A DNA stretch of 64,000 nucleotides, from assembly GCA_020055645.1 (NCBI GenBank), contig CM034546.1, positions 58,714,001 to 58,778,000 on the forward strand, given 5' to 3'. Below are positions 1 through 64,000 of the stretch, in pieces. The stretch is from Tomocerus qinae (taxonomy: Eukaryota; Arthropoda; Collembola; Entomobryomorpha; Tomoceridae). Position 1 is the stretch's first letter; the number at the start of each line of letters is the position of its first letter. The translations under genes and the position numbers were made by a program. The notes under the pieces were generated by a model that was not told the origin of the DNA, ran no database searches, and saw only the letters and a program-made list of their open reading frames with translations.

Positions 1-478
1 CTTAAATGTATGAATATTAGAAAATAGATAGGCTGGCCCCACACACTTCTCAGATTTGGTTAAATTTTCTAATTTATTCGAAATCAGCATGTTCCACAAC
101 CTCAAAATAGAATTTGACAGTTTAATTGTATAGATATTAAAAAATGGGTGGAGTCGGCACACCCAGTTTCAAATTTCGTTAAAATGACTAATTTATTCGA
201 AATTTCCATGTTTCGAAAGCTTAAAATAAAATTTGACAACTTAATTGTATAAATATTAGAAAATAGGCAGGCTGGCCCCACCCACTTCTCAGATTTGGTT
301 TAGTTGACTAATTTATTCGAAATCAGCATGTTCCACAACGTCAAAATAGAATTTGACAGCTTAATTGTGTAAATATTAGAAAATGGGTGGAGTCGCTCCA
401 CCCAGTTTTCAAATTTCGTTAAAATGTCCAATTTATTCGAAATCAGCTAGTTTTGAAACTTCAAAATCCAAATTGGTA
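1..478. repeat. ~120-bp satellite in A/B dimers, cut by window edge
   Basis: Four monomers of about 120 bp lie head to tail, starting near 1, 121, 241 and 361. Monomers 1 and 3 share a 'gctggcccca' block; monomers 2 and 4 share 'gggtggagtcg'. The true repeat period is therefore about 240 bp. All four share 'aatttattcgaaat' and a 'caaaat/aaaat..aatttgaca' segment. The array begins outside the window. Confidence 0.9.
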
Positions 479-738
479 GTAAAATACAACTGTATTTACC
501 AAGTGGGTGTGGTTGCCCCTCCCACTAAACACACCCACTTGACTGTTTAGGAATGTTTTCTAAGTGCTTGGAAATGGTCTCCAACTCAATGGAAGTAGTT
601 GGAAAAACTTTGGACAATCATGTGTAGGACGTTTACATAACTATTAGTTTCATAAACGTCTAAAATACTGAGAGGTTAGATTGATGTGGTTGCCTTGTAT
701 TCCTCTTTACTCAATATCATAGTTTTCACCTTAAGGTT
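479..738. other. Spacer between satellite and first ORF
   Basis: Nothing recognised. A short 'cccactaaacacacccac' motif echoes the satellite. Confidence 0.6.
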
Positions 739-1068
739 CTAAGTTGCTGGAATCGGCACATATAGAATCACGTCTTGTTTCTGCATATTGGGATCTGGGG
801 AGAACAGCTCTTTCAGCAGCCGAAATATTCCATAGGATGTACCTACAAATGCAGCTTCTGTGACAAATATCCATATCAAAAATCTAATTCTATTTTTTGT
901 GAAAGATAGACTCAATGATTTTCTGTCCCAATCAAACACGCAAGTTAATAGAAATTTGTTAATATAGACTAGAAAATCTATAATGTCGAAAAATTCTTTG
1001 TAGTTATTATCAATTTCTACCAAATATAACGCTCGGGAACTATTTTTTGCTGCCTTTGTACTCGACAT
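739..1068 (-). CDS. Unrecognised 109-aa ORF, possibly a chemoreceptor exon
   Basis: An ATG at 1068 opens a 109-residue frame. It has an acidic/aromatic first half (EIDNNYKEFFDIIDF), a hydrophobic stretch (FLIWIFVTEAAFVGTSYGIF) and a short tail ending VPIPAT. Part of it recurs in decayed form on the same strand near 15240-15400, so it belonged to a duplicated unit. It lies head-to-head with the gustatory receptor at 2837, and its soft-then-hydrophobic layout resembles that gene's first two exons. This could be a 5' exon of another chemoreceptor whose remainder is lost or lies left of the satellite. No family is established. A polyadenylation or splice signal was not resolved. Confidence 0.35.
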   Translation of the reverse strand: MSSTKAAKNSSRALYLVEIDNNYKEFFDIIDFLVYINKFLLTCVFDWDRKSLSLSFTKNRIRFLIWIFVTEAAFVGTSYGIFRLLKELFSPDPNMQKQDVILYVPIPAT

Positions 1069-2836
1069 GATTCAAATGTCATTTAACTTCTGTTAAATCT
1101 TACCAATCCAACAAATATCTTTTCCTTATAGAATCGATGGCTATAGATTAATTATTTTGCCCAGGTAGTATAAATATATCAGCAGCAGTAATAAATAGCT
1201 ATTAGATGTAGATTAAAAACTTATTATAAGCTTTAATTTAAATATTATATTTTATATTTTATACAGAGGTGGAAAAGATATGTAGGACATAGAACTGGTA
1301 TACAAGTCGTTGTTCTCTAGGTAAAATGTGGAAGTGTCGCTTGACTTGGCTTTGTTCGCATTACTGTTTGCGACGTTTATACAAATAGTTGATAGTTTAT
1401 TATGTTAAAATTTTATACAGAAGGCTAATATTAGATGAATATAATTACAAATGACGACAATCAATGATGATAATCAGATTATTAAACTTCGTAGAAATTT
1501 ATTTATTCCTATATACAAGTAAAAATGATTAATTATAAACTATTCAATCCAAACAATATAGCAAACAAATAAAAGTATATATTTGTAACTTATATCTATT
1601 AAAATCTCACAAGTTTTGGCTTCTGTTGGATTTTATAAATCTACTTGAAATAGCATGGTGAAATTGTGTCATCTGTGATTTCCAAGCAACATGTCATTAA
1701 ATACATAGCATAATAAAAGTTGAGATAGGATGTTTCCGCACATTTCCTCTCAAAATTTAACTACTAATTGTAAAGTATTTGTAAATGCTCTAATATATTT
1801 ATGGTTGATAAATACACACATTTATTTATATATATATGCATGTTTTTACTATGCTTGAATATTGAATAATATGGTTATATAAGATATAATAGATTTATTG
1901 AATTTTTGATTGGGGAAGCCAATGAAAAGATTTACTCTTGAATTTTTTTAAACTCTGAAGTTATTTAAATCCTGGATGATGGATACTTTTCTTCTTCGAG
2001 TGAAAAAATTACTTTTGTCCTTAAACATTTGTTTGGCCGGTATAAAATGATGACAAACAATTATAAAAACACATTTAAAATCAAAATGTCTCAATTCTAT
2101 TCCTATAGGAAGTTAGAATTGTTTTAATATACATACATTTAGTATTATTAAATGAATACGAATTAAGGCTTGTAATATTAGAAGCAAGAACAATGTAAGG
2201 CAGCATAGGCTGATTTCTGGATAAGGATATAATGGTTATCTGCATGCATACTATATACTATACTTGGACGGAATGATGTTTATAGCCTTGTCGTGCCAAC
2301 AAAGTTATGTGTATCAGATATTCAGATCAGATATATCTGTTGTTCCCAACCAAAGTTCATTATAGGTACCTACATGTGGCTGTGTGAAAGTATACTACTG
2401 AATAATTTATTACAAAATGATGAAAACAATTTACATGGAAGTGTATAAGAACAGAAGTGTATAAATCGACTTATAGGTATTTATATGGGCTCAAAGTAGA
2501 GACAAAGTATTTATGGTGACACATGAATTCGCCCTGTACTATTAAATATCTAGCACAAAAGAACTAGCCTGACTTGACATTTTAAAATAGAACCGAAAAC
2601 AAAGAAATAAATTAAGTCTTATCTTAGGTTGTAGTTTTATCACAATATCAACGAGAGTAGAACTTGCCTTTTCCTAGCTTCAATAGCAATTTCAATTTAC
2701 ATGCTTTTAATATATTTATATTTATATAAAGGGAAATATATACTCGATCGATTTCTTGTGTATTATACGATGACCTTTTTAAACTGGGAGTAACATTGAC
2801 ACTCAATAGAGAACAATCGCAAAGAGTAGACCCAAA
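1069..2836. other. AT-rich intergenic stretch
   Basis: No coding segment, RNA gene or repeat was recognised. It contains the upstream region of the gustatory receptor gene. Confidence 0.6.
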
Positions 2837-5506
2837 ATGAATAGAAAATCAGCAAATACATTGCCAAATAAAGGTCATTTCCTTAGTGGCTCAACTGCTT
2901 CGTTTATTTTGTCATCTGAACTAATTGATACTCAGGAAATTGCCAAATCGTACTTCAGCTTTAACTATCCTCAATATTTTAGATATTTCTTCAATATAAA
3001 TTACTATTTCCTAGTTTCCCCATTTTATATTAAGTTATACAAGAACAAAGACGGGACAGAAACGCGTGTTAAGTTAGAGACAAATATTTTACAAAAGGTA
3101 AGACATGATTTTTGAAATAAAAATATTATTTGAATATTAGTTTTGTAACAAGATTTTAACGTTTAACTTTTATGTATGTAGATACTCTGCTTTACGCTCC
3201 AGTTTATCCTATTTCTTGCAACTCTCTCCAGATTGGCACATCAATTCACAATTAACATATTTTCAGACCCCACCACTATATTTACTGCATGTGTGCAATT
3301 TGCCCTTGTATTTCAGTTCTATGCGTTCGTCTTCACTTTATGGTTCCGGAAAGATGTGTTTGCAGGGAAACTAATGGAATCGACCAAAGCGTCCAGCAGA
3401 AATGTAATGTGACATTATCTATAATTGCTATAACTATTTTATTTGTAAGTTTATATTGAGTCAATTAATACAAATCTTTATTTCGGGAAACTTACAAAGT
3501 ACGTTTACTAAAAGTTTATTCATCCACTCTATAAAATTGGCATTTAAATTTTGTAGTAATTATTGATAACTTAATTTTTTGTCAACGTGAGGTAGAATAT
3601 AAAAGTAGTGGACTTGTACTCGAGGGACTATTTAATAAATTGTATCATTCTGATGATTTAATATTTTTGAATCTGAAAATGAATCTTTAGAACATTCTGG
3701 TGCCAGTTGGATTGATACTGTTGGATGTTTCATGTTGGATGTACTTCCAGTACAAGGAATATACTTCATTATTTCAAACAGGAGAAATAAGATATGCCGT
3801 TGGGTACACAAATTGGCTATTTCTCCTCCAAAATGATACAAGTCCTGTGCCAGAAGGTAAACTCATAACGGGTTCTGAGTATCTACTGACAATAATAATG
3901 TTCCTGGTATTTTTCTATGCGAGAATGGCTATTGGCGGTGCGGAGGTTTTCACATATATATCTGCCATAAGTGTATACGATGTTGTCAAAACTTTCGAGC
4001 CTCATTTCGCATTACAGACTTCAGACAATGATATACAAATCGTCCAAACACATACTCATGTAGTAAGTAAACCTTAAATTAAATTTAAATAAATTCCTTC
4101 ATTAGAACACATTATGATAAATTAATGTTCATTATTCCAGGATGACTTGTACGAGAGATTCAAAATCATGACGTGTCAAATTCGCCGTATTAATTCAGCA
4201 ACGTCAAATATGTTTTTGTGGAACATTGTCGAATTTCTTACTTATCTAGCAAAGAGCCTATTCGTGATTTTGGCAAATGAGCGTCCGGTTGCTGAACGAA
4301 TTGCAACAGGTTTGCAATTTATAAAATATTTTGGAACACTAATTGTTGCAGCCGAAGCTTTCGACAAAGTGAGTAAACTTTTAAACAAAAGTTTTTTATT
4401 CTAACAAATTCAAACCAGTCTGTAAGTAAGTAAATTATTTGTGGAAAACTTCTTTGTATGATAATAGAGTTTTCTTTTGGATTATTTATTACACATTTAA
4501 ATACTTCGATTTCTTTGTAAAGTTTACAAAAGTATAACGGCGTGCACCATATTGATTGATGTTTACTCATAAGTTACCTATTATTACCTGCCTTGATATT
4601 TCTATATGAATTTTCTCAATATTCTTAGCAGCGTCTATCTATGTTTAAACGTTTTGTTTAAACTTGTCAAATAAATTAACTATATCAAAGTATAAGTTAA
4701 AGGTACATATGTGCCAGAAATGTCTGCACGTACGTTATTTACACAGAAAAGTAAACTAGAAGGCAGCTCACGAGAAATGGAAAAAAGGAACATTCTAAGT
4801 AATTTAATTACTTATGTCTCCTATTTCACAAATGGAAGTAGAATGTTGAAACTAAATCGTATGACTAGTATTTACAGTATAATTACATCAACAAAAAGCT
4901 TTGACATCTTTGACATAATATGTCTACATTTAGAAAAGAAGAAAATTGCACTTTTTAATATAATTTCTATTCTTGTCAATATAAATGAATTTAGCAATTA
5001 GATTAAAGTTCTTTAGCAATGGTAATTATTTTTGCCTCTATGACCTGAGTGCTTTACTTCTTGAGGTTTCTTTAGATTTTAGTTTACAAAGTCTGTCAAG
5101 TATCGCTTGTATTCTTGCTTTATTACCGTATTTTGATTTGGAAACGTGATAACTAGGCCACTTCACATAAAGAGACTCTGATGAAACAAATGTGCAAATC
5201 ATCATCGAAGAATTATCAAACGGATATAGTTTTTATTGAAGCAACCGCCTATCAACTCGGACTAATGGGAGGAAAGTTCTTCACGGTCACATACGCATTC
5301 GTTGGCACGGTATGATACTGATACCATTATTTGGTATTCCAAATCTATGTAGCTTTACATTATGATGTTGGTAATTAATAATTACTAATTATATTTATTT
5401 TATTTTTTAGACAATTAGCGTTCTACTTACGTACGTCTTGGTGATGGTCCAATTTCAAATTCCAATTACTAATAGTACTGGCGAGCAAAAAAATCATTTT
5501 GTGTAG
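2837..5506 (+). CDS. Gustatory receptor family protein, six exons
   Basis: Predicted seven-transmembrane chemoreceptor, acting as a ligand-gated cation channel in sensory neuron membranes. Exons read as 2837-3097, 3182-3403, 3691-4062, 4141-4368, 5175-5309 and 5411-5506. All are phase 0 and total 1314 nt, giving 437 residues, which is normal for the family. Several hydrophobic segments are visible, e.g. ILCFTLQFILFLATL and SEYLLTIIMFLVFFYA. The last exon carries TYVLVMVQFQ, the TYxxxxxQF signature of TM7 in arthropod gustatory receptors. Introns end in standard AG (tgtag, tttag, ttccag, tttag). The start of exon 5 is the least certain boundary: 5175 keeps the phase, but an AG lies two bases earlier. 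Decayed copies of the 3' exons occur near 7150, 10880 and 15540. Ligand unknown. Confidence 0.8.
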
Positions 5507-6150
5507 CGTCATTACGTCAAAGTCAAACAAAAGCTCTTAAATATATTTAAATATCAAGAAAATCATCCCATCCTTCAGAGGAGTAAAATTATGTTATCTT
5601 GTTACTGCAGATAAAAGAAATAGTAGTGGCTAAAACAGTATTAAGATACTAGGTCTAAAAGTATATATTATTATACAAGTCTACGTTGACTTCTCTATTG
5701 AACAAAAGCAATTAAATGCCATTTTGCCATTGGTTATAACAAAAAATCATAGAAAAACGTTTGTGTACAAAAAGCAGCACTTGTGCCTATACTCGATTAT
5801 CAAGGTAATTACATGCATTAAAACTCAGCCTTAAAACGTAAAACACAATATTACGACTATTTATGACTGAATGTCAAAAGACATGTTGTTTTCATAGATA
5901 TGCATTAATACATGTAAATTCGAGTAATTGAACGTCATCTCCAAATCGCGTGCTGGTCAATGATTTTAATTCTTTTTGAAGGTTGTTAATTTGCCAGAAT
6001 GCTGCAAAAAACCAGTTTTGTTTTGTTTAGTAGTAGCTTTAGATCACGCAATTGTCTTATTTGCCCAATAGTTTCTGTCTGACGAATTATGTATAAGTAA
6101 GCCAAAATTAAACATGGGCCAAAATACAAAATATGATGTGACTATATAAT
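5507..6150. other. Intergenic, nothing recognised
   Basis: AT-rich sequence between the receptor stop codon and a transposon. No ORF, RNA or repeat noticed. Confidence 0.6.
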
Positions 6151-6158
6151 CAAAATGC

Positions 6159-7110
6159 GGATGCCCGTCAATTTGGCAAAAGTCAAATTGGCAAATGACC
6201 TATGATCAAATTGGCAAAAGGCCTGTGGATAAAATGGCAAAACGCTGTGGATAAATTGGCAAAAGTAACATTTACTAGGTCAGCAATACAATTGCATGTC
6301 ATGTAAAACTAAAAAAGCATAACAATTAATGAATATAATAGGTAATTCAAATCATTTCAAATTCATGGCATTAATTTTGATGAATTTAGAAAATGGCAAT
6401 CGTTTCTTTCCGTAGTCTCTGCTAGTTTTTCGAAGTCTGTTGTTAATTTTGGCGTACAAAGCCTTCTTTCGCACTGGTAAGGTACCATTTAATTTAGAAT
6501 ACGAAGAAGACCGTTTTCCGTTCGTTGTTCATCTTTAAACATCATTAAAATAAATGTCCACAAAAGAGGTTTTTCACAGCCAATTTTAATATGAAAGCGA
6601 TTATGCCACCCTTCCATTGATTTTGTAGTCCTTAGAGCATCATTGCGAAGGCGATCTCTTGCATTCTAGAATTTGGGTGAATATTGTGCTAGTTGGTGCC
6701 CAGTCTCTACCTATATAAACATCTTCAAAATACACGGCCACTTTAGTAAGGCAGGGCTTCAAGTCCTCATTAGTATGTGACGACTCGGCCGTTGTCTGAA
6801 GTTATCTGACAGCTAAACCCAAGTTTATTGAGTGAAGCCAACTAAGACATTTCTGTATTTAGATTTGACTATTTTCGATTTCCATACATAGATTACCAAA
6901 TAGAATGCTTCGCTACATCACTACACTGGATACATAAACACAGTAAAACTAAGACTGTGGTTATAACTGCTTTTGCCAAATTATCCGTACATACTTTTTG
7001 CCAAATTCTCCGAACGGTCAAAAACGTCATTTGCCAATTTATCCACAGGGGTTAATTTTTTAGGTTTTTTGCTTTTGCCAAAATGACTTTTGCCAAATTG
7101 ACCTACATTC
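6159..7110. mobile_element. Mutator-like (MULE) element, 952 bp, with TIRs and TSD
   Basis: The ends are inverted copies. The left end reads GGATGCCCGTCAATTTGG and the right end, reverse-complemented, reads GAATGTAGGTCAATTTGG; similarity continues into GCAAAAGTCA. Further 'aaattggcaaa' motifs repeat inside each end. The element is flanked by an exact 8-bp duplication CAAAATGC (6151-6158 and 7111-7118). On the minus strand the interior still encodes transposase pieces typical of FLYWCH/MULE proteins (see 6400-6780). The frame is broken, so the copy is non-autonomous. Confidence 0.85.
6400..6780 (-). pseudogene. MULE transposase C-terminal relic
   Basis: Reading the minus strand gives YFEDVYIGR, then after a frame change RDRLRNDALRTTKSMEGWHN followed by RFHIKIGCEKPLLWTFI and KDEQR. 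The pairing of a 'YFExxYIGR' motif with 'VEGWHNRF...G..P..W.FI...K.EQ' is characteristic of MULE transposases that carry FLYWCH fingers. Frameshifts and missing catalytic N-terminal parts make it non-functional. It lies wholly inside the element with matching TIRs. Confidence 0.75.
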
Positions 7111-7118
7111 CAAAATGC

Positions 7119-7470
7119 TATTTGGGTGGTTACAATTATTTAGCTGCGAAGCTAGGTATCACTTAGCTAGGTGTTGGTAATGGTCTCCAGTTTAAAATTG
7201 CGTCAACCCAAATTACAGACTCCACTTAACATAAAAAAGCTAATAAGTGAATCTATAAAATCTTTAGAAAACCACAATTTGAGTATGCCGTGGGTATTAC
7301 AGTGACGGATTTTTAAGATCGGTAATAAATCAGTATATTTACTTATTGTACAATTCAAAGATGATGAACATTTCAAGACATTTTAAAGTTTTAAACATGC
7401 CCATGCTTGAAAAAATACCTACTTTCTATAATCTGTATTGTAAACCCAATTTATGGAATTAAGTATATAG
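7119..7470 (+). pseudogene. Gustatory receptor 3'-end relic, copy 1
   Basis: The sequence around 7165 ('gtgttggtaatggtctccag') matches the VLVMVQF coding segment of the receptor's last exon but is out of frame and lacks the rest. It is followed by ~250 bp also found after the relics at 11085 and 15540, including the 'gtattacagtgacggattt' block shared with the 15.5-kb copy. It marks the left edge of the first of three tandem segments. Confidence 0.55.
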
Positions 7471-7814
7471 TTAGTAGCTATACTAGTATATTTTATGTAA
7501 TGCAGCAGTAGATTAGAGCAGGTATGCGCATCACCAGAAAATTAAACAAACAGTATAATTATAAATGTAACTTGCTAAAAAACTGTAATAACAGAGATAA
7601 TTTATTAGAATTGTAAATAGCTTATCAATCAGTTCATCATCACCAATCAATCATAAAAAATTAATCAACATCAACAAATTCGAACCAAGTATTAGAATTA
7701 TAATGTAATAATCAGAAAAAAATATTAGAAATTCATTAATCAATAAAATTTAATTAACACAAACATCAAAATCAATATAATTATTGGAATCAAGATATCA
7801 TATCGAGGCATATA
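7471..7814. other. Downstream flank of proline-rich gene 1
   Basis: AT-rich, shared in order with the flanks at 11450-11800 and 15870-16227 ('gcagcagtagattagagcag', 'tagaagtgtaaata' type blocks). Presumably the 3'-untranslated region and spacer of the duplicated unit. Confidence 0.5.
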
Positions 7815-9533
7815 TTACAACATCCATTCTGGGGGGCGGAAAAAATCTGGACAGTCGTCTCTTCTGTAAATGGCGTACAATTTGCCGTCGTCTGGGTTTC
7901 TGAAATGGCTCCAAGGATAGACGGAGGGTGGCAGACCAAAGGGAATTGGCAGTTGAGGTTGCAATGGAAGATTTTCTGGGACAGACGGAATTGAAACATT
8001 TGCTAGGTCAGGTTGATTTGGAACAGAAGGTGATCCAGTCTGATTCGGAAAAGTTGCTTGGCCACAATAATTCGGGAAAGAAGTCACTGGAACTGGATCG
8101 GATCCATGTACGAGTGTGTTGTAAGTATTGTAGTCATCCATCGGGATTTTGGAGCATGTCATCTGTGTAATCCTAGGCCCTGTGCCTTGAGTCGGTTGAG
8201 GATTTTGGCTTAGCTGGACACTGAAGATATTGTTTCCGTTTCTAAGTACGAATCCTTTTCCGTCAGGAGTCATTGCCATTTCCATGGTCATTGGGATCAT
8301 TATTGCTACCGTAGCTTCATTAGAGTTCGGGTCCAGCTGGGGTAAAACGGGAATGTGAATTGGTCCACAATTTTGCGGTACGTCTGGATATGGTGGGAAA
8401 TGTGGGGGAGGGTCAGGCATCCGAGGTGCGTCTGTCGGTGGTTGAAAATTTGGTGGAGGGTCAGGCATCCGAAATGCGTCTGTAGATGGTGGAAAATTTG
8501 GTGGAGGGTCAGGCATCCGAAATGCGTCTGTAGATGGTGGAAAATTTGGTGGAGGGTCAGGCATCCGAAATGCGTCTGTAGATGGTGGAAAATTTGGTGG
8601 AGGGTCAGGCATCCGAGATGCGTCTGTAGGTGGTGGAAAATTTGGTGGAGGGTCAGGCATCCGAAATCCGTCTGTCGGTGGTGGAAAATTTGGTGGAGGG
8701 TCAGGCATCCGAAATGCGTCTGTAGATGGTGGAAAATTCAGTGTAGGGTCACCCACTTGAGGTGCGTCTGTTGATGTTGGGAAATGCGGTGGAGGGTCAG
8801 GCATCGGAGGTGCGTCTGTCGGTGGTGGAAAATGCGGTGGAGGGTCAGGCATCCGAGGTGCGTCTGTCGGTGGTGGAAAATGCGGTGGAGGGCCAGCCAC
8901 TTGAGGTACTGCAGGATAATATGCTTGATTACGTGGCCGGGGCCTAGCCATCCGAGGTTTTGCTGCAGTTGATTGAGAGAGTGGAGGCTTAGCTGGTGGA
9001 AATTCTGATTGGCATCTGGGAAAACTTGGTCGAGGATCACCAATTGGGGATTCAGTTGGAGATCGTTGAAATCTTGGTCGAGGCATAACAATGGGAGATT
9101 CAGTTGGAGATCGCTGAAATCTTGGTCGAGGCATAACAATTGGGGGTCGAGATGAAAATCGTCGAAAACTTGGTCGAGGCTCACCAATTGGAGATTCAGT
9201 TTGAGATCGCTGAAACCTTGGTCGACGAATAACAATTGGAGGTCCAGATGAAGCTCGTCGAAAACGTGGTCGAGGCTCACCAATTGGAGATTCAGTTGGA
9301 GATCGCTGAAATCTTGGTCGAGGCATAACAATTGGAGGTCCAGGTTCAAATGGTCGAAAACGTGGTCGTGCCCTCCGAGGTCGGGACCATTGATAATACA
9401 GAGGACACCCAGCGAATGGAGATTCTGATGGACATCTTGGAATTGGTGGAGGCCCGTCCATCCGAGACACAGATAGTTGAAAACGTGGCCAGTTTGACAT
9501 ACCTACTATTATAATATAAATCAACAAAAACAT
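7815..9533 (-). CDS. Proline-rich tandem-repeat protein 1 (large exon)
   Basis: A frame of about 572 residues from the ATG at 9533, which opens with a hydrophobic segment (MFLLIYIIIVGM) fitting a signal anchor or signal peptide. Next come basic proline-rich repeats (PRPRFQRSPTESPIG / RRASSGPPIV, 9030-9350), then about eleven 16-residue repeats of type PPPNFPPSTDAFRMPD (8390-8905), a low-proline stretch, and a C-terminal module PPSVYPWSHFRN..DGKLYAIYRRDDCPDFFRPPEWML. That module and the N-terminus are conserved in the two paralogues at 11801 and 16228, so the reading frame is real. The frame is open a little upstream of the ATG, and a conserved short exon lies at 9804-9960, so the true start may be further upstream. 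Function unknown; a secreted or membrane-tethered structural protein is a guess from composition. Confidence 0.7.
   Translation of the reverse strand: MFLLIYIIIVGMSNWPRFQLSVSRMDGPPPIPRCPSESPFAGCPLYYQWSRPRRARPRFRPFEPGPPIVMPRPRFQRSPTESPIGEPRPRFRRASSGPPIVIRRPRFQRSQTESPIGEPRPSFRRFSSRPPIVMPRPRFQRSPTESPIVMPRPRFQRSPTESPIGDPRPSFPRCQSEFPPAKPPLSQSTAAKPRMARPRPRNQAYYPAVPQVAGPPPHFPPPTDAPRMPDPPPHFPPPTDAPPMPDPPPHFPTSTDAPQVGDPTLNFPPSTDAFRMPDPPPNFPPPTDGFRMPDPPPNFPPPTDASRMPDPPPNFPPSTDAFRMPDPPPNFPPSTDAFRMPDPPPNFPPSTDAFRMPDPPPNFQPPTDAPRMPDPPPHFPPYPDVPQNCGPIHIPVLPQLDPNSNEATVAIMIPMTMEMAMTPDGKGFVLRNGNNIFSVQLSQNPQPTQGTGPRITQMTCSKIPMDDYNTYNTLVHGSDPVPVTSFPNYCGQATFPNQTGSPSVPNQPDLANVSIPSVPENLPLQPQLPIPFGLPPSVYPWSHFRNPDDGKLYAIYRRDDCPDFFRPPEWML
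8390..8905. repeat. 48-bp coding minisatellite (PPPNFPP...RMPD class)
   Basis: About eleven near-identical 48-bp units; units between 8445 and 8745 differ at only a few bases. Each encodes 16 residues on the minus strand. Because 48 is a multiple of 3, other frames through it also stay open. Confidence 0.9.
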
Positions 9534-9575
9534 AATTGTAGCATTCAAAACATAATCAATTAGTAGGTTAAGCAA

Positions 9576-9803
9576 TAATTTACAGAAATTAAATACTTAT
9601 TATGAAAATGTATAATAAATTAATTTATGATTTTTTATAACAATAGGATTTGCGCTAATACAGCAACAAATAATGAAAACTGGAAGAAAATTGAAAATAC
9701 AGAACCATTTAAGATAGTCAATAGTTGATATGCAAAGTTAAGAGGTCAATATAATATTTATGATAAGCAACAATTTACAGATTTGTATCTAGTAAGTACT
9801 TAC
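9576..9803. other. Putative intron of proline-rich gene 1
   Basis: AT-rich, aligned in order with 13170-13380 and 17560-17750. On the minus strand it starts with GTAAGTACTT next to the short conserved exon. The matching acceptor is clear only in unit 2 (CTGTAG near 13180); in this unit the same place reads CTGTAA. Confidence 0.45.
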
Positions 9804-9960
9804 CAACCGAATAGAATCCTGAAAAATATTCTCAAAAGTTCCCAGAAATGACTTAGAATGTCAATTTCAGATGCAGTGGCCAAATGTCTTCGAAAACAAC
9901 AGCCTTGGTCAAAGTCCGGAAGAAGTCCCTCGTGTAGGTGACTCTTAAGAGGAATAGATG
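9804..9960 (-). CDS. Candidate upstream exon of proline-rich gene 1
   Basis: Flanked by TTTTCAG and GTAAGTACTT on the minus strand. It encodes a segment with EIDILSHFWELLRIFFRILF, matched by EIDILSLFEEPLWLFRIF in unit 2 and EVDILSLFGEPLWLLQIF in unit 3. Residues are conserved while codons vary, which supports coding use. The upstream start codon was not found. Confidence 0.45.
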
Positions 9961-10690
9961 CTGAAAATAAAAATATAATTAGCAATAACATTAACAGTTT
10001 ACTATTCTACTTTTGCGTTCCAAGCCTGAAACATGCAAGTTCCACCGCAAACGTTGGTGACAAGAGTGAGATACTGTATAGTATTTTTTACCTTTTTAAA
10101 CCGAATGAAGAAAACGTCAAGGAAGAAGACCGGACCGACTTAATAGCTGTGGCACGAGGTTGTAAATCTAAAAGTAAATTAAACAAATTATTTATAATAT
10201 AATCCGTCATAAATTATTAGACATTATACTAGCGAAAGTTTATGATTTACACATAATAAATTAAATGTTTTACCTGCCAACCAAAATACGAAGAATTACA
10301 AAAGGAAGAATTATATAGCGTGTAATCACGGTTTACAAGTACTAATGATATTATTTCTAAGCCAAGCTGATGTCCGTTCGAAATGACGAGCTAGTCGAGA
10401 ATGAGATGGAAATGATAATTTTTTTAAAATGGAGACCAAGTGAAGTGAAGTCACAAGTCACACACCTGGTGATCCTTTGTTCAAAAAATATGAATGTAGC
10501 CTTTGGACTTTGGACTTAGACTTTGGACTTTGGCTTTGGGCAAAATAAAATATTTCTTTGTCTTTTTAGCAGCTATTATAAGTATCTTGTCAAGACATTG
10601 GACTTGTTTGGTAGCACCAGCCTGTGATTCTAAAATGTTATTAAATGTTAACATTATCCACCTTACAGGGGACACTCTACAATATCAAAA
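9961..10690 (-). other. Probable 5' leader exons and promoter of unit 1
   Basis: Blocks conserved in order with units 2 and 3. One lies at 10095-10170 with TTTTAG / GTAAAAAATAC borders; another at 10270-10460 is bounded by a CACCAG-like acceptor and a GTAAAACATT donor. The short frames in them differ between copies, so they look untranslated. A CTTTGGACTT simple repeat sits at 10497-10545. Confidence 0.4.
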
Positions 10691-10859
10691 TTAATTGCTA
10701 TATAGATAACAATATTCTTTTCTACCCTAAATAAAATACCAAAAATTCCTAGAACATAACTGTCTAATATTACATAACTGCTGTTAAAAATTATATCATA
10801 TTTAATTATTTGTGATAATACATGGTAATCCAAAGGAGTCATTATCCTTATTTTTATAG

Positions 10860-11450
10860 GCTATTTCATACAAAAAAGATTTATCGAACAAATATGCAAA
10901 TTGAATTCTAAGAATTGGAAATATCACACTGATGCAATCTTAATTGAGGCAACTGCATATTAATTATGGGGGAAAGTGTTTTACACTCAATTAAGGATTT
11001 ATTGGGGTGGAATATAAAATTCTGATGAACAATCAATACCAAAAGTATTAAAATGGATATGCAATGACCGTTTGTAGAATTGGCGTTCTTCTTTATACGT
11101 GTTGGTATTGTTGGTAATGGTCCAGTTTAAAATTGCGCCTACCTAAACTACAGATTCTGCCTAACATACAAATGCTAATAAGACTATTTATAAAATCTTT
11201 TAAAAACCACAATTCTGTTTCCTGTGCGTATTATATTGTAAGGATTCTCAAGATCGGCTATAATCTTTTGACTCATTTCATTCGCTTGCAACACCAGCAT
11301 TTTTAATATGAACATTATGAGACATTTAACAAGGTTTATCAACATGCCCATGCATGAGTAAATACCAGCTTCCCAACAATCTTTAAACCCAATTTAGGAA
11401 CCCTCAGTACTTAGTGCACCTACAACCTATACTATGTAATGCAACGTAGC
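10860..11450 (+). pseudogene. Gustatory receptor 3'-end relic, copy 2
   Basis: Around 10875-10970 the plus strand reads FIEQICKLNSKNW..., then ILIEATAY followed by a stop. This matches receptor exon 5 (LMKQMCKSSSKNY...IVFIEATAYQL). Around 11080-11120 a degraded last exon follows ('tttgtagaattggcgttctt'). Stops and indels rule out function. Confidence 0.75.
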
Positions 11451-11800
11451 CTACGTTACGTAGGTTAAAGTTGGTATGCACATCACCAGAAAATAAAACA
11501 TCAAACAATATACAATGTAACAGGCTAAAAAACTATAATACCATAGCTAATTTATTAGAAGTGTAAATAACGCAAAAATCAGTCAATTATAATCAATCAA
11601 TCATAAGAAATTAAACAACATCAACAAATTCGAAGTAGGGAGTAGACTTATGAAGTAATATTCAGAAAATAACATTAGAAATCCATTAATCTATAAAATA
11701 TAATCAACAAGTACATCAAAATCAATATAATTATTATAAAATGTGGAAACATTATTGGAATCTAGATATCATACAAAAATTATTGAGGCATTTTCATATA
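11451..11800. other. Downstream flank of proline-rich gene 2
   Basis: Duplicated 3' spacer, colinear with 7471-7814. No independent gene seen. Confidence 0.5.
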
Positions 11801-13135
11801 TTACATCCATTCAGGGGCGCAGAAAAACTCTGGACAGTCGTCTCTTCTGTAAATGGGGTACAATCTGCCGTCGACTGAACTTCTGAAATGGCCCCAAGGA
11901 TAGATGGAGGGTGGCAGATCAAAAGGAATCGGTTGCCGACGCTGCATTGATACCGGGACTTCGTTAGAGTTCGGATCCATTTGGGGTGAAGCCTCCATCC
12001 GAGGAGCGTCTGGCGGTGGTGGGTAATGTGGTGGAGGGAAAGGTGCTGCTGGAGATTCTTGACTACGTGGCTGGGGCCTGTCCATCCGACGTCGTTGTGC
12101 AGATGGTTGAATTTCAATTGGCAGTGGAGGTCTAGCTAGTAAAGATCCTGATTGTCGTCTTTGAAAACTAGGTCGAGGGTCATCCATTTGAGATCCAGTT
12201 AGAGATTGTTGAAAACTTGGTCGGAGCCGGGTCATTCCAAATGGAGACTCAGTTGGAGATCGTGGAAAATTTAGTCGAGACATACCAATTGGAGATTCAT
12301 TTGGAGATCTTGAAAAACTTGGTCGAGGCTCATCCATAAGAGTTCTTGTTGGAGATTGTTGAAAACTTGGTCGGAGCATACCAAATGGAGATCCAGGTGG
12401 TGCACGTTGAAAATTTGGTCGGGATCGGACCATACCTAATGGAGGTTCAGGTAAGGCTCGTGGAAAACTTGGTCTGGGCATATCCATGTGAGATCCAGAT
12501 GAAGCTCGTCGAAAACTTGGTCGAGGCTCATCCATTTGAGATCCAGTTGGAGATTGTTGAAAACTTGGTCGGTGCAGGGGAAAATCAATTGGAGACTCAG
12601 TTGGAGATCGCGGAAAATTTAGTCGAGACATACCAATTGGAGATTCAGTTGTAGATCGTTGAAAACTTGTTTGGAGCATACCAAATGGAGATCCAGGTGA
12701 AGCACGTTGAAAACTTGGTCGGGGCTGGGGCATACCAAATGGAGACTCAGTGGGAGATCGTGGATAACTTGATCGAGGCAAACCAATTTGAGATCCAGGT
12801 AAAGATGGTTGAAAGCCCGGTCGAGGTCCAGCCATCTGAGGTCGTCCAGTAGACCATGGATACAATTGAGACCCAGCCAACGGAGATTCTGATGGATTTC
12901 TTCGGATTGGTTGATGCCCGTCCACCGGAGATAAAGATGGTTGAAAACCTGGTTGGGGTCCAGCCATCTGAGGTCGTCCAGTAGACCATGGATACAATTG
13001 AGACCCAGCCAACGGAGATTCTAATGGATATCTTCGAATTGGTCGATGCACGCCCACCGGAGATAAAGATGGTTGAAAGTGTAGTCGGTTTGACATAGTC
13101 ACTATAACAATACAAATCAACACAAAAATTAACAT
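11801..13135 (-). CDS. Proline-rich tandem-repeat protein 2 (large exon)
   Basis: A frame of 444 residues from the ATG at 13135. It opens with a hydrophobic segment (MLIFVLICIVIVTM), then two ~43-residue repeats containing PLAGSQLYPWSTGRPQMAG, then about a dozen diverged 16-residue repeats of the RPSFQRSPTESPIGM type. It closes with PPHYPPPPDAPRM and the shared module YPWGHFRSSVDGRLYPIYRR DDCPEFFCAPEWM. It lacks the long PPPNFPP array of paralogue 1, so the array expanded or contracted after duplication. RRAS and RSPTESP motifs could be kinase targets, but that is speculation. The frame extends upstream of the ATG to a good acceptor (CTGTAG) that would join in phase to the exon at 13383-13494. 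Confidence 0.7.
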   Translation of the reverse strand: MLIFVLICIVIVTMSNRLHFQPSLSPVGVHRPIRRYPLESPLAGSQLYPWSTGRPQMAGPQPGFQPSLSPVDGHQPIRRNPSESPLAGSQLYPWSTGRPQMAGPRPGFQPSLPGSQIGLPRSSYPRSPTESPFGMPQPRPSFQRASPGSPFGMLQTSFQRSTTESPIGMSRLNFPRSPTESPIDFPLHRPSFQQSPTGSQMDEPRPSFRRASSGSHMDMPRPSFPRALPEPPLGMVRSRPNFQRAPPGSPFGMLRPSFQQSPTRTLMDEPRPSFSRSPNESPIGMSRLNFPRSPTESPFGMTRLRPSFQQSLTGSQMDDPRPSFQRRQSGSLLARPPLPIEIQPSAQRRRMDRPQPRSQESPAAPFPPPHYPPPPDAPRMEASPQMDPNSNEVPVSMQRRQPIPFDLPPSIYPWGHFRSSVDGRLYPIYRRDDCPEFFCAPEWM

Positions 13136-13382
13136 TCTTGACACAGTCAATACAAAATCAATTAATATGTGATAGTATACCCCTACAGATATTAAATACT
13201 TGTTATGGTAATGTATAATAAATTAATTGATGGTTATTTATAACAACAGGATTTACGCTATTACAGCAGCACATATATAATTTAACTGAAAGAATACTGA
13301 AAATACTGGATAATTCAAGTCAGTCTCAAATGAAAAGTTAAGAATTCAATAGTGAAAATAAATTTACAGATCAAGTACTTAC

Positions 13383-13494
13383 CAAAGGAAAAGAATCCGG
13401 AAAATATTCGAAACAGCCACAAAGGTTCCTCGAAAAGACTTAGGATGTCAATTTCCCTGCAGTGTCCCAAGATGATGTATCTCAAAGGTAATCC
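13383..13494 (-). CDS. Candidate upstream exon of proline-rich gene 2
   Basis: Minus-strand borders are CTTCCAG and GTAAGTACTT. It encodes GLPLRYIILGHCREIDILSL then FEEPLWLFRIFSGFFSF, ending one base into a codon. That phase fits the acceptor CTGTAG upstream of the large exon and would give an in-frame join through VYYHILIDFVLT. Confidence 0.5.
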
Positions 13495-14660
13495 CTGGAA
13501 GAAAAGAAATACAAATATATTTATTTTAATAAACGTGCAAAAATGATATTTATAACGATTAAGAATATTCATGCCTATCCGTTATTTCACAAGAATGTAA
13601 AAATAAATATTATCAAAACAACGATTTCAAACAAATAGGGTTAAATATCTGTACACCTTACACATATCACTTTGTTAAATAATACTATCATACAAAATAA
13701 CCATGAAAAAGTACCTATCTTGAAATACCAGAAAATTATCCGTCTACTTAGGAGTAACAATTGGAGCAATTTAAAAGCTTTCTATGTTAAAATATTTGAC
13801 TTACAAGAAAGTGATGTCCAAAAGATTCCTCAAATGTTTCCAAATACAGCAGCCTTGTTCCAAGTCCGGCAGCAGTCGCTCGTGTGACCCTTTTAAGAGG
13901 AATAAATACTAAAAATATAAAATTATTAATAATAACATTATTGGCCCTCAACAGTTTACTTATTGACTTATTACTTTTGTTTTCCATGCTTTAAACAAAA
14001 AGCTCCACCGAAAAATTCTTGACTAGAGATAGTGTATAGAATTTTTTTTACCTTTTTATCTCCAATGAAGAAAACCTCAACGAAGAAGCTCGGACAGAAT
14101 TAAAAGTAGTGGACGAGTGAGGTTGCAGATCTAAAAAGAAATACTAGAATAAATTATGTATTCTCCGTCATAAATTTATTAGAAATAACCAACTAAAATT
14201 AATAAATTTGATGTATAAATGTTTTACTTGTCCACCAAAATAAGAAAAACTACAAAAAGGCCAATGATGTAGCTTGTAGTCACGGTTTACTCGCACAAGT
14301 GATATTATTGCCAATCGCAGCCAAGCCGAGCTGATGTCCTTTCGAAACGACGAGCTAGTCAAGAATGAGATGGAAACGAGGATTGCAGCAATAATTATAC
14401 TGCCGATGAGTTTTACAAAATGGAGACCCAGTGAAGTGAAGTCACACACCTGGTGATCCTTTGTTCAAAAACATGAATGTAACCTTTGGACTTTGCACTT
14501 AGACTTTGGACTTTGGCTTTGGGCAAAATAAAATATTTCTTTGTCTTTTTAGCAGTTACACAGCAGTCAAGACATTGGACTTGCTTGGTAGCACCAGCCT
14601 GTGATTCTAATATTTTATTAAATGTTAACACCACCCACCCTGCAGGGGACGCTCTAAAAT
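13495..14660 (-). other. Probable 5' leader exons and promoter of unit 2
   Basis: Colinear with 9961-10690. A 14228-14449 block has an open frame with a strongly hydrophobic run (LIGSIIIAAILVSISFL) and ends at a GTAAAACATT donor, but it has no ATG and is not preserved in the other two copies. A CTTTGGACTT repeat lies at 14485-14524. Confidence 0.4.
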
Positions 14661-15239
14661 ATTAAAATTAATTGCTATACAGGTATGATATTATTAGCGA
14701 ATATACTATATACAATAATGTACATATCAAGAGGGGGGATGGGGGAGAGTTTGCAGACCCTCGTACACTTTGTACTCATTTGCATAATATGTATATTGTA
14801 TATAAATCAGCAAATTATGCAAATTATTTAGTACAAAGCACAAAATGGTTTGGGATGATATTTTGGACTTTGCCCGTTGGAATTATACACTACCACATTA
14901 GCAACCAGTATTACATTATTTGCATATTATGCTAACATTATTTGAGTGCAAAGTCTATTTTAATTGGACTTAAGCAATAGTTTGATTGGACTTTTTGGGA
15001 CATGTCATCGGTAGGTGGAAAGTAGAAATTAGCTTACGCCGCCGAATAGAAAATGGCATACGTCGAAGTTGAAATGTTGAAAATAACCGAAGCCGAGGTG
15101 AAATTATTAGCCCAGGCCGAATTTGATGTAAATATAACCTTCGAAGCATAAATTGCTGAACTGCCCTTCTTGTTTCATGCATTAAGGCTATTTCGTAGAT
15201 AAATAAAAAATGCATTGAGGCTAAATCGTTCCTCAAGGG
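14661..15239. other. Spacer between units 2 and 3
   Basis: Contains a short G-run block near 14730 and a stretch at 15030-15130 with repeated 'gccgaa/gtcgaag' triplets. Nothing is recognised as a gene. Confidence 0.45.
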
Positions 15240-15400
15240 ACGATAATTATATACATAATGGGATCTGGTAAAAACACCTCCTTCAACAGTCTAAGGATTC
15301 CGTAAGATGTACCCATGACCTACAACTGCAGCTTCCGTGACGAATATATAGCTGTCAAGCCTCAAAAGCCTTCTCGGTATCAAATAATGAAATTATGTCC
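15240..15400 (-). pseudogene. Relic of the 739-1068 ORF
   Basis: 'Tgggatctgg', 'gatgtaccca', 'gcagcttccgtgacgaatat' and neighbouring blocks match 780-880 in order and strand, with indels. As at the left end of the window, it sits head-to-head with gustatory-receptor sequence, so one ancestral block was copied. Confidence 0.65.
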
Positions 15401-15499
15401 TTATCTCTAAGACAAAGAAATGTGATGAGTTTTGATTTTAATAAATCATATAATTACATTAGTATTTCCAAGTCATTATAAATTATTATACTAGTTTGC

Positions 15500-15870
15500 A
15501 TGAACCTAGATATGGAATATTAATTATGATCATTTTTGTAGACGATTGGCGTCCTCCTCATATGTGTTTGTAATGGTTCAGTTTATATAAAATTGCGCCT
15601 ACCCAAACTTCAGACAGATTCAGCGCCTAACGTACAAAATCTAATATGTCAATCTATAAAATGTTTTTAAACGCATAATTGAGTATGCCGTGCGTATTAC
15701 AGTGACGGATTTTTAAATTCGGTAATAAATCAGTATTCTTTCTTGATATACAGTTAACGATAAACAATTAAAGACATTTTGAAGTTTTAAACATGCCCAT
15801 TGTATGCTTGAGTAAATAACTACTCTGTAAACCATATTTATGAAACTTAAGTAGTTTTATACTATGTAAT
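15500..15870 (+). pseudogene. Gustatory receptor 3'-end relic, copy 3
   Basis: 'Ttttgtagacgattggcgtcctcctcat' style sequence matches the acceptor and start of the receptor's last exon (TISVLLTYV) but the frame is lost. The following 'gtattacagtgacggattt' block matches relic 1. Confidence 0.65.
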
Positions 15871-16227
15871 GTACTATACTATGTAGCTATATACTATGTG
15901 ATGCAGCAGCAGGTTAGAGCAGGTATGCGCATCGCCAGAAAATTAAACACCAAACAATATGCAATGTAACATGCTAAAAAATTATAATAGCACAGATAAT
16001 TTATTAGAAGTGTAAATAAGGCATCAATCAGTTGTTAATCATCATCAACCATTATAAATCAACAAATTAGAAGTAAGTATTGTAACTATAGTGTAATACT
16101 CAGAAAATTATATTAGAAATTCATTAGTCAACAAAATATAATCAAATCAAAATCAATACTATTATTATAAAATGTGAGAACATTGAAATCAAGATATCAT
16201 ACAAAGGCTATCGAGGCCTTTTCTATA
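15871..16227. other. Downstream flank of proline-rich gene 3
   Basis: Duplicated 3' spacer, colinear with 7471-7814 and 11451-11800. Confidence 0.5.
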
Positions 16228-17526
16228 TTACATCCATTCTGGGCCGAGGAATAATTCTGGACAATCGTCTCTTCTGTAAATGGCGTAAAATTTCCCGTCG
16301 ATTGTATTTCTGAAATGGCTACAAGGATAGATGGACGGTAGCAAATCAAAAGGAATCGGTTGTTGACTTTGCATTGATACCGTGACGTCATTAGAGTTCG
16401 GATCTAGTTGGGATGAAGCTTCCATCCGAGGAGCGTCTGTAGGTGGTGGAAAATGTGGTGGAGGGCAAGCCACATGAGGTGCTATTGGAGATGCTTGACT
16501 ACGTTGTGCAGATGGTTGAATTGACAGTGGAGGTCCAGCTTGTAGAGATTCTGATTGGCGTCTTTGAAAACTTGGCCGAGGCATACCAATTGGAAGTTCA
16601 GGTGAAGCTCGTCGAAATCTTGGTCGAGGCATACCAATAGGAAATTCAGGTGAAGCGCGTCGTAAATTTGGTCTAGGGATACTAATTGGAAGTCCGGATG
16701 AAGCTCGCCGAAAAAATGGTCTAGGCTCACCAATTGGCGATTCAGTTGAAGATCGTCGAAAACTAGGTCGAGGCTCACCAATTGGAAGTTCAGGTGAAGC
16801 TCGTCGAAAACTTGGTCGAGCCATACCAATTGGAGTTTCAGATGAAGCCCGTCGAAAACTTTTCTGGGGCATTCCAATTGGAGTTTCAGATGAAGCTCGT
16901 TGAAAACTTGGTCGAGGCATACCAATTGAAAGTTCAGGTGAAGCTCGTCGAAAACTTGGTCGAGGCATACCAATTGGAAGTTCAGGTGAAGCGCGTCGTA
17001 AATTTGGTCTATGTATACTAATTGGAGGTCCGGATGAAGCTCGCCGAAAAAATGGTCTAGGCTCACCAATTGGCGATTCAGTAGGAGATCGTTGAAAACT
17101 TTGTCGAGGCTCACCAATTGGAGTTTCAGTTGGAGATCGTGGAAAGTTTGATCGAGCCATACCAATTGGAGTTTCAGTTGGAGATCGTGGAAAGCTTGAT
17201 CGAGCCATACCAATTGGAGTTTCAGATGTAGCTCGTCGAAAACTCGGTCGAGACTCACCAATTGGAGATTCAGGTGCAGATCGTGGAAATCTTGGTTGAG
17301 GTATACCAATTGGAGATCCAGGTAAATATGGTTGAAAACCTGGTCGGGGTCTAGCCATCCGAGGTCGTGCTGTATACCATCGATACAATTGAGACCCAGC
17401 CAATGGAGATTCTGATTGACATCTTTGAATTGGTAGAGGCCGGTCCATTATATATAAAGATGGTTGAAAGCGTGGTTGGTGTGACAGGATTACTACTATA
17501 ACACAAACTAACAATAGTTGGCACAC
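16228..17526 (-). CDS. Proline-rich tandem-repeat protein 3 (large exon)
   Basis: An open frame of about 432 codons with the same architecture: hydrophobic start (LLLVCVIVVIL), a PLAGSQLYRWYTARPRMARP segment, then about 17 tandem 16-residue repeats (PRPSFRRASPELPIGM and variants). Next come PPHFPPPTDAPRM and the C-terminal module YPCSHFRNTIDGKFYAIYRR DDCPELFLGPEWM. The ATG used in paralogues 1 and 2 is missing here; that position reads GTG/other codons. The start must therefore come from an upstream exon, or this copy is decaying. The body has no internal stop. Confidence 0.6.
   Translation of the reverse strand: MCQLLLVCVIVVILSHQPRFQPSLYIMDRPLPIQRCQSESPLAGSQLYRWYTARPRMARPRPGFQPYLPGSPIGIPQPRFPRSAPESPIGESRPSFRRATSETPIGMARSSFPRSPTETPIGMARSNFPRSPTETPIGEPRQSFQRSPTESPIGEPRPFFRRASSGPPISIHRPNLRRASPELPIGMPRPSFRRASPELSIGMPRPSFQRASSETPIGMPQKSFRRASSETPIGMARPSFRRASPELPIGEPRPSFRRSSTESPIGEPRPFFRRASSGLPISIPRPNLRRASPEFPIGMPRPRFRRASPELPIGMPRPSFQRRQSESLQAGPPLSIQPSAQRSQASPIAPHVACPPPHFPPPTDAPRMEASSQLDPNSNDVTVSMQSQQPIPFDLLPSIYPCSHFRNTIDGKFYAIYRRDDCPELFLGPEWM
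16600..17320. repeat. 48-bp coding minisatellite (RRASPELPIGMPRPSF class)
   Basis: About 15 units of 48 bp, each encoding 16 residues on the minus strand. The period equals that of the PPPNFPP array in paralogue 1 although the motif differs. Confidence 0.85.
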
Positions 17527-17752
17527 TCAATACAAACTCAATTAATATGCGGCAGCAATACATATACGTATTATGGTATTGTATAATAAATTAATTGATG
17601 ATTATTTATACAGTATTTTCGCTATTACAGCAACACAAAATTTAACTGAGAGAATACTGAAAATACTGGATAATTCAAGTCAATCTCAAATGCTAAGTTA
17701 AAATTTCAATATATTTGTGACAATAAATTTACAGTTACTATTAAGTACTTAC

Positions 17753-17862
17753 CAACGGAAAAGAATCCGGAAAATATTTGGAGCAGCCACAAAGGTTCCC
17801 CGAAAAGACTTAGGATGTCAACTTCTCTATGCAGTGGCCCGAGATACGCACAAATGTAGTCA
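17753..17862 (-). CDS. Candidate upstream exon of proline-rich gene 3
   Basis: Minus-strand borders are CTTCTAG and GTAAGTACTT. It encodes DYICAYLGPLHREVDILSLF then GEPLWLLQIFSGFFSV, conserved with units 1 and 2. No clear acceptor was found in front of the large exon in this copy. Confidence 0.4.
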
Positions 17863-19100
17863 CTAGAAGACAAGAATTGTATTTATTTTAATAAACGTGC
17901 AAATAATACTTAATATGATTGAGATATTGATGTCTGCATCGATTATTTCCAAGAATTTAAATATAAATATCGACAAACAACGATTTCTAACGAATACTGT
18001 GTTAAATGCACATACGCTGTTAAATAATACTACAACTATTAAAAGGTATCTAGGAAATAGTAGAAAATTATCCGTCTACCTAGGAGTGAAAATTGTTGCA
18101 ATTTACAAACTTTTCATGTTGAAATACTTGGTGTTACTTACACGAAATAAATCCAGAGAGAACGCCAAAGAATAGTTTACAATTCTTAAAGTGGAATGTT
18201 GTGATGTCGAAAAGATTCCTCAAATGTTACAAATACAGCAGCCTAGTTTAAAAGTACGGAAGCAGTCACTTGTGAAGGATTTGTGACCTTTAAGAGGAAT
18301 AAATACTAAAAATAGAAAATTAATAATAATAATAATATTAGGACTCAGCAGTTTACTTATTGACTTATTACTTTTGTATTCCATGCTTGAAACAACAAGT
18401 TCCACCGCAAAATTCTTGACTAGAGATAGTGTATAGAAATTTTTACCTTTTTATCTCCAATCGTGAATGAAGAAAACCTCAACGAAGAATCACGGACAGA
18501 ATTAAAAAGGGTGGATAAGCGAGGTTGCAGATCTAAAAAGAAATAGAAGAAATTATTTATAACCCGTCATTTATTTGAAATAATAACCAACTAAAGTTAA
18601 TAAATATTTGAAATGTTGAATGTTTTACCTGAACCAAAATAAGAAGAATTACAAGGCCAAACTATTTGGCGGGTAGTCAAGGTTTACTAGTATAGTAGTA
18701 GTGATATTATCGCAAATCGCAAGCAAGCCGAGCTCGAGTTGATGTCCATTCAAAACGACCAAATAGTCGAAAATGATATGGAATGATGGAAATGAGGATT
18801 ACTGCAAACAATTACGATGAGTTTTTTTAAAATGGAGACCCAACCCAGTGAAGTGACACACTTGGTGATTCTTTGTTCAATAAATATGAATACTTGGACT
18901 TTGGACTTCAGCTTTGGACTTCAGCTTTGGACTTTGACTTTGACTTTTGACTTCGACTTTGGACTTCGATATAATATAATATTTCTTATATAAAGTGTGT
19001 ATAATATAATATTTCTTTGTCTTCCTAGCGGCGGTTACAAACAAGTATCTTCTAAGATGTAAAAATATGCAAATATTTCCCACCCTTTCTCTAGAATTCA
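17863..19100 (-). other. Probable 5' leader exons and promoter of unit 3
   Basis: Colinear with 13495-14660. The CTTTGGACTT repeat has expanded to 18895-18970. No conserved coding frame. Confidence 0.4.
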
Positions 19101-20223
19101 AATTGGTTGGAAGTTCTAGTGACTATGTTGCATCTTATAATGCCCCGGTAATCTCCATATTCAAGACTAGCATGCGCGTGCCTGGTTATTATTATTATTT
19201 TGGATTTAGGATTTAGCAAATATAAATTCAATAGGACAAAGGACATTTGCAGTTGCCAAGAGTTATCGGCAATAAAGTATTGAAGATTTCTAAAAGCCTT
19301 TATGTTTATGGAAATTCCACGGGTCTAATTTTAATATTTGAACAACAGTTATTACAACATTGAAGACATTGGACTGCTGGTGATTGCTTTATAACAAATG
19401 TAATAATTACGATTTCAGTTATGTGAGAATTCCGTTAATGGGAAGAGATGAATCGTGACATTACTTAGATTGAAATTTAAAACTGGAAAACTAACGTCTT
19501 AAATATTGTGGAATCCCCTTCATCGTCGTTTTTTGTCTTAACTTTCTTTTCATTTGCGTGTAAAATGATGAGGATAACCTAGACACATCCATAGGCTAAT
19601 CCACATCAAATTATTATCGATGTATAATACCAATAGGTACAATTACTAAAACCTTGATTCATTATGAACTTCAATTTGATTCATATCATGGCGAAGTAAT
19701 CTTCCATAAATGTCTATAAATATTCTATAGTGACAGTAATGGGATTTTAATAGCGCAAACAAAGTATGCACAGGAATGCACATAGAATGATAACATAAGC
19801 GTGAAACAAAAAGACGGTCATTTCAACGTCACATTTGACAATGAAGTATATAATTTAATAATTTTGTCATATTGCGTAACCTTAGATTGACAGCGAACAG
19901 CAGCAATTATAGCAAAAGCGCAATTAAGAGATTAAAATAATATGCACTTTCAGTTGTCGATCTCCTCACCCTATCTAAACAGTAATACATGTACTAAGAT
20001 TTGGGGATTTATAAGACAAATTTTAATTTATTAATCGTAAATAATTATTAATGAGTTATGACACTAACTGATGAATTGAGCACTTTTAAATCAAAATAAG
20101 ATAAGATAATGAAATTCGATAAACAGTAAATTAAAATTAAGTGAGTATAATATTAAGTTATAATACACTTTATAGTTGGCTGCTTTATAGAGTAAACTGG
20201 GTTGATTAGTTGTCTACATAGCC
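19101..20223. other. Spacer downstream of P450 gene A
   Basis: No gene seen. The part at 19880-19970 ('atatgcactttcagttgt') is shared with 23325-23410, the downstream flank of gene B, and so belongs to the duplicated P450 unit. Confidence 0.55.
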
Positions 20224-22315
20224 CTACCTCTTGGAAAATATCACTTTGTGAGAGATTGGCGAAAGCGTCATACCATTAATATACCCAAGTCTAGGAAATG
20301 GCTCGTTTGGATCAAATTCAACTTTGAATGACTGGAATAATGTTATTGTAAAAAGAAATAATTCGTTTTTAGCCAAAGATTCACCTGGACATACTCTCCG
20401 CCCAATGGAGAAGGAAGTTATAGGTTGGTGGGTAACAATTTCCAATTCGCCTGCTTCGTTTAAAAATCTTTCAGGTCGGAACTTTTCAGGATCTCCCCAC
20501 ACGTCAGTGTCATGAGAAATGCCGTATAGGTTAGCAATCACCAACGTGCCTTTGGGAATTAAATATTCATGAAATTTGACATCTTCGACAGCTTCGTGAA
20601 GAACTCCAACAGGTCCTATGACAGAAAACCTCAGAACTTCCATTATCACTGCTTCAACATAAGGCAACCTAAAAATTACATATTTATTCAGATTTCAAAA
20701 AACTAATACTTAACCAGGAAGACTTGGTTTATTTTATTACCATTGTCGATCTTTTAATGAAGGCAGTTTTCCAGGTGGTAATTGTTTGGTAATGATATTA
20801 CTTAATTTGCTTTGTACTTGAGGATGATAGGCCATTAAATATATAAGCCACCTCAAAGTACAAGCTACTGTCTCCGTTCCGCCCAATAAAATGTCAAATA
20901 GGCAATGCTTTAAATTTTCCTCTAAAAATAATTAGAATATTGAGACGTAAAAATTAATTATAATTAATTAATAGTATTTCAGAAAATATTATAAATATCT
21001 GAATTTTCAAACACAAACATATTTTAATTACCTCCAATATTGTCAAAGAATGACGAGTTATTATCTGTTGTGGTTCTAATTTTTTGTAAATAGCAATCAA
21101 CGAAATCTCTTTGAATTCCTTCGTTATAAGTTTCCTTGTGACGATTAATTACTTCCTGAGCAAATTCCAATACATTGTTTACGCTAGCCATGACATATTT
21201 ATAGCCAGAAAGCCTAGGAAAAATCTTGGACCATTTTGGGAAATAAACGAATATCCCTTGGCCTGCGGCATTTGACATAATCCTTTAAAATATTCCAAAA
21301 GTTAACATGAATTTGCAAATAATTGTACATTCATAATAAAATAAAAATTTTCAAATCAATAAATAAAATTTTATTTTAAATTACAAAATTAAATTACACA
21401 ATTTTGGAGAATGGGAACATAAATCAGTTAAACTATTTGTTGTTTTAATTTTACCTGCCAAGGTTTTCTGTTGTTTTTAAAAAAGTCGGATCCTTCACTG
21501 AATATCTTTCTCCAGCAATAATACTCCACAAACAATTTATAATCGGTATGTTAAAAAGATTGTCGGTAGAAATTGTCTGCCCGCAGTTTTCTTTTAAATA
21601 TTCAATTAGTTCATTCGTTTCGTATAGAATTAAGTTTTCAATCGGTACTCCATTCCGGAAACCAGATTGAATGTATGAAAAGGCAAACCGACGCTGTTCT
21701 GTCCATTCTTTGCCAGATGTTCCGATTATTCCTATAAAGACATTACAGCATTTCCGAAATAATTTTTGAAAGCTAAGATGATTACCAGTTACCTCTGAGT
21801 ATTCCAGTTTGTGGCTCTTCCAAAAAGAGCAAATTAGGTCGACCACTTAAAGCAGGCAGATTGAATGCTTCCTTAGCAAGTCCATATTCATTAATAAACA
21901 CAGCTCTGATGAATTTAAAACAATCAATATGTTTTTTATCAGTAGCAAGCCCTTTTACATCATAAACATTCTCTATTGGTTTGGTATTTATAAGAATTGT
22001 TACTTTTTAGGCCCCAGATGGAGACCGATAATATCTCCGTACTTTTTTCTCATATTCATGACTGCCTTGTGAGGCTCCAAACCAACCTGAGCAAAATTCC
22101 CTATGAAGGGCCAACAAAAGGGACCTTTGTAAACCAAATTTCCAATTATTAGTATCCAAAACACAAATAGGCTTGTTAATTATTTACATTTTTGTATTTT
22201 TGATAAACAATTAACAATATGTCTCACCGGGAGGAAACGTTATAGACCTCCTTTGTAAAAACACAAAACAGAATAGTACAAGAGAAAATACAAGTGTTGA
22301 TAATTCAAATATCAT
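20224..22315 (-). CDS. Cytochrome P450 (CYP2 clan), tandem copy A
   Basis: Haem-thiolate monooxygenase expected to be anchored in the endoplasmic reticulum. Seven exons on the minus strand: 22228-22315, 22004-22124, 21793-21905, 21455-21731, 21032-21282, 20741-20921 and 20224-20668. They total 1476 nt (491 residues) with all phases agreeing. The start is the ATG at 22315, followed by a hydrophobic anchor (LVFSLVLFCFVFL), the FPPGP hinge, a C-helix WTEQRR, the I-helix GGTETV (E-T pair present), the K-helix EVLR, RPERF, and the haem loop FSIGRRVCPG with the cysteine ligand. Length and motif order are normal for CYP2-clan enzymes such as CYP15/CYP18/CYP305 relatives. The substrate cannot be told. 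A 491-residue twin lies ~1.3 kb upstream. Confidence 0.92.
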
Positions 22316-23048
22316 TGTAAGTCGACTACAAACAACCCAAGTTAAATACAACAAAATGTGGGTTTTTCTTTATTTCCAAACCTAATAGATTCTACAAAAT
22401 GTGTAATATACAATACTATTCACTTATTTTATGATGTTTTTGTTTCTGGTCCAATTCCAATACAATTTGTACTGCCAAAAATGTCTTCATTTCCACAAGG
22501 AATCCTACCTATCTAACAACCGATCCAAAATAAAAGGTTGGGTTGGGTTGGAAAGTTTGAATGTAGTAAAACAACAAAAATATCCCAATATCCCAGGCGA
22601 CCATGAAAAAGGTATTAGGCACAGCTTTCTTGCAAAGTTCAAGAGATTGATTGATAGGGAAATATTATTTGTTTGCAATGCAATGCAATGAAGAGTTATT
22701 TAAAATCTTTTATGGATGTAAGATGTAACACTATACCTACCAACATACATAAGAAACGCAGATGTTGTTTTACGTTGTACCAAACGACTTACTTATTTAC
22801 ATGAACCTGTTTGAATAAACATCCAGCAATTACGATTGTATTGTTATACTATTATATAATAGGTAATAAAGTTGCATATTTAATAAACTTCATGCTCTCC
22901 ATTTGCAATGAATTGCACTAATAGAAGAAAACATCACTGTACCTATAATGATGTTAATGTGATGTCAAGTCATGTATTGTATAAGGATGAGACTGAGTGG
23001 ATTTGCCGCAGGGAGTATACATTTACATGGGTAGGAATTTCAGTTTAC
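22316..23048. other. Upstream region of P450 A
   Basis: No gene. 22430-22720 is colinear with 26110-26360 upstream of copy B ('gtaaaacaacaaaaatat' and following), so the promoters were duplicated too. Confidence 0.55.
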
Positions 23049-23069
23049 GTTAGGTTAGGTTAGGTTAGG
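23049..23069 (+). repeat. Interstitial (TTAGG)4 telomere-like repeat
   Basis: Four perfect TTAGG units at 23050-23069. TTAGG is the usual arthropod telomere repeat. It sits in the junction between the two P450 copies. Confidence 0.8.
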
Positions 23070-23648
23070 CTTAGACACGTTAAGGGATTATGGCAGATTA
23101 ACCCTCGTCCCTTATAGGGATGAAATCAGCTAATTGTGATTAGCAACATTAAAACACTTTTTATTAAACAGCGCTAAATTATACTGAATTGCAATTGAGG
23201 TATATCAAAATTGAAGGTCGAATATAGATTAATGTGGCATCCACAATCAAATAAGATGACGTGTACAAATCGGCGTTTGCATTATAAGTACCTCTATGGT
23301 ATAACATTAGATACACAATGATAGCTTTGGCAGCGTACAGCAGCATAATTAAAGCAAAAAACGGCAATTAAGACATTAAAATGAATATGCACTTTCAGTT
23401 GTATAGTAGTCATCACTCTAAATAGTAAGAGTCAAGATTTGGCGATTTTAAATACAATTTTAAAATATCTTTAATTTATTACCCATAAATTATTTAAGAC
23501 ACAATTTTTAACCAATTTTAAATCCAAATTAGACGAGATTTGAAATTCGATAAAATGAAATTAAAATTACTGAGTATGTGTTACAATGCACTATTATAGT
23601 TTTTCATTCAGCCCATTGATGCGAGACGCATTAGTTGTCTACATAGTC
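23070..23648. other. Spacer downstream of P450 B
   Basis: No gene. 23150-23260 recurs at 28235-28350, and 23325-23410 recurs at 19880-19970. Confidence 0.55.
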
Positions 23649-25990
23649 CTACCTCTTGGAAAATATCACTTTGTGAGAGATTGGCGACAGCGCCATACCA
23701 TTAATATATCCAAGTCTAGGAAATGGCTCATTTGAATCAAATTCAACTTTGAATGACTGAAATAATCTTATTGTAAACAGAAATAATTCGTTTCTAGCCA
23801 AAGAATCACCTGGACATACTCTCCGCCCAACGGAGAAAGCCGTTAAAGGTTGGTGGTTAACAATGTCCAATTCGCCTGCTTCGTTTAAAAATCTTTCAGG
23901 TCGAAACTTTTCAGGATCTCCCCAAACGTCAGTGTTATGAGGCATAGCGTACAGGTTAGCAACCACCAACGTGCCTTTGGGAATTAAATATCCATGAAAT
24001 TTGACATCTTCGGTAGCTTCGTGAAGAACTCCAACAGGGCCTATGGCAGAAAATCTCAGAACTTCCATTATTACTGCTTCAACGTAAGGCAGCCTAAAAA
24101 TGGCATATTTAAATTATGATATTAAAATTTCTAATTCAGAATGTCAGATTACAAAAAACGATTATTGTTTCGAATTTCATTAATATTGCAATGGCTTATT
24201 TGATTACTTTTGTCGATCTTTTAGTGCAGGCAGTTTTCCAGGTGGTAATTGTTTCGTTATGATATTACATAATTTATTTTGTATTTGAAGATGGTAGGCC
24301 ATTAAATATACAATCCATCTCAAAGTAGAAGCCACCGGCTCAGTTCCGGCCAACAGAATGTCAAAAAGGCAATGCTTTAAATTTTCCTCTAAAAATAATT
24401 AGAATATTTAAACATGGAAATTCATTTTAAAAATATTTTAGAGAATAATATAAATAATTGAATTTCGAATTAAGCAATTATTTAATTACCTCCATCGTTT
24501 CCAAAGAATGAAGAGCTATTATCTGTTGTACTTCTAATTTTTTGTATATAGCAATCAACAAAATCTCTTTGAACTTCTTTGTCATAATTTTCCTTGTGAC
24601 GATTAATTACTTCCTGAGCAAATTCCAATACATTATTTACGCTAGCCATGACATATTTATAGCCAGAAAGCCTAGGAAAAATCTTGGACCATTTTGGGAA
24701 ATAAACGAATATCCCTTGGCCTGCGGCATTTGACATAATTCTGTAAAATATTCCCCAAGTTAACGTGAATTTGTAAATAATTGTAGATAATCAGATTGTC
24801 CATCAAAGTAATAATTTTCAAATTATTAGCATTTGTTAAATTAAGAAACGAAAGTGTTACGAAAGGAGAATAGAAAAGCATGTTCGGTAAAATTTGAATG
24901 AGTTATTGTGTATGTTTTAATTGTACCTGCCAAGATGTTCTGTTATTTTTAAAAAAGTCGGATCCTTCACTGAATATCTTTCTCCAGCAATAATACTCCA
25001 CAAAGAATTTATAGTCGGTATGTTGAAAACATTGTCTGTAGAAATTGTCTGCCCGCAGTTTTCTTTTAAATATTCAATTAGTTCATTCGCTTCGTATAGA
25101 ATTAAGTTTTCAATCGGTACTCCATTCCGGAAACCAGATTGAATGTATGAAAAAGCAAACCGACGCTGTTCTGTCCATTCTTTGCCAGTTGTTCCAATTA
25201 TTCCTATATAAAGACATTACAACATTTCCGAAATATTTTTTTTAAAGTTAAGGTGATTACCGGCTACCTCTGAGTATTCCGGTTTGTGGCTCTTCCAAAA
25301 AGAGTAAATTAGGTCGACCATTTAAAGTAGGAGTGTTGAATGCTTCCTTAGCAAGTCCATATTCATTAATAAACACAGCTCTGAATTAGAAAAACCAATT
25401 TGTTTTTATCATTAGCAAGCCTTTTTTATATCATAATCATAAACATTATCATTATGGTTTGGTATTTATAAGATTTAGTACTTTTTAGGCCCTAGATGGA
25501 GACCGATAATATCTCCGTACTTTTTCCTCATATTCATAACTGCCTTATAAGGCTCCAAACCAACCTGAGCAAAATTCCCTATGATGGGCCAACAAAAGGG
25601 AACTATAATACCAAATTTCTAATTAATAGTATCGAAAACACAAATAGTTATGTTCAGGCACGTATCTAGAAATTTGTTCAAGGGGGGGCGGAAGCAAAAA
25701 TTATGCCAAAAATAACACATATTCGCGCGAAGCGCGAAAAAATTTTGCAATTTTAGGCCATTTTAGAGAAAAAAACTCTCTTTTTCTCAGATTTAGGGGG
25801 GGCGATGCGCCCCCCCGCCCCCTACTAAATACGTGCTTGGTTATGTTAACTATTCACATTTTTGTATATAATTTTTGATAAACAATTAATAACATGTCTT
25901 ACCAGAAGGAAACGATTTAGACCTCCTTTGTAAAAACACAAAACAGAACAGTACAATGGGAAATATAAACGCTGATAATTCAAATATCAT
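23649..25990 (-). CDS. Cytochrome P450 (CYP2 clan), tandem copy B, altered I-helix
   Basis: Paralogue of copy A with identical exon lengths: 25903-25990, 25482-25602, 25268-25380, 24927-25203, 24490-24740, 24208-24388 and 23649-24093 (1476 nt, 491 residues, no stops). It keeps WTEQRR, EVLRF, RPERF and the haem loop FSVGRRVCPGD. Two normally conserved sites changed. The I-helix reads AGTEPV, replacing the oxygen-activating threonine with proline, and the hinge reads FPSVP instead of FPPGP. An I-helix without the threonine is seen in P450s that rearrange peroxides instead of activating oxygen, so altered chemistry is possible; relaxed constraint is the alternative. A hAT-like MITE lies in intron 1. 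Confidence 0.9.
25655..25839. mobile_element. hAT-like MITE, copy 1 (intron 1 of P450 B)
   Basis: 185 bp. Left end CAGGCACGTATCTAG, right end CTAAATACGTGCTTG (inverted). Flanked by an exact 8-bp duplication GTTATGTT (25647-25654, 25840-25847). The interior has a G-run, an 'attcgcgcgaagcgcgaa' palindrome and a C-run. Ends starting CA(G/A)G with an 8-bp duplication fit the hAT superfamily. No coding capacity. Confidence 0.88.
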
Positions 25991-26655
25991 TTTAAGTCAA
26001 CTATAAGCAACTGAAAGTAAATGCAATAAAATGTTGATTATTCACAAGCCCAGTAGATTTTCTGCAAAATGGAAATAGTAATATCCTGTACTATAGCACT
26101 ATAATGTATCGTTTTAATGATGTTTTAGCTTCTGGTAAAGTTTCTATACATTTTGTGCTGCAAAAGGGATTCGTCTTCACTTCGACAAGGAAAGTTTTCT
26201 ACCTGCACCTGCACCTTATCTAAAATATTAGATAGGGTTGGAACGTTGGAATGTGGTAAAACAACAAAAATATGGAAATACCCCCCGGCGACCATGAATA
26301 AGGTATTAGGTAACGGTAAAAGTTGCATCGTGCATCTTTTAAGATGCACGATGTAACACTGTACCAACCAACCTACCTAAGAAAGTTACTTAGTACCTTA
26401 GTATGTATATAGTTACCTTATTATGTTACTGGTTGTACAACCTACCAACTTATTTACCTGAATCTGCTTCAATAAACATCCAACAACTGCGTCATACGGA
26501 TAATATTATTGCATCGTTGCATTGTTATATAGTATACGTAGTAAAGTTACTTGGTGCATTAAATAAACATTAGTGCATTAACGCACATCAATCCATTGAT
26601 AGAAAAAATATCATCTATATTTATAAGGATGTTAAATTGATGTGTATATTATTGT
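25991..26655. other. Upstream region of P450 B
   Basis: No gene. It contains a small hairpin (26323-26356, 'gcatcgtgcatcttttaaga' with its complement) and the duplicated promoter block described for copy A. Confidence 0.55.
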
Positions 26656-26664
26656 GTAAGTTAG

Positions 26665-27677
26665 GGTGCTATGTAAACTGGTCCTAGTAAACTGGTATTT
26701 TAGGTGCAAAGTAAACTGGTCTTGGTCAATTACCAACTGGTCCTCCCGCGTTAGTAAACTGGTCTTGGTCAATTACCAACTGGTCCTATGCCAAAAGTAA
26801 ACTGGTCTTAGTCAATTACCAACTGGTCCTCCTGCATTAGTAAACTGGTCTTGCTAAATACCAACTGTTCCTATGCCAAAAGTAAACTGGTCTTGGTCAA
26901 ACACTATGATTGTTCTTCCCATGAAAATAAGCGCCTTATATCTTTAAGTTTGATGAGTTGAGGTATATGGTGTGGTATGTAGAACTAATTTATTCAATCT
27001 CTACCTTATCGTACAACTCCGTACCTAAGTTATGAGCTCTGACATCAAGTTTAGTCTTCTGCAGAAATTTGAGTAGAACACTATGGCTGTGACATTTGTA
27101 AAATCGCAAAGAGGAAAAGATAAGTTAGTGCAGCAAGGCTACGCTTATACATTTTCAGCCACTACTAAAGATGGAAGGACCACATGGAGATATGAAAATA
27201 GGAAAAATTGCAATGGAAGGCTAATCTACAGCGAAAGGATCAGGAGCTGAAATAATAACCGAACATTCACACAATTCTGAATCATCAAGGTAAGTATTAC
27301 TAAGTAAACTAACAATTTTGTTAGTTTGTTTTATAAGTTGACAAAATATTTCAAATAATTATAATTCAATTCGATTACAATTACATTCTATTTCAGGCGT
27401 GAATAAAAATCCATGAAAAAATTCATGAATAAATATGCGGTGTGTGTCAATATGTAGTAGTTCACTTATTTCACGTTCACTTATTTCACAAAGACCAGTT
27501 TACTAATTCAGCAGGACCAGTTGGTAATTGACTAAGACCAGTTTACTTTTGGCATAGGACCAGTTGGTAATTGACGAAGACCAGTTTACTTTTGGCATAG
27601 GACCAGTTGGTATTTAGCAAGACCAGTTTACGTTTGACCCTAAAGACCAGTTTACTTGGACGAGTTTACGTGACACC
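26665..27677. mobile_element. Foldback MULE with tandem repeats in both arms
   Basis: 1013 bp, flanked by an exact 9-bp duplication GTAAGTTAG (26656-26664 and 27678-27686), the usual MULE size. Ends are GGTGCTATGTAAACTGGTC and, inverted, GGTGTCACGTAAACTCGTC. Each arm (26680-26900, 27490-27660) is made of ~43-bp direct repeats containing 'agtaaactggtcttggtcaa' and 'taccaactggtcc', inverted relative to the other arm, so the DNA can fold into a long hairpin. The middle carries a FLYWCH finger relic. Confidence 0.9.
27083..27290 (+). pseudogene. FLYWCH zinc-finger exon inside the foldback MULE
   Basis: From the ATG at 27083: FVKSQRGKDKLVQQGYAY, then TTWRYENRKNCNGRLIYS. After a frameshift near 27230 comes ITEHSHNSESSR, followed by a GTAAGT donor. 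F..S.RG...L...GY.Y, W, C.GR and H.H fit the FLYWCH finger, except that the residue after WR is Y where Cys is usual. The later exons of a transposase are absent. Such fingers are typically the N-terminal DNA-binding part of MULE transposases. Confidence 0.75.
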
Positions 27678-27686
27678 GTAAGTTAG

Positions 27687-29460
27687 CTATATATTTGCAA
27701 ATAAGCTATAATTTAGATATGTAATGCAAATATATCTACAACCTCTCATTGATACCCACCGTGAAAACGTTCAAACGAAAAAATAATAACCTAACTATAC
27801 TCATATATATTACTTAAACGAACGTTACCTAATGTAGCCTAAAAATTTAGTCTGAACTTCTGGACTACACTAGTTATTCAGGCATCCCTAACAAATTTCT
27901 TTTTTCAAATGTCAAAAAACTGAGCTGTGATGTTTCTGGTGATTTTTGTCTCAATTTCCCCAAAGGACCTTTTTTAGAACGAATGTCTTTAAATGTGCAA
28001 TATTCTGCTCTATCAGAAGCTCGGTACTTTACATGGGCATTTTGTTTAGGTCTCATGTACCCCCTTGGAAATTGTATAATGACCCTACTGGGCTGTACGT
28101 ATGTGTCGGGCTCAAAAACCATAAATGCAAACTATTCGCATCAACAGAGCTGGAGGCATTGACCATTATTTGGAATTTACCCGTTCATTTGCCCTATATA
28201 TGGGGTAGTTTGGAAGAGCGCCATTAGATCTAATAAAAGCCCTTTTTATTAAACAGTACTGAATTAAACAGAATTGGAAATAGGGGAATATCAAAATTGA
28301 AGGTCGAATAGATTAATGTAGCGTCGACAATCAAAAACGATGACGGGTACACTAGTATCTATATTTTATCAGACTGATAACGTCAACTGCATTGACCATA
28401 GGAATAGAATAACGAGATAGGACTTTTAATTGCATTTCCATCACTGTCTTTCTTCACTTGCTAGCTAACGCTGGATATTAAGTAAGCAAAAAATGACTAA
28501 GGAAATTTATATTTTCCAGAATAATTGGTTTCCTATGACATTTTGGTGCTAAATTATTTCCATGTGAGTAAAAGATGAAAAATGTGAGATAGAGTATAGT
28601 CATTAGTAACTTTGTTGGAACTTCTACTGTAGGGTGTGGAGTAATAGTGTTGATTGAGATGCTGTGACTGTGTGTATTGTAGGTACGCCAAAATGAACTC
28701 GGGTGTGCACTTGACCTGACCTTACGAAGTTGCTAAATGTGGTGTCAAAATAACCGAATGTGTTTAATTACAAACTAATTATTTATTGCACCAAAGATAT
28801 CTAAGAATTAACAGACAAATGATTGTTGCTAGATTGCAATGCTTCTAATTGAGAACAGACAAGTACTCAACTTCGACTGCAGCGTGCTTATGGTTCTTAG
28901 AACTTGATGCTTGAGCTTTGAATGATTGAATAGACTTAAAAGGAAAGTATCATATCAGTGGCGCTGAAATTGTAACTTAACTAAAATACGAAATGATAGC
29001 ATAACATAAAGAATACAGAATACTAGGGGTAATACTGAACATCTACCAAGGAAAAACAATCATATTTACCATTAAAAATCTTATTCTTAAAATCTTCATT
29101 TAGCATCATCATTTGAAGTTTTATTGAAATGGATAAATTTTCTAATTAAGTATCCGATATCTTGCAGCTTGTAGGTAACATTTCATTATAAGCGTATTAT
29201 GGCCAAGTAACCACTTAATTAATGATAGTCGCGAAGAAGCCACACACTTTTACACTACCTCTGATAAACAGACAAGAACGCTTGCAGTGTTAACAGAAGT
29301 GACAATGATACTGAGTGCTGTACGTCAATTGATTTACGAATTTGTTTTTTAAAACCGAAGGAAAAGAGATTTTTGTTCCTTTGTCAATGTTCCCAAAATA
29401 TTAATAGCATTGATAAAATTAATTATTTGTTACTTTACAATTCATTGGCATTTTTGAAAA
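27687..29460. other. Intergenic; orphan piece of P450 flank
   Basis: No gene recognised. 28235-28350 matches 23150-23260 ('ctttttattaaacag', 'tatcaaaattgaaggtcgaa'), the downstream flank of P450 B, with no P450 beside it. This suggests a third P450 unit once lay here. Short open frames at 27874-28227 overlap on both strands and have no family features. Confidence 0.55.
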
Positions 29461-31560
29461 ATGAAGATGAATTTCTACAGTTGTGGAAAATTGGTATTGT
29501 ATTTACTTATACAATCTAGGATGTCATTCAGCCTAGTAACGTCTAAACCAGGTTCAGTATCAGATCTAGGTGTTCCTAATTCCAATTGTGATGAATACAA
29601 ATACATCGAACAATTTCTTTACAACAATTTAAATTATTGTAAGGTTGTTTTCGTTCAAGAAGCTGATTCTCGTTTAAATAATGAGCTGTTCCATCATTTA
29701 ATTACCGCAACCAAACACACAAGTGTTCTACTTTTAGCCATTAGGAAAAACAATTTTGTATACCAAAATGAAACAAAATTATTGGCCGAGAATATGAATC
29801 AACATAAATTTAAATCAACTTGTTCAGTAGTAATTACTTCAGTTCATCAACTAACGGAAAATTTCTCAAATATCTTTTCAAGTCTGCTTATTTCTAATTC
29901 CAATCCTATAACTGTCAAAGATAAAGACTATTATATATTTTTCACGAATGTATATATTCCTGACGAAATTCGAAAGACAATATTATTACATGAATTAAAA
30001 TATAAAATAATTCTATTTTGTGCCCAAAATTGCAGCGCCCAAATGGTAACAATGTGTACATACTGTGACAACGGGGACTCTGAACTTAAAAATGTCGCAA
30101 TGGTGAACCCTCCATCATTTTCAGATATATTTGAAGATTTTACAAAGAATTTTCATGGGCATAAAATAAGATTAACTGGATATACAGCTTACCCTTATGC
30201 TTATGAAATTCACAAATTAAACGGAGAGTACAAGAATAAAAGGGGATTCCAAACAGAACTTTTTTCTGTGGTTCAAGAAAAGTTGAATTTTACCTACTCA
30301 GTAAAACCATCAACAGGATTTGGTGAAATTCGGGAAGGGGGATCTGGAGTTAAGCTTGAAAATGGAACTTGGATCGGTTGTTTCGGGGATATCCTTTTGA
30401 ACAGGGCAGACGTCGCATTTACCATAGGATTGAATTCTCAGCGTTTTGGGGAAAAAGACATTGAATATACTACACAGACTTCATATGCCTACATTACTTT
30501 TGCAATGCCAAAGGCTAAGACTTTTAACACGTGGAAAATAATATTTCAATCATTCTGCACAAATCTGTGGATTGTTCTCTGTGCAGCATTTGCTTTCACA
30601 ACAGCGGCAGTGTTTTTCCTAGAAAATAATTTTCATTTTGCTAATACCACTAAAGGAGACAGCCAAAAAAACTATTTCAGTGTGAAAGACATAATTATTG
30701 CTCTCTTGGCATCTGCACTAGCTCAACCTGCCCATTGTCCTTACAAATTAGCCTCCAAAGTGTACTTTGCCAATTGGCTTTGTTTTACAATGGTTATCGG
30801 AGTGGCTTACGTCACAAAACTAACATCTCTAATTTCCCTACCTGCAACGGAAACCATTCCTCAGACATTTGATCAGCTTTCTGCATCGGATTTTCAGTTG
30901 GGAGCATCTTTAGGATTTTACGGGGGTGTTGGGAGACTCGTTTTCAAAGATTCTCCGAGTAAATTAATGAAAAATATATACCGAAAACTAAATCGGTATA
31001 AAGACGATGAAATGTGTGTGCTCAAAGCAACAAATTCCAAACGTGCATGTATAATCTGGGATGGTGCGTTGCAATACATCATCAAAAAGGACTTTGCCAG
31101 CAGTAATGGCCAACATCCGTTTTCACCAATCTCAGATATGGTCTCATTTATACCTATAGCTTGGATAACCAGAAGAGGAGCTCCTTATATGCACCAGTTC
31201 AACAAAATTATCCAGAGAGTCAGAGATACTGGATTGGTAGCACAATGGACGGATATGGATTGGGCCAAGCAGAGACAACAGAGATTTGATTTACGTAACA
31301 ACCCAGGACGTTGTAGCAACCCTAATACTACTGATTGCGAGGGAAAAGTTATCAGATACAATCGGGATATTTATGAAAGCGGTTCATCACGCCCATTTAC
31401 TCTAGATCATGTTCAAGGATCATTTTATGTCGTCTGCGCCGGATCTTTCATAGCTTTCGTTGCATTTTTATTCGAATTGTGGAATAAACATTATTCTAAA
31501 GTAGCACATCAAAATATAACAAAAATAAACCTCGAAATTTATATATGGCTCTCAAAATAA
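29461..31560 (+). CDS. Ionotropic receptor (IR), intronless
   Basis: A 699-residue, single-exon protein predicted to be a ligand-gated cation channel of the variant glutamate receptor family in chemosensory dendrites. The N-terminus carries a hydrophobic signal-like segment, then a poorly conserved extracellular domain. A ligand-binding half S1 follows (YKNKRGFQTELFSVVQEKL ... GTWIGCFGDILLNRADVAFT). TM1 is LWIVLCAAFAFTTAAVFFL, then come a pore segment, TM2 (WLCFTMVIGVAYVTKLTSLI, equivalent to the SYTANL region), S2, and TM3 near the C-terminus (FYVVCAGSFIAFVAFLFELW). Six or so N-glycosylation sites are visible. No neighbouring IR duplicates it closely. Intronless copies are common among divergent IRs. 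Ligand unknown. Confidence 0.85.
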   Translation: MKMNFYSCGKLVLYLLIQSRMSFSLVTSKPGSVSDLGVPNSNCDEYKYIEQFLYNNLNYCKVVFVQEADSRLNNELFHHLITATKHTSVLLLAIRKNNFVYQNETKLLAENMNQHKFKSTCSVVITSVHQLTENFSNIFSSLLISNSNPITVKDKDYYIFFTNVYIPDEIRKTILLHELKYKIILFCAQNCSAQMVTMCTYCDNGDSELKNVAMVNPPSFSDIFEDFTKNFHGHKIRLTGYTAYPYAYEIHKLNGEYKNKRGFQTELFSVVQEKLNFTYSVKPSTGFGEIREGGSGVKLENGTWIGCFGDILLNRADVAFTIGLNSQRFGEKDIEYTTQTSYAYITFAMPKAKTFNTWKIIFQSFCTNLWIVLCAAFAFTTAAVFFLENNFHFANTTKGDSQKNYFSVKDIIIALLASALAQPAHCPYKLASKVYFANWLCFTMVIGVAYVTKLTSLISLPATETIPQTFDQLSASDFQLGASLGFYGGVGRLVFKDSPSKLMKNIYRKLNRYKDDEMCVLKATNSKRACIIWDGALQYIIKKDFASSNGQHPFSPISDMVSFIPIAWITRRGAPYMHQFNKIIQRVRDTGLVAQWTDMDWAKQRQQRFDLRNNPGRCSNPNTTDCEGKVIRYNRDIYESGSSRPFTLDHVQGSFYVVCAGSFIAFVAFLFELWNKHYSKVAHQNITKINLEIYIWLSK

Positions 31561-32501
31561 GCTGAGGTATTCAATATGTTTAAAATATCCTTTAAATATT
31601 GCTTTTTTGATTTCAAGTGCGTAATGTCGGTATGCAGCAAATCCCTCGACTGGAAGTGGATACCCAACACTGGACTTGGATGAGGATAAACCTAGTGAAA
31701 GAGTTACAAATATGCATTCTTAGTGAGCGTAACCAAATATTTGTACATTTCTATGAATATCTGGATGATATTTTGATTTGGAGGGTAACACAAGATACTT
31801 ATAATATTTGCTAACAAGCCAATTAAAATAAAGAAAACTGTAGACATTTGACAATAATTGTTTTGCAAGGCATTTGTATGTATTTGTTGGTCTAATAAGA
31901 CTGGTAAACTTAGATAGATTGAAAATAAATAACTTATTGCATTGCTAAGTAGCCCTGCTATGTAAAAACTATCGTCGTAGCTTGTTCATAATCAATCAAA
32001 CTTTACATAATCGATATTGCACTGACAGTGACATAACCAATTATATGCCAACCAAAAGAGGCTTGGTAGTTAGCATTTATCACTATTCAAAACAAGGTAG
32101 ACAACAAAACGAACTTCTAAAAATAAATAGTACTTTGTAATCAATGTTCATGCGTAGGGTTAAAATGCAGAAAAATGGGCAATAAAGTATGTGCAATTTA
32201 TAACGAATATAACGATTAATTATTAGGATCCCCAAAAATTACAAACGATACTATAATTACAAGTTACAATTACAAGTTACCAATTCAATACGCAGGTTTT
32301 AACATTAGAAATTATCAAGTAGATAACAAAAACAGAAATACTTGTTATACACAAAGACTTGTGTACAGATAAAGAAGTAATTATTAAATAAATATTCAAT
32401 ATTAATATTAACAAACTAATTATTACAAAGTATCTAAAGAAAATGGTGATTGCTAAATGAATACAATATTTATAGATTTATATTATGCCTGTTCATGTTT
32501 T
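31561..32501. other. Intergenic between IR and MGA-domain gene
   Basis: Nothing recognised apart from AATAAA-type signals downstream of each convergent gene. Confidence 0.6.
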
Positions 32502-35500
32502 TCAAAATAATCCTTCGACCCACTCTTTATAATCTGGGACTTCGTCGTCATGAAATTCTTTGCAATCGACGGTATCTTGCTCATTAGGTGAGTCGATTGT
32601 CTCATTGTCTAATGGTTTGTCTTCAAATATCTTTAAGCGAATTGCATTCCGCACAGTTTGTACTTGAGGATGCAAATTAGCTGAACATTTCATAGAGTCC
32701 GACCATTTCAGTTGGATTAAATTCCGTCTTTGATTATGATTGTGCGATATACGAAATGACGCTGGGACTTCATCTTCTTCATACTGCATCAGAAAATAGA
32801 TTTATTTAACTTTTATTCTACAACAGGATACAAATAAAATAATTCACTTACAGTTTCCATTAACTCGGGGATAATTTGCTCCATTATTTCAGGACCCACG
32901 ATTTTATTCGTCATTACTTCAGACTCGTCATCCTCCTATTAAAGTAATAGTGCAAAATTATTTAATAATAACATCCAAATAAAAAGCATCTATGCAAAGT
33001 TAAGTATTATTTAGATAGCATTGTTATTACATCATTTTTCACACGTTGAATTCTGTGATGGAATGATTCTGCAAGGTTATTTTGATTTACATTGTACGAA
33101 AAATCCCAGAAATGTGAAGAACCGAAATACTTTTTTTCTTGAATGCCTTCCATAAAGGACAGAGCTTGATCAAAGGTAACATTTGTAGTTTGACGAAGAC
33201 TTTTCTTCACTGGTCCTAAGACGACTAAATTTCCTAATCTCGGCAGCACGTACATACTCACTAAAATACATAATGACAAGCAAAATAATGTTATAGACTT
33301 TATATATTTAAATAACGTACATTCTAATTTGGGGTTTGGGGTACCTAATAATAAATAGCTTATGTATAAATATACCAATTACACAAAAATAAGATCAAAG
33401 CCTTTTTTATTAAATTTTCATTAAAAAATGCCAATGATGGTCAATTCTTCTCGGAGAAGGTTCATAATTCCAATAAATTATTTTAATGTCAAAGAATACG
33501 ATTCATGCAATTTGATTTGGCTACTAATTATTACTTTGTGAAATATAAATCGGAAACGGGCAGTTTTACGTAAAGTATTTATAAGTGAATACATAAGATG
33601 ACATCCCTAATCTAATGCTCTTTAACCATTTATTTATTGAAAGCTATTATTATATAATTAACGCGATAAAACAAATGTACAAATATAAAAGTAATGGTTG
33701 GCTTTGAAACTGAACTAATCGTACTTACTCGTAGACTTGGAGTTCCTAATTTCGTGATGCTGTAATTTCAACTTCACAACTTTTCGCAGCTTTTCCGCTT
33801 GGATTTTCTGGAACATCAAGAATCTCTTGAAGAAAATGAGGCCAATGTCTGTGAAGGAAATGCAAGAAGATCTTGAACAGTGCTCTTCAAATTGAAGTTC
33901 ATATATAAGCCATTCTGATTTTTCCGGAAGGATTGGTAGCACCAATTGATCTTCAGTAGTCCCTTTTTTCGATACATACGGATATGCCTCAGAAATGGTC
34001 CAAGATATGAATATAGTTTTCCCATCTTGACGCTTTATTGTGTCTCTCATTTGGACATTCTCTAACACTCCTAAAATGAAATTTACATAATAAATTGTAC
34101 CAAAGACTAAAAATAGCTCTATATAATATGACTGGTCCTACTTCATGATGTCACAAAATTCATTTCGTGTAGTTTTAATACATTCAGTTCATTTATAGAA
34201 GGAGAAGACGTTTAACCGATGTATATTAAGTAATAGTAATAGGCAGAGGAAAGAAAAATGGTAATTTACGTTTGATATCCCCATATGAAGTTATGGCAGC
34301 AACGCAAGATTGAAGGAATTCACTTTCAATAAGCGGAGTTGTGCCAATTTTTTGGTACAAGATGGTAGGATATTCATCTTCGTCACTCGGTTGACAAACG
34401 CCATTTATTTCACTGCTAAAAAAGTAGGTAATTGTCAATTAACACCGACTATTAAATGTGAAAATACCATTGAATACAATTAAATTATTTGTCATACCCC
34501 GATTTAGGTTCTGTATTGTTATTATTTCGGTGCTCATCACCCAAAGGAGAAACTTGATCCACGTTCGATGGCTTTGAATTGATTTCTATTATTTTCTTGT
34601 TCCTTCCGTTTGTCATCCTTTGGTTTCCATCAGATCCGAATTTTTTACTTCCATTTATGGACATAGACCCGAAGCGCGGTGCATTCCTTTTCCGATATTG
34701 GACTCCGTGGATTATGTTTTGATTGTTCTGATTTCTCAATCTTGAAAATGACCGACCAGCTGCATTTCCAAGCGGAGCTGGTCTGTTTTTTTCCAACCGC
34801 TTATAACTGGCCTACAAGTTTTACATTTAATTACACTTTTGAATTAATAAATAGTGAAAGTTGAAGAGTTGAAGTTGGAAAAGAGATTTTTACCAAAGTA
34901 TATTTGTAGGTAGCATCCGAACGTTTCCAATTGAGAAGGCTGACTCGTGGTCGAAGTCTTGATCGAATGTCCCCATCGTTATTAATGTTGGTACTAGGAA
35001 AGCAAATGCAGCCAAACATACAGTTGAAATTTTGACATCGAGAACGAATGATCTCTTTTTGTGCAATAGATTGACAAACACATCCCAATCTACAGAATTC
35101 CTTTTCACACGGTCCACAATATCCGGGGAGAGGGCGAAGATCCACTTCATCGACTTCATAGTCAATAATGACATCTGCTTCTTTGATATATTTATTGTAA
35201 TTGACAACAACCATCGTCCCATTTATCATTAACTTGTTTCTGCCTACTTTTTCGACCGTTGGCTTATCATCTTCAAACCAATGCTTGAATTTGGATTGAC
35301 TTGGCTTCGGCATGTTCTCTTTCGGTAGATCTGAAGATTTATTGGATACAACTAATTTCGTTTGCTCTGGAATGGATTTACTGGAACAAGGAGTAGGCTC
35401 TTCGCTTTTGTTGACTTTATTTCCCTGAGTTTTAACTGGAGACGCCGTTTCGGTTAAATTCAAGTTTGTGGTGTTAATTTCGTCTGGAAAATATGCAACC

Positions 35501-35838
35501 TTGGTTAAATCCAACTTTTCGTCTGATTTTCGTTGGCTACGTGTTCTAATTTCACTGGGCGTAATGTTCAAATTACGTTTGTTTTTAGTGAAAACCTCTT
35601 TTACTTTATCAATTTCGGATGCTTTAACTTTTTTGTCCTTTGAATATTTCTTTAGGAAATCTTCGTGTGGGCTAGGACAACCACTTTCCGGGATACTTAA
35701 AGCACACAACAAACCAACGGATTTAGGCACCTCTGTGCTCTCTGGGTCAGATGTTTGATCCAAAACGTCATCTAGAACTGTAGTTGGTGCTTCCTTTTTC
35801 AGTGTCCTTCTAGTTGAAATAACTTTTTCGCTCGCCAT
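32502..35838 (-). CDS. Nuclear protein with MGA-type cysteine-rich domain, seven exons
   Basis: Exons 34894-35838, 34498-34811, 34270-34415, 33729-34070, 33031-33260, 32852-32935 and 32502-32783 join in phase to 2343 nt (780 residues). I take the ATG at 35838 (MASEKV); the frame upstream is open but has no other ATG. The first ~210 residues are charged and disordered. Residues ~250-300 hold YCGPCEKEFCRLGCVCQSI and CQNFNCMFGCICF, followed by RLRPRVSLLNWKRSDATYKY. This arrangement resembles the conserved cysteine domain of MAX gene-associated protein (MGA). The rest has basic stretches (RKVVKLKLQHHE) and an acidic C-terminus. If the resemblance holds, it is a chromatin or transcription regulator. 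No T-box or bHLHZip region is present, so it is not a full MGA. Confidence 0.7.
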
Positions 35839-37370
35839 TTCTTCAATTAAAGATTTCTTATGCAACTGCCGAGATTACCTTTTGAAAACTATCAAACAAA
35901 TCACAATTTTTTAGTTAGGTTAGCATACAGTTACTCTAATTACGACTACTACTAACTACCTGTACTAAATGTACTGATCATTGACAGTCTGAGGCAGAAA
36001 GAGACAACAACACTCCTTTTCGCTTTTCCAATGCATTCATTTTCGCTCTCATAATGCCCATCACAAAAATAAATTCATATACTATCGTTGTAGTTCTCAG
36101 AATATTATTAATTATGTATTTCTAACTAACTTTACGAAATAATGAGGTGAATGACCTGACAAAAAATGAATACTACTTAAAACGTCAAACAGGAATTCAA
36201 ATGTCTTTTGAGTCTTCTCAGCTGTGTTCATTTAGTTCATTGTATAATGTATGTTAGTTGGTCTAATATATTATTAATACACGTAAAAATGAATATATAG
36301 ATGCTTTAACCAACAAACAACTTATTTAAAACAGCAACGGAAAATGATTATAAACGCTTTGCAAAATTAATACACTTCAAATTTCAAATTATACTTAGTT
36401 CAAATGAACGAATGACAAGTTCAATTCAAAAATGAAATCATAAAACAAAAGGCAACTTCAATTGATATACGTTTTTGCCTTATTTCGCAAACATGTCTAT
36501 AAAAAGTGAGTTAGACATAAAATTGAGGGTAATCTTTGGTTTTCATCAACAGCAATGATAACTTCCTGGACTCTCTCACTTTATATTCACTATGTGGTAA
36601 ATTATTATTCTTAAGATTTTACCAATTCCAAATTTCAAGGTCCAAATCTTCTTATCAATGGGTTGACTCTGATTGTCTTATTATTTTGTTTGCTGTATTA
36701 CTTCTGTTTTCGTCTAAATGCAAGCGAATTTAGCGAATGAGTGAACACAGAAGAACGACGAACTAAAGAATTGACGTAACGTCGTGGTCGTGGCTGTCAA
36801 CTGCCTTGATTAGCTTCGCAGTGTCCTAGTTTGCCCAACTGTTAAAAAAATGTTATAAAATAATTATAACCAAATGCAAAAATTACGTCAAACTAAGCAA
36901 GAAATGGATGACATTTCGTCCAGGAATTGCTTTTGACAATTAAAATTAATGTAATTATGGAAAAGTTTATTACCTCACGCCGTAATTATGGAACACACGT
37001 ACAACGTAAACATGTACGCCATAAAACAAATGCATGCATTGACACTAGAAACCTACAATAAATTATTCCACTTCCTGTTTCTTCACAAGCGAAACTTCAA
37101 ACCAAGTAGTTTGTACGTTTGTAGTTTTCTTTCTGTTGCCGTTCTAACTTCTAACTCTACTAAACATTTATACTTTATCACTTTATACCGTTGCTGACTG
37201 ATGGTGTATGTAATCCGAATGCGAATGTAATCTGAAAAAGTAGCAGTTTGGATCTGAAATCTAATAGTCTCTAATCCATTATTACATCAAAACTCTTCAT
37301 CTTCATAAAAATTATAGATGGCGGGCTATAAAGTTTATTCGAGAGAAAGCAGATTCAACTTCTTCATTCC
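35839..37370. other. Intergenic upstream of the MGA-domain gene
   Basis: No gene, RNA or clear repeat recognised. Confidence 0.6.
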
Positions 37371-37580
37371 CACCCTTTTGAATTACTTCCCGCCCTTTGT
37401 CAATACTTTCCGCCCTTTTGAATTACTTCCCGTCCTTTTGAATTACTTCCCGCCCTATGTCAATACTTCCCGCCCTTTTGAATTACTTCCCGCCCTATGT
37501 CAATACTTTCCGCCCTTTTGAATTACTTCCCGCCCTTTTGAATTACTTCCCGCCCTTTGTCAATACTTCCCGCCCTTTTG
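37371..37580. repeat. 20-bp minisatellite, about ten units
   Basis: Two alternating 20-bp variants, 'cccttttgaattacttcccg' and 'ccctttgtcaatacttcccg', repeat across the block. Confidence 0.9.
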
Positions 37581-39021
37581 TGTTAATTAAAATGTACGAA
37601 ACGTAAAAGAGTATAGGGAAAAAGGCTTCGATCTTACTTTCATGTACTGACAAACTCATAATGTGTAATGTTTGTAATACAAACTTGTTACTTTTCCTGA
37701 TTATTAGGTGGACTGCTCTATCTAAGATTCTAGACATCTAGACTATATATACACTACCTATCTATATTATTAACTTTGTGGTAAATAACAACTTTAACCA
37801 AGGTCACAAGGTCAGAGATTTCTTTGTATATACAAATGTAAATTAAATGACTAATTGTTGACTATTATTATTATTAAATTAGAAGTGTCGATTTTATTCA
37901 GAGAGTTTCATTTTTCCAAATGTGAAAGCTCCATGCAGGGGATTAGCAAAAGAATTATTTTGAAAGGATGAATTTATCGCCTACTATAATATATTCGTGA
38001 GTATCGTGAGTGAGTATATAATATGGATGGAAAATTGAACAGTATTGGTTTGAAAACATGTGTCCTATTTGGAGAAATCTGTCCGGGTGGGGCGGGTAGG
38101 GCGCCCCACCCTAAGATCTTAGTCTGGACGATAAACTGTAGTTTGAGGATGAAATCTGTATTAACAAGTACTACTATTATGCAAAAATCTGAAACCAAAC
38201 TAAGCAAACAGAATTCAAGTACCATAAAGTGAATGAACTTCCTGCTTCCAAGTCAGTCATAGGGTCACGGTCTGGTCACGGCCAAGAGCCATGACTGAAA
38301 GATTCGTAAAAATGCTTTCAGCCAACGTCTTTAATTCTGGATTAGTTAGGTCTAATAATAAGCCATGTGTTTAACCATGGCCCAATTTGATGACATGAAA
38401 TACTAGTGATAAAAATTTTAATAAAAATTATTGGGAGTTTAATACCCATTTTATATATAATATGGAATATATGGGTGGGACGGTATGTATATACAATGTA
38501 CAACGTGAGTATTTCTTATTATGTATTTGATTAATATTATGATTAATAACAAACAGATACAATTTTTAATTACAATCACAAAGTATGAAATAGGAGTTTT
38601 CTGTAATATGATGCAATAATTAAAAATTGATTTACTGAAACTGAAAACGAACTAGGGAAACAAAGTGTATGTAATAAATTACTTTCCGTGACAATAATAA
38701 TTGTAATGTAGTTGATTTGATGTGAGTACTGCGTTGATACAGGCGGGCAATATAAAATTCAAAGGGGCGAAGGAAGACAGGCATAGTTTAATAACATTAG
38801 GTACTTACAGTATCTATATAAAATGCTAAAAAGTATTTATTTACTGCAGAAATTGAAAATATTATTACAAAAATGGATTTGAAAACATTTAATCTATTAG
38901 AAACATCTCATAATCCATTAATTTAATGGACGATCATGTAATTAAATTACCGTTGTAATGAAAAGTCGTTAGGAGTCCGAGCGTGTGTGGAGGGCATAAG
39001 TGGACGGGAGAGTAATGCTCG
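37581..39021. other. Intergenic, nothing coding
   Basis: AT-rich. There is one short GC-rich palindrome near 38085-38110 ('ggtggggcgggtagggcgcc' and its continuation), perhaps a remnant of the G/C-run MITE family. No gene. Confidence 0.55.
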
Positions 39022-39184
39022 GCACTTACCTGGCGTAGGAGATACAGTGATCTGGAAGGCTGTGCTCCCAGGAAGAGACCTTCTCATTGCACTCCGAGTT
39101 GGTTGACTCCTGCGATTATCCCAAACGTGGATAACTCGAACGCGTAATTTTTTCCAGGGGGTGAAGCGTTCGCGCTTGCCCCTA
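39022..39184 (+). ncRNA. U1 snRNA: U1 spliceosomal snRNA (possibly variant)
   Basis: Component of the U1 snRNP that base-pairs with 5' splice sites. The 5' end contains ACTTACCTGGCG, the splice-site recognition sequence. Further on are CATTGCACTCCGAG, with the ATTGCACTCC loop bound by U1A in stem-loop II, then CTGCGATTATCCC, then an Sm site (GTAATTTTTTCC), then the final stem-loop around GCGTTCGCGC. The length of about 163 nt is right for U1 (~164). Oddities: the first two nucleotides read GC where AU is expected, and the stem-loop I loop reads GATCTGGAAGG where most animals have GATCAYGAAGG, the U1-70K site. It is either a divergent functional copy or a recent pseudogene. Confidence 0.9.
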
Positions 39185-39654
39185 TAAATAAACCAAAAGT
39201 AATCAAATGAGCTGACTTTAACATAATATTATATATTACGTGCAGATACACACGTATCCAAAAATTTGGTCAAGGGGGGCGCAACTAGAGAAAACGATTA
39301 GCAATTTTTGGCCTTTTTGGAAAACATCCTCTCAGATTTAAGGGGGCTGCGCCCCCCGCCCCTACTGGATACATGATTGATTACACGTACCTGAAGTAAT
39401 TTACCTTGATTATCATTAATATGATGTAATTTTGGTATACAATGAATTCTGTGCAATAGAAATTGAATTTCAAAAATATGCTACATATAAAGATGTAATG
39501 TAATGGAAATTATAATCACTAACACCAAGTTTAGTGCGAACTTGCATTACCATTATTTATTCAATTGCCTACTTTAAAGTTTCAAAAGTCTAACAGCCAC
39601 ATAATCAATAGACCACTGCGTTTAATATTTATGAATCCCCTACCAATTATTATT
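39185..39654. other. Spacer between U1 and a palindromic element
   Basis: Apart from the MITE at 39247-39379, no gene or RNA recognised. Confidence 0.55.
39247..39379. mobile_element. hAT-like MITE, degraded copy 2
   Basis: 'Cacgtatccaaaaatttggtc', a G-run, a C-run and 'ctactggatacatgattg' match the family at 25655 and 51340 in order. The ends have mutated and no target duplication remains. Confidence 0.7.
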
Positions 39655-39800
39655 AAGGTTTCGATAATGTACCCCAGTTTACTCGAAGTCCAACACACGT
39701 AATGTGCCTATGTCGGGTATCTTCCAAAGTTACCCGACACATGCACATTACGTGTGTTGAACTTTGGGTGAACGGTTTTGGGATACATTATCGAAAACAT
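39655..39800. repeat. Palindromic element (~146 bp)
   Basis: 'Tttcgataatgtaccccag' at the left is complementary to 'gggatacattatcgaaaa' at the right, and 'acacacgtaatgtgcctatg' to 'catgcacattacgtgtgt' nearer the centre. It reads as a MITE-like hairpin. No coding capacity. Confidence 0.75.
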
Positions 39801-41254
39801 TAAATTACAGTTACCAGCACCAATAGATTGGTATTGCACATGCTACGTATTTTACGTATACAATCGTCTTTATAGAGTCTAGGTAAATAATTACAGAAAA
39901 CATCCAAACAAAATTCACGATGATATGAATAAACACATTTTTTGGTATAAAAAATATCAACGTAAGCCTACAACAAAAATCTATACTGCAGAAATTGTAA
40001 TTAACTAAAAGTTCCAACATTTTAGGGATCAAATTGAACTTTTTATTATTGGTCTAAAAGTCCAAACTTACAATTTATCAGCTGAGAAATTACATTTAAG
40101 GGCATTTTTAACATCGTAATTGTTGACAGTGATTAATTGCACTCATGGTTAATTGATATTTCAGAAAGACAAAATTATTAATATCAAAATATAACTACTT
40201 TAGTTTTACTTCTTTACCAGAAAACAAGAAATGCTATGGTAAATAGATATTTTAACGCAGTAATAACATCATTTCCATGATTGAACACTAATCATTTCCA
40301 GGATTTGATTAAGAATAACATAGTACTGGTTTAGACACAATAACCAATACCAATATTTACTACAACGTTTGATAAATTTGCTATGTATAGAAAACAATTT
40401 CTGGGGAAGGGTAAAAATAGTAAAAATAAAAAATGTTTGCGTTTTTTTGAGTTTTTAGACTAAAATTGGGGATGGTGTCCTCCTCGCTGCGGCCATGAAC
40501 ACAAGATGGTTAAATTTGAAGTCTTTAATTAATTAAATTGGTTTTTTACTACCGTCATAAAAATTCTGTTGATGATTTTGAGTCAAAACTTGTAACTGTT
40601 CGGCACACATGGAGGGAGTGACAGACTTTAAACTTTAACTCATAAATTACATAGTATGTAACTACTTAATTTGGCTCATTTTATAATTTACCTTAAAATT
40701 CAAAATCAAAAATCAGGTATTCATGTCTTATAGTTTGAACACTTTTAGTTCATTAATACTTTTGTCAATTATTAGTAGTGCAGTAGCAATAAAACATTCC
40801 CAACAATTTATCTAATATCTAAGACACCTTCCGGTATTAATACCTTAAGTTCACTTTGATATGATTTGATTACTTCAACAAAAGCAGTTATTTTTGAGGA
40901 TATATTACAGAAAGAAATATAATTACATGGCACTTTATATTAATTTTAGTCACCAATAATACAAGTTTTTTCATACTTTTGAGATTTATAGAGACACCTA
41001 AATTATTGGGATCATCATATTTTGACCACGGTTCTGCATTACTGCATATTATATCACAACATAATAATAATATGAGCTATAAAGGTAATATAAATAATAC
41101 CATGATTAACAAACTTTTCTATAAATTGAGATAATGAATTACTGTTATTAATTGAACACATTAGTAGCTACTAAGATTGTAAAAGATCGAAACTTAAATT
41201 ATAGAGAAAGGGAAGGATAATAGCTTACGAAAATGGCTAAATTATTTTTTTAAA
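39801..41254. other. Intergenic downstream of ENY2
   Basis: Nothing recognised; AT-rich. Confidence 0.6.
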
Positions 41255-42116
41255 TCAAATTTTGTACGTATTGGGAGAAGACCGCACAATATTCTCCATC
41301 TCGGTGTGAACAGCTGTTTGAATTTTGAGGAGTAATTCTTTTTTTATTTCCCCAGGAACTTTTTCTGTAAACAAAATAATTTTAGTATATCATATATAGG
41401 AAAAATTATCGCACTCTCAATAATTCCATTTTATAAATTACCTCTTGCAAGGGGTGTCATTTCGGCCATCAAATACCTGGCGTTGACATTTTCAACTCCT
41501 CGCTCTCGAATAATTCGGGAAGCTTCAATACGCAATTCATCAGTCCAGCCACACTCGTTCAGTCGAGATTTTAATAATGCTTTCAATCTGCAGAATTAAA
41601 TGAAGTTTTAATATTTTATTTAGTTCAAGTTCAAATGTCAAACATAAGCAAAAATTGCAATTAAATTCCTACAATTATAAACACAGTACAATTTTTAAAC
41701 TAGAAAATGAACTTTGAAATTCCGAGGGTAAAGTAAAGCAGATTCTCAAGACTTTGGAAGAATGTTTATCACGTCGCGGATGACGGACGCCGGACGGCAA
41801 CTTTTTTAGAAGGTGTGTTGTTCTAAGTTCTAATTTAATAGGTACAGTTACCCGAGAACGCCCGAGTAAGTGGGAAGTACTGAAGTCTAAATCCGAGAAA
41901 GTGTTTTGTGTTTCCGCTGAAAATACTTTGAAAATCTTTTGCTCTATTTGAACATCTGTCATCTGTAGTTACAACCTTGCAACCATAATGGCATACTATT
42001 TATTTATTACTGAAAATATATGTAAAATTCGGTGTAGGGTACCTTTCAGTTTCTCCGTTATTTGTTAGTGCCCTCTCCAAAGTCTGCTTCAGTTCAGTCA
42101 TCTGGTTTTGATCCAT
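41255..42116 (-). CDS. ENY2: Enhancer of yellow 2 / ENY2 (Sus1) transcription and mRNA export factor
   Basis: Small subunit of the SAGA histone-deubiquitinating module and of the TREX-2 mRNA export complex, linking transcription to nuclear export. Three exons on the minus strand, 42043-42116, 41442-41587 and 41255-41364, total 330 nt and give 109 residues, close to the usual ~100. Hallmarks: TNNGETERLKALLKSRLNEC, GWTDELRIEASRIIRERGVE, YLMAEMTPLARE, then KVPGEIKKELLLKIQ. Together these cover the whole helical protein. The start is the ATG at 42116. Splice borders are standard (AAAG/GTACC, TCTGCAG/, GAG/GTAATT, TTTACAG/). Present as one copy here and apparently intact. The GC-rich repeat at 42423 begins about 300 bp upstream. 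Confidence 0.93.
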
Positions 42117-42422
42117 TGTCGTCAGTGGAAATTAACGTTTCCTTTATTTAGGGTAAAAATCAGAATCTGAATAACTGCAAACTCTGGCAGGTATGACGCT
42201 GGATGGAGGTTAGACAGTGCGGGACAGCTGGACAATACCCCGAACTTTATCACCGGAACTTTTAGAAGTAAAAGTGAGTAAAAATTGTTCACCAATTTAT
42301 CATCAGTTTGTCAAACATAATTCAAACAATCCCGGTAAATCGCTTACACTATTTAGTTCTTGGTTCCATAATGAGTTACTACTACCGCTGCCGCCGCCGT
42401 TCCCAAGTTTTTGTAAATGAAT

Positions 42423-42775
42423 TGCATGGCCGTGTCTCAGATTGCCTCTCCTTTCCCTCTCCGTCCGTCCGCGTCCTCTCGCTCTAGTCTCGTACTCTCG
42501 TACTCATAAAATTATCATTGTAGTATGCCGTCTCAGACTTCCTCTCTTCTGCATCCTCGTCTCGTACTCGTAGTCGTAGTAAGGGTAGTATGCCGTGTCT
42601 CAGGTTGCCTCCCTTCCCGTACGTACCTCGTCTCGTACTCGTAATATAATCGCTCGTAGTATGCCGTGTCTCAGGCTGCCTCCCTCCCGTCCCGTCTCGT
42701 ACATCGCCTCGTCTCGTACTCGTAATATTATTATAATAATAGTATGCCGTGTCTCAGCCTGCCTCTGCTCTGGGC
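42423..42775. repeat. Degenerate tandem repeat, four units of ~80-110 bp
   Basis: Units start with 'agtatgccgtgtctcag' (42422, 42521, 42586, 42658, 42742 region) and carry 'cgtctcgtactcgtaata' at their ends, with pyrimidine-rich middles. Unit lengths vary. It lies upstream of ENY2, and short open frames through it are not genes. Confidence 0.75.
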
Positions 42776-44078
42776 TCGTATCTCTTGCTGTGCTAGACCG
42801 CCTAGACATACACAAACTTTTAAGAATAAGAATACTGAAATCTTAGGGAAATGTTTTGAAGTGAGCTAAGTTTCTGTAAATTGATTGGAAAACTTAATAT
42901 AAACCAATGTTGACTTGGGCGTTGGCACACGTTTATAAATATTATAAATGTTCGATATTTATAATTTATAAAGTTTTGTTGACAATTCCAACTTTCCAAT
43001 TTATTATAATAAACTGTATAAACTACAAATATAATGTTGAAGTTAACATTAAAACGTTGAAGTACAGCACAACAACATAATACACACTATGTACATATTT
43101 ATTCATGATCCGAATCATTTTTATCCGTTAATCAGTTGATACTAGAACCACAGCCAGAATAGAAATCAGGGTGGGCTCAAACTTTGTTACTATTGATACA
43201 AATTGATAAGTGAGGAATTTTCTGTCAGTTTTTGGTTTATAAAATTTATTTTTGTCATATATTGAGGGAAAAGCTTGCAGCCGATGGCTACGGCCATGGC
43301 TACTAGTCAATATTTGTAAGTCTGTAAATAAATATAGACTTTGAGTAGGTTTATTAGTAAAGCTTTATAATTTCATACCACATTAAGCATCTGTATTGAT
43401 AGCAAAAATATATCTGCAAACCTCTGCTACTGCGGTGTACACTTATCCATTCAACTAAAAGCCACATTATAATATTAGCATTCTTTTTGTTGTACAAACC
43501 ATTTATATTGTGCTAACCGAATTCTGTTTATGTAATAACAAATCAGCATTGTATGATACGTGATAATGCATAATATAAAATGTGAATAGTAAATTACAGA
43601 GAAATGAATAAATGAATATTAAAATATTATGAGTAATATGATAAATGTTAGCATACATGTACCTTAAATGTACCTTACATGCAAAATCGTCTAAATCTAA
43701 ATTTATTAAATTACTTAATACAATTCTCTCAATTTACTCATTTCCAGCTTTAAAATAACAACTTATTAAAAAAAACTCTTAGTATTATCAACTTACTCAT
43801 TGAGTATGTTATTGAATGGTTGGTAATTCACTGGATGGATTTAAATGAATTCCGTAATTGGTCTTTTAAGTTTTTTGAAGAATTGAATAAACACAAGGAA
43901 ATTTGGACTTAATAATTGTATCTTGTGAATGACTAAATATTAGGATTTAAGTGAATGTGCAACACAATGTGTACAAGCAAATAAGCAAATTTACGACCGG
44001 ATCTGGTGTACCAATTTTGTATTTTTAGTGACAGGAAATATAGGACAACTCTGTTTCTGAGGTGATGGTTGTCTTTCC
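42776..44078. other. Intergenic, nothing recognised
   Basis: AT-rich with no coding signal or repeat noted. Confidence 0.6.
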
Positions 44079-44377
44079 AGATAAACTGTCGCATATCGTC
44101 TGCCTAATATTACAACGTAACAAACCATTTCATCATGACTGCTACAAAGTAACAAACCATTTTATCATGGCTGAGACAAAGTAACAAACCATTTTATCAT
44201 GACCGCGACAATGTAACAAACCAATGTATCAGGAGTTAGGTTTGTTACATTGTCGCAGCCATGATAAAATGGTTTGTTACTTTGTCTCAGCCATGATAAA
44301 ATGGTTTGTTACTTTGTAGCAGTCATGATGAAATGGCTTGTTACGTTGTAATATTAGTCAGACGATATAGTTTATCT
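44079..44377. repeat. Near-perfect 299-bp palindrome with tandem repeats in each arm
   Basis: Arms 44079-~44233 and ~44238-44377 are inverted copies separated by only a few bases. Each arm has ~36-bp direct repeats containing 'aagtaacaaaccattttatc' and 'atgact/atggct'. Outer ends are 'agataaact' and 'agtttatct'. It looks like a foldback MITE. No target duplication is evident. Confidence 0.85.
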
Positions 44378-44860
44378 ACATGTGTATCGTTACTGTTTCC
44401 TGATTTACATAATGTTATACACGTATTTGAACAATCAATACTACTATGACAAACCCTAACAAGTCAACAACATTAGGATAACAGTAAAATTTTATATTAT
44501 TATATCTTAACTAAACTTTTAGCAATCGACGTTCGTTTAGTTGATTTAAAATTAAATAGAAATTTTCATTATCGTTGGCTACAAGTAATTTCCTTGCACT
44601 CCGTACTCTCACTTTCTACAAGCAGGTATTATTACCTTTGGGAATATTATTATGCAAAGGTTGTTATTAGTTGAATTAGTCATTTCCTAATTTATAACAG
44701 AATTGCATATTATTAAAAAACAATAAATATTGTTTTTTCCAAAAACGTATTGTACTTATTTAATTAGAGTTACAAATGTAATTTTTTTTACCTCTTTCAA
44801 GACTAGTTAAAAAGGTGTTTTATTAACAAAATTTTTAATTATTTGTTGCAGGAGTACACG
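44378..44860. promoter_or_regulatory. Upstream region and leader intron acceptor of lyase gene
   Basis: AT-rich with no gene. 'Atttgttgcag' ending at 44850 is a good 3' splice acceptor ten bases before the lyase ATG, so the leader probably carries an intron. Confidence 0.5.
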
Positions 44861-45670
44861 ATGAAGTTTATTTCGAATATTCTGGCACTGATGATTTTCT
44901 CATCGGAATATTTTTCTGTCCATGGACAAACATATTTACGAGCGGACGGAAAGACAGATACGTACACATTGATTAACCGTGTGCTGGGTGGCACAGCAGT
45001 TGAAGTACCTGATTGTAAACACAAAGTGAAGCACATTACGATGGGAAAGGACAATGAACTAAATCGTCAAGTTTTCCTTTTCTACGCCCATGTGAATGAA
45101 GATGATGACAGATGTACAAAATCAGATCGTCAAAGGACGGAAATCAAAACTTACGGTGGTTCCCCTGATTCGCTTAAAGGATTCCAGGATGAGACTGTCT
45201 ATCTCTCTTGGAACTTCAAACTTGATTCGAAATTCCAACCTTCTACTGCATTTACACATATTCATCAATTGAAAGGCGTAGGCGGAGATGATGGAACGCC
45301 GGTTATCACTCTGACTCCAAGGAAGGGTTCCCAGGATCAGCTACAAGTCATTTATGTTGGCCCCGATGATAAGAAAGTATATCTAGCAAGAGTGGATTTG
45401 GCACCGTTTAAAGGTACCTGGGTTCATGTCGTCGAAGAAGTTACTTATTCCCGCCGAGGAAGATATTCAGTGACGATTACGAGAGTCAGTGATGGAGCAA
45501 CACTTTTAAAAGTATCAAAGAACAATCTGGACATGTGGAGAAAGGGTACCTCCTACGTTCGGCCAAAGTGGGGTATCTACCGCAGTTTGACGAAGAAAAA
45601 TGAACTCAGAGACGAAATCGTTCGATTTGATACTTTCTGCCTTGGAAAGGAAAAGACTCGCTGTACTTAA
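44861..45670 (+). CDS. Secreted polysaccharide lyase-like jelly-roll protein
   Basis: A 269-residue single-exon protein. I use the ATG at 44861 (MKFISNILALMIF), which opens a signal peptide; the frame upstream has no ATG and lies in a likely leader intron. The body resembles the concanavalin-type beta jelly-roll lyases (glucuronan/heparin lyase I and alginate lyase relatives). It has DRQRTEIKTYGG, where R-T-E lies on the active-site strand, then FTHIHQLKGVGGDDG with its histidines and glutamine, and RPKWGIYRS near the C-terminus. It would cleave acidic polysaccharides such as algal or fungal glucuronans outside the cell. Such genes are otherwise mainly microbial, and an intronless coding region suggests horizontal transfer followed by gain of a leader intron. 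AATAAA occurs at 45786. A dead copy lies at 49690. The exact family is not certain. Confidence 0.75.
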   Translation: MKFISNILALMIFSSEYFSVHGQTYLRADGKTDTYTLINRVLGGTAVEVPDCKHKVKHITMGKDNELNRQVFLFYAHVNEDDDRCTKSDRQRTEIKTYGGSPDSLKGFQDETVYLSWNFKLDSKFQPSTAFTHIHQLKGVGGDDGTPVITLTPRKGSQDQLQVIYVGPDDKKVYLARVDLAPFKGTWVHVVEEVTYSRRGRYSVTITRVSDGATLLKVSKNNLDMWRKGTSYVRPKWGIYRSLTKKNELRDEIVRFDTFCLGKEKTRCT

Positions 45671-45785
45671 GTAGTCTAATGGTTATAACAGTTAACGACT
45701 AACACAAACTACTGTAATTTTTAGTTCTTTAAGATGATTTTGTCTTTAAATGTTGGTAGATATTAGTAAAAATTAGATTTTATCC

Positions 45786-45791
45786 AATAAA
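45786..45791 (+). terminator. Polyadenylation signal of lyase gene
   Basis: AATAAA 116 bases after the stop codon. Confidence 0.6.
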
Positions 45792-45834
45792 TTTTGGAAA
45801 TATTAATCTTATTTTTTACAAAGTACTTAGCATA

Positions 45835-46023
45835 AAGGTGAATTGAATGTTTCCATGTCTACCCCTTCAGAGCTAAGGTTACGACCTGCTCCAGAACACT
45901 GATTTTCCCAATCGAAATTTGGGGGAAAGTGTTTGGAAACACTGGTTGGGGGAAACCAGCTTTCTGGAGCACGTCGTCACCTTACCCCTGAAGGCGTAAC
46001 CATGGAAACATTCAATTCATCTT
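45835..46023. mobile_element. MITE with ~55-bp inverted ends
   Basis: 'Tgaattgaatgtttccatg' at the left pairs with 'catggaaacattcaattca' at the right, and 'ccccttcag'/'ctgaagg' and 'gctccaga'/'tctggagc' pair inside. Non-coding. Confidence 0.8.
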
Positions 46024-46476
46024 GTTTAGAATCTTGTCATACACATCTAACATTGGTTATAGCGAGTATTTTGAAACATTGAAGATCAAGGTATCAAGCA
46101 TTCCAAAATTTCATTGAATTTTTTAATTGTGAAAAACTATAATAATAACTCAACTCATCCCATGCATGTAGCATAAATAAAAGATAAAGAAATGCATAAT
46201 ATTAGGATAAGGTACAAATCCTTCGGTCAGAATACTCTATACTCACTTTGTAAAAAGAACGTAAAAATGGCGTAGTGGGCAGTGTATCAATTTGATATTC
46301 ACTTTTCTATAATTCTTTGTAAATGTTACCAAATTTGAGATTGTTCTCTTGTTAAAGTTTGAAATTTTGTTTGCTTCAACAAAAACAAGACGGCTGAAGT
46401 TTCATTAAGGCTTATCAATAATTTAATCCAAAGGCCGATGGAATACACAGATTTTAGATTTGGAAGACCATGCTTT

Positions 46477-46713
46477 CAGGGAACTAAAAAGGTACTCCTT
46501 TTTTACAAAAAAGATAAAAGGTACTAGTTTTTCTAAAAACGCAGTTCTTTTTACCTTTTTTACCTTATTTACATGTAAAGTGAAGTAAATGGGGCACTCT
46601 GCTATATCTAAAAAGGTAAAAAGGCAAAAAAGGACTGCTTTTTTAAAATCTTACTCCTACCTTTTTTATAAAAAAGCAAAAAAGGTAAAATGCATAAAAG
46701 GTTCTGTTCCCTG
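46477..46713. mobile_element. hAT-type MITE with CAGGGAAC ends
   Basis: Ends CAGGGAAC and GTTCCCTG, flanked by a 7-bp direct repeat ATGCTTT on both sides. The interior is full of 'aaaaaggtaaaa' and its complement. A different family from the GCACGTATC one. Confidence 0.75.
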
Positions 46714-47528
46714 ATGCTTTATAACGTTTTCGTTTTGAAAGATTAATTACAACAACCTATAGAAAATATACTACCTAACATAAAGTAAATATGTGAAAGT
46801 TCTAAATATACTTTTCCATTGCGTGTCTCAGAATCTAATACTTCCCTTGGTTACACTAACCAGGTACTACAACATTATTCAAGCTGGTCAACGAAATGCT
46901 AGGTGTTACGTAGATATACAACAGCAATTATCAAATTAAGTAAGAGAAGCAATTTCAACTTCAATTTCAAAAACACTTATAAATATTTATTGGTAATTTG
47001 GCAGCTATTATAGTACTGCAAGTAGTACAGGAAGGTGTATAATTCAAAGAATAAATAGGTAGAACAGGAACAAAATAAAAACATTTCAAACAATTCAAAC
47101 CATTCGAGTGACTCAATACTTCTTCTATGTAAAATGCAAATTATGCTACATGATAATAATTTAGATAATTGATTCCGATTACAATTAATTACTATTAATA
47201 TTCAAAGGATAAAGGTCTACAATTAACAAACTTTTTTCCCATTTGTGTATAAAGTGTTTACTGTCATTATCTTCATTGTGATGAGGTTTTTTCGGATCGT
47301 AATTATGTTTGAATTATTCATTCTTCGATGTACAACTTCATATTACATGCTATACAGCCTAATCAGGAAGCTGGAAATTTTTTACTTCTCAAAAAAGGGT
47401 TAAAACTTAAAAATAGACGAACAAGCTAAAAACCGAAGTATAATACTACCAAAAGTTTATATTTTTAAAACTCATACATTACATAGACTTTTACATACCT
47501 GGGATATAATAAACCTTTGAGTTACGAT

Positions 47529-49478
47529 ATGGAATTGAAATTAAGGTTGATTTTACTTTGGTTGGCAGTTTTGAGGTTTGGCGAATCTGAAAGACTTTCT
47601 CCGATAAGTCAAAAAACATTCGACAATATTAAAAGTTTTGTTGAACAGTGCGAATATTTTAAATATACATCCTTTCACATAATGGCCAGTCAAACAGCGG
47701 AGAAATCCAATCACAATTTATTGATTAAACAGGTCGTGGTCTACTTGCAAAAGGAAAGATTTGTATCTGTTACTATTGAAGACATTGACCATCGTAACGT
47801 TTCTATCAAATTGTATCGTGACTCACCAAAGGTGAAATATATTGCAATGTGGAGTTTTCAATTGAAATCAATCCACAAATATACTGCAATGAAGAAAGTT
47901 TATTTTTCATTTTCATTTGAATTGACTAGAAAATTCGCTATGTTTTCTTATTGGTCCCCCATTTCTCAACATTGGTGCACATTCAGAGATATTTTAGTAT
48001 CCATCTCAGAAAATGGGAAACGTTGGAATTTTAAAAGTAGCAAAAATGCCAAGTATCTTTATGTATTAAATGCTACAAGTGTCTACAAAGTCTGTCAATA
48101 TTGTATACCATTTACAAAGAACTTTGACGATTATTTGTATGATTTGAAGATAAATGACGAATCAACTTGCCCAGCTGAGAAAATCAAAGTTTTCAAAAGA
48201 CACATTACTATGCATGTTATACAAGCATTTCAACTTTTCTTTCCAAGAGAATTAATCAAAGATCTTGCCTCCAAGTCAATTTGGAAAATAGAGGACAAAA
48301 TGCCATCGCCCAGTTTTTTTATTCTGCAACATCTTACCAAATCTTTAAATGGGACGGGAAGTGCTTGCGCAAAAGGCATTTTAAACTGTGTAGATAACTC
48401 TTCCTCCTGGGGAATTGATATTTATGATTCCGTAGATATAATAGGTGCAAGAAGTTCTGAATTAAATATAATGGATCATGGAGACAGCTTATGCTATCAG
48501 TTTTTAGGGTTGAAGATTGAAAAAGTTAACAGTTGGAAACTACTATTCAGTCCACTTGGCTGGGTTGTTTTATTATGGACTGTCTTGACGGGGCTATTTT
48601 TAAATTGTTTCCTTAATCTGTCAAACAAAAAATCTCAAAATGATCCAGAATTTTCTCAAATTATCATTAGTGGCTTTTTTGGACACGAAGGTGGCTTACT
48701 GAATTCTACTTATCCTTTTATTCTCCGAGCATTAGTAGTGACATGGGTTTTTGCAAGTTTAATTATAACCGAAACTTACACAGGCAATATTTATGGTAGC
48801 CTTGTCTCAAAAAGCGAAAGCTATTTTCCAAAAACGTTTGAAGAACTCCACCAACTCAACCTAAGTGTTTTTAATTCTGGTGACGTAATCGTACAGGAGT
48901 TACTAAGCAAAATTATTTCTTTGGGTTATAACAAGGAAATATATGTGAGCATAAAAGATAAACTGAAAAAATCGAAGGGTGTAATGTTGTCCATGGAAAC
49001 GTTAAACAGACTACAAGAAGGTGCGGTTGCGCTAGAGACGTCAAGAGCCATAAATATTATTATCAAAGTTTTACCGTTGGTTGAAAACAGTACAAATTTT
49101 TACACATCCAAAGAAAAACTTGAAATAAAATTGCTTATGGGGGTTCAAGAACTGCCGATTATCGAGGAAATATACTCGACGTATTTTTCTTTCATCGAGT
49201 CGGGGATTATGACGATTTTAAAAGACTCTTTCCTTAGTTCTGTCACAAAACATTCATCCATATATGTATTGGCTAGGAACTTTGGGTTAAAAAATATTAC
49301 ACTTTTAGATATTAAAAGTCGTCAAAATGAACCGAGCAAGACGGCTCAAGCTTTACATGTTGATAATTTACTTTCGGTGTTCATTGTTCATCTTGTAGGG
49401 TGCGGGATATCTTTTATAGGTTTTTTTTTCTATGACTGGGTTACCTTTATGGACACTAATATACCTGCTTTGCAATAA
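47529..49478 (+). CDS. Divergent ionotropic receptor-like protein, tandem copy A
   Basis: A 649-residue intronless protein. I use the ATG at 47529 (MELKLRL), matching the start of copy B; the frame extends four codons further but without ATG. Parts: signal peptide (LRLILLWLAVLRFG), a ~310-residue extracellular region unlike standard IRs, TM1 (WVVLLWTVLTGLFLNCFL), and a pore-like segment (FSQIIISGFFGHEGG). TM2 is ALVVTWVFASLIITETYTGN, with ETYTGN standing where glutamate receptors have SYTANL. S2 and a last TM (LLSVFIVHLVGCGISFIGFF) follow. This order fits the ligand-gated channel fold, so a chemosensory role is inferred. The protein is too divergent to name a subfamily. Its twin lies 2.7 kb downstream. 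Confidence 0.75.
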   Translation: MELKLRLILLWLAVLRFGESERLSPISQKTFDNIKSFVEQCEYFKYTSFHIMASQTAEKSNHNLLIKQVVVYLQKERFVSVTIEDIDHRNVSIKLYRDSPKVKYIAMWSFQLKSIHKYTAMKKVYFSFSFELTRKFAMFSYWSPISQHWCTFRDILVSISENGKRWNFKSSKNAKYLYVLNATSVYKVCQYCIPFTKNFDDYLYDLKINDESTCPAEKIKVFKRHITMHVIQAFQLFFPRELIKDLASKSIWKIEDKMPSPSFFILQHLTKSLNGTGSACAKGILNCVDNSSSWGIDIYDSVDIIGARSSELNIMDHGDSLCYQFLGLKIEKVNSWKLLFSPLGWVVLLWTVLTGLFLNCFLNLSNKKSQNDPEFSQIIISGFFGHEGGLLNSTYPFILRALVVTWVFASLIITETYTGNIYGSLVSKSESYFPKTFEELHQLNLSVFNSGDVIVQELLSKIISLGYNKEIYVSIKDKLKKSKGVMLSMETLNRLQEGAVALETSRAINIIIKVLPLVENSTNFYTSKEKLEIKLLMGVQELPIIEEIYSTYFSFIESGIMTILKDSFLSSVTKHSSIYVLARNFGLKNITLLDIKSRQNEPSKTAQALHVDNLLSVFIVHLVGCGISFIGFFFYDWVTFMDTNIPALQ

Positions 49479-49689
49479 ATGCAGGAAAATTTGAAAGGGT
49501 ACAAGTTAGATCCACTGTGTAGGTTTAATTAAATGTATGAGAAAAGAAATGTAGATGATATAAATTCCCAATTTAATACAGAATTTGTTTCATTTTGTAA
49601 TACAAGATACATCATGTTGCATGGGGAACTCTGTCTTTATCCCTATGCAAAACTATCGTTGTGCAATTACCCTTGTAGGGGCCCGGCGT

Positions 49690-50015
49690 TTCTGTCCAGT
49701 TTAATGGGAATAGCCCACATGTTGAAATTGCTTGGTGGTAGAGGAGATGCCGGAACGCCGGTTATTACTCTGACTCCAAGGTAGGGTTCCCATGATCAAC
49801 TTCAAGTCATTTATGTTGCTTACGGCGAGAAGAAAGTATATCTATCAAGAGGGGATTTGACACCGTTTAAAGGTACCTTGGTTTATGTCGTCGAAGAAGT
49901 AACTTATTCCAGCCAGTGACGATTTCGAGGGTCAGTGATGGAGCAACACTTTTAAAAGTATCAAAGAACATTCTGGATATGGAGAAAGGATGTGGAGAAA
50001 GGCTACATAATCTCA
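49690..50015 (+). pseudogene. Dead second copy of the polysaccharide lyase gene
   Basis: Matches 45255-45560 of the intact gene: DAGTPVITLTPR is followed at once by a stop (tag where the parent has aag), and later segments (VIYV, VVEEVTYS, VSDGATLLKVSKN) lie in different frames. A ~15-bp piece is missing near 49912, and both ends are gone. It sits between IR-like genes A and B, the place expected from tandem duplication of the lyase + IR unit. Confidence 0.92.
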
Positions 50016-50540
50016 TTTATTACGCACGTAGCGTCTTGTTATACACATCTAACTTTGGTTAAAGCAAGTATTTCGAAATACCAAAGATCCATGTATCAAA
50101 CATTGCAACAAACATTGAATTTTTTTGGTGACAAATATAATAACTTATTTCATGCATGCAGCATAATTACAAGCAAAGAAATACATAGGCACATGATAAG
50201 ATACCTTCGGTCAGAATACACACTTTGTATAAAGAACTTAAAAAATTATGTGGTGGGCGGTATGTTAATTTGATTTTCACTTTTTTATAATTCTTAGCAA
50301 ATGTTTCCAAATTTGAGAATATTGATTATTCCCTTGTTGATGTCTAAAATTTTGCTTGGCTTAATTGTTATTTTAACAAAAACAAGACGGTTGGAGTTTA
50401 ATTAAAGCTTATCAATAATTCAAAGGCCGATGGAATACAAACAGCATTTTAGGCTTGGAAAACATTGTAGTATGATAATCCTTTAATAATATGTTAGTTT
50501 TGAAAGACTAATTACAATAGGTTGCGAATTAAAGTTTACG
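50016..50540. other. Duplicated spacer, copy 2
   Basis: Colinear with 46025-46740 minus the MITE. No gene. Confidence 0.6.
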
Positions 50541-51120
50541 GCACACACAGGAATTTTGTATGGCAAGATATTTTAGTAAACAGTCGTAATTTTGTATGGC
50601 GTGTTATAGAAAACCGTGTGAATTTTTTTGGTAGTTAAGGGACAAAGGGAATATTGTATGGTACTAAGAGTATTGTAAAACAAAGAATTGTGGACATGAC
50701 AATGAAAATGTAAATATTTCGTCATTGCAGTTAATAGGTCACAAATTGCTGTCTTTTGCTTAGAATTCATCGTTTTTCATCGTTTTTCATCTTTATTATC
50801 GTTTTTCATATTTTTTCATCGTTTTTCATCTTTTTTCGGAGGGTAAGGTACTTTTGCAACTTATATTATTATAACAACTGTATTGAAGCATAAAATAAAA
50901 AAACGATGAAAAATATTTCCAACGATTGTCATCGGTTTTCATCGATTTTAATCAATTTTAATCGATTTTGACCCTTTACTTACCCTCTTTACTTACTATT
51001 GGTACTCTTATTAGTACCATATATTATTCCCTTAAAATTCACATGATTTTTATAGCACACCATACAAATTACGACTATTTACTAAAATTTCTTGCCATAC
51101 AAAATTCCTGTGTGTGCCAT
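50541..51120. mobile_element. Foldback element (~580 bp) with long inverted ends
   Basis: Left 'ggcacacacaggaattttgt' and right 'cctgtgtgtgcc' begin inverted arms of about 150 bp, including 'atggcaagatattttagtaa' and 'ggtactaagag'. The centre (50770-50960) is made of TTTTTCATCG-type repeats in both orientations. No ORF and no clear target duplication. Absent from the first duplication copy. Confidence 0.75.
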
Positions 51121-51339
51121 AAGAATTCCATTACAACAGACTAAGCAAAATATTTAGAGGACTAACTTAAAGTAAAAAATCTGAAAGTTCAGAATATACT
51201 TTTCCATTGCGTGTCTCAGTCACAACCTCGCATTGGTTACACTAGGCCAGATCAAATTAAATAAGGACAGCAATTTCAATTATCCAATGTCCATTAGTTA
51301 TTAGAATATTTATTGGTAATTTGGCAGATAGTATATTAG

Positions 51340-51525
51340 CAAGCACGTATCCAGGAATTTGACCAAGGGGGGGCAGACAAAAATATATTGGCAAATTTAT
51401 CTAATATTCGCGCGAAGCGCGAAAATTTTTTGGATTTTTACCTTTTTTGACAAAAAAATCGTCTTTTTTTTGGGACCTCAGGGGGGGCCCGGGCCCCCCC
51501 GGCCCCCCCTCTGGATACGTGCTTG
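51340..51525. mobile_element. hAT-like MITE, copy 3, intact
   Basis: 186 bp. CAAGCACGTATCCAG at the left and CTGGATACGTGCTTG at the right are perfect inverted copies. Flanked by an exact 8-bp duplication TATATTAG (51332-51339, 51526-51533). The interior matches copy 1, including 'attcgcgcgaagcgcgaa', the G-run and the C-run. Confidence 0.92.
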
Positions 51526-51671
51526 TATATTAGTGTAAGCAGTACAATACAGGAAGGTGTGTGCAATTCAAAGAATAAAGAGGTTGAGCAGAAACAAAAC
51601 AAAAACAATTCAAACAGTTCGAAAAATTCAATAATAATTATATATTATTTTATGTAAGAAAGTAAATTATT

Positions 51672-51780
51672 GTCTCAAAACGCGAAAATAATTTTCCTGA
51701 AACATTTGAAGACATCCACCAAACCCCACTTAAGTGTTCTTAATCCAGGGGGAGGAATAATCTTAAAATTGCTAGACAAA
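51672..51780 (+). pseudogene. Stray fragment of an IR-like gene
   Basis: 'Gtctcaaaacgcgaaaataa', 'ttttcctgaaacatttgaag' and following match the segment encoding LVSKRESYFPETFEELHQ to NSGD in genes A and B (48810-48890, 53445-53530), with substitutions and indels. It lies upstream of copy B and is not part of any gene. Confidence 0.75.
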
Positions 51781-52159
51781 ATGTATGTGCTGTATGTATG
51801 GTAATTAAGATAATTGCCTCATTGGCTCCAATTACAATTAATTACAATTAATAATAACAATGGATAAACGATTACAGTTAGCAAACTTTTTATCCATTTA
51901 TGTATAAAGTGTTTAGTCTCATTGTCATCACCGTAATAAAGTTTTTCGGATCGTAAAAACGGTTGAAATATTCATTCTTTGCAACAACATTGGTGATTTT
52001 TACTTCTTTAAAAAAGGGTTAAAACTTAAACCTGGAGTAACAACATCGGAACAACTGAAATACAATACCATCAACAACAGTTCACATATATTTTTTAAAG
52101 TTTTACTACTCTACATAGACTTTACATACCTGGGATATAATAAAACTAGAAATTACAAT
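51781..52159. promoter_or_regulatory. Upstream region of IR-like gene B
   Basis: Shares 'gtataaagtgtttac/agt', 'ttttcggatcgtaa' and 'tttacatacctgggatataa' blocks with the upstream region of gene A (47240-47520). Likely conserved promoter sequence. Confidence 0.5.
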
Positions 52160-54133
52160 ATGGAATTGAAATTGAGGTTGATTTTACTATGGTTGGCAGT
52201 TTTGAGATTTGGCCAGTCTGAACCACTTTCTCCAGAAATTCAAAGTACATTGCAAAATACAAAATTTTTTGTAGAACAGTGCGAATATTTTAAATACTCA
52301 TCGTTCCATATAGTTACAATGTCCAGTAAAACGGGAGAATTGCATAACGATATATTGGTTAATAAAGTAGTAGTCTATTTACAGAAGGAAAGATTGGTAT
52401 CTATTACCATTGAGGACATTGGGCATAATAATATTTCAATCAAACCGTATGCTATGGAATCATCGAAGAAAGAAATCATTGCAATGTGGGAACTACAAAG
52501 AAAATCATCCTACAAATATACTCCGATAAATGGGAGGAAGAAAGTTTATTTATCTTTTTCATTTGAATTGACTAGAAAACTAGCTATGTTTTCATACTGG
52601 TCTCCGATTTCTCAACAAGGGTGCACATTCAGAGATATTTTAGTATCCATCTCAGAAAATAGGAAAATTTGGAATTTTAAACGTAGCAGTAATGCCAAAT
52701 ATCTTTTTGTATTAAATTCTACAAGTATCTACAGAGTCTGTCAATACTGTCTACCATTTACAAAGAACTTTGACGATTATTTGTATGATTTGAAGATAAA
52801 TGACGAATCTACTTGCCCAGCTGAGAAAATCAAGGTTTTCAATCGACACATTATTATGTATGTTATACAAGCCTTTCAACTATTCTTTTCAAGAGAATTT
52901 ATCAGGGATCTTACCTCCATATCCCTTTCGAAAGTGGGCGACAAAAGGTTCCCGCCAGGTTTATTTGTTCTACAACATCTTACTAAATCTTTAAATGGGA
53001 CGGGAAGTGCCTGCACAGACCTATATTCAAACTGCGTCGATAACTCTTCCTCCTGGGGAGTTGATATTTATGATTCCAAAGATGCAAATGCTGGTTTTGG
53101 ACCTCAGTTAAATATAATGGATCAAAGGGACAGCTTATGCTACAAGTTTTTGGGATTAAAGTCTGAAAAGCCCAACAGCTGGAAATTACTATTTAGTCCA
53201 CTTGGCTGGGTTGTTTTATTGTGTACTGTCTTCACAGGATTATGTCTAATTAGTTTCCTTACTCTATCTAATAAAAAATTAAAAAATTATCCAGAATTTT
53301 CCCAAATTATCATTAGTGGCTTCTTTGCACACGAAGGTGGCTTACTGAATTCTACTTATCCTTTTATTCTCCGGGCATTAGTAGTGACATGGGTTTTTGC
53401 AAGTTTAATTATAACCGAAACTTACACAGGCAACATTTTTGGCAGCCTTGTCTCGAAAAGGGAAAGTTATTTTCCTGAAACTTTTGAAGAACTGCACCAA
53501 CTCAACCTAAGCGTTTTTAATTCTGGTGACGTATTCATACAGAAGTTACTAAACCAAATTATTTATTTTGGATATAACAAAGAAATATATGGGAGCATAA
53601 ACGACAAATTGAAAAAATCGAAGGGTGTAATGTTGTCCATGGAAACGTTACACAGACTACAAGAAGGGGCCGTAACGCTGGAGAATTCATTGGCGATAAA
53701 TATAATTATTAGTGTTTTACAATTTGCTGAAAACAGTACAATTTTTTACACATCTAAAGAAAACATTGAAATGAAATTATATGTGAGGGTTTATGAGCTG
53801 CCGATTATTAAAGAAATATACTCTACATATTTTTCGTTCATCGAGTCGGGGATTATGAGGATATTGAAGGACTCCTACCTTGATTTTGTTACACGACACG
53901 GATCCGTACATGTGTTGACCAGGAATTTCGGGATAAAAAATATTACGCTTTTAGATATTAAAAGTCGTCGAAATGAACCGAGCAAGACGGCTCAAGCTTT
54001 ACATGTTCAGAATTTACTATCGGTGTTCATTGTTCATCTTGTAGGGTGTGGGATATCTTTTCTAGGTTTCTTCTATGAATGGGTAACTGTTCTGAACACT
54101 AATCAGCTTTGCAATAAATGCAAGAAAATTTGA
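52160..54133 (+). CDS. Divergent ionotropic receptor-like protein, tandem copy B
   Basis: A 657-residue intronless paralogue of the gene at 47529, with the same start (MELKLRLILLWLAVLRFG), shared cysteines (VEQCEYFKY, CTFRDILVSI, VCQYC) and the same membrane segments: TM1 WVVLLCTVFTGLCLISFL, pore-like FSQIIISGFFAHEGG, TM2 with ETYTGN, and last TM FIVHLVGCGISFLGFF. Most differences lie in the extracellular region and S2, as expected for receptors tuned to different ligands. The C-terminus differs slightly (VLNTNQLCNKCKKI) because copy A reaches an earlier stop. No stops or frameshifts. Confidence 0.77.
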   Translation: MELKLRLILLWLAVLRFGQSEPLSPEIQSTLQNTKFFVEQCEYFKYSSFHIVTMSSKTGELHNDILVNKVVVYLQKERLVSITIEDIGHNNISIKPYAMESSKKEIIAMWELQRKSSYKYTPINGRKKVYLSFSFELTRKLAMFSYWSPISQQGCTFRDILVSISENRKIWNFKRSSNAKYLFVLNSTSIYRVCQYCLPFTKNFDDYLYDLKINDESTCPAEKIKVFNRHIIMYVIQAFQLFFSREFIRDLTSISLSKVGDKRFPPGLFVLQHLTKSLNGTGSACTDLYSNCVDNSSSWGVDIYDSKDANAGFGPQLNIMDQRDSLCYKFLGLKSEKPNSWKLLFSPLGWVVLLCTVFTGLCLISFLTLSNKKLKNYPEFSQIIISGFFAHEGGLLNSTYPFILRALVVTWVFASLIITETYTGNIFGSLVSKRESYFPETFEELHQLNLSVFNSGDVFIQKLLNQIIYFGYNKEIYGSINDKLKKSKGVMLSMETLHRLQEGAVTLENSLAINIIISVLQFAENSTIFYTSKENIEMKLYVRVYELPIIKEIYSTYFSFIESGIMRILKDSYLDFVTRHGSVHVLTRNFGIKNITLLDIKSRRNEPSKTAQALHVQNLLSVFIVHLVGCGISFLGFFYEWVTVLNTNQLCNKCKKI

Positions 54134-54600
54134 AAGGGTTTAGAATGTGTTGGTTTAAATGCATAAGAAAAGAAATGTAAATAAATACAAATTTACAATT
54201 TAAAAGACAATTTGTTTGAATTTGTAATTCTAGATACATCATTATGTAGTATAAGTATGTATATGGCTATTTGGGTAAACGATGACAGTTAACTTTTTGT
54301 CCATTTATACATAAAGTGTTCACTGTCATTATCCTCATCAATTTTTTTCGGATCATAATAACGTTTGAAATTATTCATTATTATTTGCTGCATCGTATGC
54401 TATAGTCTAACCAGGGAGATTAATTTATATGATAAAAATTCTGAAGAAGAAAGCTGAAAAAAGTAGAGATTTTTACTTGGTAAAAATGGGTATTTAAAAA
54501 TGGATAAGGCGTAACAACTGAAATACTACCAACTGTTTATATTTTTAAATTATAAATTATACATATTGGGGACAACGGCATGTACAAATATTCATGGGAA
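54134..54600. other. Third, orphan copy of the IR-like promoter block
   Basis: 54290-54560 repeats 'cataaagtgttcactgtcat', 'ttttttcggatcataa', 'ctatagtctaaccagg' and neighbouring blocks from 47240-47380, but no receptor follows. It marks a third duplication whose gene was lost. Confidence 0.65.
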
Positions 54601-56222
54601 GGACATGTAACTCAGTAAAAACTTATATGAGTATAATATATTTAGTTTCTATGCATGATTCTTATTTGCATATATTATGTGTATTGTATCTATAGGCGGA
54701 ACACATGTATGTATTCAGTTTCAACCATCAATTCTTATTTAATTCAGAGTAGTACTGTAGATAAAAGCAACTTATATGGTTTTGAATCCCATTATCTAAA
54801 TGGATGGCAGAGGTCTTAACAACTATAAATGTACCATTGCATTATATTATTACGTCTCATATTTTCTTTATATGTACCAGGACATGAAAAGATTTGAATT
54901 CCATCCCATGCTACACATACGTACTTATGTAAATGTATGCTTATGTAACTAAGATAAACGAAAATAACATAGAGCTATTATTGTCAGTTACACAATACTA
55001 CATAGATACACATAAAAGCACACATACATGTACATGCATGAAATCACAAAATGTAGTTGTCGAGTATTGAAATGTAGACAAAATAACATAGGCCATTAAT
55101 ACAAGGCGTATGTACATACAATAAAACACTAAATAAAATATCAGCCAATTTGAAAGGCAGCCGTGAAGCTCAAGGTCAACTTTGCTTTTCTTCAAAGCAA
55201 AACTGAAGTAGCGTATCACCTCTTCATGCATGAGCGGAGTATTTTGTAATACATTAAAACATCATTCCTCACACATTATATCTATCCACTCACATCCTAT
55301 ACTATGAAAATTTATCAATGTCTAAGACTTTTATAAGGGTTATTAGGTCAGCTCGTCTAATCGCAAACCTTCCAACAAAAAATATAACTGGACCAGGACG
55401 CTTTTGCTCTCGTAGTGGACTAAACGTAATAAAATGCTGAAATATAATAAACTAGCTGCAGTCCTAGCACAGTGTGCTAGAAAAATGTTGAAATAAGTAA
55501 ATTGCTAGCGACTGCACATTAGGAATATTATAATACTAGTGAACCCAGCTAAGGGGCAAATCTAGCACTGAAGAGAAATTCAGCAGGCCACGCTTCACAG
55601 CAATAAAAACAATTTCGAAAACATCCCATTTTATTATGTTAACCTTGTAAACCAAAGTATATTTAAATTAAAATACTTTAATCTATAGTGGTGGATAAAT
55701 TAGCTGCAGCCCCAACTTCATGATAAAAAGGAATTTCCTAAACCAAAATAATAACTGTTGATCGTAGATTCAAATGCAAGGAAAAATGAAAGATTCCATT
55801 TTTGAAAAATTACTTACGAATAAATATTTTTAAAGAAAAGTTAGTTACCCAGTACGGTTATTTAATTCTACAAACAGGTGTGCTAACTGCCAAAAGAATC
55901 AAGAGGGTAGTAAAAACGTAAACCCAGCTCTACTAAAAAATATTAAGTTTGTCGATATAGCATAACCAATTTGTATTAAAAGTTTTCAAATGCTATTTAA
56001 TAATCCACATTACGATCATTACGAAATACCTATTACTCAGATTAAATTGAAAATGCCACGTATAACCTTAATTACAAATTATGTGTGTATTATAATAAGC
56101 AGTCAAAAACGAAATTTTAAATCTAACCGCACCAACCATTCCCAAGACATTAGCAAAACACTTTTCATTTTCACGCAGTCGAGAGTCGAGGTTGCTGATT
56201 ATGAAACATTTGCATTTACTTT
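54601..56222. other. Intergenic, nothing recognised
   Basis: AT-rich with no coding, RNA or strong repeat signal. Confidence 0.6.
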
Positions 56223-56401
56223 CAAGCACGTAACCAGTAGAGGGGGTGGAGGGGCTGCAGCAACCCCCCCCTCTCCCTAGAAAAGTTTTTCCCAAAAAGA
56301 CCTATCCCGTAAACATTTTTGGCAGTTCGCACGAATATATTACGTTTTTGAATAACCATTTGTGGAGCCCCCATTTGACCAAATTTCTGGTTACGTGCCT
56401 G
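56223..56401. mobile_element. hAT-like MITE, copy 4
   Basis: CAAGCACGTAACCAG at the left and CTGGTTACGTGCCTG at the right are inverted ends of the same family, with an internal G-run and C-run. Flanking 8-mers differ (TTTACTTT, AGTTCGAC), so the duplication has decayed or the copy recombined. Orientation is opposite to copies 1 and 3 judging by 'ccatttgaccaaatttctgg'. Confidence 0.8.
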
Positions 56402-57502
56402 AGTTCGACCTACCACATATAGTGACATACATAGGTAGGTAAATTTATTGCTTTATCTAAGAATCTAAGACGGTGTTTATAATATAAGTGATACCGTTGA
56501 GTATTTAGTGGACCAATAAAAGAGTTGAAACGATGGAAAAAAAGAAAAAAACGATGAAAATCGATGAAAAACGATGAAAGTCGATGAAAAAGAATATAAA
56601 TCGATGAAAATCGATGAAAAACGATGAAAATCGATGAAAATGTTCAAATCAGTGCTGGTAGTCTAGTGATTGCAAACGGTATGAACATACAACGTTCAAT
56701 TACAAAACGATATAGATACAGAGATACATACAACGGTCAACAGTACGTTTATGTGGTAGTAAAGATGGTATTCCCTTTTTGTTTTGCTTATGGCGTGTGT
56801 GGATGTTCACTTCCTCAGTTGATGCGATTATTCTTGCCTATGCTAAACTGAATTCGTCATTCTAAGTAATTGTCGAATATATCAATCACAGTTCACTTAA
56901 ATTTTCCGTTCAGCGTTTCTGTGTAGAGGTTATCCAGTACAAAATTTGTGCCGTATATCGATTAAAAGCAACTTGTAATATAATATACGTTATTTATTTA
57001 TAGTACTTTCCTAAGATTTAGATGGGTATTTATAGTTATAATGTATACTTTGGATGATTGCACAATATTCACAGAGCTAGATACAGAGGTAAGAGTAGGA
57101 ATCTAATCTATAAAAGAATAGCAATCTCATCAAGGTTCCAGAATCCAGAGTTGATTTTTCGTAGCATCTGTGTTGCACATTTACACATGCAATAGGTTTA
57201 GTAAACCCTGATAAAAATAGAAAACCTCTACTCCTTCTGCTACGCAGATCAGTCAACATAGTCAAGTCGTGGAGTCTGGAGTCTTAAAAAAATTCACACA
57301 GAAAATACATAGTAGACAAAATGAGCCAATAAATTGAGAGTGTATAAATTGTGAGTGTGCGAGGAACGAACGTAAAGTAAATTTACTCAGAAAAAAAGAT
57401 AATAACTGATGACTGAACATCATACTCCAGTTCTCTTATATTTTTACTGCGTTTACATTTTCAAAGACAGACTACAATATAAATATTTAGCCTGCATTCG
57501 AA
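56402..57502. other. Upstream region of the sodium-channel homologue
   Basis: Contains the repeat at 56535-56640; otherwise no gene recognised. Confidence 0.55.
56535..56640. repeat. CGATGAAAA-type minisatellite
   Basis: About ten units of 'aaatcgatgaaa' / 'aaacgatgaaa'. The same motif, in both orientations, forms the core of the foldback element at 50770-50960. Confidence 0.85.
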
Positions 57503-60500
57503 ATGGAAAGTAGCAGAACTGAAGAACAATCGTCGCCATCGCCCAATGTCTTTAAAGTTCTTACCGTTGACACGCCAAAGAGAAATAGTTCAACCAATCT
57601 CCCGGACCCTAATTTGCAAAATGGAAGAATTCTTCCAAAAAAATTTCAAGATCAATTTACAGAGCTCAATGCTTGGGGTAAACCTCTGGAAGATATTGAT
57701 CCATACTATGAAAACGGAAAGGTGAATAAAGATAGATGAATAAATGATATTTCTTTATTGGCATGATTGTATTCTGTTGTTAACTATATGTAACAATGGT
57801 TCATGTAAATCTTCTTTGTTTTTTAGACATTTATAGTTGTTTCATCGAACTACAGAATATTCAGATATTCTTCCCATCATTCCTTATTTTTATTCGATCC
57901 CCTGAACACTTTGAGAAGATTTTTTATTTTTATTTTGACCCATTGGATATTTTGTTCTGTCATGACGACAGCTGTGTTGCTTGACTTTACTTTTCAAGTC
58001 AATTTACTATCAGAAGCCAGGAGTATTCAATTAGACCACGGTCGAGTTCCAAGGTAAATGTACAGTGCCTTTTATACTATAAATATCATCTAAATATTTT
58101 GGAATATGAATGAGTATAATTATTCGACTAACGTGAGTATGCATTTTTAATTTTGCAGAGTTGTTTTCCTTTTCATCTATTTGGCTGAGCTTTTTCTCAA
58201 ATGTATATCAATGGGATTTGTCATGAGTCCGTTCACGTACCTAAGGTCATTTTGGTCCTGGTTAGATTTGATGGTCATTATTGAGTCCTTATGGTAAATC
58301 GACAATTTTACCACCTACTTCCTAACAATGTTGTCTGTGAAGCAAAGACTGATGAATGTTAACAATTATTGTGATTTTGCCCATACATAGGGAAACTTTA
58401 GATTTCGACACTGTATGGATATTTTCGACTGTTGTCCTTTTGAAGATAGTTCCTTACCACTCAGGTAAAGAGTATAAATGGGTAAATGAGACATCTCATT
58501 TCGAATATAGTCTATAATATATTCAGAACCAAGATTTAGTTTTGTAAACATTTTCACAGGTCTGCATCTGGCTTTCGACTTCTGTATTTCTTGTGCACTA
58601 AAATTGAAAGAGATGATAATCGCTTCCATTGCTGTAATGACAATTTTCACAATTATGGGAGTGCAGATGTATATGGGAATACTCACTCAAAAATGTATTC
58701 GTAATTTCAATGCTTCGGACTACCTAAATTACACCGAAGAAGAATTACACAAACAATGGCACGATCACACGTCCAATGATACTAATTGGTACCGGGAGGG
58801 AGAGAGATTATGTGGAAATGTATCAGGGACAGGGTAATTTAAAATTTAGTAATTTATGCAGAGAAGCGTAAGATTTTCCACGACTTTTCTCATTTTAACA
58901 TTACTATTACTATAGATTTTGTCCGGAGGGGTACGTTTGTCTTAAAGGCTATGGTAGTAATCCCGATTTTGGATACACAAGTTTTGATTCATTTTTTTGG
59001 GGATTTCTTTCTGTTTTACGTATGGTGACTCAAGATTTTACGGAATCGTTGATGAAACAGGTGAGTTCATTTTCATATGTGTTCATTTTCATAGATTCCA
59101 TAGAGGCAGAATTTAATTCCCATTCATGTTTTGTAGATTTTTGTGACTGCCGGGCATTTCCATGAAATATATTTCTTTTTCATAATAGTTTTCGGTACTT
59201 TTGGACTAGGAACCTTTGCTTACTCAGGTAATTTTAAATAATAGTAAAGTTGAAATGAAATAATGATAATTGCTAATCATAATTTAATCTTACCATAATG
59301 TAGTCGTAGCTCACACTTTTTTGGAAATGAAAGCTACCAGGGATGAAAACGAAAATTCAGCAAGTCAGAACTGTCAGAGCCGAAGTGACAGATATGCATT
59401 TTCCCGTATGTTTCAAAGTTGGAACTTGCCTCCAGGATTTAACTCTTTTCGTCGGAAAATTCACTGTTTTGCGTTTCATCCGTTCTCGGAAGTCTGTATA
59501 ACTTGTATAATAATTTTGGATGTGTTGCTTATGACGTTTAATATTGAGCAATCAATTTTCATGCAAGTAAGTTATAGTATAATAAAGAGTAAACAAAAAG
59601 CACATTATATACAAAATTTATCTGCAATGTATCACGCTGTTATGAAGTATGTTTTCAAATGTAAAAATTTTTGTTAGATATTCTGCTGGATATATATTTT
59701 GGAGTTTGTTGTGAAATTGTTTGCGGAGGGTCCTCGAGATTATTTTCAGCGAAGAGAACACATTTTGGATACAATAATTGTCGTTCTTTTCCTTTTCACT
59801 CTGTTCGTTCATAGTCCTTTGCTCACCTCATTTCTCGTGGTAAGAAATAAGAATTATCGAAATCTTGTACAGACAAAATTAAATATATTATTTCTTAATT
59901 GAATAATAACGTTTACATTTTATATGTGTAGATGAGAATGTTTAAACTATTCCCAAGATGGCCAAGCCTTAATTTTATAATTCAGTCATTTGTGAATACT
60001 TTAAAATATTACTACTTCATCTTTTTGCTGCTTATAATCGTAATGCTCGTGAATGCCGCAAGAGGAACAGTCTTCAACAGTGATTTGTTCGACGGTTGGA
60101 TTTGAAAATAATTTTATTGAGTAGATTAATAGTCTACTGCTGCTTTAATATTCCGTAAAAGGCCTTGCAAATGACATTTTTTCATGGATATCTGTATTTT
60201 GATTATATTATTATGTTCAACAGATTTATATGAACCAAGATGGAATTTTAAGGATTTTGAACACTCTTTCATGATGGTATTTCGCATTGCTTGTGGGGAA
60301 TGGATTGAATGTAAGACGGATGTTATACGATTTTTTGTAGCATTAAGCCGTATTCAATACGTGAAACAAGATTTTGTAAATATAATGTACAGCTATGTGG
60401 GACACGATGTTATTGGAAGGATTTGTCGGCGTTACCTTCTTCATTCCGGTGGTGCTAGTGACATATCTGATCTTGACGATTGCTGCCGCAGCTATTATCG

Positions 60501-63500
60501 TTGAAACAGGAGAAACATTCAGTAAAATAGAATTTCAGGAAAATGCATTGTCTTCAAAATTTGAAGATGGATTACAAAGAGTGTGTGTTCCTCTTACATG
60601 GCTAAGATCCAAAATAAACCCTGGTGGACAAACCCATGATATTTTAGAAGAAGCTCCTATTCATCGTGACTCGTCTCCAGGTCCAAATTCAGTCGGTGAT
60701 ACTGAAAGACATCTAAACATCATTGATAAGATCATTTACAACAAATGCTATTCCATTCTTTCCATTGTCGTTCTTTTATGGTGCTCGTTTATGCTGGTAA
60801 AACAACAGCCACTTGAATTATGTGATTTAATACAGTACCTCCTAAAAGTGACCATAGGGATTACATGCCCCTTATGGGAAATTATGAAAAAAACCATTGT
60901 CCATAATCTAATTTTTTCATATCTTCCTATACATCGTAATCCCTATGGTCACTTTTAACTGCTCCGTACTGTAATATAAATAAAATGTTCTTTTGTTAAT
61001 GTTCTCATATTTTCTGTATTGTTAGACTTTTGAAATTGAACCTCATGACGAAGACAAACCAAAATTAAATATTTCACACGTAAATGCGGAAGGGAATGAA
61101 ACACACCACTCTGATTCGTCGTATGTGTTTCAGTTAAGTATATTATTTTACTCCGATATACTTTTCACGGTTTATTTTGGACTGGATATTATACTCAATT
61201 TGTTAAGCTGTATAATGAAGAAACGATGGGTCAGCAGTGGGTGGATATTCGACTTGATTCTTGTTACCGTAAGTTTTATTTTGTCTCACGGTTCCGTATA
61301 ATGCAAATATTACTGTTATAAAAATTAAAGTATCAAAGTATCTCTCTAATTATGTATATTAGGAAATGATTTTCAATTTCATCATGTATGCTCCGCATTC
61401 AAGCCCACTTCATGGATTTTTTTATGTCAAATGTTTTCGTCTCTTTATGCTGGTATCCAGACTGGACGGATTGAAAGTAAGATGAGACTAATTTACCAAA
61501 TTATTCATTTGTTCTTTGAACATGCTCTGATTTCTTCTTTAATGTTGCAGGCTGTGATAAGTGGATTGATAACTGAAATTACTCTTTTGTGGAAATACGT
61601 ACTGGCTGGATGCTTTATACTTTTAGCATTTGACATTCAAGGAGTTCAACTATTCCACCATAGATATGCTAGGGTAAAAATTTCTGCTAAATCGTTTTAC
61701 CAGATTTTTGGTCAAAGAAGATTAATGTATAATTAATCTAAACTTTAGTGCGTCGATCCTGTAGATTTCAGTATGCCAGATGTAAAACTAATTGATAATA
61801 AATCAATGTGTTTACTCCATAATTTCACCTGGGAAACCCCGGATGCCAATTTTGACAATACACTAAACGGGGTAGTTGCATTGTTTTATACATTGACATT
61901 AAACGGCTGGCTTCAAGTTTTGCATAGCGGCGTAGATATACGTGAGGTTAGCAAATAAAAATATTTTCAAAATAACTAAGATAAGGTTTTGATAAATTTC
62001 ACTACCAAATACCATTGACGTAATCATGTAATTGGAGTTTTTTAAAACTTGTACAGATAGACGATCAACCAGTACGAGATGCAAGCTTTCACAATATATT
62101 TTATTTCATTTATGTAATCTCTATGGGATGTTTCTTTCTATTTTTTGTCTACGTAGGAATTATCATCCATTACTTCAGAACAGATAAGGTAATAATTATT
62201 CTACATTGTATACACATGATACACTTTAATAAAAACATGTAATTTGGCCATCTATAAAATTAACCCGGGTAACAATCAGGATCCAGACATCTAAAATATA
62301 AATGTGTAGAGATAGGGCACAATGTGCTAATTATTAAAATGTTACAATTAAATTTCTAAAATATTATTTTACATGTTTACAGTACAAAGGAATATTCATG
62401 TCATTTAACCAGTTCTTCGAATACAAAATGAAAACAAGACAACTGCTTGAGTCGACATCTGAAGAGACGGCAACAGTAAAAATTCCGGAACCGACTTGGA
62501 AAGGGCTAAAGTTCTTCTATAATATTGTTGAGAGCCCATTTTTTGATAAATTCATTATGTCGGTCATTATTTATCAAATACTCACATCGGCTTTTGAATT
62601 TTATAGCTTCCACGCTAGCGTAAGTTATTAAAATTAATACTAATTATGATCTTAATATATTTATACGAATATAATATTATTAAGTCTTTAGTTTAATTAA
62701 TGTAGTGATAATATGCGTCTAATATGTAGGTAGTAGAATGATTATATTATTTTCAAATACGTTTTACCTCCTCAGTCATTACAGATTTCGCTGTGGGTTA
62801 TAATGGATCTCACCCATTTCTTCGTGATGATTATTTTCACTGTTGAAATGATTTGCAAGCTTTTAGGGTGGAGGCAGCATTATTTCAAGAATATATACAA
62901 CAGAATTGACTTTGTTGTCACCATAGCTTTTATAGAAGGTATGCACGGTAACCTTTAATGATGTTATAAATCCATCCCACATTTTTACCATTTATTGTCA
63001 ATATAACTTTTGTGCTTACATTTGTTCGTTGCAGATGTTTTCGTCGGTTTCATATCCAATATCTTCATATCACCGACTCTTCTATCAATACTTCGAATAT
63101 TTCGAATATTTCAATTTGAGCCTTTCAGAAGAAGAGCTGTGTTATCCAGAAAATATCTGAAATCGTTAGGTCTTGTTAGGCCGGCGCTTTTAAATTTGTT
63201 CCTTTTTCTTGCGATTAACTTGTTTTCCTTTTCTTTGATGTTCATGGCCATTTTTCATAATGCCAAATTGACAGGAATACTTGATATAGACTTCAACTTC
63301 AGAAGTTTTGGCAAATCTTTCAGTCTATTATATCAAATGGCTACTTTCGGAGGTTGGGATGGTATTTATAAATCTCTGACGAATGAGAATAATTGCTATC
63401 AGTCAAATTCAGAAAACGAAGGCAATTGCGGATTTCTGATTAAACCATCTCTGCTCATCTTCTGTTATCTATCAGTTTCTGTAATCACAGTCCTGAATAT

Positions 63501-63690
63501 TTATATTGTATTTACCCTTGAATTCGTCAAGAGGCTTTCAGAAAATGAATCGGAACGTCAGACTAACAATGACACAACAAATAACACAGAAATGTCAAGC
63601 AACAACGCAAATTCATCTTCAGCTAATGTTGAGAATTCCCATGTTGATCGTATGAATTTTAAAGAGTTTACAAACTCTTCTTTTACATAA
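57503..63690 (+). CDS. Divergent voltage-gated sodium channel homologue (four-domain, DENG filter)
   Basis: Twenty exons: 57503-57721, 57827-58053, 58159-58293, 58391-58464, 58560-58833, 58916-59060, 59137-59227, 59304-59566, 59678-59839, 59932-60094, 60224-60310, 60393-60796, 61026-61268, 61363-61476, 61551-61673, 61749-61946, 62057-62188, 62383-62619, 62776-62938, 63035-63690. Phases agree at every junction; 4110 nt, 1369 residues (para is ~2100). Para-like landmarks: [70 protein letters not shown]-like IQGVQLF, GWDG. The selectivity positions are D350, E610, N960 and G1257 instead of D-E-K-A. In domain I S4 the gating charges become D200, W203, S206 and V209; domains II-IV keep only some. 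The III-IV linker keeps IFMS (1022-1025). I-II and II-III linkers are short and the C-terminus lacks EF-hand and IQ regions. Probably a plasma-membrane cation channel or regulatory subunit with weak voltage sensing. Confidence 0.88.
60832..60972. repeat. Inverted repeat in intron 12 of the channel gene
   Basis: 'Aaaagtgaccatagggatta' (60843-60863) and its complement near 60937-60957, with outer 'acagtac' and 'gtactgt', make ~40-bp arms around a ~65-bp loop. Probably a MITE remnant. Confidence 0.8.
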
Positions 63691-64000
63691 CCGAGTCATT
63701 TTCCATATTATAATGTTCTAATTAAAGACAAATTATGTACCTTACTATAGTTTGCTGTTATTCTGAAGGTACGTGAATGCGAATGGGAAAAATAGTGACC
63801 ATTGGAAATGAAATAGTAGAAACATGCCAAAAATGTATTCAAGGTTGAGTATGCTAAATAGTCATGTACTAATTATCATTGTATATTATTGTATCCTGAT
63901 ATAATAAATGAAAGCATGCCTTTTCTTGGAGAAGTTATATCTACGACATGTTAAATTCCCGGATGATTAGACAATGCCATATTACTATATCTTTATATTT
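63691..64000. other. 3' flank of the channel gene
   Basis: AATAAA at 63902-63907 is a likely polyadenylation signal. Nothing else recognised before the window end. Confidence 0.55.

Follow-up and report, generated by a model that had tools for sequence, protein, structure and literature searches.

What kind of channel is encoded by a four-domain sodium-channel homologue whose selectivity ring reads D-E-N-G, and from which branch of the sodium-channel family did it arise? The question is raised by a gene in a stretch of 64,000 nucleotides from the springtail Tomocerus qinae (here called the window; C1:58714001-58778000). Rebuilding the gene model from the DNA gave 20 exons in phase, spanning positions 57503-63690 of the forward strand, with a coding length of 4110 bases including the stop codon, 1369 residues and no internal stop (Table 1). 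All 19 introns are of the GT-AG type; for the weakest donor, that of exon 10 (GTTGGA), the two close paralogues have GTTTGA and GTGTGA at the corresponding site. Pfam recognised four Ion_trans stretches in one chain (315.8 bits). In an alignment of 19 channels, including 10 para proteins, the ring residues D350, E610, N960 and G1257 share columns with the D, E, K and A of para; DEKA is present in all ten para rows and absent from the window gene. An earlier note, made from the letters of the DNA, had proposed this model, para-like (Nav1) pore loops and a DENG ring. The model was reproduced identically, with its four Ion_trans domains, the pore words are of the para type, and the pore alignment puts the ring in the DEKA columns with no K or A there.

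The window protein found its top match among solved structures in the insect channel NavPaS (612 bits); the best T-type Cav scored 177 bits and NALCN 53. The human channel NaX scored 417 bits against the whole protein, the lowest among the full-length sodium-channel chains listed. Membership of Nav2, Cav or NALCN was considered for the gene and dropped in each case, as was an error in the gene model, since the paralogues agree with it. Chance is excluded by two paralogues on the same contig, at a distance of 33 Mb, which carry the same ring and the full set of 20 exons, with exon lengths differing in threes only.

Table 1. Features of the DENG channel gene in the window (positions count from the first letter of the window).
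Feature	Position	Strand
Whole gene with its 20 exons, start to stop codon (1369 aa)	57503..63690	+
Exon 1, N-terminus	57503..57721	+
Exon 2, N-terminus to DI S1-S2	57827..58053	+
Exon 3, DI S2-S3	58159..58293	+
Exon 4, DI S4; para gating charges kept 1/4	58391..58464	+
Exon 5, DI S5 and turret	58560..58833	+
Exon 6, DI pore loop	58916..59060	+
Codon of ring residue D350; para +2 Trp is Thr here	59034..59036	+
Exon 7, DI S6; S6 Asn lost	59137..59227	+
Exon 8, short I-II linker and DII S1	59304..59566	+
Exon 9, DII S2 to S4 start	59678..59839	+
Exon 10, DII S4-S5	59932..60094	+
Exon 11, DII pore loop	60224..60310	+
Codon of ring residue E610	60298..60300	+
Exon 12, DII S6 (Asn lost), II-III linker, DIII S1	60393..60796	+
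Exon 13, DIII S1-S3	61026..61268	+
Exon 14, DIII S3-S4; charges kept 3/6	61363..61476	+
Exon 15, DIII S4-S5	61551..61673	+
Exon 16, DIII pore loop	61749..61946	+
Codon of ring residue N960 (para Lys)	61902..61904	+
Exon 17, DIII S6; Asn lost	62057..62188	+
Exon 18, III-IV linker and DIV S1	62383..62619	+
IFM triad, inactivation-gate region, kept	62392..62400	+
Exon 19, DIV S2-S3	62776..62938	+
Exon 20, DIV S4 (charges kept 3/6) to C-terminus; EF-hand/IQ region not recognisable	63035..63690	+
Codon of ring residue G1257 (para Ala); F1256 before it, as in human NaX	63349..63351	+

The window gene belongs to a family. The 334.4-Mb assembly (115 contigs) was searched with the window protein and yielded at least 71 matches; the match counts are lower bounds because scoring covered 34 of the 89 first-look candidates. 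The genome contains at least seven para relatives with non-DEKA rings, three of them DENG, three DENS and one DEDA. The other two DENG genes lie in tandem on C1 (91.65 and 91.67 Mb), each with all 20 exons and the ring of the window gene, and exon lengths among the three differ by multiples of three only. The DENS ring is that of L033, L048 and L049, and the genes carrying it lie at C2:44.97, C3:39.5 and C1:123.79 Mb. The DEDA gene, L047 (C2:14.74 Mb), has Asp rather than Asn in DIII, and Ala in DIV. Protein identity among the other family members is 26-42 per cent. The final models of all seven are free of internal stops, those of L047-L049 having been built with a spliced aligner that penalises stops and may miss ends, which were left open; the first exon of the L048 model is unreliable. 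The same genome keeps one ordinary para with a DEKA ring and an MFM gate. Its Nav2-like genes number at least four, with two nearly whole models (DEEA) and two partial ones. The nearly whole Nav2 models are rough, and one has three stops. The six further relatives and the retained DEKA para go beyond the earlier note, as do the loss of S4 charges and the remodelled filter scaffold described below.

In protein searches, no closer relatives than para were found among the best 120 of 1402 matches to the window protein, and none closer among the best 120 of 1453 matches to a profile built from three family genes, candidates being 0.55 to 1.75 times the query length and fragments outside this scope. 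The matches listed, the best 120 of each search, are from insects and nearly all are named para or sodium channel. Since para evolves slowly and distant orthologues may rank below the best 120, these searches do not show that the family is absent from other springtails. For a polysaccharide-lyase-like gene that also lies in the window, Folsomia candida and Orchesella dallaii were the only animals named among the best 120 of 1157 matches.

The DENG genes are under purifying selection. The window protein is 87 and 86 per cent identical to the two other copies, with NG86 dN/dS ratios of 0.27 (0.21-0.32) and 0.33 (0.27-0.42); the two copies compared with each other gave 0.31 (0.24-0.38; 100 bootstraps in each case), and YN00 ratios for the DENG pairs were 0.36-0.43. 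These values uphold the suggestion that the gene is selected and not a simple pseudogene. Exons of the DENG genes are 77-96 per cent identical, and introns are mostly lower in the same alignment. Constraint is uneven along the protein. In short segments, for which ratios are given without intervals, dN/dS was 0.17-0.19 in the DI and DIV pores, 0.13-0.22 in the DII sensor and, against one copy, 0.12 in the N-terminus and 0.14 in the I-II linker; it was looser in the DII pore (0.27-0.56) and DIII pore (0.36), and loosest in the DI sensor (0.54-0.79), the DIV sensor (0.38-0.49) and the C-terminus (0.38-0.58). This unevenness suggests that parts of the DENG genes may be relaxing.

The change in the ring is accompanied by changes in the filter scaffold. 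Asn occupies the DIII ring position in six of the seven genes. The Trp found two residues after the DI ring Asp in para is replaced in all seven, by Thr in three, Pro in two (L033 and L048), Leu in one and Ala in one, and the residue preceding the DIV ring position is Phe in 7/7 family genes and Ser in 10/10 para rows. These positions recall human NaX as described in the available part of its structural report (PMC8931054): that channel has a DENA ring, reduced S4 charges and no sensitivity to voltage, a proline in place of the usual DI Trp two residues after the Asp, and a DIII Asn that bonds to the carbonyl of the Phe preceding the DIV ring Ala. The NaX sequence in the PDB reads QDYPEVLYHQI in DI, TFNGW in DIII and IFAGWD in DIV, and the DI pore of L033 reads QDYPQELYNQI. 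For that pore NaX was the best solved match at 68.1 bits, with a lead of only two bits over Nav1.7 entries at 66; for the DIV pore of L048 it ranked fourth, within a bit of NavPaS. The DENA ring itself was found in none of the seven genes. As points on the other side of the NaX comparison, L047 has D and not N in DIII, and the DI proline occurs in only two of the seven genes.

The voltage sensors are altered as well. At the 21 gating-charge columns of para, the window gene keeps 1/4 charges in DI, 2/5 in DII and 3/6 in each of DIII and DIV, and each DENG gene thus retains 9/21. L033 keeps 13/21, L047 and L048 12/21 and L049 11/21; the springtail para keeps 21/21 and the two Nav2 models 19/21 and 20/21. 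All seven family genes have lost the two outer charges of DII and, of the first two in DI, one or both. Throughout the family, DI and DII lack the S6 asparagine and DIV keeps it; in DIII it is lost in the three DENG genes and L047, and retained in L033, L048 and L049. The FM of the III-IV gate is retained in 7/7 genes with a variable first position (IFM in the window gene), and in the three DENG genes examined the C-terminus has no recognisable counterpart of the EF-hand/IQ region of para.

On balance we favour, with somewhat better than even confidence, the reading that these genes form a family derived from para and encode cation channels of poor selectivity, depending weakly or not at all on voltage, that would be convergent with NaX. 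The pore would fold as in NaX, and Asn in place of the DIII Lys would widen the filter and increase its electronegativity, letting Na and K, and perhaps some Ca, pass with little preference. A filter widened by loss of the lysine would select weakly for Na. This step has independent support in the fly: when DENA and DENS rings were put in the fly Nav1, the reversal potential shifted and Na selectivity fell, and Ca permeability rose in the authors' reading (available part of PMC4332693). The fly results agree with the earlier proposal that losing the DIII lysine would give poor Na selectivity; for its further suggestion of a calcium-permeable pore they offer an analogy, and leave some Ca permeation possible. 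Steep opening by depolarisation would be lost, and the channels might instead leak, or pass a current controlled by a partner protein, a lipid, a ligand or salt, while the S6 gate would still be held in check by the retained III-IV triad. The family genes would then serve as sensory or homeostatic cation channels, and not as action-potential channels. A more specific version holds that springtails independently evolved from para a NaX-like family, voltage-insensitive, acting as a monovalent-cation leak or in salt or osmotic sensing, with the same coupled remodelling of the filter; this we advance tentatively, at a little short of an even chance.

The residual S4 charges (3/6 in DIII and 3/6 in DIV) could still sense some voltage, and the alternative that we would put first builds on them: a voltage-gated channel whose sensors are reduced yet suffice, in which the DIII and DIV charges drive opening and selectivity alone has changed, as has been proposed for the aphid Nav. 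The retained FM of the gate triad fits this, and so do the para charges, 3/6 in DIII and DIV of the window gene and 3-4/6 in its relatives. However, the two aphid genes H1 and H2 keep complete S4 charges according to the available part of PMC4332693, and in the springtail family the losses in DII and DI are common to all seven genes, while dN/dS of the DI sensor is the highest or second-highest of all segments. We regard sufficient sensors as unlikely, if still a serious competitor.

It is also conceivable that the channel does not conduct, and instead serves to bind subunits or partner channels, or remains closed until it is modified, in which case the composition of its filter would be irrelevant. 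According to the available part of PMC8931054, native human NaX gives no reliable current on its own and its S6 gate is closed; once unlocked, it is non-selective among monovalent cations. To work like NaX could thus mean to be closed at rest. The window gene lacks the S6 asparagines of DI-DIII, and the constraint on its DII and DIII pores is moderate only (dN/dS 0.27-0.56 and 0.36). Against a non-conducting role, the DI and DIV pores are among the more constrained stretches of the protein and the ring is identical across the three DENG genes, and we judge such a role improbable.

The reading as weakly voltage-dependent, poorly selective channels also supposes descent from para. Of the 19 introns of the window gene, 13 lie at springtail para places (10 exact, 3 within two alignment columns) and 3 at places of the Nav2 models (2 exact), the latter being a lower bound because those models contain implausibly short exons. 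One intron is shared with Nav2 and absent from the springtail para. Two others (alignment columns 1668 and 1827) are present in each of the five family models compared but absent from para and from the Nav2 models, which may reflect loss from para instead of gain in the family. Of the 207 columns that distinguish para from Nav2, 67 agree with para in the window protein, 34 with Nav2 and 106 with neither of them; para states exceed Nav2 states in all seven family genes, with about half or more of the columns in neither state. The window protein is 33 per cent identical to para and 26 per cent to Nav2. The 19-row tree groups the seven family genes (SH-aLRT 100, with a long-branch warning), and when it is rooted on Nav2, the springtail para, the insect para (97) and the family form an unresolved fork. 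The Nav1/Nav2 tree called for earlier thus unites the seven genes and leaves open how they attach to springtail and insect para. In six reduced trees, Nav2 rows fell within insect para twice (with L047 alone and with L048 alone), beside the springtail para or between it and the family three times (support 0), and beside insect para once (84). As the trees are unstable or unresolved, the case for para descent rests on the introns and diagnostic columns, which together indicate that the window gene descended from para.

The same data bear on a third alternative, that the family is an old third class, predating the Nav1/Nav2 split or the springtail/insect split, or derived from Nav2, and not an offshoot of the springtail para. 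The unresolved fork of the main tree, the unstable place of Nav2 in the reduced trees (inside insect para in 2/6) and the one intron common with Nav2 would all suit such an origin. They stand against the 13/19 introns shared with para, compared with 3/19 for the Nav2 models, the excess of para states in 7/7 genes, and the para-type pore words and FM gate, so that we give an old class or a Nav2 origin little credence. That the window gene is a decaying duplicate heading for pseudogenisation, intact through recent duplication, is very improbable: the DENG copies are alike in introns and flanks too (blastn pieces across exons and introns or flanks, 77-89 per cent identical), but all three pairs give dN/dS ratios clearly lower than 1, exon lengths differ in threes only, and the other family members, only 26-42 per cent identical, have models without stops.

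Both the introns of the window gene, compared with those of para and Nav2, and its whole-protein similarity point to arthropod para. We read the likeness to NaX as probable convergence since the family shares intron places with arthropod para. If this is true, the NaX filter would be a repeatable evolutionary outcome, a route taken by a Nav1 scaffold freed from action potentials. The family would offer a natural test of which positions must change together as a channel ceases to work as a voltage-gated sodium channel. It would also provide another case, apparently an independent one, for checking the disputed physiology of NaX. Its members may also be extra targets, or non-targets, of para-acting insecticides in soil animals.

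Nav1 relatives with Asn at the DIII filter position are known already, from aphids and NaX. The view that no DENG class has been described holds in that no DENG ring was found in print in the open-licence PMC literature (best 20 of 106 by title and start of abstract), where no publication on this springtail family was recognised by title among the matches listed (at most the best 20 of 45), and the available part of PMC5824947 mentions neither DENS nor DENA; the kind, though, has precedents in the aphid DENS and NaX DENA rings. New, as far as we have searched, are a family of at least seven genes, the DEKA para kept beside it, the lost sensors and the coupled filter positions.

The family can be compared with several known systems. 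Nav2/DSC1 is likewise a four-domain sodium-channel relative, but the two nearly whole models have DEEA and nearly full S4 charges where the window gene has DENG. With arthropod para (Nav1) the window gene has in common the four-domain layout, the pore words, 13/19 intron places and the FM gate motif; it differs in its short linkers and in lacking DEKA, the full set of S4 charges and the EF/IQ region. The copepods Calanus finmarchicus and Labidocera madurae also have several Nav1 genes, but the Nav1 sequences reported for them keep DEKA (available parts of PMC3929608 and PMC5655441). The aphid Nav is divided into two half genes, H1 and H2, with a DENS ring and full S4 charges, and aphids have no other identified Nav1 according to the available part of PMC4332693. 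The DIII Asn and a small DIV residue are common to both cases, and L033, L048 and L049 even have the DENS letters, but the window gene is a single four-domain gene with DENG and lost charges, in a genome that keeps a DEKA para. NaX resembles the family in its Nav1-type scaffold, the change of the DIII Lys to Asn, the replaced DI Trp, the Phe ahead of the DIV ring position, a reduced number of S4 charges, a hydrophobic III-IV triad and its occurrence beside ordinary Nav1 genes. It differs in its DIV ring Ala, the family having Gly in three genes, Ser in three and Ala in L047 together with a DIII Asp; moreover, the C-terminal EF/IQ region is missing from the DENG genes, and the springtail family comprises at least seven genes with intron places in common with arthropod para.

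Besides the para-derived channel gene with the DENG selectivity ring, the window holds a number of other coding frames and repeats, which are listed in the table below. The polysaccharide-lyase-like gene is intact, and its Pfam score of 27.4 bits lies slightly under the cut-off of 29.9. Among the best 120 of 1157 matches listed in a protein search, its relatives were found in the springtails Folsomia and Orchesella, and also in Chitinophagaceae and Pedobacter, a distribution that makes an old horizontal transfer likely. Downstream lie pieces that resemble this lyase by eye, and they probably represent what is left of another copy.

Coding frames and repeats in the window
Feature	Position	Strand	Basis
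Proline-rich long frame	7818-9596	-	by eye
Proline-rich long frame	11804-13222	-	by eye
Proline-rich long frame	16231-17526	-	by eye
Cytochrome P450 gene	20227-21846	-	Pfam, last exon alone
Cytochrome P450 gene	23652-25216	-	Pfam, last exon alone
Ionotropic-receptor-like long frame	29458-31557	+	Lig_chan (Pfam)
Frame with MGA conserved domain, 39.2 bits	34837-35874	-	Pfam
Polysaccharide-lyase-like gene, intact	44861-45664	+	Pfam PF14099
Ionotropic-receptor-like long frame	47526-49472	+	Lig_chan (Pfam)
Lyase-resembling pieces (GTPVITLTPR, WIWRKD), without full frame	49533-50270	+	by eye
Ionotropic-receptor-like long frame	52148-54127	+	Lig_chan (Pfam)
Short tandem repeat, unit about GATGAAAATC	56520-56640		by eye
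Inverted repeat around GTGACCATAGGGATTAC, intron 12 of channel gene	60828-60975		by eye

The two P450 genes adjoin and are near copies of one another. By eye, the second and third receptor-like frames have the appearance of a close tandem pair, and the three proline-rich frames share numerous similar repeats and ends that resemble each other. The tandem repeat precedes the start of the channel gene by ∼900 bases, and the intronic inverted repeat looks like a small foldback element.

In both DENG paralogues of the tandem pair at 91.65 and 91.67 Mb on the same contig (C1), the exon 6 donor is GC, as against GT in the window gene. Elsewhere the genome carries Nav2/DSC1-like genes, at least four in number (C1, 99.64 and 105.68 Mb; C2, a further contig, 29.48 and 66.79 Mb), and the ring is DEEA in the two modelled nearly whole.
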